DNA from: a virus
IMG/VR virus record: IMGVR_UViG_3300023281_001248
Coordinates: 1 to 45,710 of that record
Length of the DNA: 45,710 nt
Strand: one strand, 5' to 3'
Shown here: piece by piece, positions 1-45,710 of the stretch
Numbering within the stretch: position 1 is the first letter of the stretch
Layout of the letters: each line of letters opens with the position of its first letter
Notes under the pieces: model-generated
The model's database searches: none
Told to the model about the DNA's origin: nothing
What the model saw: the letters and a program-made list of their open reading frames with translations, nothing else
Translations under genes and position numbers: made by a program

Positions 1-22
1 TGCCGTTCGAGTGCAAAAGGTT

Positions 23-53
23 GAAGGTCTGCTATCAGCACAAGCGGACCTTC
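23..53. other. 11-bp hairpin near the left edge
   Basis: Bases 23-33 pair with 43-53 over 11 positions (one T.G wobble when read on the plus strand) around a 9-nt loop. No gene covers it. On the minus strand it is followed by a short T-run, so it could end leftward transcription, but the run is weak. I see no tRNA fold here. The rest of bases 1-200 holds nothing else recognisable apart from a run of nine C at 178-186. Confidence 0.4.
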
Positions 54-202
54 GTGTTCGACTGTCGCGTAGTAGGCCGCGAACGACGGCATAACCAAAG
101 TGGGGCTACCGTCGACCGAAAGCCGTGTAGAGCAAGTAGGTCACTACACACAAGCGGTACGGTCTGGGCAGGTCAGACCCCCCCCCACATAGGGTGTTTA
201 CA

Positions 203-496
203 ATGTCGTACACAAAAGAACATTTCGAGGCAGCGTTTCAACTCATAACTGCAGTTTCACATCAAATCATAAAAATCGATTTTGCTGAAATGACTGTTTG
301 GATCGACAAGCTTATGAAGGCCGATGCTATCTCTGATCCAGAAGTGAAGAAGAATTTAGATAGCCTGAAAAACGTCATGAAACAGTTCTACAGTTTGCAG
401 CAAACACTTTGGGACGATGGAATCCCTGTTCGTAACATTGAGAACTACAAAGAAGTGGAAGTAGAGAAGAGACCACACATACATCCCAACCCGTAG
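203..496 (+). CDS. Small hypothetical protein, the only plus-strand gene
   Basis: This 97-residue protein is not recognised. It is mainly helical in appearance (MSYTKEHFEAAFQLITAV at the start), rich in Lys, Glu and Ile, with no signal peptide or membrane segment. The ATG at 203 follows an AGGGTG sequence about 9 nt upstream; an in-frame GTG at 194 is less likely because it leaves no ribosome site. It faces the late operon and is convergent with the gene at 641-2008. Its composition looks more AT-rich than the virion genes, which may mean it belongs to a different, possibly early, transcription unit. The coding call rests on amino-acid composition and isolation from any minus-strand gene. Confidence 0.6.
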   Translation: MSYTKEHFEAAFQLITAVSHQIIKIDFAEMTVWIDKLMKADAISDPEVKKNLDSLKNVMKQFYSLQQTLWDDGIPVRNIENYKEVEVEKRPHIHPNP

Positions 497-577
497 GAGG
501 TGGCTCCAGGCCGTGCCCTAAACAGCACCTGCCGCCATACCTTCCGACTCTACCGCTCCCGAATTACCGCTAGTCTG

Positions 578-606
578 AAAAAGGCGAACCCGTTATATGG
601 GTGCGC
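578..606 (-). terminator. Intrinsic terminator closing the late operon
   Basis: Read on the minus strand, GCG-C-ACCC and GGGT-T-CGC form a 3+4 bp stem with one internal mismatch and a 7-nt loop, followed by CTTTTT. It lies about 35 nt past the stop of the last minus-strand gene (641), the expected place for the end of the leftward late transcript. Confidence 0.65.
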
Positions 607-640
607 AACCTCGGAAGACACGCTTTCTGCGATCGATAGC

Positions 641-2008
641 CTACGGGCGAGAAACTTGTTGACAGGCCTGATTTGATCTCACGCTCTCAACACCTTTGGC
701 GACAGCCGTCGCTTCATAACAATGCTCACCCGGCGCAAGAAACTGATGCACGTAACTAGACGCAGGCGAAACAACTGTCTCTACCAAGAAATTCTCTGGC
801 ATGGCGTAGATCTTGGTCGCATCGAGATCAGCAATCGGAAGCGGAGCATTATCCTCGTACTGTGTGGGATGCGTCCATGACAGTTGCGCAGAACCTGTCA
901 AACATTCGGCTGGCAGTATCAGCTGCAAAGCATTAACCGTGCCCTCCGGGTCGACACTACAAGGATCGAACTGAGCCTGGTTGTTAAAGATCATGAACTC
1001 AGCAGTGCCATCCAGTGGGTTACGCAACGGAGCGGCAGTATCGTCAACACATATATTGCATTGTGACCCAACGACGACCGGGTTGTTATTCCCAGACGTT
1101 CCACTACGCCAGCGATAGTCGTGAGCGCACAGCTGACCATCAACGAAAAGTGCCAGACCTCTGGACCCAAATGAGAGAGTAGCTGTGTATTCCTGACCGG
1201 CAGCAATGCGACCGAACGGGCACCGCAACAACGACTCATTTTTGCCATCAACTGTATTCACGTCATGCTGAATCCAGGCATGCACGGCGTCACGCCATAA
1301 CCAAATACCGGCATGACCGGGTTCAAGAACACCCTCCGCGTCACGACTCACAAGTCCCTGCCCACCCGTTGTGATCTGGTTCGCAGTAAATCGGACCTGC
1401 CAGCGTCCAGATCCCTGTGCAAGGCCGGACTGACTTGTCTCAACGATCGCACTAGCAACGTCGGCGTTAAACGTACCCGCGATAGTTCGCATCGACGCTT
1501 CGTCTGGTGGCGTGACTGAGTCGACAACAGGTTCGGGTTCAGGCTCTGGTTCAGGCTCTGGCGGCACGACAGGTGGTGGCGTAGAAACACCATCCACAAA
1601 CACGCGGTAGCGACCAGAGAAGAAGTAGTACGTCACGCCAGGGTTTGCTTTGGCTTGTAATTGGCAATTGTACTGGGCGGTATCGAGGCGCTGATGATTC
1701 GAAATTACGGTGCCATCCTCATGAACGCAACGCCAGTCGTAGGACGTGTCCCTGACAGGCTGTGGGATGTCCTGTGCCCATGCCGGTGACGACAGCAGGG
1801 CAATAAAGAGAACCAGCAGAGCCGGAAATATGACGTAACCCCACAAGTCTTTGTGATAATCACTCGTTCGAGTTTTGAGATATTGCATGCCAAACCACCT
1901 TTTGATTTTGTTTGTTATTTTGTAATTGCTGAGTTCAGACCACTCAACCAGTCGGTTCTTCGTTAACTTTTCCAAGCCAACAAGTCGCGCTTTAAGGAAG
2001 GGAATCAT
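641..2008 (-). CDS. Exported or membrane-anchored protein with LamG-like and FN3-like regions
   Basis: The 455-residue product has a positively charged 56-residue N-terminus, a hydrophobic segment at about 57-73 and a plausible signal peptidase site, AWA|Q, at 76-79. Then come a Pro-Glu spacer (about 148-163), a beta-rich stretch resembling a concanavalin/LamG fold (about 170-350, with FVDGQL-type strands), and a C-terminal FN3-like segment (about 370-455). Several Cys residues after the signal suggest disulfides outside the cytoplasm. The start at 2008 overlaps the upstream stop as ATGA. An internal ATG at 1888 has a better ribosome site (AAAGGTGG, 6 nt away) and would give a shorter, more normal leader, so either start is possible. 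As the last gene of the late operon, just after the lysis genes, it may act on the host surface or be a virion appendage. Function unknown. Confidence 0.8.
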   Translation of the reverse strand: MIPFLKARLVGLEKLTKNRLVEWSELSNYKITNKIKRWFGMQYLKTRTSDYHKDLWGYVIFPALLVLFIALLSSPAWAQDIPQPVRDTSYDWRCVHEDGTVISNHQRLDTAQYNCQLQAKANPGVTYYFFSGRYRVFVDGVSTPPPVVPPEPEPEPEPEPVVDSVTPPDEASMRTIAGTFNADVASAIVETSQSGLAQGSGRWQVRFTANQITTGGQGLVSRDAEGVLEPGHAGIWLWRDAVHAWIQHDVNTVDGKNESLLRCPFGRIAAGQEYTATLSFGSRGLALFVDGQLCAHDYRWRSGTSGNNNPVVVGSQCNICVDDTAAPLRNPLDGTAEFMIFNNQAQFDPCSVDPEGTVNALQLILPAECLTGSAQLSWTHPTQYEDNAPLPIADLDATKIYAMPENFLVETVVSPASSYVHQFLAPGEHCYEATAVAKGVESVRSNQACQQVSRP

Positions 2009-2298
2009 TCAGACACCAGGTTGCGTACGTGATCTTCGAGATCGGAAACATCGGTCTGCAAGATTCCGACACGAGTCTCCATACCAATAAGATGGCCGTC
2101 GATCTCCGAGATCCTGGCCGCGTACGATATGCCAGCGTCTGTCTTCAGTTCCTCTTCGAGAACCTGGCGGATCACTTCTTTTGCAGCGGCGTCAGTTCCT
2201 TTTTCGAATACGCCCATGAGCCAACCGCCGATACCAAGAATTACTGCAACAGCGACTGCCGTGATCACGTTCCCAACAATTGGATTACTTTCCGCCAT
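2005..2298 (-). CDS. Small membrane protein with coiled coil
   Basis: The 97-residue protein MAESNPIVGN... has one N-terminal membrane segment (about residues 8-30, Ala/Val/Ile/Gly rich), then a charged helical tail likely to form a coiled coil. The start at 2298 is set by AAAGGAGA 7-8 nt upstream and overlaps the end of the preceding gene by 14 bases; a longer frame to 2397 is Arg-rich and looks non-coding. Its place next to lysis genes makes a holin, antiholin or membrane-accessory role possible, but a single membrane span with a coiled coil is not diagnostic. Confidence 0.75.
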   Translation of the reverse strand: MAESNPIVGNVITAVAVAVILGIGGWLMGVFEKGTDAAAKEVIRQVLEEELKTDAGISYAARISEIDGHLIGMETRVGILQTDVSDLEDHVRNLVSE

Positions 2299-3130
2299 CG
2301 TCGTTCTCCTTTTGTGCGGTGCGCTTCTTCTCGATTGCATTAAGGATTGTTGCACGCTTTGCGGCCCGTTCCTTATCCGCCGCCTCTTGCTCCGCAACCT
2401 GCTTCTTCAAACGCTCGATTTCAGCGTCATCCTTTTTATGCTCCTGAAGTCGTTCTTCTATCAAATTATCGTATTGCGCAAATTTGTCGGCAACCATTTG
2501 CTGCTGCTCGTCAAAGTCTTCCTGCTGAACCTGCGCTAACAGCAATTGATCATACTCAGCTTCAGATATTACGACGCCACTCACTGGTTCCGGTTCTGGC
2601 ACAACAACGACTGCAGGAATCTCCATGCGCCTGGTGCCGCCAAACTCGAATCCAAATGATGCCTTTGCTGCTGTCTCATCGCCTGCAACACCTACAGCAA
2701 ATGTAAGCGCGGTATTGCGTTCGTTATCAATCATGTACGCGTACCCAACAGCGTAGCCAGAAGTACTGTTCAAGCGACTCATGCCAAGCGTCAACCTGGA
2801 GTTTTGGTCTTGAGGTAAGTGAATTTGCATCGCGGCTTCAGCGGCAACGGCGTCACGATATGCTTTTATCCACTTGTTGTGGATATTGAATGTATTGTTT
2901 GTGTTGGTGATCCACTCAGTAGGCACGACACCGTCCTGCCCGTCCTGCCCGTCCTGCCCGTCCTGCCCGTCCTGCCCGTCCTCACCCGGTGGACCCTGCG
3001 GTCCCGGTGGTCCGGCTGGTCCGGCTGGTCCCGGCGCATTACAATGATGCGGGTCGCCTTTGCAGTCATCGTCATTATCCGCTAACGCAATCAGCGGCAA
3101 GAAAAACAGTAGTAATAAAAACTTCTTCAT
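2285..3130 (-). CDS. Exported collagen-like protein with YadA-type membrane-anchor-like region
   Basis: The 281-residue product opens with a clear signal peptide (MKKFLLLLFFLPLIALA|D, cleavage after 17). A collagen-like tract of twelve Gly-X-Y triplets follows at about 32-67, ending in five EDG/QDG-type triplets. Residues about 94-163 run Ala-rich helix, then four alternating amphipathic strands with Gly-Tyr-Ala patterns ending in FGFEF. This resembles the C-terminal beta-barrel anchor of trimeric autotransporter adhesins (YadA family). Unlike those, it continues about 118 residues with a Pro-Glu linker and a long coiled coil. The start at 3130 overlaps the upstream stop as ATGA; upstream in-frame codons would hide the signal peptide. 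A signal peptide is not expected on an ordinary virion fibre. I infer a trimeric outer-membrane protein made late in infection; a virion fibre with a chance signal is the alternative. Confidence 0.8.
   Translation of the reverse strand: MKKFLLLLFFLPLIALADNDDDCKGDPHHCNAPGPAGPAGPPGPQGPPGEDGQDGQDGQDGQDGQDGVVPTEWITNTNNTFNIHNKWIKAYRDAVAAEAAMQIHLPQDQNSRLTLGMSRLNSTSGYAVGYAYMIDNERNTALTFAVGVAGDETAAKASFGFEFGGTRRMEIPAVVVVPEPEPVSGVVISEAEYDQLLLAQVQQEDFDEQQQMVADKFAQYDNLIEERLQEHKKDDAEIERLKKQVAEQEAADKERAAKRATILNAIEKKRTAQKENDDGGK
2932..2985 (-). repeat. 9-bp tandem repeat coding Gly-X-Y triplets
   Basis: Five perfect copies of a 9-bp unit (cgtcctgcc on the plus strand, 2932-2976) and a degenerate sixth code the QDG triplets of the collagen-like tract. 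Perfect identity suggests recent expansion by slippage; copy changes keep the reading frame and would alter stalk length. Confidence 0.9.
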
Positions 3131-3540
3131 AACGCGTACCCCAGTCCTAACAGAACAATCAGCACCTTGTGCCATACGTTGTCCCAAAAATGATCTCGAC
3201 GCTCATCCTCAAGCATCTCCTGTCGGATCTGACCGACTTCCTGCTGCTTCTTCGCTGCAGAAAGAATGTGGTCGTATGCCGCATCAGAATCCCGTGCGAT
3301 GTCCGCATTCAGTTGCGCGATCTCTTTATTGCCTTCGGCAACGTCTTCATAAACATCGATCGCCTGCCAACATTCTGTAGCAGTCCATGGTAACGAACAG
3401 AGACTTGGGTAGTCGACAGGGTCCGTTACTTCTTCGTCCGATCGCGCAGCTTCTTCAAACTCAGGTAGCTGTATCCGTTCTGCTGCGCACGCGCTTACCA
3501 TTAAAGCGAGCAGCAATATCAGCCATGGTTTCGTCTTCAC
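3127..3540 (-). CDS. Lipoprotein with C-terminal membrane segment, spanin-like (u-spanin candidate)
   Basis: From a GTG at 3540 (GGAGAG 5 nt upstream) the 137-residue product starts VKTKPWLILLLALMVSAC, a lipoprotein signal with lipobox V-S-A-C and lipidated Cys18. The middle is helical and charged (about 60-120). The last 15 residues, HKVLIVLLGLGYAL, are hydrophobic. A lipidated N-terminus plus a C-terminal membrane segment is the layout of unimolecular spanins such as T1 gp11. The first 80 bases overlap the 3' end of the i-spanin-like gene in another frame, as in Rz/Rz1 pairs, so it could instead be the o-spanin partner. Either way it should link inner and outer membranes and act in outer-membrane disruption at lysis. 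The longer frame to 3582 would bury the signal. Confidence 0.75.
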   Translation of the reverse strand: MKTKPWLILLLALMVSACAAERIQLPEFEEAARSDEEVTDPVDYPSLCSLPWTATECWQAIDVYEDVAEGNKEIAQLNADIARDSDAAYDHILSAAKKQQEVGQIRQEMLEDERRDHFWDNVWHKVLIVLLGLGYAL

Positions 3541-3805
3541 CGATTCTCTCCAAACTAGCCTCAGATTTCTTACGCACTTCACGCGCCTTTATCTTTTTCA
3601 CCGCGATATTACTCTGCAGCTTCTTGGCTTTTTGAATGTCGACTGCGGTTCCTTTTTGCAGTTCCTTGATCTTGTCTTCATCATGCTGAACCTGGACCTC
3701 CAGTGCGCCAGCACGACGAGCGTTCAAGATCATACCTGCTGCGACAGCTATCGCGCCAGCAATCGCTACCCAGCTGAGTGATTTCAACCAAGTCCAGAGC
3801 CTCAC
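3461..3805 (-). CDS. i-spanin-like (Rz-like) inner-membrane protein
   Basis: The 114-residue product has an N-terminal membrane segment (about residues 10-27, SLSWVAIAGAIAVAAGMIL), then a charged helical region with heptad-like Lys/Glu spacing (about 35-90) and a basic C-terminus. This is the layout of an inner-membrane spanin. It starts at a GTG overlapping the holin candidate's stop as GTGA, so translation is probably coupled. The 80-base overlap with the downstream lipoprotein gene is typical of two-component spanins. Sequence similarity to a named Rz cannot be judged here. Confidence 0.7.
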   Translation of the reverse strand: MRLWTWLKSLSWVAIAGAIAVAAGMILNARRAGALEVQVQHDEDKIKELQKGTAVDIQKAKKLQSNIAVKKIKAREVRKKSEASLERIGEDETMADIAARFNGKRVRSRTDTAT

Positions 3806-3984
3806 TTCGTCAGCACCTTTTCTTTCTTCCAGTACCCTGCAAGTCCAGAGGCCAGAGACACCGTTAGACCGATGTACCCGGCGCTAATCGTTAGATCTGT
3901 AAATTCATTGAGTGTGCCCCAGAACGCTGACATAGCGAGTCCGGCGATCGTTGCTGCAGTGATGGTGCTTGACGGTTTATTCAT
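3802..3984 (-). CDS. Small two-span membrane protein, holin candidate
   Basis: The 60-residue protein MNKPSSTITAATIAG... has two hydrophobic segments (about 8-24 and 36-53) separated by an acidic turn, and ends in a Lys-rich tail (WKKEKVLTK). That fits a small class II holin, which would form the membrane lesion that triggers lysis. The ATG at 3984 overlaps the upstream stop (TAATG) and follows GGGGAGA; the frame extends to 4005 without a good start. It lies between a cell-wall peptidase and spanin-like genes, which is the main support for the role. Confidence 0.65.
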   Translation of the reverse strand: MNKPSSTITAATIAGLAMSAFWGTLNEFTDLTISAGYIGLTVSLASGLAGYWKKEKVLTK

Positions 3985-4418
3985 TAGAGTCTCCCCTTGT
4001 ACCAAAAGTGCGGAAGGTCATCGAAGTTCTGATCATCCAGGATGATCTGATCCTCATTCCAATTACCTCCCCAGGCAAGGTCGTATCCCAATGTTCTGCC
4101 GACACCGATGATCATGCCAGCCATGTAAATAAATCTGCGTGCGTCGTTCCAGTCGATCGGATACGGAACCACATCGACTGCATTCGACTTCCAGTCGGGA
4201 TCTTCCGTGCCGTCAGGCAGCTTTGGTGGATTGTGATCAGACCCACCTGGACCGACTTTGGTGCGTCCCTCTTCAAGCAGCTGTGCCTGCCTGTCCCATG
4301 ACCGAACACCTTCGAGAACCTTGATGTCGTATTCGACGACAACAACCTCTAATGTCTCGATAATCTCGTCGCAACACGTATCGAGTTGAATGCGTGATTG
4401 TCCGCCGAATGCTGGCAT
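3984..4418 (-). CDS. M15-family peptidase, endolysin
   Basis: The 144-residue protein matches the M15 (VanY / L-alanyl-D-glutamate peptidase) fold. Motifs are VRSWDRQAQLLEEGRTK (38-54), GSDHN with zinc ligand His62, AVDVVPYPIDW with ligand Asp82, AWGGNW (115-120) and DDLPHF with probable catalytic Asp134 and ligand His137. It should cut peptide cross-links of peptidoglycan in the periplasm. No signal peptide or wall-binding domain is present, so it would need a holin. The ATG at 4418 lies one base after the upstream stop with GGGAA before it; a TTG at 4439 is a weaker start. The His62-Asp82 spacing is wider than in compact M15 enzymes because of a Pro/Asp-rich loop. Confidence 0.9.
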   Translation of the reverse strand: MPAFGGQSRIQLDTCCDEIIETLEVVVVEYDIKVLEGVRSWDRQAQLLEEGRTKVGPGGSDHNPPKLPDGTEDPDWKSNAVDVVPYPIDWNDARRFIYMAGMIIGVGRTLGYDLAWGGNWNEDQIILDDQNFDDLPHFWYKGRL

Positions 4419-4419
4419 G

Positions 4420-4758
4420 TCATTTCCCGTTATTTGCAATCAGATCACGAATTTCCTTGAAGTCTTCGCGCTGATCCTTTCTAAGCAGTGCGTGCTGACC
4501 TGTTAATTCCTGTCGTACTGATTCAATCTTATCGTAAATTTGCTTCCTTCCAGTTGATCCCTCTTTGATCGATTCATCGATCTGTTTTTGATGACCCTTT
4601 AGTGCCTCAAGTTCCTTGTCATGATTGTGAAGCATTCTCCACAACCATAAAGCAACTGGCACAAGAGGTGCCCACAAATTATCCGCAATCCACTCCATTC
4701 TTTGTTCCGCCGTTTTCATAAAATTAGGGGCGCGCAAAATTCGGTTTTCATGTTTCAT
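4420..4758 (-). CDS. Small membrane-associated coiled-coil protein
   Basis: This 112-residue protein has a Trp-rich hydrophobic segment (about residues 28-43, NLWAPLVPVALWLWRM) and then a long charged helix with heptad-like spacing to the C-terminus. It sits directly before the M15 peptidase, one base from that gene's start. A holin, antiholin or peptidase-regulating role is possible from position, but I do not recognise a family. A second in-frame Met at residue 14 could be the true start; neither has a strong ribosome site. Confidence 0.65.
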   Translation of the reverse strand: MKHENRILRAPNFMKTAEQRMEWIADNLWAPLVPVALWLWRMLHNHDKELEALKGHQKQIDESIKEGSTGRKQIYDKIESVRQELTGQHALLRKDQREDFKEIRDLIANNGK

Positions 4759-4803
4759 AAACTCAAAAATTCCCGCGCTATGTGTCCCCAGGCGTTTTTC
4801 GTT

Positions 4804-7800
4804 TTACAGGTATTCCAGCAATGGTTCCACTTGTGCCGTCAGCGCGTTCCGTTTCTCCAGTAATTTATCTCTAAGCGCCGTCCGTTTTTCTGGCGACAGC
4901 CTGCGGTCTAATGAGACCTGGTTGATCTGTTTGTTCACCTTGCTTACCTCTGTTGCTACACGTCGCAACGTGGGGCGCAACGCAAGGATCTGCGCCTCAT
5001 TATGAGCTAGTCCAAGTGCCCGTTGCCCCTCACCCTCTTCAATATAGGTCTTCAGTGTCCGCGCTATAGCATCGCTCTCACGGACCTGTTCCCACAAGAT
5101 GCGATTGTACTTGGTGGTGTGCGGAACATCGGCCTGTTTGAACCGCTTCAGTACAGGTAGTTCATGCAGTTTCATTGCACCTAGTTCACCAAGCGCACGT
5201 TCTGGTCCATGCAAGATGCTATCCGTCATGACGTTAGCAACAGACATTGTGTACACACCCAAAGCACCGAAGTACCCGCGCATCAGATGTTCGATCCGCT
5301 TCGGCGACTGCATGACATCAGGCATGAAGTCAGGCATTGCATCACCAACCCAACGCGCAAACTCTCCAGTGCGCCAGTCGTATTGACGCTGTGGCAACAT
5401 GTTCTCCATACCAGCGGGAATGATTGGCGTCGACGTGAAGATATTGGTATTGAAGTAGCTTTCAATTGCTGGCTTGGCAAGCTGCGGTATCGGATTAAAA
5501 GCAAAGGTATCGAGAGCGGCATGAAGCATACTTCTACTGAACTCATCCCAGCCATCGATACCCTTGCCTGCGCGCCAGATCCTTTCGGGAATGGTGCTGA
5601 ATAGCACACCGCTTTCGAAAGGTTTCGGTAAGCGCCAGTGTTCGCCCTGAATCCAGAAATGATAGTAGGTATCTCTGTCCCACTCAGGCAGCGCGTTGTA
5701 CCTGTCGTCATCATCATTGGCGATCGCGAGTGAAAGAGATGCAGCGGCGAGCGCACCGCCCTTCATGGCGAAACTCATCGGACTCTCTTTAGCACCGCGC
5801 CACAACTTATTGATGCCCTGTATCCTGGCATTAAGGAACGGCACGATCTGAATCAGGTTTTGTATCGCAACAAAGTCACCACTGCGTGTGAAGTTAAGCA
5901 GATCCTGCGCCTGGTACGCCGCCTCTTCAGGACTTGCAAGACCCTCACTTACTGCCTGCTGTTTTGCGGCCTGCCCTTTAATACCTTGCTGACCTAGCTC
6001 CGCGATACGCCTGTCCCAGACAAGCTTCAAGCTGTTGTAGACACGTACCCTGTTGCTGAACTCCGATGCTGTACCGACACGCTTCCACCACTGAACTATT
6101 TTCCGCGGTGAAATGATGGTGTTCATAAAGCCGTCGATCTCATGCCCAGGAACTTCCATGTCCTTGAGTAGGTCACGAATCTTTTCTGGATTGGTGTCGT
6201 AGAAACCGCCACCACCACGACCAGCATAGGCAAGCGCAAGCATTGCAGGACTGTCGTTGTATGCCTCATGCAGTGACTTTATTGGATCGGCAAGCGAGTG
6301 TAGAGGTGCCTTGCTGACAATGAATGTCTGGACCGTGTCACGCATCCAGTTAGCGAGCATGAATGCCGGGTCCGTAGTAACGCCGATCGTCAACCACTTC
6401 TTACTGGTACGCATGGCAGACATCCACATACCTATGTTCTTGCCTTGCATGCCAACGATAGACTTGAGCAGCAACCTGTCAGTAACACGATAGTAGACAG
6501 GCTTTCCTTTGACCATCAGCGTGACGATGTTCGGACCTTGCGGCGCGACACGATTAAAAAAGGTTAGCCATTTGTCTTGCTCTGCTTTGCTCCAGGTATC
6601 AAAAACAGCAACAGCATCTTCCTCGGTCGCGGCGTTAATCATTCCCGAATGGAACATCATCTTTATAAGGTCAGCTGCCTTGGTGCTTGGAATGCGCTGC
6701 GGTCTGGCTGGTTGTGGCTCCAGCACATATGCACCAGTCTTCAGGGCAGCATCAACAGTTCTGCGATGCGCCTCATTCCTGTAGCTTCTCTCCAGCAGGT
6801 ACGCTGTGTTCATAAACATGGAGTCAACGACATTGCCTTCGAGCTTGGTAGGTGAGCCGTCCTCATCCACTTTACCTGTCAGTCGGAACAGACCCGCGCT
6901 CGATACGTCGGTTCTACTGTTATGACCTGGGGGATGACCGGACTCCAGCCCAGACATCTCACGCCAAAACGGAACGTAGTCATAGCTCTCCCAGATTGCT
7001 CTTTCTTTCGCATCGATCACGCCTGTCTGCACTGCGAGATCCAGGTTGGCTTTATTTACCTTGACCCAGTTGGCCTGCACTTCCTTGAAGATCTCTTCGT
7101 ATGTCGTTCCGTCTTCCGCGGTCTGGTCGCGTGCCCACTGCAGCGTCTGATCCACAAGTTGCTGCTCGATTAGTTTCTCTCTTCTCTTGGAGCCAAGTCG
7201 CCCAGCCTGCAGATCCTTTGCGATCAAAGATCCAGCACGAGTAGCAACCATCCACTTCTCCCAGTTACGAAGCTGACTGTCGCCACCGATCTTTTGCAAC
7301 GGAGTCCAGATTTCCTGGAACGCCTGACCGTCTTTCGGGTTAGTGAAGTTGAGACCTTTAACCTTGGTGCCATCAGCCAGCGTTACAAACGCCTCCTTCA
7401 GTGAAGGTATGCCGTGACGCATTACCGCACCCATGACGTTGTTCATGTTCCTGATGGTACTCATAGCCTTTGATGCACTGACACTGGCGTCGAGTATCGA
7501 GCCGTAGGCCGCTATCTCATTTGTCTTTGTCGCATTAGCACTGTCAATGAGACCCTGCGTTAGCTCGGCAAACGACATGTCATGGAAGATCTGCATCGAC
7601 TTGCGCATACGATCGGGCCATGACATCTCACGGAATGGCGTGTTCATCTTCTTTTCCCATTCCGCATCAAGCTCTGGCGTCATGGGTGAGCTTGCTGAGA
7701 ACATGACCGCATCAAACTCTTTAGCAAGTCCTTCCAAAGCAATACCAACCTCCAGGTTAGTACCTGCATTGCGAAGGTTCCTCAATTGATCGGACTTCAG

Positions 7801-10800
7801 GAAGTCTTCATACTTCTCGCTGTTGCGGTCGATGCCAAGACCCGCTGCTGCTAATGCGCGACGTTCGATACGTCTGCGACTGGCACGAATCAAAGCCATC
7901 ATGTCAGTGTTGCTCAACTCCACACTGAACCCAAGGCTGCGGACCATCTCCTTTACTGTAGCAATGACTTCTTTCATCACTGCGTTACGACTGGTCATGG
8001 TCTCCGACATCTCGGCAATGACCTCATCGAGGAACTGGTCACCACTGACATGACCTTTAGCCTTGACACTTTTCACCAGCCGATTGACAACCTGATCTTC
8101 CTGACTGTCGATGATCTTCTGCAAACGAGCTTTGATATTAGCGAACTTAGGCATGCTACTCATCGCGAAGTGACCAAACATCTCATGCAACATGGTGCGC
8201 TCGGCACCGGCAAGACTGACGGCGCTGTCGGCTACGATGTAAAGAGTATTTTGACTAGGCATGTACACACCACGCACGGTGTGTATTTTGTCACGCTTCA
8301 TGCGTAGCTGGATCGAATTAGGCAGGTCACTATGTGACTGCACAATCCTGATGTTGATCAGCGGCGATAGCCGGTTAATTATCTCAAGCAGATGGAACCG
8401 AACGCGGTCTGCATTTAGCGGCGTCTTTGGTTTCTTTCCTCGATCCTTCGGATCGGTGACCGTGGAGAGCCTGTCGTCTGCTGAGAAGACGGCGTCGTCT
8501 GCGGTTGGAGCGGTAAGCAGTGCGACTGCCCCGTCAGCTGCTGACGCAGGGCGAGCAGGCGCGGCGACCTCGGATGCGTCTCCTGCAAGGTTGTTATCTG
8601 CCGCTGCAGAAATTTGACCTGCTGTTGATTGCCTTGCGGGGGTGGTTTGCGTGGTGGTGTCAGATCCGCCATCTACTGCTCCTGCTGCGGTCTGCTGTAC
8701 GCTCCCGCGAACACCTCCTGGTGCTGCGGCTCCTTCCCCTTCTTGATGCCTGCTAACTGCCGCTTCAAAGGCGCGATCGATCGACTGTCCAAACCAGACT
8801 CTTCCATCCGTTTGATTTGTTGCTCGATTACTTCCTGTGTATTCATCGTAATTTTCCTTACCAAAGACGACCGTGTCGTATTGGAATATTTGGTAGTCTA
8901 CTGCGCCAAGACTCATTAGCTTAACAGCTGCATTGGTCAGGCGCGTTGTCTCTTCCCCAAGTATAACATCCATGCCACGCTTACGAACGTCAGCAACAAA
9001 ATCTGTGTCGTAACGAGCCTTAATCTCCGGTACGAACTGGTATCGCACGCCGATAAACGTCTCTCCTGAACGCGTCCTTGTGATGCTGGCACGAGGATCG
9101 ACAACCATCGTAAACCCGTCGACACCATCAGCGACAAGCGAGTCCAGAATGGGTTGAACAGATTTGATGTCACTCTCATTCTTAAAGTAGACTTCGATTC
9201 CTGGTCTGGCATTCAGGTTGTTTGCAGTAGGACTTAGAACCCGGCTAACAAAAACATCTGTTTGTTTATTTTCCTTACCAATCTGCGCCATCTCCGCTAC
9301 AAATTTATTCACATCGAAGTCTGGCGTGACGGTAGCCTCGACATCAAAGGCGCGCTCGACATCACCTTCGTACTGACCCATGGTTGATGCAGACCGGAAC
9401 GATACGGAGTCACTGTCCGCCTGAAAGAATCGCCTTATCCGTGTCGCAATTTTGTTTTGGAATTTATCGGTTGGCTTGCGTTTCTTTTGAACGCTTATAC
9501 CAGAAAGGAGTCGGCTGAGATCCCGAAGATCCAGCTGTTGTTCAAACGAACCTCCAGCTGCCTCTTCTGTCGACCACTTATTGTCGTTCCACTCCTTCTT
9601 CTCCATGAACCAAGCAACAGCCTGAAGATCCTTTGGCGTCATACCAAGTTCTTCAGCAGCAATATCGAACACATCTTGAGCAAACCCAAACGCACCACCT
9701 ATCCTGACGCCATCAGCACCAACATTACCCCCTACCGCACCTTCTGCCTTGGGTGGTACACGCTTTATCGCGGCAAGACGTTCCATGAATCGTGCCGCCC
9801 AGACATCGATGGTCGCCGCGTCGGAAATACCAATTAAATTACCAGTAAAATTACGAGCCTTTGGTGCCATCCCAGGTCGTACAACCCTCCAGACTCTCGC
9901 CATCGCCTGCATGGTTGAAATCGTATTGGTGCCGTACTTCTTGCCGTTGATCTTCGTGACGGTTGGACCTTTATATTTACTAGGTCTGCCACCCGCATCG
10001 AGATGCTCGATAAACGCCAGCATCTCGGTATCGAACTTACCCTCAGACAACTGACGTGCGGCATCCATTGTCTGCGTAAAGTTCTGCGCAACTGGCGTTT
10101 TAGGACTTGTAGCTCCGAGTAAGTCAGCAATGAGATCCGACGCCCCACCGAACTCAGTGCGAAGTCGCGCAGTAACTGCGGTGTACCATGCGCGTTGGGC
10201 CATGATTTCTTTAGCCCACTTAGCGCCACGCTTCGCCGCCTTCTCGACCTCACGAACCCTTTTAACCATCTCTCTAGCCAGATGTTTCTGGCGGCGAGCC
10301 TTACGCTTCTGGTTCACCTTCTTCGTGGTGTATGCCTTACCGGTTGTTGGATCTTTTTCAAAGGTGTAAGCAATACCTTTGTATTTGATCGAGGTGACAG
10401 TGCCTTTCGCCTTACCCCTTGTGCCGAGGGTCACGCCCGTAGGAACCATCCGCTCCCATCCCTCAGACGGCGCAAACTTCTGCCTGTCGGAGCGAATCAT
10501 ATCTCTCGTGGCTTGCTCCTGACCGGCGGGAACTTTAGCCACCACCCTTTCAATCTGCTTCTTCTCTTCCTTCGTGAACTGGACGCGTTCAGACGTGGCA
10601 CCACGTTTCTTACCGTCCGCCGAGAACCTGGCGCTTTTCGCGTCATCGACTGGGGTGTTCTTTGCGTACTTCCTAGCTGCGCCCTTACCAAAATCCCTTG
10701 CAGAGTGAAAACTCTTGTACTTTCCTCCGGTGGACTGTTCTAGTACACGACCGTCCTCATGCCGAATAAGGTTGTCGTATCGATCCCTGTTGCCAAGCTC

Positions 10801-13800
10801 TCGATGGATGATAAAAATATCTATACGCCCACCGTTGGTATCCCTGACCTCGCCTTTCTTCTGAGCGGAAACTACCGTGTCAGGGCTATCTACTATTTGA
10901 CTCAGCTTTACGCGATTACCTTGTGCGGAGAACAGCACATCTTGTGCCGTACCAAGTGACAGTTCATCATCTACCTGCTTCGGCGACCGAATACCTATGA
11001 CGACCGGAACATCTATCATTGCCACGTACTCAGTTACGCCGGTCTCCTGGTGCTTATCCAGTGCTTTCTGCACGTCCTGTTCGTCAGCAAAGACGATCTC
11101 CCACCCCTTGCGACGAAGACCCATGTAGGCACGAATCTGTTCTGTTGAAACAACGGAATCAGAGACCAGCGTCATGCCACGCTCTAACGCCAGCATATGC
11201 ATCTTCTCGATCAGCTGTTGACCAATACCCTGGTTTTGGAACGACCCCTTGACACTAGCACTTTTGATCTGCAACGCGTTCTCAAGTTCTTCAAGCGGAA
11301 GGTTTACAAACGCTCGCTTGAATGCACCCATGTATGAGATGCGAGTCCCGCTTTCCTCATCCCTAGATATGATGTCGATCGCCTTCTCACTCTCCCCAAT
11401 ATTAAAACTTTGAGCATCACTATCACCAGAGAAGAACGTGTCGCCATCAATCGGCACATCTTCTTCTGGCTCTTTGGAGATCCTTTCGATCCGCTCAGAT
11501 ACGCTCTCGTTGACAGCCTCTACGGGACGCGTCCTGAAGACTGCCGCCACATTGTCGACGTAGTAACCAACGTACCCGGCGTCTTTGATTGCTGTCTCAT
11601 AAAGATTAAAGAACTCGACACCTCTATCCATTCCATCCTTGAGACCGTCTGGATCGTTTCTCATGTCATACAGTTTCGCCGGGTCAACGCTAGACTCCAG
11701 CGCAGCTTGCCCACGCAGACCAGGTTCAGGCTTGTAGCCACCTTCCTCACCAACATTCAAGCCGTAGTAAATTCGGTCCTGATAGGTATCCGGGTTCGAT
11801 CGCTTGCGCTTACCCTCAGCACCACGTATCCCAGTACCGTGGAACTGCGGATCGATTTCCGTAATCTCGCTTTGCTTCGTGAAATGCGTGAGACGAACAC
11901 GTCCGTCTTCGCGAGTCGATGGTGCCGGACTTGCTTCGGCTGAGAAGAACTCGTCAACAACTTCTATTGCAGACGGATGACCGACAAAATCGTACTTAAC
12001 TCCACCCAATTGAAACGCAAACTTATTTTTGCCAGTGGTTTGCGTGTTAGCAAGTTGCTCATCAGTAACCGGGGCGTATACACCCAACTCTATCTGGGCT
12101 TGACGCGCCGCCTTTAGTAGCTTTCTATCACCATCGTTTTCAGCCTTCTGCTCTGCATCTTGCAGTGCCGTATACAAATCAGTTTCGCCGCCTTCACTTT
12201 CACGCTGAGTCTCAGTTAAAAACTCAACCTCATCGTTCAACTCTTTGCTGGCGACAGTATCTAACGCAGTCTGAACCCTGGTATCTAACGGTTCACCTTG
12301 TTCAGCAATTGTCGCATTTTTTGGGCCGCGCAAATTTTCGTTTTCACGACTTGCTTTCTGGATTCGTAAACCGACTGCACGTTTGGTGCCTTTCTTATCT
12401 ACGCCAAGCATGTCAGCGGCACGATCAATCTCTGCTCTTGTGTGTTGCGTAACAGCTTTAACCATCTGCTGATCCGTGCTTGTAAGATCCTCAATTACGA
12501 AACGGGCTGCTGCTTCTTCATCTTTGGTGGCTTTGGCAACGGGTTTCTTAGCTGGTAGCGTTTTGCGATCAACAGCCACAGACAACGCCTTAGTCAGCGC
12601 AGCATCAGCTGCCTTTCGATCTTCAACATTAGGTAACTCCAGACCTCCCGGTGTCTTTTCTGTTGGTAGCTCCTTTTGAGTTTTAATAGCGACCTTGAGA
12701 GCATCCTGCTCTTCAGGCGTCATTAGATCGATGCGCCACTGCTTCTGATTACGGTAAGACTCAAATGCCTCTTCTACTTCTGCTTCCCGCTTCTTTTCGG
12801 TGGTCTTGGCAGCGGGTTTCTTAGCTGCGGCTTTTGGTTTGACTTTTGGTTTAGCTTTAGCTGTCCGCTGTTCGTCCCCTTTCCGATCGGCTTTCTTGCT
12901 CCGCTCTGCACGTCCGACCGGCTGTTGAATATCCTGGCTGCTTTCCCCGCCGACGCTTTCGGTGACAGTCCGTCCTGTCTGAACTTGGTCTTCAGTTTCT
13001 GGAATTGCTTGGGCACTTGGAGCCTCCTGTGTGTCTCGACCTGATACCAGTTCGGCAGCAGCATCCGTTATGCGCGTGACGATCGCCGCCTTGTTACCAG
13101 TTTTCTTTACGCCGAACTCATCGGCCATAACCTTCAGTTGGGCAACCGTCTGCTTTGTGATCTCAAACTCGCCGTCTTCATCTGTAGACAGTGCGGCCCT
13201 AGCATTCAGAAGATCATCAGCAGTCGGCTCGGCAGTCTCTTCATCGAACGCCAGTTCTTCTGGTGTTGGTTCCGGCTCGACATCACCTTCGTCTTCGGGA
13301 CCGGGTTCTGGTTCCGTTACGAGATCGTCTTCTGTGACGACTTCATCATCTGGTCGAGCAGGTGTGGCTGCAGGTCCAGTATCCTCCCCAGTCGGTTTGG
13401 CTTTTCCATCCTTCGCAGGACTCGGTTTTCCAGTATCGGTCGCGGCCTCACCTTCGTCTGGTTCTTGGACCGTGGTTTCATCGACTTCTTCTGCTTCGGC
13501 TTGTGCTGTTCCACTGGCTTCCTCCGGTATGACGTTGACTGCCTGCCCAGCTGCACCTGCACCAGGATCTACAGGTGGCAATTCACCAGGCTCGTCTTCT
13601 TGCGTGGCATCCGCGGCCTCTTGTGCTGGTGGCTTGGTTCTGTCATGCGCCTGACCGAATGCACCACCGGCACCCGGCATGAGGAATCCTGTAATGAATG
13701 CTGCTGGCAAGACGTTGGTCTCATCCTTCATTTTCTGTATTGCCTGCTCTACAGTGATCGTCTCCTGGCCGAGTTGAATCCCGGCTTCGAGCGGACCCTC

Positions 13801-15450
13801 AAGGTATTCAGTCACTGCTTCCTGCAAACCGATAAGGGCGCGAGCCTTAACTCCAGATACCTGCTTATCGAATAGCTTTATAAGTCCACGTAAGCCAACC
13901 GAGTTCAATACACCAGAGCCTGCCGTCATCATCAGGAACGCATTCTCAGCAGTCTCTCTAGCTATATTTTCTGGCACACCCTGCTCGATAAGTGTGTCTA
14001 ACGTCTCTCGATAGGTAGACGAGCCTTCGAGCGCGCCACCAGCCAGACCACCTGCGCCAAGACCGGCAACCGTTGCCGCTTTACCAATTCGAGCCAGCTT
14101 CGCCATCACATCAGGATCGGCTAGGTCGATCGCGCTGTTGCCGATCTTGACAAACCTACTGATGGTGCCATTCGCAGCAGCACCCTGCCCCAACACCTTC
14201 GGAGTAAGACCAGCTACTTGCTTTGCGGCAATGGCAACACGCTCGCCTTCAGCGGCAGAACCTACAGCACCAGCCACAGCACCAGCCGTCTTACCAAGTT
14301 TGTTTAGCATGACCTTACGTACTGCTGCACGCGTCAGTCCAACAGGTGTGATGGTTGCCAGTAGTGACGGCACGATCTGTCCTATCGTGAATGTCAGAAA
14401 GTCCAGATCCAGTAGCAGTTCCGGGTTTTCAAGTATGTTCTGGTCGGACCTGAATGTCTGGGATGCACGCTCCACGAACTTGCGCATTCTGGGCTGGAAG
14501 AATCCTTCGATGTTCTCGCCAAGAGCGGCAACGCTTTCAAGCCCTGTTTCACCACCGAGGTAACGCAGGATCGTGCCCGTGCTTTCGCCCAGCCCCAACC
14601 CACCAGCGGCGAGACCCCGGAACAGGTTCCTGATTGGTTCGAATCCCTCACCCTGCGGCACTTCAGTCTGTTGTTCCGCTCTTTCAGCTAGGGCAATCAG
14701 ATCAGGGCCAGTCGCAAATAACCCTCCACCCTCACCAGAGGCTACGCGTAGTGCGTTCCCTGCTGCTATGGACGGGTCCGCGTCAGGTTGGACCGACCGG
14801 AGCGCAAATTCGTTAGAGGCGCTCTGAGCGGCTCTGGCGGCAAGCGCAGTATCTTGGTTCAGCTTCGCCCTGGCCTGGGCCTGCTCTGGTGTGAATCGCT
14901 GGCCCGTCACCTCACCTATAGGCACCAACGGGAACTCTGATTTCGGTAGCGCGTCGGGCCTTGGCAGGTCAGCACCCGTTTTATCAATAGCTTCCGCGAC
15001 TGCACGCTGGGCCGGACCCACTACAGTCGGTGCGGTCCTGCCATTTGGTGGGGGCTTTAGAAGAGATGCCAAACGCTGACGTGCTGGTGGTTCTTCGTCA
15101 TTAAACACGGCACGGAACGCGTTCTGCTGTTGTTCTCGCTCCTTTGGCGTGCGGCTATCGAATTTAGCAACAGGTTCAGCAGCTGCCTCTGGCGTGGCAA
15201 CAGGTGCCTGCCCAGGTTCAACGCGAATGCCAGCAGCATCTTCTGATAATGCTTGGGCCTGCTCTGCGACAAGGCGACGACCGGCTTCCGGGGTAATCTT
15301 CCCAGTACCCAACCCTTCCCTGAGATTGTTGACGTTTCTGGCAAGGATGGGTAGCTTCTCGGCATCCTCCAGAATTGCTTCAGGATTGAGTGGATCTAAT
15401 GTCCTTCTAGGTGGTCGTCGCAGAGATCCCCGTGTTGGACCGAAAGCCAT
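4804..15450 (-). CDS. Giant large polyvalent protein (LPP), probable ejected virion protein
   Basis: At 3548 residues this is by far the longest gene. Regions seen: disordered N-terminus (1-330); hydrophobic Gly/Ala-rich helices (about 345-600); acidic linker; SAP-like motif (about 765-800, with GVKKTGNKAAIVTRI) and a second SAP-like stretch (about 1002-1030); ADP-ribosyltransferase-like region from about 1189 (LTHFTKQSE... to GYVGYYVDNVAAVF); GNAT-like motif QNQGIGQQL (about 1404-1412); an LPP-typical block near 1755 (WYTAVTARL...LLGATSP); zincin motif HEMFGH (His2422, Glu2423, His2427); LPD38-like C-terminal part (about 3010-3290, with EWDRDTYYHFWIQG and LPKPFESG); terminal coiled coil. Such proteins in other phages are packaged in the capsid and enter the host with DNA; that role is inferred. 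Enzyme activities are predicted from motifs only. The start lies 3 bases after the upstream gene. Confidence 0.88.
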   Translation of the reverse strand: MAFGPTRGSLRRPPRRTLDPLNPEAILEDAEKLPILARNVNNLREGLGTGKITPEAGRRLVAEQAQALSEDAAGIRVEPGQAPVATPEAAAEPVAKFDSRTPKEREQQQNAFRAVFNDEEPPARQRLASLLKPPPNGRTAPTVVGPAQRAVAEAIDKTGADLPRPDALPKSEFPLVPIGEVTGQRFTPEQAQARAKLNQDTALAARAAQSASNEFALRSVQPDADPSIAAGNALRVASGEGGGLFATGPDLIALAERAEQQTEVPQGEGFEPIRNLFRGLAAGGLGLGESTGTILRYLGGETGLESVAALGENIEGFFQPRMRKFVERASQTFRSDQNILENPELLLDLDFLTFTIGQIVPSLLATITPVGLTRAAVRKVMLNKLGKTAGAVAGAVGSAAEGERVAIAAKQVAGLTPKVLGQGAAANGTISRFVKIGNSAIDLADPDVMAKLARIGKAATVAGLGAGGLAGGALEGSSTYRETLDTLIEQGVPENIARETAENAFLMMTAGSGVLNSVGLRGLIKLFDKQVSGVKARALIGLQEAVTEYLEGPLEAGIQLGQETITVEQAIQKMKDETNVLPAAFITGFLMPGAGGAFGQAHDRTKPPAQEAADATQEDEPGELPPVDPGAGAAGQAVNVIPEEASGTAQAEAEEVDETTVQEPDEGEAATDTGKPSPAKDGKAKPTGEDTGPAATPARPDDEVVTEDDLVTEPEPGPEDEGDVEPEPTPEELAFDEETAEPTADDLLNARAALSTDEDGEFEITKQTVAQLKVMADEFGVKKTGNKAAIVTRITDAAAELVSGRDTQEAPSAQAIPETEDQVQTGRTVTESVGGESSQDIQQPVGRAERSKKADRKGDEQRTAKAKPKVKPKAAAKKPAAKTTEKKREAEVEEAFESYRNQKQWRIDLMTPEEQDALKVAIKTQKELPTEKTPGGLELPNVEDRKAADAALTKALSVAVDRKTLPAKKPVAKATKDEEAAARFVIEDLTSTDQQMVKAVTQHTRAEIDRAADMLGVDKKGTKRAVGLRIQKASRENENLRGPKNATIAEQGEPLDTRVQTALDTVASKELNDEVEFLTETQRESEGGETDLYTALQDAEQKAENDGDRKLLKAARQAQIELGVYAPVTDEQLANTQTTGKNKFAFQLGGVKYDFVGHPSAIEVVDEFFSAEASPAPSTREDGRVRLTHFTKQSEITEIDPQFHGTGIRGAEGKRKRSNPDTYQDRIYYGLNVGEEGGYKPEPGLRGQAALESSVDPAKLYDMRNDPDGLKDGMDRGVEFFNLYETAIKDAGYVGYYVDNVAAVFRTRPVEAVNESVSERIERISKEPEEDVPIDGDTFFSGDSDAQSFNIGESEKAIDIISRDEESGTRISYMGAFKRAFVNLPLEELENALQIKSASVKGSFQNQGIGQQLIEKMHMLALERGMTLVSDSVVSTEQIRAYMGLRRKGWEIVFADEQDVQKALDKHQETGVTEYVAMIDVPVVIGIRSPKQVDDELSLGTAQDVLFSAQGNRVKLSQIVDSPDTVVSAQKKGEVRDTNGGRIDIFIIHRELGNRDRYDNLIRHEDGRVLEQSTGGKYKSFHSARDFGKGAARKYAKNTPVDDAKSARFSADGKKRGATSERVQFTKEEKKQIERVVAKVPAGQEQATRDMIRSDRQKFAPSEGWERMVPTGVTLGTRGKAKGTVTSIKYKGIAYTFEKDPTTGKAYTTKKVNQKRKARRQKHLAREMVKRVREVEKAAKRGAKWAKEIMAQRAWYTAVTARLRTEFGGASDLIADLLGATSPKTPVAQNFTQTMDAARQLSEGKFDTEMLAFIEHLDAGGRPSKYKGPTVTKINGKKYGTNTISTMQAMARVWRVVRPGMAPKARNFTGNLIGISDAATIDVWAARFMERLAAIKRVPPKAEGAVGGNVGADGVRIGGAFGFAQDVFDIAAEELGMTPKDLQAVAWFMEKKEWNDNKWSTEEAAGGSFEQQLDLRDLSRLLSGISVQKKRKPTDKFQNKIATRIRRFFQADSDSVSFRSASTMGQYEGDVERAFDVEATVTPDFDVNKFVAEMAQIGKENKQTDVFVSRVLSPTANNLNARPGIEVYFKNESDIKSVQPILDSLVADGVDGFTMVVDPRASITRTRSGETFIGVRYQFVPEIKARYDTDFVADVRKRGMDVILGEETTRLTNAAVKLMSLGAVDYQIFQYDTVVFGKENYDEYTGSNRATNQTDGRVWFGQSIDRAFEAAVSRHQEGEGAAAPGGVRGSVQQTAAGAVDGGSDTTTQTTPARQSTAGQISAAADNNLAGDASEVAAPARPASAADGAVALLTAPTADDAVFSADDRLSTVTDPKDRGKKPKTPLNADRVRFHLLEIINRLSPLINIRIVQSHSDLPNSIQLRMKRDKIHTVRGVYMPSQNTLYIVADSAVSLAGAERTMLHEMFGHFAMSSMPKFANIKARLQKIIDSQEDQVVNRLVKSVKAKGHVSGDQFLDEVIAEMSETMTSRNAVMKEVIATVKEMVRSLGFSVELSNTDMMALIRASRRRIERRALAAAGLGIDRNSEKYEDFLKSDQLRNLRNAGTNLEVGIALEGLAKEFDAVMFSASSPMTPELDAEWEKKMNTPFREMSWPDRMRKSMQIFHDMSFAELTQGLIDSANATKTNEIAAYGSILDASVSASKAMSTIRNMNNVMGAVMRHGIPSLKEAFVTLADGTKVKGLNFTNPKDGQAFQEIWTPLQKIGGDSQLRNWEKWMVATRAGSLIAKDLQAGRLGSKRREKLIEQQLVDQTLQWARDQTAEDGTTYEEIFKEVQANWVKVNKANLDLAVQTGVIDAKERAIWESYDYVPFWREMSGLESGHPPGHNSRTDVSSAGLFRLTGKVDEDGSPTKLEGNVVDSMFMNTAYLLERSYRNEAHRRTVDAALKTGAYVLEPQPARPQRIPSTKAADLIKMMFHSGMINAATEEDAVAVFDTWSKAEQDKWLTFFNRVAPQGPNIVTLMVKGKPVYYRVTDRLLLKSIVGMQGKNIGMWMSAMRTSKKWLTIGVTTDPAFMLANWMRDTVQTFIVSKAPLHSLADPIKSLHEAYNDSPAMLALAYAGRGGGGFYDTNPEKIRDLLKDMEVPGHEIDGFMNTIISPRKIVQWWKRVGTASEFSNRVRVYNSLKLVWDRRIAELGQQGIKGQAAKQQAVSEGLASPEEAAYQAQDLLNFTRSGDFVAIQNLIQIVPFLNARIQGINKLWRGAKESPMSFAMKGGALAAASLSLAIANDDDDRYNALPEWDRDTYYHFWIQGEHWRLPKPFESGVLFSTIPERIWRAGKGIDGWDEFSRSMLHAALDTFAFNPIPQLAKPAIESYFNTNIFTSTPIIPAGMENMLPQRQYDWRTGEFARWVGDAMPDFMPDVMQSPKRIEHLMRGYFGALGVYTMSVANVMTDSILHGPERALGELGAMKLHELPVLKRFKQADVPHTTKYNRILWEQVRESDAIARTLKTYIEEGEGQRALGLAHNEAQILALRPTLRRVATEVSKVNKQINQVSLDRRLSPEKRTALRDKLLEKRNALTAQVEPLLEYL

Positions 15451-15453
15451 TTA

Positions 15454-16668
15454 TCATTGCCCACCAAGTATGGCCGCTTCAAGTTCAGGCAGTGATCCTA
15501 TCTCGGCCTCGACCTCTCGAAGGAGTTCGATCTGCTCATCAGTACTAAGATCTCCACCCTCAGTTTTTTTCGCATTCTCAAATACCTTGCGACCCAGTAT
15601 CTTTCTTTCCACGGCACTATGATTAGTGACTTCTCCGGTCGTAGAGTCAAGCACGTTCACATCCTGGTTAATTCCGTTCTGAACCACCTCAAATTCAAAC
15701 CTGCCAATGTCATCGGCAACATTATCCAGCACAGGTGTGAAGCCATCAATGCTTCTAAAACCACCTCTGCCATCAGGGACAATAGCCGTCGTATTGCCTT
15801 GATCATCAAGGCCGTACTGAACGCTATTACCAAGAGCAGAAATGCGCTCACTTTCGGCCTGCATGGTCTGGACGTTGATACGCTTCTGTGCCAGATCGTC
15901 TTGTGTCTGAAGGTTGAATGCGGGGTCGCGACGTAGTGAAGTACGTTGAGACTCTTCGATAGTTTGCCCAGGTCTGGCAGCAAACTCCTGGGTCGGGGCA
16001 CCGGCACGACCCTGCTCATCGACCGGCAGGAACCGTGATGTCGTGCCACGAATCACATTGATAAAACCTTTCGGCACGCCACCCTCAAACTGACCAAATC
16101 TGTTGGCAGCTTCTGGTGGTCTGGGCGCACCTTTGTCTCCACCACCAGTAGGTATGACCCCCCCTCCCGCATTGGCGAGCGTCGGTGCTGGTATATCTGG
16201 CTTTATGTCTGGCGTGAAAGCATCTGACTCTGGCTGGCTATCAGCTACCGTAATTTGGTCTTGTGGCACAGCCTGAAACTGCGGATTATCAGGAGCGAGC
16301 GGTATGCCAGCCGGTCCCTCTCCGCTTGACCCCGGTGGTCGCGGTGTCTTATCGGTTGTGCCTTCACCAGGATTGAATGCAGAAGTATCGATCGGACGAC
16401 CTTCACTACCGGCACGGAACCCTTCTGTGAGCCTGGAAACACCTTCTCGAAAACTATGACCTGCCTCCTGGGTTCGTAACCGGGCGGCAGCTGTCCGATC
16501 CGCTGCATCTGCTTTACGCACGTCAGATGCTGCTCTATTCTCTGCAGACTTTTCACCAAACGCACGACCAACCCTGGCAATAATGCCTGGTCGCTCTGGA
16601 GTCAGCGCAGCATTGGCTGTGCGACGTGCCTGCGCTTTTCGCCGTACTTCATCCTCTCTTGTTGCCAT
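15454..16668 (-). CDS. Low-complexity virion-associated protein, unrecognised
   Basis: The 404-residue product has a basic, Ala/Arg-rich N-terminus (about 1-75), a Pro/Gly-rich middle (about 95-200) and a more structured acidic C-terminal part (about 250-400). No signal or membrane segment is visible and I recognise no domain. The ATG at 16668 is 6 nt from AGGAG; a GTG immediately before it is too close. It lies directly upstream of the giant polyvalent gene and after the coiled-coil gene, a position where podoviruses often keep internal or ejection proteins. That role is inference. Confidence 0.75.
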   Translation of the reverse strand: MATREDEVRRKAQARRTANAALTPERPGIIARVGRAFGEKSAENRAASDVRKADAADRTAAARLRTQEAGHSFREGVSRLTEGFRAGSEGRPIDTSAFNPGEGTTDKTPRPPGSSGEGPAGIPLAPDNPQFQAVPQDQITVADSQPESDAFTPDIKPDIPAPTLANAGGGVIPTGGGDKGAPRPPEAANRFGQFEGGVPKGFINVIRGTTSRFLPVDEQGRAGAPTQEFAARPGQTIEESQRTSLRRDPAFNLQTQDDLAQKRINVQTMQAESERISALGNSVQYGLDDQGNTTAIVPDGRGGFRSIDGFTPVLDNVADDIGRFEFEVVQNGINQDVNVLDSTTGEVTNHSAVERKILGRKVFENAKKTEGGDLSTDEQIELLREVEAEIGSLPELEAAILGGQ

Positions 16669-16677
16669 CACTTACTC

Positions 16678-19104
16678 CTAATCACTACCGTAGCACTTAC
16701 AGGTTTTAATTTCGTTACGCAATCCGCCCAACATGACCTGCGTGTTGGTGTTAACCGTCCCGCCTTCCATGATTTGTGTGCTTGTATTATCCGTCCCGCC
16801 TGCCATCGTCATCGTTGTGGTGGTGTCAGACCAATTCTGTTGCGCCATTGCTGCCGCGCCAAGTTGACCAGCTACACGAGTACCGGCGACCTGGGCGTCA
16901 CTACTCGCCCTTAATATACCAAGCAGATGATCAACACTAACCCTGGACTTATCGACCTCAAACCGATTACAGGCATCAAATAAATTTATTGCCGCAGCAT
17001 ACCTGTCGACTTCAGCACCAAATCTCGCGGCCTCTGCATTGGTCCTGCCTACAAAACCGCGAATGTTAGCATCATAAATGGTGGCACGAGCATTGGATTG
17101 ATCGACCAGCACCCTTGCTGTATCAACCTCCCTCTGGCTTTCGGCAGTGAACGCCTGTATCTCACTACCAAACTTATCGACTTCACCAGAGAACCGTCTG
17201 GACTCACCTTCAACTTGTGCAGTGAATCGCCGCACCTCTTCACCAAACCTTTCGTTGTTGATGCGAGCCGTATCGACCTCGATGGTTGCCGCACCAACAT
17301 CTCTACCGATACGCGCACTGTATGCCTCGGTGTCTGTCCTAAACTTACCTACGTCTGATTCAAAACGACGGGCCTCCGTCTCTCCTTCCGAAGCAAAGAG
17401 ACGGACCTGGGAATCGTATATAGCGGTTTCGCTATTCAACTCAGCTACCAGGGCATCAATCTGCGCCTTAACTGCCACGACATTTGCTTCAAACTCTTCG
17501 ATCTTAAACCTCTCGATCGAGATCTGCTGTTCCTTCGATGTGGCTTTAGCCTGTACCAATGCAGAATATCCCTGCACCTGTGCCTGGTACGCGTCCACCT
17601 CACTACCGAATGTATCGATCTTCAATTTTTCGGCGTCAATCCTGGACGAGTATATGTCGGTTGCAATTGCTGCAGCACGCGCCTCTGTGGCATAGCCCTC
17701 TATTCTTGCCGAGAACTTATCAATGAGTTGCTTGTTGCTGTCGATAGTAAACCGGGACGCTTCAAGCCTTGACTTGAATAATTCAAACGTGGCGAGTACG
17801 GCTTCTATTTGAGCGCGGTAGTTGTCGATCTTCTGCGTGTTGATCTCACCTTTAATGCGCTCACCATCTAGCTCGGCACGGAATACATCGAGCTTCAACA
17901 CCTCACCTTCCAGTAATGTCTTGAATACTTCTGCCCGTGTGCGGTACGCACTGACATCAGCGTTGTATCTATTCACTTGGGAGGCAAACAACTGCAATGC
18001 CAAGTCCACTGTCGTGCGAGCAATCTCGAAGTCAAGGCGCTGTATTTGTAAATGATTGTCAACTAGCGCGACCTCTAGCTTTGAAGCTTCAGTCATCGCA
18101 AAGCGGACGTTCTCTACTTCCATTTCCGCCTGCTTGATAGCTTGCTCACGCGACAGGGACGAGGACTTGTTCTGGTTGTTCTGCAAAATCTCCTGGTTTC
18201 TTGCTATCAGCGCACCAGGTGGTAACGAAAAACCTCTGGCAGCAAACTCCTGGAAGGACTCTTCGCGTGCCGCCATAGCAATGCCGTCTTCACGCTCACG
18301 GGCTGACGCCCATATGTTCTGAAAAATGGCGTCTGATAAACCAGTGGAATTGTCATCCAGCCAAAAATCTAGCTTAGATTTAACGGCAGTAAGCAACGTG
18401 TCTGCAAATGCCTGCTGTGTATATGTAAAGGTTGCGGTCGGATCACTAGGACCACCAACCAGCACAGCATCAAACACCGGATTAATAATACTTGGTGACG
18501 CTGGCAGCGTGATCTGCTCCAGGTTAGGTGAAGTGGGCAACGTATCATCCGGCTCTGGAGGCAATATAACCGGCTGAAGTGTGTCAATTTCGGGCGCGGC
18601 CTTAATGAAGTCAGCTGGTGGCGTGGGCTGAATGATTACGGGAGTAACTGCACCCAGAACCGGTGCTGGATCGACAGCGTCCTGCGCTATTGTGGCAAGT
18701 GCGGGGGAGTCTGGTGATGCCGGGAACGATACCGTCCCTGGGATGGTGCCCTGAAACACCGGATCACTGAATGCCTCGCCGGTAAAAATTGGTGGCGTAA
18801 GATCTCTAACACTAGGCGCTGAGACGTCACCTGGAGCAGCTGGTGGTGCTGGAACAAAAAATGATGACCCCGAAAACTGTGGGGCCGTTATAGACGCCAG
18901 CCCAGGAATCTCTGGATCTGCGGGAGCCACAGGCGGAATGAAACTAGTGAAAGCCGAACCAGTGAAAATCGGGATAGGACATGGGAATATAGATGCTACA
19001 GGAACTGTCTCAAGGTTTACCACAGTCCCTGAAAGCAGTTTGGTTGCAGACGTCGAGGCATCTTCAATAATCGGCTTAACATCTACAATTTCATGTTCTG
19101 ACAT
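16678..19104 (-). CDS. Long coiled-coil virion protein with Pro-rich repeats
   Basis: The 808-residue protein has three parts. Residues 1-210 are Pro-rich with repeats of the type P-x-F-x-G (PIFTGSAF, PQFSGSSF, PIFTGEAF, PVFQG). Residues about 230-740 form a very long helix with repeating units like ARIEGYATE and EVDAYQAQV, which should make an extended coiled coil. The C-terminus has three similar segments (MAGGTDNTSTQIMEGG and relatives), then CKCYG. No signal peptide. It could be a tail fibre shaft, tail needle or internal tube; nothing in it settles which. The start has GGAG 9 nt upstream, and a 6-bp hairpin lies in the leader. Confidence 0.8.
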   Translation of the reverse strand: MSEHEIVDVKPIIEDASTSATKLLSGTVVNLETVPVASIFPCPIPIFTGSAFTSFIPPVAPADPEIPGLASITAPQFSGSSFFVPAPPAAPGDVSAPSVRDLTPPIFTGEAFSDPVFQGTIPGTVSFPASPDSPALATIAQDAVDPAPVLGAVTPVIIQPTPPADFIKAAPEIDTLQPVILPPEPDDTLPTSPNLEQITLPASPSIINPVFDAVLVGGPSDPTATFTYTQQAFADTLLTAVKSKLDFWLDDNSTGLSDAIFQNIWASAREREDGIAMAAREESFQEFAARGFSLPPGALIARNQEILQNNQNKSSSLSREQAIKQAEMEVENVRFAMTEASKLEVALVDNHLQIQRLDFEIARTTVDLALQLFASQVNRYNADVSAYRTRAEVFKTLLEGEVLKLDVFRAELDGERIKGEINTQKIDNYRAQIEAVLATFELFKSRLEASRFTIDSNKQLIDKFSARIEGYATEARAAAIATDIYSSRIDAEKLKIDTFGSEVDAYQAQVQGYSALVQAKATSKEQQISIERFKIEEFEANVVAVKAQIDALVAELNSETAIYDSQVRLFASEGETEARRFESDVGKFRTDTEAYSARIGRDVGAATIEVDTARINNERFGEEVRRFTAQVEGESRRFSGEVDKFGSEIQAFTAESQREVDTARVLVDQSNARATIYDANIRGFVGRTNAEAARFGAEVDRYAAAINLFDACNRFEVDKSRVSVDHLLGILRASSDAQVAGTRVAGQLGAAAMAQQNWSDTTTTMTMAGGTDNTSTQIMEGGTVNTNTQVMLGGLRNEIKTCKCYGSD

Positions 19105-19137
19105 GGCTATAACTCCAAACCATAAATGACCTTACTT

Positions 19138-19155
19138 GGCACCACCCCAGGTGCC
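19138..19155 (-). other. 6-bp hairpin in the leader of the coiled-coil gene
   Basis: GGCACC and GGTGCC flank a 6-nt loop about 34 nt before the ATG at 19104. No T-run follows, so it is not a simple terminator. The loop lacks the GGA seen in the three AGGA hairpins. It may be a processing or regulatory structure. Confidence 0.35.
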
Positions 19156-19174
19156 TGAAGTGTACTCTATCACC

Positions 19175-20587
19175 TTATGGAAACCCAAGATCCACGGCAT
19201 TATTGGACATAGCCAGCTCTTCATCACCAAGAACGATTGGACCATTATGTAGTCCCAGTCCATTAGGAATGCCGTCCGCCATATCAAGCTCAAACCAAAA
19301 CGATCGGGAGTTAAGGTGCGTTTTAGCGCCCATCTCTCCTAGCAGTTCCTCAAACGTACCTAGACCCTCTATCCATGCGTAACCCTGGCGCTCACCACCA
19401 ATGATAAGCCCACCGGAATTAATGGGGATGCCGCATCTTGGACCTATGAACTCAGCCCCATCGCCACCGGCAACCTGGCATAACAGAGATGTCAGGTAGT
19501 GACCCTTACACGGAGGATTGATGTCAAGATTTGATGCGCTCGCCTCATACCCATCAGAAAAAGCCCAGGGATGTGCCCCATCTTCACCACCATAAAAAAG
19601 ACCTATTGCCGCATTACATTCGTCACTTGAATACAGCAACACGATCTCACGTTCACCTTGGTTTAAGCCCTGTTCACCATCACCAATAAAACTAAATATT
19701 GCAAAATTCCGCGCATCCCCCTGACCTATACCTAGTGATTCTGGGTACTGTGTAAAGTCGTCGGCGTCACCACCTGACGCCAGCTTCTCTCCAATAATCA
19801 CCTTACCTTCTACTAGCCAGCATTCACCAGGACGTAAACTCTGACACGGATTGGTAACATTACCAACCATGGAGATCACGCCGCTATTACCAGGCGTGAG
19901 AAGGTCAATATCAGGTGTAAAAGCAGGAGACCCCAGTGGATTTAAGGTGCATGGCGCATTTTTTGCAGGACTACTTCTATCAAAATCCAGTCCAACCTGT
20001 GGAGCCACAAAACCAATCCAGCCCCAATGCACATAAACGGTCTCGACGTCAGCCCCACCAAACCTAAATGGGACACTAAGCTTTATCTCTCCATGGAATG
20101 ATGTAGTACCTTCAGCACAGTAATGACCCTGCTCAAGCGTTGGCACAATGTATGGCGTCTTAACAATAGGAACTTCCCTCTTCTCAAAGGTGCTGGGACA
20201 CTCTTCTTGAATATCACAATCCAACATCTGAGAAAACATGCGTACCCCCGGCCTACTAAGAGGAAGGAGCGGACAATCCTCGTTAATCTCTGGGCGATAC
20301 GGTGGAGGCTCTAGCTCTGGAGGAGCTTCAGGAGTGGAAACAATATCAACCCTCCAGATCGGGCTGGTTGCTCCAGAATAAATTTTTACAAATACCCTGG
20401 TGTCATTGGTCAGTTGAAATTCTGTATGAATCATGCCCTCGTTATGACCTAAATCCAATATTCCCTGCATTGTCTCCACGATCTTGTGAACACGGTGTGC
20501 ATGGCTTTGCGCTATATTTCCATCACCGTGGAATCCAAAATTTATGGCCTTCTCACGAAATAGACCCTCATTATCGAAGACGCCCAT
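19175..20587 (-). CDS. Cys-containing virion protein, unrecognised
   Basis: The 470-residue protein has a short helical N-terminus (MGVFDNEGLF...), a beta-rich segment, a Pro-rich linker (near 90-115) and a long central and C-terminal part with about ten Cys residues (CPLLPL, CDIQEECP, CTLNPLG, CQSLRPGECW, CNAAIG, CKGHY, CGIPIN). No signal peptide. I know no family for it. The start overlaps the upstream stop (TAATG), so it is translated with the YDLNAY-repeat gene and may be its partner, for example a terminal domain of the same appendage. Confidence 0.75.
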   Translation of the reverse strand: MGVFDNEGLFREKAINFGFHGDGNIAQSHAHRVHKIVETMQGILDLGHNEGMIHTEFQLTNDTRVFVKIYSGATSPIWRVDIVSTPEAPPELEPPPYRPEINEDCPLLPLSRPGVRMFSQMLDCDIQEECPSTFEKREVPIVKTPYIVPTLEQGHYCAEGTTSFHGEIKLSVPFRFGGADVETVYVHWGWIGFVAPQVGLDFDRSSPAKNAPCTLNPLGSPAFTPDIDLLTPGNSGVISMVGNVTNPCQSLRPGECWLVEGKVIIGEKLASGGDADDFTQYPESLGIGQGDARNFAIFSFIGDGEQGLNQGEREIVLLYSSDECNAAIGLFYGGEDGAHPWAFSDGYEASASNLDINPPCKGHYLTSLLCQVAGGDGAEFIGPRCGIPINSGGLIIGGERQGYAWIEGLGTFEELLGEMGAKTHLNSRSFWFELDMADGIPNGLGLHNGPIVLGDEELAMSNNAVDLGFP

Positions 20588-22089
20588 TACTTTTTCAGCC
20601 GCCTCTTCTCGCCAAGAACCAGCGTCTCAAACTCCGCACTTTTAATTTGCAAATCTTCACCATCAACATTTTCGATGTCGAACTCCCAGTAACGACTCTT
20701 GATTCCACGCTTGAACTTCGCACGCTCAGTAGTCGACGCGGCTGGCTGCTGCCTGAGTTTGTATGGCCCGTTCTCAATACCTTGATCGGTTCGCAGCGTT
20801 ATGTGCGCCTGACCTGCAGACGTAAGACCTAGATAGGCTGCTATAACTCTCTTCAGTACAGGTTCATCGAAGTCCGTGCGCCCGATGGTTGCAATGGCAT
20901 CGATTGCCGCGCCATCATCATCATCGCCGTCTAGTAGAAAAATGCCGTCTGGGCGTGCCGCGAGATAGTTTTCACCTAGTTTGGCAAACGCATCAAAATC
21001 ATAATTCTCGTAACGAGACGGAGCGCCGGTATTGTGGTTGATGACCCAAGTGAATAGTTCCTGCGTGGTGTCCAGCAAGTACGTGCCGTCAACATAACCA
21101 GTTGCTGCCAGCAACGACTGCAGCTGATACAACCCATCAACGAACCCAGTGCGTGCCAAATAAATATCGAGTCCATACTGTGCGTCTGCGAACCCATCGG
21201 CTGCTTCGAACGCGTTCATGACAGATGTCGCGTCTGCAAACCCGTTCAAGGCCTGGTAAACCAACAACTGCCAGTGAGCGCCTATGCCAAGCTCGGCAAG
21301 CTTCAGAACCTCGATGTTATAGCTGTGATTCGAAAACTGCTGCAGAGTCTCAAGTGCAGCCAGATCATAATGGACACCGAATCTTTGGTTCAGCGCCTCA
21401 AGAACCTCAACTGCTGACTCTGCATCTAAATAACCAGTCGCCTGGGCAAATGTTATAAGTGCGTAGTGCGCTCCAAGTGCGGCCTCGCGAGCCTCCCAAG
21501 CATTCAGGTCGTAGTTGCCCTGCCCTATGACGTTATCGTTCTGCTCATAAATATTCAGGTCGTAAGAAACGACGGCATGCATGAGCAAGTCGACGAAGAC
21601 GTTTACATCGTACACACCCTGCAGCAGTCCCTGCGCCAGCAGGTAGATTTGCAGTTCATATTCACTGGTGACCGAGATCGTTTTTGCGGCGTACGCATTT
21701 AGATCATAATTGCCGTACCTCTGATCATCTAATACTAGAAATGCATTGAGGTCGTATGCTGCAGTTAGCGAACCATCGTTCGGTAACAATACTGTGAGTG
21801 TGTAATGACCGGAAAACGGTACGCCTTCCTCCTCAACATATGCATTGAGGTCGTAATAGCCTGCACCTGGCGTTGATTCCACTTCAGTAAAACCAGCCAG
21901 ATCGTAGTGTCCAGACAATACGAGACCGGACTCTCCAGAACCTGCAGTCTCGATGGAGTTTTGTGAGTCAACAGCGCCATCGAATGACGTGTAATCGTGC
22001 AGGTACTCGCCGTTGCAAATAACATTTTCCTGCGCGATCTTACCTTGGTGCAAGACCTGCAGGATTACTTGTGTGACGCGAATTGCCAC
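20587..22089 (-). CDS. Virion protein built of about 18 YDLNAY-type repeats
   Basis: The 500-residue product begins with a short segment (MAIRVTQVILQVL) seen at the start of some phage tail proteins. Residues about 58-343 are roughly 18 tandem units of about 16 residues with core G-x-Y-D-L-N-A-Y/F (GYYDLNAYVEEE, AAYDLNAFLVLD, GNYDLNAYAAK and relatives). Later units drift (SYNIEVL, QYGLDIY). Residues about 355-500 form a separate, more globular C-terminal domain. The regular spacing of aromatic and small residues suggests a beta-solenoid or fibre shaft. The GTG start overlaps the upstream stop as TAGTG. Function is probably an extended virion appendage; no family recognised. Confidence 0.8.
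   Translation of the reverse strand: MAIRVTQVILQVLHQGKIAQENVICNGEYLHDYTSFDGAVDSQNSIETAGSGESGLVLSGHYDLAGFTEVESTPGAGYYDLNAYVEEEGVPFSGHYTLTVLLPNDGSLTAAYDLNAFLVLDDQRYGNYDLNAYAAKTISVTSEYELQIYLLAQGLLQGVYDVNVFVDLLMHAVVSYDLNIYEQNDNVIGQGNYDLNAWEAREAALGAHYALITFAQATGYLDAESAVEVLEALNQRFGVHYDLAALETLQQFSNHSYNIEVLKLAELGIGAHWQLLVYQALNGFADATSVMNAFEAADGFADAQYGLDIYLARTGFVDGLYQLQSLLAATGYVDGTYLLDTTQELFTWVINHNTGAPSRYENYDFDAFAKLGENYLAARPDGIFLLDGDDDDGAAIDAIATIGRTDFDEPVLKRVIAAYLGLTSAGQAHITLRTDQGIENGPYKLRQQPAASTTERAKFKRGIKSRYWEFDIENVDGEDLQIKSAEFETLVLGEKRRLKK
21060..21917 (-). repeat. YDLNAY tandem repeat region
   Basis: Eighteen or so 16-17-residue units cover this stretch. Units are diverged in DNA and protein but keep Y/H-Y-x-L at the centre, so the array is old and selected for structure rather than freshly expanded. 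Confidence 0.8.
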
Positions 22090-23294
22090 TAGCTTACGAT
22101 CTCATAACCAATTTCCGCGGCCTCGACGTCAGCCATTAACCAAGCTAACGACGTATCTGGATTGTCCTCGAAGACATGGAAAAGAGCCTGATATTCAGAC
22201 TCTGTCATCGTAAGCGTAGTGCCCACACCTTCTGTTGCGTTCTCAAACACAACAACTCGCGCAGTACGGATGCCGGTGTCTAGTGTGTCCTTTGCCATAG
22301 CAACAACCTGCACTGCCATGACACGACCGAATGCATCTTCTGGAACTGAACCAGTTACTGTGAACCTGTCCTTGTGAGTGGCAGTATTCGATTCGTTCTG
22401 ACTGCTGTCATAGTCGTGTTGAGGATTGTCATTTATCTCCGCTACATTCGTGCCGCCGCCTTCAGGAGTGAAATCAGCTTCGGCAGTGTCTGCATTAGGA
22501 TAAAGCGTGTCGACCATCCACGGGAACAAGAACCCGGTTTCATTACCACCTCCACCAGGTGAAACCACATAGACATCGGCGATTCGATAGATCGCACCGT
22601 GACCTCCCGACGTGATAGGTTCTTCACCGTTTGTAGCGAAGTTGATCTCATCAATTGTCGACGGTGTTCCTGGCTTGGTATCAAGCTCAGTCTCCGAGTA
22701 CCAGACCTCACCATCAACACGTAACTCGATCTCACCAACCGTGTCGGTAATAAGGACACGAAACTCTATCCAATGCCATGTGTTGTACTGCAAGGCATGA
22801 AAATCTGGATCACCAGAATTGTCGGCGTCATCTTCACTATCAAAAAGGACTGTGCCGTTAGTGCTTGTCTTGACCCGAATATAACCACGACCAGCACCTA
22901 TGTTTTCCGAGAAACCATAGTTCAGTTCCAGCAACATCTGCGGCTGGTTACCGTTATCATCACGCGTGTACAGGATAGAATCATCGTTGCGGGTCTGACT
23001 GGCGTTTACGCCTTCCCAGTAAAATGCAAAACCAACGATGTACTCACTTACAGACGGAACAGCAAACTTGACCTTGGCAGATCCAGCAGAGCCTAGTCCG
23101 CCCTTGAACCGCAGCGCACCGGGCGCAGGAACGCGTGGCGCATGTGGACCAGCAGGGGTGACGTCTGGGCCACCCGTAGGCAGGATCTCTATATTGCCGC
23201 CAGTAGTTGCGCCTAATTTTTCAAGTTCGTACCTTGCGCCAAGATCCTGGTGGTCACGATAGTGACCCCAGTTTTCTATCCAGTCTACTGACAC
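22089..23294 (-). CDS. LamG-like virion protein, paralogue of the 35.4-36.4 kb gene
   Basis: The 401-residue protein has a concanavalin/LamG-like region (about 45-230) with strands such as WHWIEFRVLI, IELRVDGEVWY and IYRIADVYVV. A second region of about 150 residues opens DTLYPNADTAEADFTPEGGG. That second region matches the one in the protein at 35395-36411, so both are members of one minor-tail or fibre family. No signal peptide. The GTG start overlaps the upstream stop as TAGTG. The LamG fold suggests sugar or surface binding, not demonstrated. Confidence 0.78.
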   Translation of the reverse strand: MSVDWIENWGHYRDHQDLGARYELEKLGATTGGNIEILPTGGPDVTPAGPHAPRVPAPGALRFKGGLGSAGSAKVKFAVPSVSEYIVGFAFYWEGVNASQTRNDDSILYTRDDNGNQPQMLLELNYGFSENIGAGRGYIRVKTSTNGTVLFDSEDDADNSGDPDFHALQYNTWHWIEFRVLITDTVGEIELRVDGEVWYSETELDTKPGTPSTIDEINFATNGEEPITSGGHGAIYRIADVYVVSPGGGGNETGFLFPWMVDTLYPNADTAEADFTPEGGGTNVAEINDNPQHDYDSSQNESNTATHKDRFTVTGSVPEDAFGRVMAVQVVAMAKDTLDTGIRTARVVVFENATEGVGTTLTMTESEYQALFHVFEDNPDTSLAWLMADVEAAEIGYEIVS

Positions 23295-24082
23295 TACACA
23301 AAGATCCGCACACCAATTCGGAACGAGTTATTTGCTTGTGACTCGTTCGTTCCGGCTGGAACGGTACGCTTTAACCACCAGCCCTGGAAGTCACCGAACA
23401 ATAGGTCTGGGATAGCGATTCCGCTGTCGTAGTCGACCGGGTTGTTCGCGTCGAAATCTACCGTGCCGCCTGGTGCTGTGTTCACGTCGGCGATCGTTGC
23501 CATCGTGACGTTCTTGGCTTCGTCGGCAATCGCTATCTGAACCACATCCTGTCCCGGTGTATTGGTCTCCATCCACATACGGACATCAACCATTGAGTCA
23601 CTGGCGTGATCGTTCTCCCAGTACACACCACGGTATTGGAGTTCGCCTGCCTTGGCATCTGCCTTGGCGACGTCATCGAATATATTCTCCGCGATATTGG
23701 CTATCGTCAGTGTGTTCGTCTGGTCTGATGATGGCAGTGACGCCGATACAACCGATACCTTCAGAACGCCACCATTATTTCCACCCTGAATGGCATAAGC
23801 ACCGGTCACCGATACATCAACACTCGAACCCGCAGTACCACCAAGAGGTGTCCAGCGCAATGAGCTACTTGCACTATCGAAGAATAACGTGCCATCACCT
23901 TCAGCATTTCCTGCGGCATCATCAACTGTAACGCCAGTAATAGTCGTCGGTGCTGTCGCCGTCTGCGACAGTATGTCTTTCGCACCCGCAGTAGAGATCG
24001 CACCACCAAGATCCAAAAGGGGATCTGTGTTGGCAGCACCTCCTGAGTGTACGATTTTTAGATCAGCTAAACTTGCAGCCAT
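23294..24082 (-). CDS. Beta-rich virion protein, GGAIS type
   Basis: This 262-residue Ser/Thr/Asp-rich protein contains LDLGGAIS near the start (about 23-30), a repeat-like beta region, and a C-terminal part with FQGWWLKRTVPAG. The protein at 25684-26439 has the same plan (TNIGGAIS early, QGCWLELTLTAG late), so the two look distantly related. Probably a tail or appendage component; the family is not one I can name. AGGAG lies 9 nt before the ATG at 24082. Confidence 0.72.
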   Translation of the reverse strand: MAASLADLKIVHSGGAANTDPLLDLGGAISTAGAKDILSQTATAPTTITGVTVDDAAGNAEGDGTLFFDSASSSLRWTPLGGTAGSSVDVSVTGAYAIQGGNNGGVLKVSVVSASLPSSDQTNTLTIANIAENIFDDVAKADAKAGELQYRGVYWENDHASDSMVDVRMWMETNTPGQDVVQIAIADEAKNVTMATIADVNTAPGGTVDFDANNPVDYDSGIAIPDLLFGDFQGWWLKRTVPAGTNESQANNSFRIGVRIFV

Positions 24083-24094
24083 GATGCTTCACTC

Positions 24095-25351
24095 CTAGAT
24101 TGCATTACCACGTCGGGCCGTCTCAAGGTCGACGTAATCCTGGGCGAGCAACGCCGATTGCGTTCCCGTCCCTAAAGTTGCAATGATCTGTCGCAAGCCG
24201 CGTTGCTTACGAAAAATCATTGCGCCATTTTTGAATGTACCTACCGCAGATTTGTCATCCTGCACAGCAGTAATCTGTGCTTGAAGTCCACCAATGATTA
24301 CGCCCTCTTCGGAGAACCACGCTACATTATCAGAATCAGGCAAGTTGATACCAGTACCCTTTACTGCCCCATAAGGAAGTACCGGCACCTGCTGAAACTC
24401 TGTCGTGTCGACTCCACTAATCCAATACGTCTGGTCCGCACAGATATAAAGACCATCCGCAACTGCCTTCATGACAGTAACTTCATCCGGGAACTGCAGA
24501 AAATTCCTGTGCGGCTTGACTAGCCCGTACCGCATTGCATCTGTGAACCACACGACATTACCGTCTGCAACATAGATCCTGCCGTTAAGATATTCGATGA
24601 CGTCACCAGCCGGTGGCGGGATTCCAAACTGTGTTTGCAGCATGATGGTCTGTGCATTGTCGACAGTGGTTATACGGTAACTTGGTACTCCCGCCAGCAG
24701 TCTTCCAACCCGATACAACCCCTCGCCATTCGGCCCAGAGCAGTAAACGAGAATATCGCTACCGTCTATCGGTGTTGGTAAGTCAGTTATTTCTATCGAT
24801 CCAGCATCGGACGTGATCGTTACCTCTTTTGCCAGCGGCGTGCCACTCTCTTGACCCAAATCATCCGCAAAAGTGATGGCAACCTGATACACACCGGCAG
24901 TTAACGAACCACCTGAATTAGACGCGCCTATCGTTGGCTGTTCATGTGGTCCACGGATGCCCCACGGAAGATCCCTTCCTTCAGGATCGATAACACCAGT
25001 GAATAAACCGTTCGACCAGTAAATATTGTCATTCAAACCAAGGTACGCTACAGGGTGATTACCTACCCCAGTTCGGAAAAGCATTCGTGACCAAGAGCCA
25101 TCGATGTTCTGCACTAACTCCCACATGTTGCCGCCTTCAACAAACAGGGCGCGCTTGCCGTCCGAATACAATGTACGGGGAACTATCGATCCCACATACA
25201 CCTGCGTCCGGCCTCTGCGGCGGTGCAGGCTACCACCATCCATAACGTCGTAGTTAACTGCTCGCCTGAGAGATGACTGCGGCAACTCAACGGCATCGAG
25301 CATATTATTCTCGCCGTCCGGCCACCCATCATATTTTGCGTAATCCGGCAT
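24095..25351 (-). CDS. Probable tail nozzle or stopper, beta-propeller-like
   Basis: The 418-residue protein opens with a segment typical of short-tail nozzle proteins (NNMLDAVELPQSSLRRAVNYD, then GGSLHRRRGRTQVYVG). It continues as repeated blade-like units: ALFVEGGNMWELV, NDNIYWSNGLFTGV, GRIYVADGNVVWFTD, DGLYICADQTYWISG. An Ig-like insert is seen at about 150-215 (GSLTAGVYQVAITFADDLGQ). The fold class includes P22 gp10 and T7 gp12 type tail tube or stopper proteins, at the distal end of the portal-adaptor channel; assignment is by pattern, not alignment. The start lies 2 bases after the upstream stop. Confidence 0.65.
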   Translation of the reverse strand: MPDYAKYDGWPDGENNMLDAVELPQSSLRRAVNYDVMDGGSLHRRRGRTQVYVGSIVPRTLYSDGKRALFVEGGNMWELVQNIDGSWSRMLFRTGVGNHPVAYLGLNDNIYWSNGLFTGVIDPEGRDLPWGIRGPHEQPTIGASNSGGSLTAGVYQVAITFADDLGQESGTPLAKEVTITSDAGSIEITDLPTPIDGSDILVYCSGPNGEGLYRVGRLLAGVPSYRITTVDNAQTIMLQTQFGIPPPAGDVIEYLNGRIYVADGNVVWFTDAMRYGLVKPHRNFLQFPDEVTVMKAVADGLYICADQTYWISGVDTTEFQQVPVLPYGAVKGTGINLPDSDNVAWFSEEGVIIGGLQAQITAVQDDKSAVGTFKNGAMIFRKQRGLRQIIATLGTGTQSALLAQDYVDLETARRGNAI

Positions 25352-25353
25352 GG

Positions 25354-25674
25354 TCAGCGATCGATGACAAGCAGAAGACCCTCTGCTTCGAGGGTGTTAC
25401 CGAGATCGGTACTGACTATGTACGTGACAACGTAGGTCTTACCGTCGACCCCGACCTCGATGCGTTGCTGCGCGACCTGCAACGCAAATGTAGCGGCAGA
25501 CGGAAACACGAGATCAGTAGTCGCGACTCGCGAGCCATCGGCAAGCTGTTCGAGTTGCGTGACGCTGTCGACGCTCGTGATAGCTTCAGGTGCTACTCCC
25601 TGAACCATCTTCGGACTGAAGTCCATGTCATAAAGACGGGACTCTGCCGGTTGCTTCTCTAACAGGTCAGGCAT
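25354..25674 (-). CDS. Small tail-associated protein
   Basis: The 106-residue protein has the pattern K-x-P-A-E-S-R-x-Y-D-M-D-F-S, then a beta-sandwich-like stretch ending in TYVVTYIVSTDLGNTLEAEG. Similar small proteins with a YDxDFS start and a v-T-x-G-x-x-x-E end occur next to tail genes of many phages, of unknown function. GGGGAG lies 6 nt before the ATG. Confidence 0.7.
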   Translation of the reverse strand: MPDLLEKQPAESRLYDMDFSPKMVQGVAPEAITSVDSVTQLEQLADGSRVATTDLVFPSAATFALQVAQQRIEVGVDGKTYVVTYIVSTDLGNTLEAEGLLLVIDR

Positions 25675-25683
25675 CGTTCTCCC

Positions 25684-26439
25684 CTACACAGTATTACCGC
25701 TTACACGCATGGTGACACTTGTATTCTGCGCACCAAGACCAGCGGTAAGTGTCAACTCAAGCCAGCACCCCTGCGCCGCACCAGCTGTCAGGTTCTGACT
25801 ATTGGCGACATTCTTTGCGGTTGAATCAAACGTACCAGCTGGGGCTGTCTGCCTGTTAGATGCGCCGTTATCGCCAGTATCATCCAGCGTAGCCGGGAGC
25901 ATGAAAGCAACAACCGTTTGCGGATCTGCCTGCTCAAGCACCTGCGCACTGGTTAGCGTGAGCGTGCCGTGGTTGTTCTTGAAGAAGATCTTGTCGTAGT
26001 ACGTGCGAGTCGAACCACCGGACGCGTCCGCAGCAGCGTCATAAAATGGCCTGCGGATCTCCGTGACAGCTGGCTCAAGTGTTGCAATAGTAGTGTCGGT
26101 ATCCTGGTCACGAACCGTGACAGTTCCCACCGTCGCGCTAGACTTGATGATCTTCAGCACGCGCTCGAACGCCGTGCCTGAAATCAAGACAACCGATACG
26201 CCGTTAAGTGTCGCGCTGTCACTGACAAGCTCACCGGCAGCGTTTCGGCCATGGACCGTGATAGTCTCCGTGGTGTCACTCGCGCTACTGGATAAGATCT
26301 CGATCTCATCCGTTGACACGATGTCGGTAAAGACAACGCGCTTAACCAACGAAATTGCGCCACCAATGTTTGTTGGCGTGTCGTCGTCTGGCATCGTTGC
26401 CGATCCATACGCGACTATGTCTGCTGCTACGATAGGCAT
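25684..26439 (-). CDS. Beta-rich virion protein, GGAIS type
   Basis: This 251-residue protein contains PTNIGGAISLVKRVVF at about 22-37, then Thr/Ser-rich beta strands and a C-terminal QGCWLELTLTAGLGAQN. It shares its plan with the product of 23294-24082. It starts at TAATG overlapping the upstream stop, with AGGAG 6 nt before. Probably structural; no family name recognised. Confidence 0.75.
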   Translation of the reverse strand: MPIVAADIVAYGSATMPDDDTPTNIGGAISLVKRVVFTDIVSTDEIEILSSSASDTTETITVHGRNAAGELVSDSATLNGVSVVLISGTAFERVLKIIKSSATVGTVTVRDQDTDTTIATLEPAVTEIRRPFYDAAADASGGSTRTYYDKIFFKNNHGTLTLTSAQVLEQADPQTVVAFMLPATLDDTGDNGASNRQTAPAGTFDSTAKNVANSQNLTAGAAQGCWLELTLTAGLGAQNTSVTMRVSGNTV

Positions 26440-26657
26440 TATCTACTCCTGGTTAAAACCTTGCAGTAATCGTCCGCAAACCACTTGGACAGCGTGCCCT
26501 CTGCAAGCCACACGCTTTGTGCGCCTTGCTGCTCAGTTCCAAGACGTAATCGCCCCCAATGGATGCGCTCAAATAAACTGTTCGTTCCTGACGGCGCAAG
26601 ATTGAGGTTACCACGATGAATCCTGGTACTTATTGTTCCCGGAAATACTGAAGCCAT
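26439..26657 (-). CDS. Small hypothetical protein between two TAATG junctions
   Basis: The 72-residue product is rich in Arg, Trp and Ser (FERIHWGRLRLG). It is joined to both neighbours by 1-base TAATG overlaps, which is the main reason to call it real. No signal or membrane segment and no family recognised. Confidence 0.65.
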   Translation of the reverse strand: MASVFPGTISTRIHRGNLNLAPSGTNSLFERIHWGRLRLGTEQQGAQSVWLAEGTLSKWFADDYCKVLTRSR

Positions 26658-27211
26658 TACGGATCACGTTCAAGTTGAATCTCTCCTGGGTTCGGAAAGT
26701 TTGGCGTGAATGTCATTCTGATGTCATCACCACTGACACCTGGCGGCGATCGCCTGCCGGTTGAACTCTCGATCAATTCCGAACCAGCAAGCAAACCCAT
26801 CATCTGGTGGATCTCATCGATCTTCGGCTGCTGGATACTGACGCCTGATACGGCCTGTGATATGGACACGTTCACGAAAGTCGCTGGCGCGATCGGGTTG
26901 CCACCACCGTCGACGACGATCACGCCAGACTCAATTGACGCCTGCTCCCACGTCGGCCCAGGTCTGTCAGCAAACTTCACGCGCCAACCATCAAGCATAG
27001 TCAGGATAATCAACGAGTTTCCGACGCCAGGAATAGGCACCTTCCCTTCTGCCGTGGCAATCTCCGAGTCATCAATGAACAGCGGTCTGGCGCGATGATA
27101 TGCGATCGCGTCAAAGACCTCCTGAATAGTGATCGACAATACGCCGTCAACAATCTCGATGATCGCGTTCTCATGATCGAAACTGAACCGGAGATCCTGT
27201 GACTCAGGCAC
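26657..27211 (-). CDS. Virion protein of unknown role
   Basis: The 184-residue protein begins with short beta strands (AIIEIVDGVLSITIQEVFDAI) and has a central WRVKFADRPGPTW motif followed by IVVDGGGNPIAP. This pattern is seen in small phage tail-region proteins of unknown function. The C-terminus is charged and probably flexible. The start overlaps the upstream gene by 8 bases. Confidence 0.72.
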   Translation of the reverse strand: MPESQDLRFSFDHENAIIEIVDGVLSITIQEVFDAIAYHRARPLFIDDSEIATAEGKVPIPGVGNSLIILTMLDGWRVKFADRPGPTWEQASIESGVIVVDGGGNPIAPATFVNVSISQAVSGVSIQQPKIDEIHQMMGLLAGSELIESSTGRRSPPGVSGDDIRMTFTPNFPNPGEIQLERDP

Positions 27212-27488
27212 TGTCTTTTCTCAACTCAGCGAGCGCGTTGTCACGTTTCTCGCACTGCTTGACCAGATCCTGACATTCGCGCTTGTAACGCTGCGCTTTG
27301 GTGATTGCTTCCTCGAACGCCAGCACATCCTTATCGCACTTCTCGATCTCTTCGCGAAGTTTCTTCGTGTCGTAAGACGGGTATCGCTCCCGGAACGCCT
27401 TGCGTTGCACCGGGTCGTGAATTGCCTGCCGAACTGCGTCCTCAACTGAGGTCGTAGCCGGTGGAGCATGTCCGTTGACCTGACTCAT
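27204..27488 (-). CDS. Small coiled-coil protein
   Basis: This 94-residue, highly charged protein is predicted helical from about residue 38 to the end (KKLREEIEKCDKDVLAFEEA), with three Cys and heptad-like spacing. The start overlaps the upstream stop as ATGA. Could be a tail-assembly or chaperone-like helper; no family recognised. Confidence 0.7.
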   Translation of the reverse strand: MSQVNGHAPPATTSVEDAVRQAIHDPVQRKAFRERYPSYDTKKLREEIEKCDKDVLAFEEAITKAQRYKRECQDLVKQCEKRDNALAELRKDSA

Positions 27489-27826
27489 TGGCGCGTGACC
27501 TGGATGTTCCAGTCCATCGTCACCGTAGTGCCACCGACAATGAAGTCAGTAGAAACGATGTCTGGACAATTGGGAATCGTCAGCATTGCCAGTCCCACAG
27601 CACTTTGCTGTGGGAATGAATCCAGCACATAGCGTTTACCGTTGACGACGCCAATGACATCAACGTCTAGAGTGGCAGCGCCAGTCTCTGCAGTTATGTC
27701 CAGGTAGACCCTGGCATCTGGATGTTCAACTGGATACCTCGGATCACGGATCGTTGAGACATCAGGGCCACTACCAGATCCTTCGGCTTCCTGTCTGCTG
27801 GGTTGCAGTTCTCTCTCTTGGTACAT
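27485..27826 (-). CDS. Small beta-rich hypothetical protein
   Basis: This 113-residue protein has a polar N-terminus (QERELQPSRQEAEGSGSG) followed by beta-type strands (ARVYLDITAETGAATLDVDV, TVTMDWNIQVTRQ). No signal. GGGAG lies 7 nt before the ATG at 27826. It sits right after the 835-residue gene and may be its small partner. Not recognised. Confidence 0.7.
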   Translation of the reverse strand: MYQERELQPSRQEAEGSGSGPDVSTIRDPRYPVEHPDARVYLDITAETGAATLDVDVIGVVNGKRYVLDSFPQQSAVGLAMLTIPNCPDIVSTDFIVGGTTVTMDWNIQVTRQ

Positions 27827-27841
27827 CAGGATCTCCCAAAT

Positions 27842-30349
27842 TTATGTCGCAATAGTATCAGGTGTACGAATAGCTGCCTGCACCAGTCCGCCCGAATCGA
27901 TCGTTTGCTCGATCTCGAAAGGCTGAATTGGATCTACGCTGCCGCCGTTACGAACCCGGACCAGGACCGGAATGTCGGTCAGGTACACCAGGTTGGCGCT
28001 AGACATGGTCACCGGATCTCCACCTGTAGAAACGACATCGAGGATCGGAATGTAAGCGGTGTCCGCTGCGTTCAGATCGTAAGGAATGGCGTTGATGCTG
28101 TACGTGTCTGAGCCATCCCAGTCGTCGTCGGTGCCGCCAGTAAGCGGTGTATGCGTGATCTGTGTCGCGCTGTCGATACTGGTGATAACGCCCCAGCTGT
28201 CATCGGTGATGTTCCTGATGATGTCGCCGATAGCCGGATCGTCCGTGGCATTGGTGAAGTTCGCGCTGGTGTCAATCAACGTAGTACCGGCTGCATTCGC
28301 GGTCGTTACACCCGTACCTTCGGCCACAGGTGACAACACGAGATCCGTGCCAGAGAACGACGCGTACCTGAACCTGAGTTCTCGTGTGTTGACCGTATCA
28401 ACGACACGAATCGTTCCCGACTCTGGTGTGTCATTAGGAACCGTGGCGTCGAGCCTGATCTGCGTATCAGCGAGACCATTGAATACCCCGGTAGGCGCGG
28501 CCATGCCATGCTGCGCCTTGTCGATCGAACCAGAAGGCGCGGTCAACACGAAGATGCCAACACGATCTGCGTCGGTTCCGTTCGTGCCGGATACGCTTGC
28601 GTTGATAAACAGCGGCGGATTTCTTACGTTGCCATCGTCATCAACCAGCTGGAACGCCTGCACGTCGGCAGGTGCTACGTCTGTCAGAACAACACCCGGT
28701 GCGCCGAAGTACGTGCCACCAGCGAAGGTTCCGAGAGGCGCGGACTTAGGCGTGGTGATTGTTCGTGTTGATGCCACCGTAGCGAAGTCGGTATACGACC
28801 CCTGTGTCGCGTTGTCACCGACCTGTGTGATCGTATTGCCAGTGAAGATCCTGGTGTTGCGCATGATCAGGTCGCCTGTGGCTCCATCATCATGATCGGC
28901 AACAACTGTGCCCTGCGCGACAAGAGCGTTACCACTGTCATGGAAGTAAAGAACCTCTCCCTCGACAAAGGCACCGGTCTGCGTGTTGTACTCGGCCTGC
29001 AAGTCCTCACCGATGTACGCCTCACCGTTGATACCTTCAGCGTCAAAGATGTACGTGCCACCACCTGTTCTGCCACGCCTGCACTCAGCTTTGTGGAACT
29101 GGTACACGTCAGAGACTGTGTTGGCATTACAGTCGACCGCGATACTGTATGGGAATGCGGCCTGACCACCACCAAGGGACACGTCCGTAGCAGCGAAGAC
29201 AATCGTCGGATCTGTACCAAGGGCGGCAGGACCGACATCAGTCGGAGCAACAGCAGTAGCGAATTCAGCGGAGGTCTGCCCCGTGAACTGCCCGGTGCCA
29301 GCACTGAAGTCCGCCAGTGCCGGACCAATAAGGTAATACTGAATCGTGAGGTTCGGAGCCGTGCCGGTACTTGATGTCACAACACCCTGGATCGTTGCGT
29401 CCGAGTCATCTTCGATTACCTCGCCGACCGTGAACTGACCCGTTGGGCCAACACTCACGACCTGCTGACGCAGACCAGTGGCGTTGTTCAGGTCACCACC
29501 GGTTGCAAGCGGCACCGGCTGTCTGCCGCCAGTTGTCAAGTCAATGATGAACTGATCGTAGAGCGCGCCGTACTGCCTTGCGAATACCGTGATCTCGGCG
29601 TCGTCTATTTCGACATCGGTAGATTTAACCTTTACCAAGATGTCGATCTGACCCGAACCCCACCAGCGATTGGTAGCGCCTACCTCGCGACCAATTAGTT
29701 CGGCCCCACCCTGATAGATGTACAGCTGCGTGTTGACAAAGATCGTACCCAGAGTGAATACATTGGTCCAAAGACTTTCGCCAGTTTCTGACGCCAGTCC
29801 GCCGCCACTTGCGGCAGCGTACGTATCGGTAAAGTCACCAACACCCGTTCCGCCCGTAATGGTGAACGCTTCTGTAGCCGCATCATCAAACAAGTCGGTT
29901 GCCGGATCGTCAGGACGTATCCATACCACGCCTAGCTCTGTGCCGTAGCGTTCATCGAACGCCAGGATTACGCCGCTGTCGCCAGTTGTAGTGCCAACAA
30001 TTGGCAAGCCAATATCGGTTGAGGCAAGTGCCGTACCGGCACCCGTGGCGTTGTAAGAGATCGCTCGGATCTCACCTGATGCCCAGCCCACAGTAGACAT
30101 GGCACCGCCAGTCAGGTACTGCGTTGACTCGTCATCGCAAAACCATTGGTTGATCCATGTGAATGCGGTCGGCGTCTGGGCAGACATCGGCACCGGGTCA
30201 TCCATCTGATCTGGCTCATCGAAGAGATCTTGAAGTGCGGAATAAAGCGCGAGAACTGTGTCGGTGGTCGTCAACTGTACTGCCGTGTCTCGATAAACAC
30301 GTTTTGCCGTGTAGTCGATGTCCCAGCGGTTGCCTAAAAATGTGCCCAT
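27842..30349 (-). CDS. Large virion protein, unrecognised, preceded by an AGGA hairpin
   Basis: The 835-residue protein opens WDIDYTAKRVYRDT, then ALYSALQDLFDEPDQMDDP and MSAQTPTAFTWINQWF, a start found in large structural proteins of some marine phages. The rest is Gly/Thr/Asp-rich and beta-like, with repeated motifs of the type GTxxGDSG / VIxSSTGTAP / DSWGVITSID that suggest stacked small beta domains. A late virion fibre or tail spike is plausible. The 97-nt leader is one of the longest in the window and holds one of three identical 14-nt hairpins, about 30 nt before the ATG, plus a separate ribosome site (TAGGAG). Confidence 0.8.
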   Translation of the reverse strand: MGTFLGNRWDIDYTAKRVYRDTAVQLTTTDTVLALYSALQDLFDEPDQMDDPVPMSAQTPTAFTWINQWFCDDESTQYLTGGAMSTVGWASGEIRAISYNATGAGTALASTDIGLPIVGTTTGDSGVILAFDERYGTELGVVWIRPDDPATDLFDDAATEAFTITGGTGVGDFTDTYAAASGGGLASETGESLWTNVFTLGTIFVNTQLYIYQGGAELIGREVGATNRWWGSGQIDILVKVKSTDVEIDDAEITVFARQYGALYDQFIIDLTTGGRQPVPLATGGDLNNATGLRQQVVSVGPTGQFTVGEVIEDDSDATIQGVVTSSTGTAPNLTIQYYLIGPALADFSAGTGQFTGQTSAEFATAVAPTDVGPAALGTDPTIVFAATDVSLGGGQAAFPYSIAVDCNANTVSDVYQFHKAECRRGRTGGGTYIFDAEGINGEAYIGEDLQAEYNTQTGAFVEGEVLYFHDSGNALVAQGTVVADHDDGATGDLIMRNTRIFTGNTITQVGDNATQGSYTDFATVASTRTITTPKSAPLGTFAGGTYFGAPGVVLTDVAPADVQAFQLVDDDGNVRNPPLFINASVSGTNGTDADRVGIFVLTAPSGSIDKAQHGMAAPTGVFNGLADTQIRLDATVPNDTPESGTIRVVDTVNTRELRFRYASFSGTDLVLSPVAEGTGVTTANAAGTTLIDTSANFTNATDDPAIGDIIRNITDDSWGVITSIDSATQITHTPLTGGTDDDWDGSDTYSINAIPYDLNAADTAYIPILDVVSTGGDPVTMSSANLVYLTDIPVLVRVRNGGSVDPIQPFEIEQTIDSGGLVQAAIRTPDTIAT

Positions 30350-30379
30350 TGAATGACTCCTACAATTGTGGGGCTGAGA

Positions 30380-30393
30380 GTCACTCCTGCGAC
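30380..30393 (-). promoter_or_regulatory. AGGA-loop hairpin, copy 3 (leader of the 835-residue gene)
   Basis: On the minus strand the 14-mer GTCGCAGGAGTGAC can fold as GUCGC / GUGAC (one G.U pair) with loop AGGA. A G.U pair could extend the stem by one. It is identical to the copies at 39734 and 41028, but its flanks differ. The ribosome site of the gene lies further downstream, so this element is not simply a Shine-Dalgarno sequence. Confidence 0.7.
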
Positions 30394-30446
30394 CGCTTGC
30401 CGATTTGTACCAGAATTAGAGATTTATCGCTACTAAGTGTTCATGA

Positions 30447-32786
30447 CTAATCCGCGAATGTTGCCGCTGCGCTGACGTAACTCTTTGAAGATGCGTCGTA
30501 ATCACAGCCGATATTGTGCGCGCCAGTTACTACCCTGTCGGCACGAATGATTGTTACTTGTTTCAAGTTGTCGACGGCACGATCCGCCCTGCGTATAGAT
30601 CCTACGCCCGTCGCTGCAGGCGGGAACGTGTCCATGTCGTCAGTCAGGCTGAACATGACATCGATTGCGGGTTGCGTCGTGTTGTTCAAGCTGATACTCG
30701 GATTCGTTGTCACTGCCTGCCCGACACTGTTGCCGTCATCTTCTTCAGCACCGGTCGCCGCCAAGTTAATTACCGCAAACGCCAGCGCACGGAATGGGGC
30801 CGCGCCAGACAGTGTAAGCACCACGTCTTTGGTCCCACTATCGGCGTCAGGAATATCGTACCGGTACAGGAACACTTCATGAAACTCAGATCCTTCCTGT
30901 ACAAAGTTGCCGCCGCCAGTATCGGTCATGGCGTTGCCATCGTAAGTGAATGACGACACCGTTCGGTTAGCCGCTGAATCCCAGTAAAAACCAGCAACAA
31001 CTATCTTGCGCCTGGTGCCACCGGGTAGCTTAACCCTCGCGGTAATCGTTGTGCCGCTGACATCGTTGCTGACCTGACCGTGCTTGCTGATGTCGAATCG
31101 CGTCGAATCGATTCCACCTGCCGTAGTGTCCTCCGTCATGCCGACCGTCACAGAAAGACCGGTGGATTCAATCAAGCCAGGATCGGATTTTGGCAAGTAT
31201 CTGGTATCGCCTGGACTAGACTTCCTGACCTCGATAGTGACGGCAAGATCACCGCCGTAGTTATAGGTTCCGTCCGTATAGACACCCGTTGCATCTGTGC
31301 GCCCCTGAGAAACTAAGCTGTTGTCACTGCTGTCTCGGATACTTACGATGACATCCTCAAGAGCCACTGCGTCGGCATCCTTAACGGTGACGTTAAGTGA
31401 CACCGTCTGGACGACCGTTGTCGTGGCACCAGCACCGTTACGCACGCTAGGACTGTCACCACCGACGACCGTGATTGTAATTGCGCCACCAGTATCATTA
31501 AAGACAGCTGCATCAGCTGCGCCAGAATTCGCAACCAAATTGGAGCCTGGTGTGCCACCGAACCCAGAGAACGTGACGCCAGTCCATGATCCAGTAGCAA
31601 GAGCCTCTATTGCATGACCTGCCCCGCTCTGCACGAACAGCGTATTATTCAGGTCAGTTGTCGATCCAAACGTAGGGTCTTGCAAGCAGGCGACGTTGGT
31701 AAGTGCGTTACATTTAATGATCGCGTTTTCAATGTTGCACGAGGCTTGAGTGAGCAGCATGCACTCAATTTCACCGTTGACATCACACACGCTAGTGAAT
31801 GCGACATCACGGAAGTTTCGCATTACCCCCGTGAAGACGTATGAACCAGACGTTCCGATCACTTCGTAATCAGGACGGGTGTCGTTGGCATCCGCTCCAT
31901 TGCGCGTTCCAGCACCAATCAGTAACGCACCGTCAGCTAAAATAGAACTGGCGTTACCGATGTCCATCGAGACACCAAACAGACCGCGACTGTGATACCC
32001 GTCAGGGAACGTGACAATCGACGTACTGTCGTCAAACTCAGTAGCGGTTCCAGACGCACCAACGGTGGCGATACCACGGAAGGTAACTGCGTCACCGATG
32101 CCGATAGCCGCGCCCCATCGTTTATCGATGTCGTTCTGATCCGCTTCTACGAAATCCGTGTACTTGGCCGCTGGATCGGCACCAGTGCCGTTTAATACCG
32201 TCAGCCCAGTGCCGTAGTCGATGGCATCAAAGGCGAGGTTTTCAGATTTTGAGTTACCGTTAATGAATACGGCGCGCATGCCATACCAAATAACCGCTGT
32301 CTGATCAAAGGTTCCACCGGAGTCAGCGACGTTAGCCCAGGTGTCAATCGTTGGATCAACGCAGGTAATCAGGTATCCACCCTGCGGTGGATACGTGTCG
32401 TAAACAGGCAGTGCCGCATCTGTACCCGCCAAGACATATTCATGGTAGTTGGATTGATCTGCCGAACCAATGCCAAGCTCAAGTCCAAACGCGACCTGCA
32501 GATCAAAGGCATCGGTAATATAGCCCTTGAAGTACAGCAGTCGGTTCGACGCCGCCGTGAAATCAACAGCAGAACCGATGTAATCAACGCCATCGCGTGC
32601 CGCGCCAGTAAGTTTAACGGCTGTACCGACGACACCCGTATTGGCAGCGGCACCAGTTGAAATCTGGTATGCGTTCGCGCCTTCAGATGCAGGTGCGCCA
32701 CCACCAGAACCGTAGTTACCCCAACCGGTATTAGCGTCAGAATCATTAAGCCTCGTACCATCAAATGTTACCGCGAGTACCGTCAT
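30447..32786 (-). CDS. Large multidomain virion appendage protein
   Basis: The 779-residue protein begins TVLAVTFDGTRLNDSD with a beta-rich domain. A central stretch (about 270-440) has short repeated strands like those of right-handed beta-helices (IENAIIKCNALTNVAC, LNNTLFVQSGAG). Around 465-560 is a carboxypeptidase-regulatory-like/Ig-like segment (VSLNVTVKDADAVALEDVIV to DATGVYTDG). The C-terminal 220 residues resemble a domain common in viral and environmental proteins (KIVVAGFYWDSAANRTVSSF and LTLSGAAPFRALAFAVINLA). No signal. It probably forms a fibre or spike. It starts as ATGA overlapping the upstream stop, with GAGAGGTG before it. Confidence 0.78.
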   Translation of the reverse strand: MTVLAVTFDGTRLNDSDANTGWGNYGSGGGAPASEGANAYQISTGAAANTGVVGTAVKLTGAARDGVDYIGSAVDFTAASNRLLYFKGYITDAFDLQVAFGLELGIGSADQSNYHEYVLAGTDAALPVYDTYPPQGGYLITCVDPTIDTWANVADSGGTFDQTAVIWYGMRAVFINGNSKSENLAFDAIDYGTGLTVLNGTGADPAAKYTDFVEADQNDIDKRWGAAIGIGDAVTFRGIATVGASGTATEFDDSTSIVTFPDGYHSRGLFGVSMDIGNASSILADGALLIGAGTRNGADANDTRPDYEVIGTSGSYVFTGVMRNFRDVAFTSVCDVNGEIECMLLTQASCNIENAIIKCNALTNVACLQDPTFGSTTDLNNTLFVQSGAGHAIEALATGSWTGVTFSGFGGTPGSNLVANSGAADAAVFNDTGGAITITVVGGDSPSVRNGAGATTTVVQTVSLNVTVKDADAVALEDVIVSIRDSSDNSLVSQGRTDATGVYTDGTYNYGGDLAVTIEVRKSSPGDTRYLPKSDPGLIESTGLSVTVGMTEDTTAGGIDSTRFDISKHGQVSNDVSGTTITARVKLPGGTRRKIVVAGFYWDSAANRTVSSFTYDGNAMTDTGGGNFVQEGSEFHEVFLYRYDIPDADSGTKDVVLTLSGAAPFRALAFAVINLAATGAEEDDGNSVGQAVTTNPSISLNNTTQPAIDVMFSLTDDMDTFPPAATGVGSIRRADRAVDNLKQVTIIRADRVVTGAHNIGCDYDASSKSYVSAAATFAD

Positions 32787-35386
32787 CGATCACCTCTCAC
32801 GTTAGGTTCTAGCACGATCCAACTCGCGGCATGAGCGGCAGCGGCCCATTGCGTCTGCTGCTCTTGCGCCCACCACAGAGCCGGACATTCGTCCGCGTAC
32901 CAGATGTCCGGTGGGCATGAAAGCCATACGGTTGGTAAACACGGTGCCTCCCAATTACTTCTTCTCTCTTGCGCAAACCAAGTGCCGCCAATTTCTTCGT
33001 TGACAGCCGTCCATGTTCCCCCAGGTTCTTCGGCAGATTGTGCCTCATGTGGTATCTCTGCCGCCAGCCATAAACTAGCACATCGCAATGCTTGCCATCC
33101 TGCGGTATTGCAATCCGCCAGCCACAATTCGCAATCTTCAGCGTCTCGCGTAACGAACAAAGCGAATAACGGATCAACCCACTCGACCGGAATCCTGGCT
33201 TCGACACCGGGATCGACGCGCCATTCGATTGGCATCGTTCCATCGGTTGGGTCAAGAATGCCTCTGGCTTCCCACGGAATTATTTGATTGAACTGCTTGA
33301 AGAAAATCTGCTGCCACTCAATAAGGATCTGGTGATCCGTTGCGACAAAACTTTCTTGCAGCCACTCGAACGGTATCGTGCTGTCGAAAAGCACGGGGCT
33401 GAACCACGCAATCGGGATCTGATGATCGCTTGCCAATGCCGGACTCAGCCATTCGACGGGAATAGAATTTTCGTCGCCTACATCTACCGTCCATTCGATC
33501 GGGACACCGAACGACTGCAGAGCGTCGAGATTCCACTCCACTGGTATGGACGCGTTCAGGGCAACGCCCTGCGTCCATTCGTAGGGAATGATGAAGTCAA
33601 CCGCACTGAACTCACCACTCCAAGCAACGGGAATTTGATGGTCAAGCTCTAACTGCAGGAACCATTCGACGGGAATGCCGTTATCTATTACGAGATCCGT
33701 TTTCCATTCGACCGGCATCTGCCTGTCAATTTCCAGGAAGACGGTGAGCGCCCACTCGTATGGAATGACGTGATCGGTCTCTAGTTCCGTCGTCCACTCA
33801 ATCGGAATGACTGCATCGGCATCAAGGAAGCCAGCCCAGTTGATTGGAATGGCGTGCGTCGATACCAACACGCTTTCAAGCAACCACTCGACAGGGATCT
33901 GGTGATCCGTTTCTAACTCCGTCGTCCATTCGACAGGCGTCTGTCGGTCTGTTTCGAGATCCAGTTTCCAGTCGAACAGTATTTCGTAATCTGATCCTGG
34001 ATCTGAAAACGGTCCTCGCCAAGCGAACGGTATAACGAAGTCAGGTGGTGGCTGGACCTCTCCTTCCCATTCAAAAATTGGCTGGTGATCTGAAGTAACT
34101 CCACCTCGCCATTCGATTGGAATCTGAGAGTCATGCGGGGTGATCGTGCCTCGCCATTCGATAGGAACTTCTCGATCAACATCAAGTTCGAGAGTCCACC
34201 CAACCGGTATTCCAGAGTCTGCACTTAACGGTCCTGACCAAATAATTGGCATCGACCCATCAGCAGCAATTCCTTGAAGCCACGAGACTGGTATTTCATT
34301 ATCAGCAGCAATTCCTTGCCGCCACTCAATTGGAGCCAGGTGATCACCTGGCGTCGTTACGTTGATCCACTCGACAGGGATCTGATTATCGAGAAGCAGA
34401 TCGGTCTTCCATTCAACAGGTATTGCATGGTCTACCTGCAAATCCTCACTGGCATATTCAATGGGTATCTGCTTATCAATTGCGAGACCCTGCTGCCACT
34501 CGACAGGAATGACGTGATCACTATCGACAGGCGTCTCAGCGGAGATGGCGTAGAGAACTGCGGCATAAGCCGCGGTCAGTCGAACGGGTGTTGTATCGTC
34601 TTGATGCAGTACCGCCGCATAAGCCGCGCTCAGTCGAACTGGCGTTCCATCGTCTTGATGCAGTACCGCGGCATAAGCAGCAGTCAGTCGTACATTGGTA
34701 TTGGTCGAGGCATCAGCGAGAGCCGTATCACCGGCTGTACCGACCGCAACGTAATCGACTTCAAACTGATCCTGATTGCCACAGCCAACACCAACCCAAC
34801 CATCGACATCGAGGTCGGAATCGGTTTCATCAATCAGCCAATCAGTTGGTTCTTCGTCACCATCACTCCATACACGGAACTGAAGTGCGGTTCCATTCTT
34901 ACGAAATCGACACCAGTACCACTTGTCGATTACCGGGTGCTGATCGGCAGCGGATCGAATGTCGTTGTCGGGCCAAACGACAACAGTACCAATATCGGTG
35001 GATGTACCAGCATCGTATCGTTTTAGTTGCCACCGTTCGCTTGAGCCAACGAGTTCATAGCCAACGTAGTAGCCATCTTCACTACCGGCGCTACCGGACC
35101 CATTAACCCAAAAACTGATACCAAGATCGGCGTCGGCGTCATTGATTCGCCAGCGAACAAGTATCTCCGAATCTTCACGATTCGTGTCACTGTCAACAGC
35201 ATCAAAAGAGAAAAGACGTTCCGCGTTAGCCGTGTGGACAAATCGAAACGCTCGATCGTCTTCGGCCTCACCGTCAGAGGGGTTTTCAACGGTGTCCGTC
35301 TGGTTGCTGGTTGTGAAACGCGCAGTAAAATTTGTCGGGGCGGACCCCGTAGTCATGCCCGCAAAGTCTTCGGAATATGTCGTCAT
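32783..35386 (-). CDS. Virion protein with LamG-like head, AAYAAVL repeats, about 31 IPVEW repeats and a Trp-rich tail
   Basis: The 867-residue protein has four parts. Residues 1-225 are a LamG-like domain (LGISFWVNGSG, WQLKRYDAG, WCRFRKNGTALQFRVW). Next are three near-identical 18-residue units, VRLTAAYAAVLHQDDGTP. Residues about 285-737 hold about 31 tandem units of about 14 residues with consensus D-H-x-I-P-V-E-W-x-x-x-L-x-x. The last 110 residues have ten Trp placed every 7-12 residues in W-x-A-x-E contexts. No signal or membrane segment. The regular Pro-Val-Glu-Trp spacing suggests an extended beta structure. A tail fibre or surface appendage is the best guess. No ribosome site precedes the ATG at 35386, so translation is probably coupled to the upstream gene, which stops 8 nt before. 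Confidence 0.82.
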   Translation of the reverse strand: MTTYSEDFAGMTTGSAPTNFTARFTTSNQTDTVENPSDGEAEDDRAFRFVHTANAERLFSFDAVDSDTNREDSEILVRWRINDADADLGISFWVNGSGSAGSEDGYYVGYELVGSSERWQLKRYDAGTSTDIGTVVVWPDNDIRSAADQHPVIDKWYWCRFRKNGTALQFRVWSDGDEEPTDWLIDETDSDLDVDGWVGVGCGNQDQFEVDYVAVGTAGDTALADASTNTNVRLTAAYAAVLHQDDGTPVRLSAAYAAVLHQDDTTPVRLTAAYAAVLYAISAETPVDSDHVIPVEWQQGLAIDKQIPIEYASEDLQVDHAIPVEWKTDLLLDNQIPVEWINVTTPGDHLAPIEWRQGIAADNEIPVSWLQGIAADGSMPIIWSGPLSADSGIPVGWTLELDVDREVPIEWRGTITPHDSQIPIEWRGGVTSDHQPIFEWEGEVQPPPDFVIPFAWRGPFSDPGSDYEILFDWKLDLETDRQTPVEWTTELETDHQIPVEWLLESVLVSTHAIPINWAGFLDADAVIPIEWTTELETDHVIPYEWALTVFLEIDRQMPVEWKTDLVIDNGIPVEWFLQLELDHQIPVAWSGEFSAVDFIIPYEWTQGVALNASIPVEWNLDALQSFGVPIEWTVDVGDENSIPVEWLSPALASDHQIPIAWFSPVLFDSTIPFEWLQESFVATDHQILIEWQQIFFKQFNQIIPWEARGILDPTDGTMPIEWRVDPGVEARIPVEWVDPLFALFVTRDAEDCELWLADCNTAGWQALRCASLWLAAEIPHEAQSAEEPGGTWTAVNEEIGGTWFAQERRSNWEAPCLPTVWLSCPPDIWYADECPALWWAQEQQTQWAAAAHAASWIVLEPNVRGDR
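32810..33150 (-). repeat. Trp-rich degenerate repeats
   Basis: The C-terminal part of the 867-residue protein repeats short units such as ELWLADC, SLWLAAE, GTWTAVNE, GTWFAQER, DIWYADE and LWWAQEQ. The units share W at a fixed place and Ala/Glu after it, at about 7-12 residue spacing. Confidence 0.65.
33177..34532 (-). repeat. About 31 tandem IPVEW units
   Basis: Counting each [IVM]P[VIFY]xW core gives about 31 units of 13-17 residues between these positions. Some neighbouring units are very alike (LETDHQIPVEW, LETDRQTPVEW, LETDHVIPYEW), others have drifted. The pattern is selected at protein level, with recent local duplications. Confidence 0.9.
34553..34693 (-). repeat. 54-bp direct repeat, three copies (last one partial)
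   Basis: Copies of a 54-bp unit code the 18-residue VRLTAAYAAVLHQDD-x-TP repeats. DNA identity is high, with mostly third-position changes, which points to recent in-frame duplication. It is not CRISPR: the copies abut without spacers and lie inside a reading frame. Confidence 0.88.
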
Positions 35387-35394
35387 GCGCTAGA

Positions 35395-36411
35395 TCACGT
35401 TTGCAGATCCAGGCCAAACTGTGCTGTATTTACAGTCGACTCAATCCAGTCCGAACCACCGTTTGGATTGTTTTCATAAATATTATTCACGAACTGCCAA
35501 TCAACACCAAGAGTAAGATTGCCGCTCTCGACCTCTGTCGTTCCATTCCTGGCTATCGTCCTGACTTCACGAACACCAGCATCTTCTTTTCGCACTAACA
35601 TTTTTGCATCGACACCGAACACGGTGCCAACACTTCCCGCTAAAGCCGCAAAATTATATAACTCACGATCTGTCGCAGTAGCTGACCAGTTGTAGGTGGT
35701 GTCATCGTCAGGCGTCAAGCCATCATCTACGGCCTCATAGTTATTGGTTCCACCACCAACGCGAGTAAAGTCATTCTCGTTACCATCGGCATCAGGAAAG
35801 ACGGTTTCGACGCGACAGTCACCAAGCGGCCCGGTATTGTCAGTTCCGGCATCATCAAGGATATAAAGATCGTCAATCTTCATATCGGTAGTGGTGGTAG
35901 AAACAAACTCGATATTATTTACGTCTGTCGTGGTGCCGTTCTTAGTATCGACGCCGGTATCTGACATTATCGAACTGCCATCAACAAACACATCATAGGT
36001 GCCGGTACTATCGTGAATCGTGACATCAACTTCAATGTAATACCACTGACCAGAATTGAGGCCGAGGCCACTGGTTATTTCTAGTGCGGTAGTGCCGCGA
36101 TTGATCTCAAGTTCACCGGCAGCAGTAAGATCCAGACCAATATGATCGGTGGCATCATTTCGTATGTTGAAAAACCGGGTATTGATAAGGCCTGATGTGA
36201 ACTGCACGGCAAAACCAACCGTAACGACATCGGTTGCAGGGAAGGCTTTTACAATTGGTAGGCCACTAGATAAGCACTGAATACACTGGTCACTACCATG
36301 CCGACCAGCAACAGGGTCCCACGCCGCAATAGATATAGAACTCCAGCCACCACGAGTTAGATCAGTGTCGACATCGTATTGCTCAAATCCATCAATTACG
36401 AGCAGGGCCAT
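35395..36411 (-). CDS. LamG-like virion protein, paralogue of the 22.1-23.3 kb gene
   Basis: The 338-residue protein MALLVIDGFEQYD has a LamG-like N-terminal region (about 1-190; GQWYYIEVDVTIHDSTG, YDVFVDGSSI, IDDLYILDDAG). A second region starts ETVFPDADGNENDFTRVGGG and matches that of the product of 22089-23294. No signal. The start at 36411 is chosen over a longer frame to 36534, because the extra residues are Arg/Cys-rich and overlap the upstream gene; the ribosome site (AGGG) is weak. Confidence 0.78.
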   Translation of the reverse strand: MALLVIDGFEQYDVDTDLTRGGWSSISIAAWDPVAGRHGSDQCIQCLSSGLPIVKAFPATDVVTVGFAVQFTSGLINTRFFNIRNDATDHIGLDLTAAGELEINRGTTALEITSGLGLNSGQWYYIEVDVTIHDSTGTYDVFVDGSSIMSDTGVDTKNGTTTDVNNIEFVSTTTTDMKIDDLYILDDAGTDNTGPLGDCRVETVFPDADGNENDFTRVGGGTNNYEAVDDGLTPDDDTTYNWSATATDRELYNFAALAGSVGTVFGVDAKMLVRKEDAGVREVRTIARNGTTEVESGNLTLGVDWQFVNNIYENNPNGGSDWIESTVNTAQFGLDLQT

Positions 36412-36419
36412 GACAAGCC

Positions 36420-36713
36420 CTACAGTTTCAGATAGGTCATCTCGACGCCAGCAGCTGGATCGATCGCGCCTGCGGTCGGGTTGACAAAACGCACCGTCAG
36501 CTGACCAGGAGCGGTTCCCCAGGCAGTCGCGCAATAACCCAGGCCGTCATCGAGACCGGAAGCACCAAGATCGAATGCAACAAGGTATAACTCGCCTACC
36601 TCGACTCCAACCAGGCCAGTGATGTCGGCATCAACTGTAGTAATGGTAGCGATCGACGGCAGATCGACTAACTTTTGCCGGACATCATCCGCATTGATTT
36701 TGGTAACACTCAT
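36420..36713 (-). CDS. Small virion-associated protein
   Basis: This 97-residue protein is Ala/Gly/Val-rich and beta-like (VGVEVGELYLVAFDLG, GQLTVRFVNPTAGAI). No signal. TAGGAGA lies 6 nt before the ATG. It lies between the adaptor and a LamG-like gene. A small tail or decoration protein is likely; no family recognised. Confidence 0.7.
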   Translation of the reverse strand: MSVTKINADDVRQKLVDLPSIATITTVDADITGLVGVEVGELYLVAFDLGASGLDDGLGYCATAWGTAPGQLTVRFVNPTAGAIDPAAGVEMTYLKL

Positions 36714-36722
36714 GTCAATCTC

Positions 36723-37490
36723 CTAGAAGAAGTGCGCCTTTACACGACGCGGATAATTTCGTTCCTGGCTGCGAACCCGCAGCAGACGTGCTGACGGTCT
36801 CTCACCGACCATTGCAGTAAACGTGTCCAGGAAGTCTTGCGCAAGTTTTTTGTCCTCAGTTTCAGAATCACGTTTCTTGTACGCCAGATGCTTCATGTAT
36901 TCCAGCAGGCACAGGTGATGCTCTTGCGCAATCTCTGGACCATCCTGATGTCGCGAAGGCCAAAGCATGTCAGCCGCGGCATACCTGTCGACCGTCATGT
37001 GGATGGTTCCAGCGAGATCCGGCACACGATACAGCTGCAACTGGTTGGTGTCCGTATCCTCGACGTAGTAGATGACCGTGCCTTCAACGGGACTGGTTTC
37101 TTTGTCCCAGTCCGTTACTTCGAGATCCATTTGCTGTGTGGTGCGCTTGAGCAGAATAAACTCGTCGCCGTTCGAATCTACGAACTTCATGCGCCGAATT
37201 GACAGAATCTTTGGTGACAACGCGTACACACCAGTCGACGCCAAGACGGGTATTTGAGTGATAGCAGCAGTCGTGTCTTGATCAAGGATTGGCTGGCGAA
37301 AACAGAACTCGGTCTGAGCCTGATTCGCGTACCGGCAGATCTCCTGGTTAGACCATAGGAGACCGGTATCTTTATTCTTCCAGTTTACGTCTGTGACGGT
37401 ATCCCCAGGTAAATCGTCAACATCCTGCCGGAAGAGTGTTGCCAGTTCCTCTAGCGTCAGAGGTGGCTTAATGTCCTGGGCACTCGCCAT
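36723..37490 (-). CDS. Head-tail adaptor-like protein
   Basis: The 255-residue protein has a helical N-terminus (LTLEELATLFRQDVDDLP), a stretch LWSNQEICRYANQAQTEFCFR like the first helices of connector proteins, a beta segment (VYALSPKILSIRRMKFVDSNG) and C-terminal helices (EHHLCLLEYMKHLAYKKRDSE) ending basic. This is the plan of ring-forming adaptors bound under the portal. Location after the capsid genes and before the tail genes agrees. The ribosome site is weak. Confidence 0.7.
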   Translation of the reverse strand: MASAQDIKPPLTLEELATLFRQDVDDLPGDTVTDVNWKNKDTGLLWSNQEICRYANQAQTEFCFRQPILDQDTTAAITQIPVLASTGVYALSPKILSIRRMKFVDSNGDEFILLKRTTQQMDLEVTDWDKETSPVEGTVIYYVEDTDTNQLQLYRVPDLAGTIHMTVDRYAAADMLWPSRHQDGPEIAQEHHLCLLEYMKHLAYKKRDSETEDKKLAQDFLDTFTAMVGERPSARLLRVRSQERNYPRRVKAHFF

Positions 37491-37500
37491 TTGTTTTTAC

Positions 37501-37977
37501 CTATTCTTCTGCGTCGTCTTCCTCTTGGCGTGCAACCTGCTCGTCCTGGATCTCGGCAAGCAACGACTTGCGAGCCTTACCGGCGCGCTCCATCGTTGCC
37601 AACTGGTCCAATGCCGAATCAGATAAGCCGCCAAGCGCGTCCTGTGCTTCACTGACCTTCATGCCAACGATTGTCTCGCACATCTGCATTTCGATGTCGA
37701 GATCCTCCTCTTCCTGGAGTTTGTCGGCGTCACTGGGTTCGTCCGGTATTTCAACAAGCTCTGGTTCCGGCTCTGGTTCCGGTTCCGTCATGGCTTCACC
37801 GAACTTGGTGTATTCCTTGATCGAAAGCAATCTGGCAAGATCCGCCTCGTCTGTTACTTCACAAACGTGAGCCTCACCGCTGCCCTCGCGTGGCTTGAAC
37901 TCGTACGGGCCAGCTGGCATTTGGATTGTCGAGCCGACGCCATTACGCGTGCGCCTGATATGTAATTCTACGAGCAT
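37501..37977 (-). CDS. Acidic protein downstream of the capsid block
   Basis: The 158-residue protein has a beta-type N-terminal half (MLVELHIRRTRNGVG, AGPYEFKPREG, AHVCEVTDEADLARLLSI), a Pro-Glu run and a helical acidic C-terminal half. Similar small YEFKP-type proteins lie near connector genes in other phages; role unknown. It is the first gene after the strong terminator, with GGGGAGA 6 nt before the ATG. Confidence 0.72.
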   Translation of the reverse strand: MLVELHIRRTRNGVGSTIQMPAGPYEFKPREGSGEAHVCEVTDEADLARLLSIKEYTKFGEAMTEPEPEPEPELVEIPDEPSDADKLQEEEDLDIEMQMCETIVGMKVSEAQDALGGLSDSALDQLATMERAGKARKSLLAEIQDEQVARQEEDDAEE

Positions 37978-37995
37978 GAGCTATCTCCCCAGATT

Positions 37996-38024
37996 AAAAA
38001 TAGTGGGGGCGAAAACGCCCCCAC
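37996..38024 (-). terminator. Strong intrinsic terminator after the capsid genes
   Basis: On the minus strand GTGGGGGCG-TTTT-CGCCCCCAC makes a perfect 9-bp GC-rich stem followed by TATTTTTAA. It lies between the capsid block and the connector/tail genes. Only about 20 bases separate it from the next start, so downstream genes either rely on read-through or on a promoter I do not see. Confidence 0.88.
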
Positions 38025-38060
38025 CAATCCACAAACCAATCACCCGAAGAGGATGGTTGG

Positions 38061-38537
38061 TTAAACGCTTTCGAACTGAGATCCAAGCTCTGGACGTGTC
38101 ACCAGTGTCGCGTGAATGTCAGCAGCGATACCCGTTGCAGACACAACGTCAACGTCTACGATAACGTACCGATCGTAGTTAGCTGCCGCGAAATCCCAGA
38201 TTGCAGCAGTCTCGTACCGGTTGTTGGCAGCGGCCTGAATAGACTGAGCAGATGCGAACAACGTCGCGTCAGTCGTATCAGTAGGATCTTGCACGGTGTC
38301 TTCCACACCGACATCGATCGTACCCGTTGCGCCAGTGTCAAGATCTTCATTGATCAAGACGAGCGACACGATTCGATGCTGGGCCGGAACCTTCAGCAAC
38401 CGGATTCGCGTTGCCACGTCTTCCGTGTCTGTCGTCAGAAGCGAAATCCGCGTCTGTTGAGTGGTTGTCTGACCGGCTTGCGCTGACGCGATAGACGGTC
38501 CAGAGTTTCCACCCATGACTGTTTCTAATGCAGGCAT
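38061..38537 (-). CDS. Probable capsid decoration or head protein
   Basis: The 158-residue protein is beta-rich (IRLLKVPAQHRIVSLVLI, YVIVDVDVVSATG) with no signal. It lies right after the major capsid gene and before the terminator, so it is likely made in similar amounts. Proteins of this size and position in N4-gp56-capsid phages are often head-associated. TAGGAGA is 7 nt from the ATG. The name rests on position. Confidence 0.65.
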   Translation of the reverse strand: MPALETVMGGNSGPSIASAQAGQTTTQQTRISLLTTDTEDVATRIRLLKVPAQHRIVSLVLINEDLDTGATGTIDVGVEDTVQDPTDTTDATLFASAQSIQAAANNRYETAAIWDFAAANYDRYVIVDVDVVSATGIAADIHATLVTRPELGSQFESV

Positions 38538-38582
38538 ATCTTTCTCCTAAATGGGCATCTCATTTCAGCCCTGTGCTAACTA

Positions 38583-39701
38583 CTAGCCTGGATCAGCTGA
38601 GTACGTGTCCAGAGCGATGACACCGAAGTCCTTCGCAGTACCTTCGATGGTGAAACGGGTTTTCTTCAGTCCGAAGATTGAAGACGTGCTGATAATCAGC
38701 TGGTTCCCGTTGTCACGAGTTTCCTCGTGCCAGTTGAAACGCAAGCCCGTACCCGGTGACCCGAACGCGACCACAGCAGCCTGGGCACCAAGGAACAGTG
38801 CGCGTGCAGCAGGTTGATCCGAACCAGCACCGGCATCCGTGAAACGAATTACACCCTTGTTAGAGTGGAGAACTACCGAGTTATGCATGCCCAAACCGCC
38901 CTTAAATATCGGCGAGGACCTGCCTTCAGCAGTTGCTGCTGACTTCTGGATTTCGAGCCAGTTACTTGCACCGGTTGCGGTACGGAGATCGAACGCCTGC
39001 CAGGGTGACATGAGCAACACGTAGTGTTCCTCACCGTCAATCATGACCGGCTGGATCTGCGGCGTGCCTTGCGTGCCGCCACCCATCATCACGGCTTTCG
39101 TGATGGCACGATCAATTTCAACAGTCGTTATCTGGTCGTTGTTCGAGATCGTTGCGTACGACGTGGCGTCACCACCGTACATCACATGCTCGGCGTCCGG
39201 CGTAGCAATCGCGTTGTTACTGAAACCGGTATAACTCGTCGGGAAGATGTACTCGGTATTCGCGCCACGCGAACCACTGAGATAAATGAAGAAAAGTTCG
39301 TCGAAAATGCGACCCCACCACTCAGCCTGTCTGGAGCGCGCAACACGACGAAGGTCGTGAATAGTTCTTTTGCGCGTCATCCGTCCACCGCTGTTCGTGC
39401 CTCCGCGCATTTGATCGATAAAAACTGAGTCCGTATAGAACTTCAAATCTTCCTCAGTTCCTTCCTGAACATCATCGCCTTCGATCGGCTGTTGACGGAG
39501 TTGCATAGAGAGATCAAAGGTGATTTGTTCACCGGCATCTGACTCTAATTGGGGAAGCATTTGAATCGGCATCCCTGATTCTGGACCGACTCCCATGAAC
39601 TTCTTATTGAAATACGATACACGGGCTGTATCGACCGCCAGGAATGCGGAAAACCGCTTGACGGCTTTGGCGTCGTTAAGACCGATAATGGTTTGCGCCA
39701 T
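38583..39701 (-). CDS. Major capsid protein, N4-gp56 family
   Basis: The 372-residue protein fits the N4-gp56 major capsid family. It starts AQTIIGLNDAKAVKRFSA, has a phage capsid E-loop-like segment with GEQITFDLSMQL and a conserved middle (GRMTRKRTIHDLRRVARSRQ, then ELFFIYLSG), and ends with the usual strand set (LGAQAAVVAFG, RFTIEGTAKDFGVIALDT). It assembles the head shell on the scaffold. The leader holds an AGGA hairpin about 33 nt upstream and a separate ribosome site, TTGGAGG. It lies after the scaffold and the CsrA-like gene. Confidence 0.93.
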   Translation of the reverse strand: MAQTIIGLNDAKAVKRFSAFLAVDTARVSYFNKKFMGVGPESGMPIQMLPQLESDAGEQITFDLSMQLRQQPIEGDDVQEGTEEDLKFYTDSVFIDQMRGGTNSGGRMTRKRTIHDLRRVARSRQAEWWGRIFDELFFIYLSGSRGANTEYIFPTSYTGFSNNAIATPDAEHVMYGGDATSYATISNNDQITTVEIDRAITKAVMMGGGTQGTPQIQPVMIDGEEHYVLLMSPWQAFDLRTATGASNWLEIQKSAATAEGRSSPIFKGGLGMHNSVVLHSNKGVIRFTDAGAGSDQPAARALFLGAQAAVVAFGSPGTGLRFNWHEETRDNGNQLIISTSSIFGLKKTRFTIEGTAKDFGVIALDTYSADPG

Positions 39702-39733
39702 GGTGACTAAACCTCCAACTTGGTTGGTAAGTC

Positions 39734-39747
39734 GTCACTCCTGCGAC
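39734..39747 (-). promoter_or_regulatory. AGGA-loop hairpin, copy 2 (major capsid leader)
   Basis: The same 14-mer as at 30380 and 41028, GUCGC-AGGA-GUGAC. Here the flanks extend the stem to 7 bp (UC before, GA after). It sits about 33 nt before the capsid ATG and apart from the Shine-Dalgarno sequence, so it is not kept for ribosome binding. Confidence 0.75.
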
Positions 39748-39764
39748 GATCAGAAATGTGAGCG

Positions 39765-39989
39765 TCAAGCGCCCCTTCTCGCGACTATAACACCATCAGG
39801 GGGGAGAACTTCAACTCCCACATCATCTGGAGCATCGATCGCGAGACGGGCGTATTTGTTCCCACGCTTGTAAATTAACTGAACAGTGACCTTTTTTGAG
39901 TCGTCACCGTTCGTTAATTTCAACTTGTGATTCGTGTGAAGATCAACCTCCAAGCGGCTTCCCCTCTCAAGATCATGGTACATAGCCAC
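39765..39989 (-). CDS. Small CsrA-like protein
   Basis: The C-terminal 40 residues of this 74-residue protein, VTVQLIYKRGNKYARLAIDAPDDVGVEV by eye, follow the CsrA/RsmA core: VTV, then G-N, then R-x-x-x-x-A-P-x-x-V-x-V at near-matching spacing. The first 30 residues diverge. The residues known to bind RNA in CsrA (the N-terminal L-x-R-R strand and the H-R-E-E-I segment) are not evident, so RNA binding is uncertain. Its place between scaffold and major capsid genes, beside two AGGA-loop hairpins, gives functional support. The alternative is a small beta-rich head protein. Start: GTG at 39989, with AAGGAA about 11 nt before, or ATG at 39983. Confidence 0.55.
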   Translation of the reverse strand: MAMYHDLERGSRLEVDLHTNHKLKLTNGDDSKKVTVQLIYKRGNKYARLAIDAPDDVGVEVLPPDGVIVARRGA

Positions 39990-39992
39990 CGA

Positions 39993-41024
39993 TCAATAAT
40001 TCCTTGAATCAAGGTACTGATCAGCTTTCGACTTCGGCATTTTCGCCAGAGCAGCTTCGAGATCCATGCCGTCCAACTTGTCTATCTGCGCAAATTCGTC
40101 GGTTGACTCTTCGGTCGCTTCCGCGACAGGAACGCCGCCTAACGTCTTTGGTGGCGGTTCTTGAGGCTTGTCCTTATGTTCGTCCTGAATCGTTTTAGCA
40201 CGCTGGACCTCGTCGGCATCGCTACCCTCTTCCGCTGGAATTGGTTTCTTCTCAAGGTTGAATGCGTCCTGCACACTAGCTGCCGCTTCGTGCAGGAACC
40301 AACGATAAGATTTTCCGTTATTTTCCTCTACGGCATACAACTCTTCGAGTGCGCCACGAAGCGCGCCGTAGACAACCGGGTTCTTGAACTGCTCATTCTC
40401 ATCAACGAACCGATCGACTTCCCAGTTCCAATGCTGATCTGCCATAAGTTCGTTATTACCGACAACGAATTCCGCCTCGCGCTTCTGAGCAGCAAGCTCT
40501 GCAAGGGTAGTTGTTAGCGTACGATTCTGTTTTGCATGTGCAGCATAATCGATTTCGCCTTCAGCAAGCTGCGCATCCAGTGCTTCAACAGCATCATTGG
40601 CAGCTTTCAACTGGTCCTCGTAGTCTTCAGGAATACCGCGTGCCGCAAGTTGGGCACGAAATGAATCTACTCCAGAAGGAGGAGGTGCTGTGGACTCGTC
40701 CTCACCACCTTCCTCAACTGGCTCGGCAGCTGCAGCTGCCTCACCATCGGGTTTGTCGCCATCGGCGTCATCCCCTTCTGCAGATTCCTTCTCGTCGCCC
40801 TCTGTCTGGTCGGCGACGGCACCCGCTTCCTTGTCATCGGAGGCCTGGGGAAGAACATCCGAATCAGAGTCCGCTGCGGCACCGTCACCGTCTGTTTCGG
40901 CAGATGCTATCGTATCTGATTCGTCACCCGTTCCCTCTGAGTCTTCTTCTTCCAATGCAGCCATTTCTTCGTCGGATAACCCGGCTGCGGCCATGTGTTC
41001 GTCTTGTACTGAATGCTTGGTCAT
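39993..41024 (-). CDS. Capsid scaffolding protein
   Basis: This 343-residue, strongly acidic protein has a disordered N-terminal half rich in Glu, Asp, Ser and Ala (1-120). A helical region follows (about 125-260; DQLKAANDAVEALDAQL, LAELAAQKREAEFVV, YGALRGALEELYAV), then a charged linker and a short basic C-terminal helix (LAKMPKSKADQYLDSRNY), which in scaffolds contacts the capsid. Position just before the major capsid gene and after the portal fits. Its AGGAG ribosome site lies inside the loop of hairpin copy 1. Confidence 0.85.
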   Translation of the reverse strand: MTKHSVQDEHMAAAGLSDEEMAALEEEDSEGTGDESDTIASAETDGDGAAADSDSDVLPQASDDKEAGAVADQTEGDEKESAEGDDADGDKPDGEAAAAAEPVEEGGEDESTAPPPSGVDSFRAQLAARGIPEDYEDQLKAANDAVEALDAQLAEGEIDYAAHAKQNRTLTTTLAELAAQKREAEFVVGNNELMADQHWNWEVDRFVDENEQFKNPVVYGALRGALEELYAVEENNGKSYRWFLHEAAASVQDAFNLEKKPIPAEEGSDADEVQRAKTIQDEHKDKPQEPPPKTLGGVPVAEATEESTDEFAQIDKLDGMDLEAALAKMPKSKADQYLDSRNY

Positions 41025-41027
41025 GTC

Positions 41028-41041
41028 GTCACTCCTGCGAC
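41028..41041 (-). promoter_or_regulatory. AGGA-loop hairpin, copy 1 (scaffold ribosome site)
   Basis: The same 14-mer lies directly before the scaffold ATG: GUCGC-AGGA-GUGAC, then GAC-ATG. Here the loop carries the Shine-Dalgarno sequence (AGGAG, 7 nt from the ATG), so folding or a bound protein would block initiation. A 17-nt stretch is identical with copy 2. Confidence 0.75.
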
Positions 41042-41054
41042 TTTATCTACATCG

Positions 41055-43289
41055 TTATACCTGCCCACCATCTGGTGGACGTTCTGGACTAAACGGCACC
41101 ACAGACCCACTTAAATTCGGATCTATAACGCCGCTCTCTTCTTTGAAACTGGCAAAAAGTTCGTCGACTGCTGCGGCAAGCTGCGGGTTAGCGGCAAGCA
41201 TTCCTGCAATCTCCGCGGCTTTTGCCATTGCATTAGATTCCGCGACGGCAGCGTCTGATGTGGTCTTCGCGGCTCTGGTTTCTTTTGTTGCGATCTCCGC
41301 TTCGGCGTCACGTTTCTCACGATCGGCGTCTTCGGCTTTTTGATCGTCACGCGCCTTGCGTTCAGCATCGGCATTCGGCGAATCGGGATCAATCTGTCCG
41401 TTCAACTCACGGATGCGGCGAACCATTTCATCGCGGTTCGGATGATCACTGAGATCAATAGCCATGTCGAGCAAAGCAAGCTGAACGTCGGGTTCCATCT
41501 GACCCAGCATATTCATCATTGACTCAAACATTGCGAGCCTGACGGTCTCATTAAATGATTGGGTATCGACAATGAAGTCGGATTTCGTCCTGGTAATATC
41601 GTTTTCGATTTGAAGGTTTCCGTCATCATCCTGACCCGGCATGTTGACGTTCTGAAAATCTTCCTGACCACGATCGCCGGTAATACGAAATATCTTTGGC
41701 TCGGTGTAATACTGCTCGATCAGCGACAGCTTCTTCTCACCGTGAAGCTGAATCGCAAATCGCAAGTTATCAAAAAGGTCTGCAGTGACGACGCTGCCCT
41801 GGGTCTGCCGCAGATTGATTGCCCGACCGGAGCTTGCATTGGTTACCTCGCCGCGGTTCTCCTCCGTCACTCCAGACGTAGACTCCAGGAACTGAATGTC
41901 TTGGATCATTAGCGCGACATGTTCTTTGGCAAGAGCGGTTTCGTTGCTGATGTCAAAATCAGTACCACGTATTTTCTTGATGATGCCGTCTGGTCTGGCT
42001 ACCTGTTCTTCAGCCTCATCCCAGTCTTCGACTGCATCCTCATCAGCAACAACGCGATTCGTCGATAAGATCCACAGTGCTTTGGATCTGCGCTTATTCA
42101 GATCTTCCTGCGGATCTCGCATGTTGCGAATGACGCCATACGGCTGTCCGTCCCGGTCGCGCTTGAATGCCCAGACAGGCGTGAACGCAAATCGATCGTG
42201 CCTGTATGGTGACTCCACGTCCTGAAGCATGCCTTTGTTAGAGAAGATCGCTACACGCACCTTCATTTTCAATGCGTCGTAAACACTGGCATGTCCGTCA
42301 TCGAGCAAGCCCTGAACGGAAGCCGAACGCGGACCCTTGACCTCGTCACCATTCATTCGCATAAGCTGGTTGCGAAATATTGGATTCATGAGAGGACTGA
42401 CCCTGGTACGCAGCATCTGTACGTTTGCTGGAACTTTGTACCAACACTCCACAAGGCGCACTCGCTTGCGACGAATACCAATATGGAAGCTGTCGTTGAA
42501 CATGGCGCGACCAGACTGGACCGTAGTAGATCCTGGTGTGTACGCGTGGTAGAGACCGCTGTAACCCATGTCATCATCTTCAGAAAATGAGTACAGCTGA
42601 TGAGAGACGCTAGACTGCCTGATGACTTCCTTACGATCGGGGAACATCATCATCGCAACATCTTCGTCAACCCACTTGGCACGAAACAGGAACCTGGAAT
42701 CAGAGTTATCTGGTTCCTTTGCGAGCGGGTCATTCCACATGTTCCGCCAGGATTCCCACCTGTCGAACAGCGGCTCATCAGTAGGATCGGATCTGATTCC
42801 ACATTCAAGCCAACCAATGCCTACTTTAACGGCATCAGCGAACGCCATGGATCTGGCGAACACGGAATGGTTTACGTCATCGGTGTATTTCAGAAGTTTT
42901 GTTTTTGTCTGTGCTGGCTTGTTATCTTCCTTCTCTCTTCCATGAACCTTGAAGTCGACACGAGTGCGTCGTTCCGTACCAAGTATCCATCGAATGTGTT
43001 GCGCGATCGCGTTGAAAACCAGAGGTGCCTGCCCCCGCTCTCTCAACACCTGGGCATCCTCGTCTCTCCATTGGATACCATCATGGAAGTCCGCATCGAT
43101 AGCCTGTTCAAACCGGTTGTCTGCAGAAGAGGTTCTGGCTTCATTCCACCACTCTTTGAGTATCCTCTCTCTTTCCAGGCCTTCTGGGGAATCCAGGCGA
43201 TGACGTGTTTCAGAAACCGGCTGTTGTTCGTTAGAACGTAGCTCGAATGGCACATGCTCTTTTACGACACCGACGTTCTCTATTCCCAT
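41055..43289 (-). CDS. Portal protein, P22-like
   Basis: The 744-residue protein has the features of the P22-type portal family. The N-terminal region is DGIQWRDEDAQVLRERGQ, then PLVFNAIAQHIRWILGTERR; the middle has DAVKVGIGWLECGIRSDPTD and WNDPLAKEPDNSDSRF; a stem/crown part with GVTEENRGEVTNASSGRAIN is followed by a long helical, charged tail. It forms the dodecameric channel for DNA packaging and ejection and anchors the tail. Length is close to P22 gp1 (725). The ATG at 43289 is one base past the upstream stop with GAGGAGA before it; the longer frame to 43316 overlaps the upstream gene. Confidence 0.9.
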   Translation of the reverse strand: MGIENVGVVKEHVPFELRSNEQQPVSETRHRLDSPEGLERERILKEWWNEARTSSADNRFEQAIDADFHDGIQWRDEDAQVLRERGQAPLVFNAIAQHIRWILGTERRTRVDFKVHGREKEDNKPAQTKTKLLKYTDDVNHSVFARSMAFADAVKVGIGWLECGIRSDPTDEPLFDRWESWRNMWNDPLAKEPDNSDSRFLFRAKWVDEDVAMMMFPDRKEVIRQSSVSHQLYSFSEDDDMGYSGLYHAYTPGSTTVQSGRAMFNDSFHIGIRRKRVRLVECWYKVPANVQMLRTRVSPLMNPIFRNQLMRMNGDEVKGPRSASVQGLLDDGHASVYDALKMKVRVAIFSNKGMLQDVESPYRHDRFAFTPVWAFKRDRDGQPYGVIRNMRDPQEDLNKRRSKALWILSTNRVVADEDAVEDWDEAEEQVARPDGIIKKIRGTDFDISNETALAKEHVALMIQDIQFLESTSGVTEENRGEVTNASSGRAINLRQTQGSVVTADLFDNLRFAIQLHGEKKLSLIEQYYTEPKIFRITGDRGQEDFQNVNMPGQDDDGNLQIENDITRTKSDFIVDTQSFNETVRLAMFESMMNMLGQMEPDVQLALLDMAIDLSDHPNRDEMVRRIRELNGQIDPDSPNADAERKARDDQKAEDADREKRDAEAEIATKETRAAKTTSDAAVAESNAMAKAAEIAGMLAANPQLAAAVDELFASFKEESGVIDPNLSGSVVPFSPERPPDGGQV

Positions 43290-43290
43290 T

Positions 43291-43776
43291 TCAGAGATCT
43301 CCTCGCACCAACTCAAGTGGTGTTTCCACGCGTTCCATGCCGTCAGTACTATTCAATGCAAGCGGTTCTGCCTCCACATCGATGTCAAACTTCTGATCAC
43401 CGACCTGCATCGTTCCAACGACACGGCTTGCCCGGTCTTCCTCGACCTTCATCGGCTTCATCTTAACGAGGTCTTCGAGACAGTCCATGATTGCTTCAGC
43501 GATTCTAAAGCGCGTGTCGACATTATCGCCAAGACCAAGCATCTTCTCGATCTGGTCGCTGGCATGGACCATGTATTGCGAATGCCCGGAATGCGGACTC
43601 TCAACATTGTCGACGTATTTCCACGCTGATTCTAGCGTGATGACATAAGCACGTTTTCGCACCGAAAGGAATCGATGCGCTCGAATGACTAGGGCAGGCT
43701 CTTCATCGACGTACTGAAACAGTATGTCAAAATCACCGAACTGCCTTTTCCTCACTATCGTGGGATGGACTTTCAC
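43291..43776 (-). CDS. Hypothetical protein between large terminase and portal
   Basis: This 161-residue protein has beta-type starts (VKVHPTIVRKRQFGDFDILF, ALVIRAHRFL) and a helical centre (DTRFRIAEAIMDCLEDLVKM). No signal or family recognised. GTG at 43776 lies 2 bases after the upstream stop, with GAGGAGGA about 18 nt before; a TTG at 43848 would lengthen it by 24 residues but overlaps the upstream gene and lacks a ribosome site. Possible packaging or portal-assembly helper by position. Confidence 0.72.
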   Translation of the reverse strand: MKVHPTIVRKRQFGDFDILFQYVDEEPALVIRAHRFLSVRKRAYVITLESAWKYVDNVESPHSGHSQYMVHASDQIEKMLGLGDNVDTRFRIAEAIMDCLEDLVKMKPMKVEEDRASRVVGTMQVGDQKFDIDVEAEPLALNSTDGMERVETPLELVRGDL

Positions 43777-43778
43777 GA

Positions 43779-44030
43779 TTAGGTCATCCGTTGGTCCTCC
43801 TCGTTGGCTGGTTTGTGGTCTGATTCGTTTATTATTGGTTTGCCGCAATTGCGGCAGCTGCCCGAATCTGGCAATCGTATGATGCCATGGCTTTTATCAT
43901 TGTCAAAACCTTCTTCACCAATATTGGCTTGGCGGTCCTTCCAATCAATATGTCTGCGATACGGCACTTGCGCGCAAGGTTTACCCTTACGGTAGTAATT
44001 TGAACGATTCCCAAACTGACCTGTACTCAC
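43779..44030 (-). CDS. Small hypothetical protein with a CxxC pair
   Basis: The 83-residue product is basic at the start (GNRSNYYRKGKPC), has one CRNCG pair near residue 62 and a polar tail. A single CxxC cannot by itself make a usual zinc finger; a lone Cys at about 19 may help. GTG at 44030 overlaps the terminase stop as GTGA, which suggests coupled translation and fixes the start; the frame extends further into the terminase gene without a better one. Not recognised. Confidence 0.6.
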   Translation of the reverse strand: MSTGQFGNRSNYYRKGKPCAQVPYRRHIDWKDRQANIGEEGFDNDKSHGIIRLPDSGSCRNCGKPIINESDHKPANEEDQRMT

Positions 44031-45535
44031 ACCGTTCGCCAGTTTCGCTGCTTCTTTTTTCTCCCCTTGGTTTGCTGTGGAGCCTTGTATCCAACGGCAA
44101 AACACTCCACAGCCTTCGCTCCGTGCGATGCCCAGTCGTGCAAAGGTCTGGACTTAAAGCTTCCCAACTTCTCATCCCATTCTTTCCGATAATGATCGAG
44201 TGCCTTGATTGTTTCTGGGCAATTTCTCTGGTCCATCCAGACCGTAGGCAATATAGATCTGACGGCCTCGATGCCGTCCGCCTCTTCCTCAATGCGCGGA
44301 ACAACACGTATAGGACGAAGACCAAGCTTGATCAGAGACTCGCGCCTGCTGATGCCTGTTGCCATCTCCCTGACTTCGACATCATGCGGAAAAAAGTGCT
44401 GGCCGTAAGTGTACGGTTTTTGCTGCAATACCTTGACGTAGTGACTCAGCGGCTCGCCGTGATTGACATATTCGTCTATGAAGCGATGCTCCATTCCGTA
44501 CCTCTGATGAAATACGATATGCGTGTCATCACTCATGCCGAGATCAAAAAAGGTGTTTACGGGAATCCTTGGATCATACGGCACCCTGGTGATGTGCTTT
44601 TGCTGGCGCAAGAACATCATCTGCTGCTTGTAATACGCGCCTTCGATGCTGGCACGGAATGCCTCGTCTGGTGTGGACGGGTACTCACGAAGCATAAACT
44701 CGCCTTGTTCGGCCTTCTTCTTCACGTACCAAAGCTTCTGACCAACAGTTAGCTTGTGCTGGATCTGGGTTTCGATGTCTTCAAAATATTCCTGGTCGTC
44801 GCGGGTGACAACAACACGGTCCTGCATCTCTTCTGGCAGGCTGTACTGACTTTCCTTCCACCAAGGGAAAAAATGAAACTTCCAGTCGAGCGTCGTCAGT
44901 GGAATACCCATTGCCGAGTTATTCCTGGCCTGGTCGCAGATGTCGAAGAAGTGCCCGAAGCTACCTTCAGCGGTTGACTCAATGGTAACGGACTGTCCTG
45001 CCTGGACCGTGTTCAGCGCACCAGTTCTGACCTCCGCAGCTTTCTCCGGGTACTTGGCACACAACTTGCCATACTCAGATATGTGCAGATAGTTCAACGT
45101 GCCGGAACGCATCGACGTGCCGACGCGGATACTGGAGTCATTTGCAAAAAGGTATTCGTTGGTTGTGTCCTGCCTGGGATGCAGGAACGCCCGGATCTGA
45201 TCAGGCAGGTGGTTGTACGGGTACTTTACCTTGGTCTCGAAGATTACCTTGGCATCGTCTCGCGTATGAGCGATTATTCCGCAGCGCGTATTTGCATAGA
45301 ACGCCGCATTATCCAGGAGGAGAATGTCTATGAACGTCGTCATCCCCAGCTGGCGAGCTTTCAGGATCACGTTCATGTACCAGAAGTTTTCCAGGAGTTC
45401 CATCTGCGCCCAGTTGGGCCGAAAGAGGACCTCGTTCCCCTCCTTGTCCTGAATGTAATAGAGGTTGTTCAGACGCCACAGCTGGTCCGAGAAGTGATCC
45501 GCTACTGTGGTCAATTGTGTTGTTGAGTCTGCCAA
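44027..45535 (-). CDS. Terminase large subunit
   Basis: The 502-residue protein is the DNA-packaging motor. The N-terminal ATPase has an adenine-binding Q motif (FRPNWAQ, Gln44), a Walker A-like KARQLGMTT (59-67), Walker B with catalytic Glu (LNYLHISE, Glu154) and a SAT-like coupling stretch (IESTAEGSFG). The C-terminal RNase H-like nuclease has acidic motifs FFDLGMSDD, PHDVEVRE and a final HDWASHGAKAV. It cuts concatemers and drives DNA into the head through the portal. It starts at TTG 45535, chosen because GAGGAG lies 9 nt before it and the frame has no better start. It overlaps the small subunit gene by 227 bases. Confidence 0.95.
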   Translation of the reverse strand: MADSTTQLTTVADHFSDQLWRLNNLYYIQDKEGNEVLFRPNWAQMELLENFWYMNVILKARQLGMTTFIDILLLDNAAFYANTRCGIIAHTRDDAKVIFETKVKYPYNHLPDQIRAFLHPRQDTTNEYLFANDSSIRVGTSMRSGTLNYLHISEYGKLCAKYPEKAAEVRTGALNTVQAGQSVTIESTAEGSFGHFFDICDQARNNSAMGIPLTTLDWKFHFFPWWKESQYSLPEEMQDRVVVTRDDQEYFEDIETQIQHKLTVGQKLWYVKKKAEQGEFMLREYPSTPDEAFRASIEGAYYKQQMMFLRQQKHITRVPYDPRIPVNTFFDLGMSDDTHIVFHQRYGMEHRFIDEYVNHGEPLSHYVKVLQQKPYTYGQHFFPHDVEVREMATGISRRESLIKLGLRPIRVVPRIEEEADGIEAVRSILPTVWMDQRNCPETIKALDHYRKEWDEKLGSFKSRPLHDWASHGAKAVECFAVGYKAPQQTKGRKKKQRNWRTV

Positions 45536-45710
45536 TGGTGGAGCCTCCTCGTGCCGCGCCTATCATGTCCATCAGCTTGGCAACACCGTCTGTATCGATC
45601 TTGTCCTGCTGGAAGTATCCCAGGATTCTGGCGATCGAGTCCAGTGCGCCCTTCTTGTCAACGAACTTAATGCGTGTCGTGGTGCCAATTGCTTCCCGCT
45701 CTTTACCCCT
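45309..45710 (-). CDS. Terminase small subunit, 5' end missing
   Basis: Only the last 133 residues are in the window. The first part (TTTRIKFVDKKGALDSIARI, then LGYFQQD) looks like the C-terminal oligomerisation helix region of small terminases, which bind packaging sites and regulate the large subunit. After about residue 66 the sequence turns Gly/Pro/Ser-rich (SSGSLLGPAV...), because the gene runs on in a second frame over the first 227 bases of the large subunit gene. The stop at 45309 is the first in this frame. Either this is true overprinting or the real protein is shorter through a frameshift or sequence error. Confidence 0.7.
   Translation of the reverse strand, partial: RGKEREAIGTTTRIKFVDKKGALDSIARILGYFQQDKIDTDGVAKLMDMIGAARGGSTIGRLNNTIDHSSGSLLGPAVASEQPLLHSGQGGERGPLSAQLGADGTPGKLLVHERDPESSPAGDDDVHRHSPPG

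Follow-up and report, generated by a model that had tools for sequence, protein, structure and literature searches.

Where does a phage protein act that starts with an export leader, carries a collagen tract and an autotransporter-type anchor, and is encoded among lysis genes? The usual annotation of phage collagen tracts is a virion fibre or tail component, and an earlier note on this DNA had proposed a host outer-membrane protein instead. We followed up that proposal in a 45,710-nt viral sequence (IMG/VR record IMGVR_UViG_3300023281_001248; the whole stretch is called the window here). Here late phage proteins that would remake the surface of the infected cell can be studied on a concrete example. 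The locus also presents an autotransporter barrel with a predicted extension into the periplasm and an inner-membrane gene paired with it, so that what phage-encoded autotransporters do can be put to the test.

Domain order and anchor fold of the collagen protein

The gene (2285..3130, minus strand, as are all features given below) runs from an ATG at 3130 to a stop codon at 2285-2287 and encodes 281 aa, in agreement with the reading frame first called for it. Pfam, AlphaFold and fold comparison describe a collagen-stalk protein with a YadA-type anchor and a helical tail, predicted to be periplasmic. Read by eye, residues 1-18 (3077..3130) form a hydrophobic, signal-peptide-like leader ending in ALA, with putative cleavage before the following D. 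A Cys-His-Cys tip motif, CKGDPHHC (residues 23-30, 3041..3064, with cysteines at 23 and 30), precedes the twelve Gly-X-Y triplets that the earlier note had counted and that we count again at residues 34-69 (2924..3031), where Pfam Collagen scores just above its cut-off (27.3 versus 27.2 bits). Then come a pore helix and four-strand anchor (residues 71-163, 2642..2920) and, after the sequence GFEFG, a tail of 117 residues comprising a Pro-rich linker and a long charged helix (residues 165-281, 2288..2638). The protein has no lipobox, and no known adhesin head domain was found in it with Pfam; its tip measures only about 15 residues.

The anchor assignment draws on both profile and fold evidence. 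The whole protein scores 22.5 bits against Pfam YadA_anchor (E 1.2e-4; cut-off 22.7), and the isolated 95-residue anchor region exceeds the cut-off at 25.8 bits (E 1.1e-5); all 12 members of alignment A3 match the same model at E<=1. An AlphaFold monomer model built from 12 input sequences (mean pLDDT 69) has a helix at 71-100 and strands at 111-120, 123-135, 140-149 and 152-161, that is, the helix and four strands of a YadA-type anchor, where a prediction lacking a barrel would have counted against the outer-membrane reading. At E<=0.001, Foldseek against the PDB matched four entries and no more, each a Hia or AtaA anchor (E 2.7e-5 to 7e-4). VIA-align added YadA (2lme; 1.8 A over 91 residues, Z 9.4) and placed the trimeric-autotransporter anchors at Z 8.5-9.7, with the next, unrelated row at 6.5. 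A viral structure library gave 17 matches at E<=0.001, several of them named phage YadA-like anchors or agglutinating adhesins. The anchor alignment found no match in the PDB by hmmsearch, whereas fold comparison did. Thus, the likeness to a trimeric autotransporter barrel that had been suspected is confirmed at the level of the predicted structure: the anchor of the window protein has the YadA-type, trimeric-autotransporter fold.

Relatives in phage contigs

Scans of viral contigs and bacterial genomes, with repeat fetches and near-identical contigs dropped (L002, L006, L014, L015, L018-L022, L024, L025, L029-L032, L034-L036, L043 and L044), yielded 22 further distinct relatives, for a family of 23 with the window. 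All relatives come from uncultivated phage contigs and one MAG contig. A tblastn search with the whole protein and the anchor regions of two members found no credible match among 50,697 phage records. The MAG contig is read as viral because a small-terminase-subunit-like gene, recognised by eye, adjoins its collagen gene. A bacterial origin was considered and rejected, since a search of 136 genomes from the MAG's order found a homologue in that MAG alone.

The predicted surface part of the protein is kept across the family. A leader with a small-x-small cleavage site is seen by eye in 23/23 members, in line with the exported start proposed for the window protein; the Cys pair precedes the collagen tract in every member, with a His between the cysteines and a spacing of 10 in 17 members and of 7 in six; the tract itself has 12-23 triplets; and all 23 carry the anchor. 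Gene contexts, named partly by eye, differ: some loci are lysis cassettes, others have small-terminase-like genes next to the collagen gene, and in others again it sits between large terminase and portal. Two members in a terminase context (L001, L010) cluster with three in a lysis context (L004, L005, L033) at tree support 97/91, suggesting movement of the module between phages. In L007 and L016 the anchor region is 86 rather than 95 residues long; seven of the missing residues, roughly one heptad, fall in the pore helix.

The helical tail and its downstream partner

What distinguishes members from one another is the segment after the barrel. It measures 84-138 residues in 17/23 members, the window protein included, and 0-38 in the other six; the anchor stands at the extreme C terminus in two (L040, L041). 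For the window protein the earlier note had described a 118-residue coiled-coil tail. A long charged helix is indeed predicted (helices 190-200 and 203-279 in the AlphaFold model), but the length is 117 residues and the coiled coil fails a simple heptad test against shuffled sequences. At p<0.05 that test is passed by one of 17 tails, which is not the window's, so the label is not confirmed. The same note had called a coiled-coil segment after the barrel an abnormal order, and isolate phages agree: in 12/12 anchors checked (11 of 83 matched phage records plus the query record, phiEco32 itself) the protein stops at the barrel, with no partner gene of the kind described below next to it by eye. 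A resemblance of the tail to SadB (4c47, E 0.64) was rejected as chance similarity of charged helices. Four tail-less members (L007, L037, L038, L039) finish in a short segment with two extra cysteines, perhaps a disulfide loop.

In the window, the stop of the collagen gene is overlapped by a gene for a 97-aa protein (2005..2298) with an N-terminal transmembrane segment and a coiled-coil-like helix; it has no lipobox, no relevant Pfam match and no NCBIfam match, and its structure model was poor (pLDDT 55.6) and was set aside as unusable. Partners were scored by a rule defined after the cases had been seen, and hence not blind: 80-115 aa, a hydrophobic N-terminal segment with none later, and a start -60 to +10 nt from the collagen stop. 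In the window, the automatic call began the partner further upstream than the ATG at 2298. By this rule a partner lies directly downstream in 17/17 tailed and 0/6 tail-less members, and 2/238 other crude genes at the same loci qualify. Fisher's test on 17/17 versus 0/6 gives 1e-5, a value to be read with the relatedness of the members, which are not independent. On a tree in which many forks are weakly supported, the tail label changes three times, and L016, tailed and with a partner, nests among tail-less members. Lysis cassettes often contain small transmembrane-helix proteins, and this could account for some of the association between tail and partner.

The partners form several barely similar subfamilies; those of L026 and L042 are missed by profile A4, and their identification relies on position and architecture instead of homology. 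The heptad test is passed by 13/17 partners. In 14/17 the N-terminal flank of the membrane segment is more positive than the C-terminal one (one neutral, two opposed), which fits an N-in, C-periplasmic orientation. A YadA-type chain terminates on the periplasmic face of the membrane, and the tail should therefore lie in the periplasm as well. The suggestion that the post-barrel segment faces the periplasm gains from the co-occurrence of the tail with a neighbouring gene whose product is predicted to sit in the inner membrane. Judged from sequence, the tail probably docks on this partner, and co-occurrence gives the resulting putative trans-envelope tether good support. Searches of an open-licence library found no paper describing the pairing.

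Lysis cassette and neighbouring genes

The location in a lysis region that had been claimed for the gene is upheld by an endolysin in the same cassette (3984..4418; phrog_465, E 4.9e-24). Between the endolysin and the collagen gene lie a holin-like membrane protein of 60 aa (3802..3984; recognised by eye, no family match), an Rz-like inner-membrane spanin candidate (3461..3805; weak PHROG match, E 0.012) and a gene resembling unimolecular spanins, with a lipobox and a C-terminal hydrophobic segment (3127..3531; exact start unsure; no Pfam or NCBIfam match). The stop of this u-spanin-like gene overlaps the collagen ATG by 4 nt. Such an overlap recurs in 8/23 loci (the window, L004, L005, L011, L023, L027, L028 and L033), measuring 4 nt in all except L023, where it is 1 nt. 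A u-spanin-like homologue also occurs elsewhere in the L026 record. On the other side of the partner, an exported protein with a C-terminal region that looks Fn3-like by eye (641..2008) has counterparts near the collagen gene in 11/23 loci, the window among them, all tailed; flank lengths vary by locus. Beyond the endolysin, 4804-15450 encodes a 3548-aa large polyvalent-type protein with LPD38 and DUF7178 domains.

Proposed role and alternatives

The anchor fold, the leader and anchor in 23/23 members and the co-occurrence of tail and partner favour a host outer-membrane protein over a virion fibre, as had been proposed, and we regard the outer-membrane reading as supported by fold and conservation. 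We suggest that a phage gene expressed late yields a Sec-exported protein that would form a trimeric YadA-type barrel in the outer membrane of the host and display a short collagen rod, capped by the Cys-His-Cys tip, on the infected cell. The C-terminal tail would remain in the periplasm and dock on the small inner-membrane protein of the next gene through its coiled-coil-like helix, so that tail and partner would together make a trans-envelope tether. The most likely purpose would be to remodel the infected-cell surface before and during lysis, foremost to keep further phages from adsorbing, or progeny from adsorbing to debris; nothing in this analysis points to superinfection exclusion in particular. 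We give the proposal as a whole, with rod display, tether and surface remodelling together, about even odds. A bolder version, which we hold tentatively and rate below it, is a new trans-envelope complex in which a tailed autotransporter is locked to the inner-membrane helix of the next gene with its collagen rod outside, joining the two membranes and the cell surface while lysis proceeds, and acting either as a beta-barrel spanin or as the holder of a superinfection-blocking rod.

The same pairing across the envelope could serve lysis itself: barrel tail and inner-membrane partner would form a spanin-like bridge that helps to disrupt the outer membrane after the endolysin has cut the wall. 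The position in the lysis cassette and the 4-nt overlap with a spanin-like gene fit this, and the u-spanin-like family gives no match at E<=0.01 in seven records (L016, L001, L003, L010, L012, L013, L017), although the absence of one spanin family is not the absence of all spanins. The window, however, is already supplied with a u-spanin-like gene and an Rz-like candidate, and tip, rod and barrel are kept in tail-less members, which makes the surface part the conserved core; a lysis accessory seems unlikely to us, though it is the strongest of the competing accounts. Trimeric autotransporter anchors usually carry adhesins, and the annotation of the phiEco32 and Salmonella phage relatives as 'agglutinating adhesin' invites the idea that infected cells or debris stick to neighbours or surfaces and bring new hosts near the progeny. 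With so short a tip in place of a known head domain, and with the expected late timing leaving little time for action, adhesion is somewhat less probable still.

Least probable by a clear step is the virion fibre or tail component. In its favour, PHROG collagen matches mostly bear the name tail fibre, tail-protein annotations occur among the isolate relatives, and the proteome of cyanophage S-SZBM1 is reported to contain a YadA-domain protein (PMC9146016). The leader that a virion fibre would lack is present by eye and kept throughout the family, together with a membrane-anchor fold, and Switt 2013 (PMC3728262) places Salmonella phage YadA genes away from tail genes. The PHROG 'tail fiber' names were rejected as a guide to function, since the matches rest mainly on the collagen tract.

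Comparison with known anchors and spanins

Collagen proteins with a YadA anchor are already known in phages, for example gp119 of phiEco32, and phage YadA homologues are described in Switt 2013 (PMC3728262). The 265-aa gp119, named 'agglutinating adhesin', likewise combines a collagen tract (22 triplets) with a C-terminal YadA anchor, and resembles the window protein also in a start that looks exported and in its Cys pair; similar proteins carry 41 triplets in Salmonella phage FSL SP-076, 17 in Erwinia phage RF1, 43 in Citrobacter phage Tr1 and 26 in Salmonella phage PHA46. All five end at the last barrel strand, lacking a periplasmic tail, with no transmembrane-helix partner directly downstream, and the neighbours shown do not form a lysis cassette. 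What is new here is the predicted periplasmic tail with its co-occurring partner, and the position in a lysis cassette. The lytic E. coli phage phiEco32 bears the tail-less form and is usable at once.

The bacterial trimeric autotransporter adhesins YadA, Hia and AtaA share the anchor fold, while the window protein differs from them in its post-barrel tail, its 12-triplet collagen rod and the lack of a known adhesin head. The nearest two-part anchors are SadA/SadB and AtaA/TpgA, in each of which a helper in the envelope accompanies a trimeric autotransporter of the outer membrane (PMC3953254, PMC13082670). In the window, by contrast, the predicted periplasmic tail belongs to the autotransporter itself; its putative helper, a small helix anchored by a transmembrane segment, has neither lipobox nor named domain, unlike the inner-membrane lipoprotein or peptidoglycan-binding protein of the SadB/TpgA type. 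Phage spanins (Rz/Rz1 and u-spanins) are like the predicted pair in their lysis-cassette position and in an inner-membrane helix facing an outer-membrane partner; the outer-membrane anchor in the window is instead a predicted beta-barrel with a surface rod attached, and the collagen protein, having no lipobox, is not the outer-membrane lipoprotein that an o-spanin is. EibA, for its part, is located on a prophage. Where YadA-anchor proteins of phages carry tail or tail-fibre annotations, as several do, the names are probably wrong.

Follow-up and report, generated by a model that had tools for sequence, protein, structure and literature searches.

Genes resembling csrA are abundant in phages, and current proposals for what they do center on host metabolism and defense. 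Phage-encoded CsrA, seen as a "moron" or as an anti-defense factor, has been suggested to act on host physiology or on CRISPR control (PMC9144972, PMC8450108). We found no phage-own target of a phage-encoded CsrA in the literature searchable here. The locus analyzed in this study, in which a csrA-like gene stands among virion genes whose leaders share one RNA hairpin, raises the question of what reads that hairpin and to what effect.

Hairpins in virion gene leaders

Within the window (the whole stretch of viral DNA analyzed, 45,710 nucleotides of IMG/VR record IMGVR_UViG_3300023281_001248), the 14-mer GTCGCAGGAGTGAC occurs exactly three times, always on the minus (coding) strand and always in a leader. 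These are the sites given by the initial annotation, and both an exact search and a covariance model built from relatives recovered them: the three copies were the model's top-ranked window sites (Table 1), followed by a fourth site at 15.0 bits. No further site was found in the window at up to two mismatches, a tolerance at which shuffles average 0.54 matches. As RNA, the 14-mer forms the GUCGC/GUGAC stem and AGGA loop that had been proposed, here called P1; the stem measures 5 bp ahead of the scaffold gene, 6 bp ahead of the fiber gene, and 7 bp ahead of the capsid gene (UCGUCGC-AGGA-GUGACGA).

The copies fall into two classes, which differ in the placement of the ribosome site already described by the initial annotation. 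In the scaffold copy (class I), the AGGA loop and the next G constitute the Shine-Dalgarno sequence (SD; AGGAG), and relatives also keep P1 over the SD, which lies within the loop or 3' arm of their class I copies. The capsid and fiber copies (class II) have separate SDs of their own outside P1. Family searches with the 835-aa virion/fiber-type protein returned no match. A further hairpin, P2, is folded in both states of the capsid leader described below, and its 3' arm touches the capsid SD, GGAGG (39712-39716).

Table 1. Positions of RNA elements and genes in the window (CM, covariance model)
Feature	Position	Strand	Basis or remark
P1 hairpin, class I, scaffold gene leader	41028..41041	-	Exact 14-mer; CM 19.6 bits; 5-bp stem
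Scaffold-position gene (phrog_8246)	39993..41024	-	phrog match; between portal and capsid genes
CsrA-like gene, 74 aa, proposed P1 reader	39765..39989	-	Between scaffold and capsid genes
P1 hairpin, class II, capsid gene leader	39732..39749	-	Exact 14-mer; CM 26.1 bits
P2 hairpin CCAAC-CAA-GUUGG, between P1 and capsid start	39715..39727	-	Sequence
P3 partner GUCAC, immediately 5' of capsid start	39703..39707	-	Pairing; support from relatives
Major capsid gene (Phage_capsid_3)	38583..39701	-	Family match
Extended -10-like box TGGTACAAAT, tentative promoter, upstream of fiber P1	30403..30412	-	Similar boxes in relatives
P1 hairpin, class II, 835-aa virion protein leader	30379..30394	-	14-mer; CM 22.6 bits; 6-bp stem
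P3 partner GAGUCAUUC, fiber leader, overlaps SD	30351..30359	-	Pairing; relatives
835-aa virion/fiber-type gene behind third copy	27842..30349	-	Position

Two exclusive helices in related phages

Of 80 viral relatives, nearly all have P1 of the type GCGC-ANGA(N)-GUGC ahead of their capsid gene. Cultured Bcep22-like phages likewise carry it before the capsid gene, and some relatives have extra copies before scaffold, fiber, DarB, or endolysin genes; the total spread of the switch is well over 100 related phages and prophages. The stem pairing, for which the initial annotation had proposed a covariation check, is conserved with covariation. Paired cells made up 88.8% of the alignment's stem, compared to 69.9% in shuffles, and 89 double-sided changes were observed against 35.8 (sd 5.3); the covariation score was equalled in 0 of 500 shuffles and was far lower in slid registers. 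Genomes were also scanned with the capsid alignment. In a hold-out set of 80 prophage loci, strict P1 was present in 57 and both helices were reproduced, while strict P1 occurred in 0.25% of shuffled leaders and in none on the opposite strand. Because a relaxed P1 rule has a false rate of 11.7% in shuffled leaders, it is the strict hold-out counts that should be trusted.

The loop had initially been read as a GGA target of CsrA. A simple role for the hairpins as GGA sites that canonical CsrA, of phage or host, would bind fits the AGGA of all three window copies and the class I copies, which look like CsrA sites at an SD. However, GGA is kept in 27 of 89 capsid-leader loops and is missing from the other 62, and canonical CsrA loci do not have the element (0 of 80 on the csrA strand), so that for the family this explanation is largely refuted and we consider it very unlikely. 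The conserved loop is instead A-N-G-A, with A1 present in 148, G3 in 139, and A4 in 152 of 153 leaders. A RegB-like nuclease cutting at GGAG had also been suggested as a reader; this is improbable because GGAG is not conserved, the loop reading NGAG with a variable N.

Together, the loop and 3' arm of P1 can also pair with the SD/start region of the same leader, and this second helix, P3, also displays compensatory changes. Across 153 leaders, the longest helix with the leader's own start region was 6.15 pairs, compared to 4.95 (sd 0.09) with swapped regions. The corresponding values were 6.18 versus 5.14 (sd 0.15) for 5-nt loops, 5.94 versus 5.46 (sd 0.10) for 4-nt loops, and 6.31 versus 5.22 (sd 0.14) for the 80 hold-out loci; a small subset with a GTGAC arm gave a weaker signal (6.71 versus 6.34, sd 0.12). 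Loop position 5 forms A-T, T-A, C-G, or G-C pairs in P3, differing by phage, and examples of the helix are GGATGTGC:GCACATCC in BcepIL02, GGAAGTGC:GCACTTCC in L045, and ATGACGTG:CACGTCAT in POI1126. P1 and P3 are mutually exclusive, and both are conserved with covariation, which makes the element a two-state RNA switch. In class II leaders P3 covers the spacer between SD and start, and pairing of the ribosome-binding site (RBS) is 0.54 in the P1 state versus 0.73 in the P3 state. Energetically, the P3 state is favored in 55 of 73 leaders, with a median of 4.8 kcal/mol.

Within the window, the GUCAC of the capsid leader forms its P3 with the 3'-arm sequence of P1, GUGAC (39734-39738); at 5 bp this helix is short, and the energies of the two states differ little. 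In the fiber leader, GAGUCAUUC pairs with GAGUGACUC (30378-30386) of P1. The complementarity of loop and 3' arm to the start region in these two copies had been missed by the initial annotation, as had the two exclusive helices that are the switch itself.

These pairings bear on the alternative that the 14-mer is a DNA element, a late promoter or operator lying outside the RNA, as had been considered at the outset. The 14-mer is short, repeated, and near promoter-like boxes, but a near-invariant G.U is no feature of a DNA palindrome, the stem and loop covary with the distant start region, and the -10-like box is enriched upstream of the 14-mer and not at it. RNA-level covariation and pairing with the start region contradict the DNA alternative, to which we give hardly any credence. 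If P1 and P3 do compete, the near-invariant G.U would keep P1 weak enough for competition by P3, which has U-A there.

Exclusive helices, one that frees and one that hides the ribosome site, are familiar from ribosomal-protein leaders and riboswitch-like expression platforms. The phage element is like such protein-responsive leaders in having two conserved helices on one shared strand. It is unlike them in its location in late genes, its several copies per genome, and its lack of any Rfam 15 match at the gathering score, given which it appears to be a class of cis-regulatory RNA without prior description.

The csrA-like gene and its linkage to the element

The csrA-like gene lies where it had been placed, between the scaffold and capsid genes. 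Alone, its 74-aa product matched Pfam CsrA weakly (E 0.21), but the family profile matched solved CsrA/RsmE structures (PDB) at E 5e-8, and Pfam CsrA was detected in 19 of 33 family members. The predicted monomer (pLDDT 77, pTM 0.57), probably part of a domain-swapped dimer, had no CsrA match in a fold search. At the RNA-contact positions of CsrA (L4, R6, and R44), among 70 phage proteins, R6 is replaced by L/V/I/M in all 70, position 4 is L/I/V in 42, and position 44 keeps R in 14 and carries K in 10; with R6 and R44 thus not conserved, the family can be called only a putative RNA binder. The original CsrA reading stands as to an RNA element in scaffold, capsid, and fiber leaders that is tied to a CsrA-like gene, but not as to a canonical GGA loop, which the loop counts and the changes at R6 and R44 both speak against.

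Most loci have a divergent CsrA-like gene directly upstream of or adjoining the element. In F116 and 8P, the gene follows the capsid gene, the capsid leader is without P1, and the element is found instead at the 3' end of the csrA-like gene; it moves with the gene. Leaders without P1 in Desulfobacterota prophages, phiARM81mr, and Vibrio 1.205 are also without a CsrA-like gene. A tree-based independent-pairs test agreed in direction, with only two supported coincident losses of gene and element and no significance. Among 102 capsid leaders, seven with P1 (strict or variant) come from genomes in which no CsrA-like gene was detected; another reader, such as host CsrA, may serve these seven. Some genome-level csrA matches may be host genes. 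Four loci taken as CsrA-less (L007, L051, L055, and L056) were rejected as such, since the gene is present. We also rejected the csrA of PTXU04 as a gene of this type, as it is canonical; its knockdown reportedly gives small plaques. Computation shows both helices, the fact that they exclude each other, the late genes concerned, and the csrA-like link; the RNA element is well supported.

The evidence for P1 and P3 is independent of the CsrA-like protein, seven P1 leaders come without a detectable gene for it, and its CsrA contact residues are lost. A two-state switch with a different reader (capsid or scaffold acting autogenously, a host protein, or kinetic folding without protein) thus deserves some weight, and we judge it rather unlikely. 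In F116-like phages the element tracks the gene to its different locus and leaves the capsid leader without a copy. The P1 loop differs from the canonical CsrA loop by the loss of one G (PMC4005645), and copies of the element in endolysin and DarB leaders are easier to reconcile with a regulator acting in trans than with capsid autoregulation. That A1, G3, and A4 are kept although P3 would tolerate compensated changes indicates a reader of P1, and from these sequence patterns we infer that the CsrA-like protein may be that reader.

A candidate late-gene switch

In the model that we favor, each element would act in cis as an RNA switch in a late-gene leader. P1 has its loop (A-N-G-A, or A-N-G-A-N) closed by C-G and G.U pairs, and its earlier transcription allows it to fold before P3. 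For class II genes (capsid and fiber, and in other phages endolysin or DarB), the alternative is for the P1 loop and 3' arm to pair with the SD-start spacer; this P3, often extending into the AUG, would close the ribosome site. Since P3 is the more stable state in most leaders, something must hold P1; the CsrA-like protein, encoded directly upstream, would bind the P1 loop and keep class II leaders open. In class I leaders (scaffold, with the SD in the P1 loop or 3' arm), the same binding would block translation. The net effect late in infection would be less scaffold and more capsid, fiber, and lysis proteins, brought about by one protein. We regard this whole model, from P1 binding to opened capsid/fiber translation and a hidden scaffold SD, as fairly probable, and its direction of control is one that we infer.

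Both directions have precedent among CsrA proteins: at psl, RsmA stabilizes a hairpin that hides the SD, whereas at phz2 and moaA, RsmA/CsrA keeps such SD-hiding structures from forming (PMC7652899). In the reverse direction, the CsrA-like protein would repress all of these late genes via P1 and/or the SD until titrated, much as in glgC-like canonical CsrA repression, with P3 as a further off-state. Repression is the outcome at most known CsrA targets and often involves binding to a hairpin plus the SD (PMC7652899), and class I copies have the SD inside P1. However, the class II RBS is less paired in the P1 state than in the P3 state, and P3 conservation would be hard to explain were P1 binding also an off-state, which leaves repression throughout an unlikely account.

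The favored model has much in common with CsrA/RsmA regulation at the glgC, psl, phz2, ymdA, and moaA leaders, namely an A-N-G-(G)-A loop hairpin closed by C-G, class I overlap with the SD, a leader structure that decides translation, and a partner that is a CsrA homolog by profile. It differs in that the phage loop is one G short (ANGA(N) versus ANGGA(X)), R6/R44 are not kept, the targets are virion and lysis genes of the phage itself, and a bistable P1/P3 is conserved across the phage clade. A bolder reading, which we offer tentatively as a real possibility, is that a phage-specific CsrA branch shifted its specificity from ANGGA to ANGA and became, through P1 capture, an autonomous late-gene switch that closes scaffold and opens capsid, fiber, and lysis genes in a large, mainly proteobacterial, group of short-tailed phages.

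If the favored model is true, a translational layer would be added to the control of virion assembly (scaffold versus capsid). The csrA-like gene has here a concrete candidate target inside the phage itself, and its role becomes directly testable because a deeply conserved RNA partner lies next to it, in the capsid leader of the same phage. BcepIL02, JC1, SopranoGao, PEp14, and F116 are cultured phages suited for probing the element; the CsrA-like protein is gp49 in BcepIL02 and gp25 in SopranoGao. RsmM-type canonical copies, as in F116, are separate genes, unlike JC1 gp47 and DC1 gp46, the very phage CsrA genes that adjoin the element. One peptide of JC1 gp47 was detected in the virion by mass spectrometry (PMC9144972).

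P1 hairpin in the window phage and its relatives

The window comes from an IMG/VR virus record. Because its capsid protein belongs to Phage_capsid_3/phrog_334 and its portal is P22-like, we grouped the phage with the Bcep22-like short-tailed phages; capsid protein identity is ~50 to 53% to BcepIL02, DC1, JC1, PEp14, SopranoGao, and Itty13. The initial annotation had described three copies of a 14-mer in late-gene leaders, and a sequence search of the window recovered all of them, on the coding strand only. The window also encodes an 867-aa protein rich in imperfect repeats that centre on an IPVEW-like motif.

Coordinates and occurrences of the element and associated features
Feature	Record or phage	Position	Strand or remark
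14-mer GTCGCAGGAGTGAC (n = 3)	window	30380-30393, 39734-39747, 41028-41041	coding
867-aa repeat protein	window	32783-35386	-
Annotated capsid start	Atu_ph08 (L088)	4968	precedes end of P1
csrA-like gene	Atu_ph08 (L088)	12353-12517	
P1-like hairpin GGGGCGC-AUGGA-GUGCCCC	PTXU04 (L355, NC_048193)	2637-2661	before tail-fibre gp03
Element at endolysin gene	Itty13, SopranoGao, PBC5		
Element at endolysin gene	Parlo		basis: leader sequence
Element at lysozyme gene	Skulduggery		
Element at DarB gene	Atu_ph08		
Element at p48 and p53	F116		
Element at gp21	POI1126		

The corresponding hairpin, P1, lies ~30 to 60 nt 5' of the capsid start in 80 viral contigs that carry a related capsid gene and in cultured phages. 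Among 95 scanned loci, 89 carried a hairpin with a closing C-G, an adjacent G.U, and a loop of 4 to 5 nt (AAGA, 23; AUGA, 20; AGGA, 18; ACGA, 5; the rest various). Covariation, proposed earlier as a check on the stem, was strong: 89 double-sided changes versus 35.8 (SD, 5.3) in shuffles, and a score of 0.449 versus 0.123, equalled in 0/500 shuffles. The third pair, C-G, is U-A in locus L060 and A-U in L080; at the fourth, both G-C and U-A occur. By search rule and alignment, neither the inner C-G nor the G.U varies in this set; the G.U becomes G-C in later variants (L160, L307) and, by inspection, A-U in Paracoccus prophages. With the P1 rule unchanged, a hold-out set drawn from bacterial genomes (80 prophage or contig loci) yielded strict P1 in 57 loci and none on the opposite strand, the rate in shuffled leaders being 0.25%.

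A -10-like box is enriched 19 to 25 nt 5' of the closing C, most clearly in cultured phages (GATAAT). Its position suggests that P1 probably lies within the RNA, near its 5' end, and not outside it.

Five loci (L030, L032, L051, L069, and L073) carry tandem P1 hairpins in one leader, in L030 and L032 ACAGCGC-ANGA-GTGCTGT followed by GGCGC-ATGA-GTGCC. An extra hairpin precedes the capsid P1 in L033, L035, and L047 (CCGC-ATGA-GCGG in L047), keeping the ANGA loop with G-C replacing G.U. The true Atu_ph08 capsid start is probably the ATG after a Shine-Dalgarno sequence near 5001.

Leader classes and the competing helix P3

In class I leaders P1 itself hides the Shine-Dalgarno sequence, which sits in the loop (AGGAG) at scaffold genes of the window's close relatives and in the P1 3' arm (GTGAAGGAG) at those of a sister group. 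The loop type also occurs at F116 p49, its counterpart in 8P, and one gene of L073. Class II comprises the leaders of capsid, fibre, and other late genes that bear P3, an alternative helix; a long P3 is present in some, not all, of the extra late-gene copies.

P3 can form between the loop plus 3' arm of P1 and a complementary stretch immediately 5' of the start codon in the same leader. Duplexes with the own start region averaged -11.4 kcal/mol, those with swapped regions -8.0, and those with shuffled regions -5.7; the longest helix across 153 leaders averaged 6.15 for own versus 4.95 (SD, 0.09) for swapped pairings, and in the hold-out set 6.31 versus 5.22 (SD, 0.14). Compensatory pairs include AAGAGUGC:GCACUCUU, AGGAGUGCUC:GAGCACUCCU, GGAUGUGC:GCACAUCC, GGAAGUGC:GCACUUCC, AUGACGUG:CACGUCAU, GUAGUGC:GCACUAU, and AUGAGUGC:GCACUCAU, which takes in the AU of AUG. 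The conserved G.U position of P1 is U-A in P3. We consider it almost certain that both helices, P1 and P3, are functional in the RNA, and since one strand is common to both, they are mutually exclusive and cannot fully coexist.

By energy computation, 55 of 73 leaders are more stable with P3 than with P1 (median, 4.8 kcal/mol), and the ribosome site is paired at a fraction of 0.73 in the P3 state versus 0.54 in the P1 state. The window capsid leader is near balance (P1, -21.6; P3, -21.0), and the fibre leader favours P3 (-19.3 versus -15.7).

The CsrA-like gene as candidate reader of P1

In most relatives the CsrA-like reading frame ends just 5' of P1. The arrangement differs in F116 and 8P: the gene is 3' of the capsid gene, whose leader lacks P1, and the element overlaps the csrA-like 3' end, within the leader of the virion gene that follows; a covariance-model match occupied this position in 22 of 24 viral loci retrieved with the F116 protein. 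No model match was found on the csrA strand at any of 80 viral loci with canonical CsrA. The rhizobial relatives PBC5 (L097) and Atu_ph08 retain P1 before the capsid gene and additional late genes, the csrA-like gene lying away from the capsid gene.

A csrA-like gene lay within 3 kb in 57 of 80 hold-out loci. The P1-only cases were mostly Rhizobiales with a csrA-like gene elsewhere in the genome, and these matches could partly be host genes; in Desulfobacterota prophages neither gene nor P1 was found. Of the 106 rows in a capsid tree (4 unscored), 88 had the gene and strict or variant P1, 7 P1 only, 7 neither, and 0 the gene only. As only two independent losses are supported, we claim no significance for co-loss.

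In a profile search, the family matched CsrA/RsmE structures in the PDB (E = 5e-8). Among 70 distinct sequences, R6 is always replaced by hydrophobic residues, T5 is mostly D, and the R44 position is basic in 24; the canonical RNA contacts are therefore altered. R44 and L4 have been described as critical in CsrA (PMC7652899). Whereas the canonical loop is A(N)GGAX (PMC4005645), the phage P1 loop has one G fewer. We judge it fairly likely that the CsrA-like protein reads P1. Binding would open capsid and fibre translation and close that of the scaffold, an outcome to which we give even chances.

We found no report of a target within the phage for a phage CsrA-like protein among searchable papers. 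The JC1 gene was termed a moron, with one peptide detected in virions (PMC9144972), and phage CsrA has otherwise been tied to host control or CRISPR (PMC8450108, PMC7366521). Knockdown of csrA in PTXU04 gave smaller plaques (PMC11879866). That gene (gp28) is of the canonical type, and the one P1-like hairpin in PTXU04 has the canonical loop AUGGA; 3' of it is a second hairpin with AGGGA in the loop, beside the Shine-Dalgarno sequence. From its sequence, the gp03 leader looks like a two-site target of gp28, a suggestive single case. The capsid leader of locus L277 has an unlike hairpin (GGTC-TAGGAG-GGACC), to which its start region (GGTCCTCC) is complementary; with a csrA-like gene close by, this leader may follow the same design of switch in unrelated sequence.

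Follow-up and report, generated by a model that had tools for sequence, protein, structure and literature searches.

Architecture of the array-bearing protein

What kind of repeat is the long run of tryptophan-bearing units encoded by a single gene of an uncultivated phage, how old is it, and what might it do? The window analysed here, the whole of a 45.7-kb virus record (45,710 nucleotides), has its genes read right to left on the minus strand. The features relevant to these questions are the following.

44027-45535, minus strand: terminase
41055-43316, minus strand: portal
38583-39701, minus strand: major head protein
36723-37490, minus strand: structural protein
35395-36534, minus strand: 379-aa protein matching phrog_2448, upstream of the array gene
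32783-35386, minus strand: array-bearing ORF, 867 aa
34721-35386 (aa 1-222), minus strand: N-terminal domain, a ConA-like lectin or carbohydrate-binding-module jelly roll as predicted with AlphaFold and Foldseek
34538-34696 (aa ~231-283), minus strand: three near-identical 18-aa units VR[LI][TS]AAYAAVLHQDDTTP, just upstream of the 31-unit array
33179-34519 (aa 290-736, D290-W736), minus strand: 31-unit array, D-x-x-h-P-h-E-W-x-x-x-h plus a variable loop
32786-33139 (aa 750-867), minus strand: C-terminal Trp-rich region with a second, shorter unit, ...W-x-A......W-x-A
30447-32786, minus strand: 779-aa protein of no known family, downstream of the array gene

A first-pass annotation had placed about 31 tandem D-x-x-IPVEW units in one protein, at 33177-34532. 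Listing every core gave exactly 31 units; the array is indeed located there, but the true units have the slightly narrower limits given above. The unit consensus in the 867-aa ORF is D-x-x-[IVM]-P-[VI]-E-W, and position +4 after the Trp is usually hydrophobic. The array has a motif-chain score of 290; shuffling the protein 2,000 times never gave more than 34, and the second-highest ORF of the window scores 15. The Pro and Trp, described as fixed, are so nearly throughout but not fully. Trp is found in 29 of the 31 units (replaced by Tyr in unit 2 and by Ala in unit 29), Pro occupies position -3 from Trp in 28 (the exceptions being PIFEW, ILFDW, and ILIEW), and Asp occupies position -7 in 25. 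Ten proteins of the family yielded 280 units, of which 248 have Trp, 233 Pro, and 181 Asp.

The period of about 14 residues is not strict, contrary to what had been claimed: the 30 spacings are of 14 (18 times), 15 (six), 16 (five), and 17 residues (once). When the spacing exceeds 14, Asp still stands seven residues before the next Trp in 73% of cases, and at +7 from the previous Trp in only 5%, versus 72% otherwise. Insertions must lie between the fixed blocks because Asp holds its distance to the next Trp, and the unit is therefore a fixed block, D-x-x-h-P-h-E-W, and then a loop that varies in length. The array is strongly acidic (80 D+E versus 15 K+R in 447 residues) and 37% of its residues are I, L, V, W, or F. 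Its hydrophobic moment is highest at 180 degrees (0.505, and 0.236 at 100 degrees), the alternation typical of a beta pattern.

The regions flanking the array are of different kinds. In the AlphaFold model of the full protein (computed with seven sequences), the N-terminal domain forms a jelly roll at aa 70-217, with pLDDT mostly between 53 and 83. Its Foldseek matches in the PDB include VIP36 (best E of 4.8e-5, probability 1.00), CBM66 (TM 0.64, normalised by target length), galectin, and the carbohydrate-binding module of the evolved Dit of phage J-1. We assign the ConA-like lectin/glucanase jelly-roll fold to this predicted domain with moderate confidence and regard sugar binding as putative. 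Tandem Repeats Finder identified a 54-bp array (87% matches) at 34563-34690, encoding 18-residue VRLTAAYAAVLHQDDTTP units that differ from D-x-x-IPVEW; this is the only part of the protein with tandem repeats at the DNA level. The minor tail protein of Brevundimonas phage Delta has a C-terminus with similar units, of the RVSTLSVEVLR type. The C-terminal region has one Trp per 8-14 residues and is conserved in four relatives (L001, L002, L003, and L009); two others (L024 and L037) have related short Trp/Arg tails.

Genomic context and distribution of the family

The stop codon of the array ORF overlaps the start of the downstream ORF in an operon-like manner, and beyond this 779-aa gene there are further structural genes, including a match to 'head closure Hc3'. 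The neighbourhood recurs in relatives: L003 has a phrog_2448 gene upstream, L001 and L002 have similar genes there, and L002 and L003 also encode a homologue of the 779-aa protein directly downstream. The 867-aa protein had been called a virion protein; from gene position and tail-annotated relatives, we infer that it is part of the virion, most likely as a tail or appendage protein. Elsewhere in the window (4804-15450), an ORF of 3548 aa has C-terminal ~600 residues with matches to PHROG proteins that are very large and whose function is unknown.

The close relatives in IMG/VR are L001, L002, L003, L009, L023, L031, L035, and L036; two of them, L003 and L023, have a globular domain within or ahead of the array. 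More distant arrays are found behind other leader domains in viral contigs (L024, L006, L010, L037, L069, and L074). Searching 2.9 million contigs with DNA patterns of two units recovered no more than about a dozen of this kind. A scan of bacterial genome contigs for homologues returned solely out-of-frame or non-coding repeats, and we discarded on these grounds the 21-bp repeats of Williamsia and a Parabacteroides contig. At several loci of the Williamsia genomes (L015, L020, and L021), 7-codon repeats can be read as IPVEWAE/TPVEWAL; they seem to be intergenic and are unrelated. A search of 194 genomes from the phylum of a cyanobacterial (Moorena) genome gave only unrelated repeats, and the 42-bp repeats of Microcystis phage Ma-LMM01 were rejected as a chance translation of non-coding DNA.

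The units are old and maintained by selection

The neighbouring units had been reported to be near-identical, a sign that the array was still expanding and contracting. For the window array, the near-identity is wrong and continuing expansion is not supported by our data. DNA identity averages 44.5% between adjacent units and 45.5% between non-adjacent ones, and the best adjacent pair reaches 67%. Tandem Repeats Finder detected no DNA repeat across the 31 units, in which Pro is encoded by each of its four codons and Glu by both of its own. Recent expansion was rejected, since 28 of the 31 units have their best match in the unit of the same number in L001, whose protein is 73% identical and whose order of spacings is that of the window save for two one-residue shifts. 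Between orthologous units, Trp is conserved in 97% of cases and Pro in 94%, while synonymous sites have diverged. In summary, the array is old and has been kept by selection at the protein level.

The number of units, which it had been proposed to count in related phages, does vary between relatives: 31 in L001, 27 in L002, ~38 in L003, and ~35-39 in L009. In the distantly related L010, two units (90 bp) have been added by a recent expansion. In the arrays of the window, L001, L002, L003, L023, and L031—which are related and hence not independent—units four to five apart are more alike than the shuffled order predicts and neighbours are not, which suggests either that blocks of 4-5 units were once copied or that the structure has a superperiod. 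Spacings above 14 seldom adjoin each other in these arrays.

Structure prediction of the repeats

In the full-length AlphaFold model, the repeats have a pLDDT of ~26 and do not fold on themselves. We modelled nine units separately, as a single chain, using an alignment of 46 register-checked units; this set replaced a MAFFT alignment that had staggered overlapping, unit-shifted segments to 375 columns. The mean pLDDT was 60 (41-60 across five models) and the pTM 0.41. Modelling of 6-10 units had been suggested as a check, and it returned a short V-E-W strand in every one of the nine units, at this low confidence. Bridges occur near -5 and +4 in most units, in a model whose repeat-shifted alignment favours in-register stacking.

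Foldseek searches of the nine-unit model against the PDB and BFVD gave nothing significant (best E of 2). The best VIA matches were mostly beta-helices and solenoids, with Z of 4-5.8, a range that may reflect only a common arrangement. The model bears a weak structural likeness to narrow beta-solenoids, i.e., the beta-helices of TBCC/CAP, the luminal domain of SV2, and pentapeptide repeats, which have no sequence match to the array and Foldseek E values of 2 or worse. The comparison with TBCC gave a VIA Z of 5.8, at 4.0 Å over 105 residues, for a model of low confidence. The earlier proposal of a new type of stacked beta fibre thus agrees with the alternating pattern and, weakly, with the nine-unit model, but finds no significant structural counterpart. 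The strand pattern and the block-and-loop anatomy can be read directly from the array; its fold is weakly predicted.

Similar arrays in other phage tail proteins

The unit was said to belong to no named repeat family. Searches of Pfam, NCBIfam, and PDB sequences agree, as neither the repeat nor, in the last, the nine-unit profile found a match, but PHROGs do not. There the array aligns with the N-terminal repeats of phrog_6079, 'tail protein', at positions 66-191 of the 605 of the profile, with an E of 2.4e-10 that must be read with caution because chance repeats of 14-residue period in one cyanobacterial genome reach 3e-7. The arrays of L003, L009, L023, and L024 match this family too. The alignment of the window protein is confined to positions 28-191, whereas the full members, gp21 of Stenotrophomonas phage S1 (aligned over 2-604) and the 'baseplate protein' of Shewanella phage 1/44 (28-604), have a further domain (positions ~210-604) absent from the window protein. 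They resemble the window array in having N-terminal units of ~14 residues that end in h-x-h-x-W; these are less regular and have few Pro. We found neither the IPVEW motif nor a published description of the unit in the phage literature searched. Judged by sequence matches, the unit lies outside the families of Pfam, NCBIfam, and the PDB but already within a PHROG tail family and well-known phage proteins.

Among the latter are the gp15 tail terminators (sheath stabilizers) of Vibrio phages KVP40, QD01, nt-1, ValKK3, D480, and K566, whose C-terminal extension consists of 14-residue x-x-x-L-x-I-D-W units, also describable as h-x-h-[DE]-W; we found no description of it. As in the window, the units are tandem (~8-15), of 14 residues, and in the same register, here following the T4 gp15 domain. 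In contrast, they lack the Pro at -3 and carry basic residues after the Trp. KVP40 gp15 matches PF16724, the T4 gp15-like tail terminator domain, at 5.9e-76, and the window protein has no match to it. The KVP40 gene lies at L058:490-1842, with relatives in L049, L059, L060, L063, L064, and L065, and the number of Trp units differs between phages. Two of these extensions, those of KVP40 and D480, have matches to phrog_6079 as well. The profile of the window family scores 35 bits against QD01, 26 against ValKK3, 25 against KVP40, 24 against K566, 22 against D480, and 17 against nt-1. However, the reversed nt-1 control scores 31 bits, between the best and the second-best of the forward scores, and period and composition therefore account for much of the latter. 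Homology with the KVP40-type units is not established, because reversed controls score nearly as high.

Other tail proteins have arrays too. The tail tip protein of Aeromonas phage BUCT552 (L026:3867-8294) ends in ~17 tandem 14-residue APYNLRSTVQAELL units, and eight further records of Aeromonas phages contain related arrays. The first match in BUCT552 was antisense to the tail gene and was rejected; a separate 14-residue array is encoded in the sense frame. These PYNLR units share with those of the window the length, the h-P-h-x-h register, and the presence in a tail protein, but have Leu instead of Trp and no profile match (E of 0.55). A tail tubular protein A (L027:5010-7271, MW202473.1) has at least ~10 units of ~18 residues (e.g., LSVTQNGLQLTRRVVNLTK) before its tubular domain. 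The pattern common to the arrays of the window, phrog_6079, KVP40-type gp15, and the Aeromonas tail tips is h-x-h-x-W/L at a 14-residue period, which may reflect descent or convergence.

A proposed stacked beta shaft and its alternatives

We favour, at roughly even odds (a probability of about 0.5) over the three alternatives considered below, a reading in which the array is a shaft of stacked beta strands, with Trp in its core, linking the lectin-like N-terminal domain to the second Trp-rich repeat. Each unit would contribute one short strand (h-P-h-E-W, with a second hydrophobic contact at +4) and then a loop of variable length that opens the next Asp-x-x turn. Stacked on one another, successive strands would form either a narrow beta-solenoid or a face of a multi-chain beta-prism, with I/V, W, and L in the interior and Pro and the acidic residues on the surface. 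The product would be a stiff, strongly acidic shaft setting the distance between the lectin-like domain and the C-terminal Trp-rich end. The stacking, the rigidity, the spacer role, and the place in the virion are inferred. We counted for this reading the alternating pattern, the block-and-loop anatomy, the nine-unit model, the lectin-like fold of the N-terminus, the age and protein-level conservation of the array, the recurrence of such arrays in a tail terminator, a siphophage tail protein (phrog_6079), and various proteins with other leader domains, and the location of the gene after those for terminase, portal, major capsid, and structural proteins.

The array could instead be a mostly extended chain of docking motifs, whose h-P-h-E-W blocks join as a strand to, or are gripped by, a repeated partner such as tail or head subunits. 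The fixed Trp-bearing blocks with variable linkers, the lack of self-folding in the full-length model, and the presence of such an array on KVP40 gp15, a tail-top ring protein, fit this explanation. The nearest published idea is that of tape-measure repeats with fixed Trp/Phe, which reportedly act as anchors for small auxiliary proteins (PMC3271669); like the window array, they are tandem, place Trp at fixed spacing in a tail protein, and vary in copy number. Yet their period is 11 (or 11-11-18) and their motif different, whereas the window array has spacings of 14-17 and a beta rather than a helical moment. Its content in I/L/V/W/F is also high for an extended chain, and the partner is hypothetical. 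We consider docking unlikely, though more probable than the two readings that follow.

The first-pass annotation had also put forward a Trp-lined surface binding glycans, which here would be a ladder contacting the host surface along its length. One Trp per unit and the junction with a lectin-like domain speak for it. But Trp shares the alternation of the buried, core hydrophobic residues, some units have Tyr, Phe, or Ala in its place, and KVP40 gp15, a tail terminator located at the tail top and away from the host, carries a similar array. We regard this explanation as less likely than the shaft and in itself quite improbable. A disordered acidic spacer, with the motif as a mere relic of repeat copying, would match the very low pLDDT of the full-length model and the excess of acidic residues, but is distinctly unlikely given the conservation of Trp and Pro between orthologous units with diverged synonymous sites, neighbours no more alike than distant units, and the high hydrophobic content.

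The stacked shaft allows a bolder proposition, which we hold as possible but rather doubtful: that this so far undescribed 14-residue strand-plus-loop beta repeat, with Trp residues forming a ladder in its interior, is a mobile module, joined in unrelated phages to tail terminators, to tail-tip proteins, or to appendage proteins that stand alone, and that it folds as a new narrow stacked-beta fibre. Phages that otherwise share little repeatedly carry short arrays of Trp strands with a single period, be it on the tail terminator, on a tail-tip protein, or on a separate appendage protein. The unit has no description in Pfam, NCBIfam, or any solved structure checked, and yet it is recurrent in phage tails. 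If it forms a stacked shaft, it would be a modular fibre of great simplicity, its length dictated by the number of units. If instead it docks on tail subunits, it would be a second kind of molecular ruler besides the tape measure.
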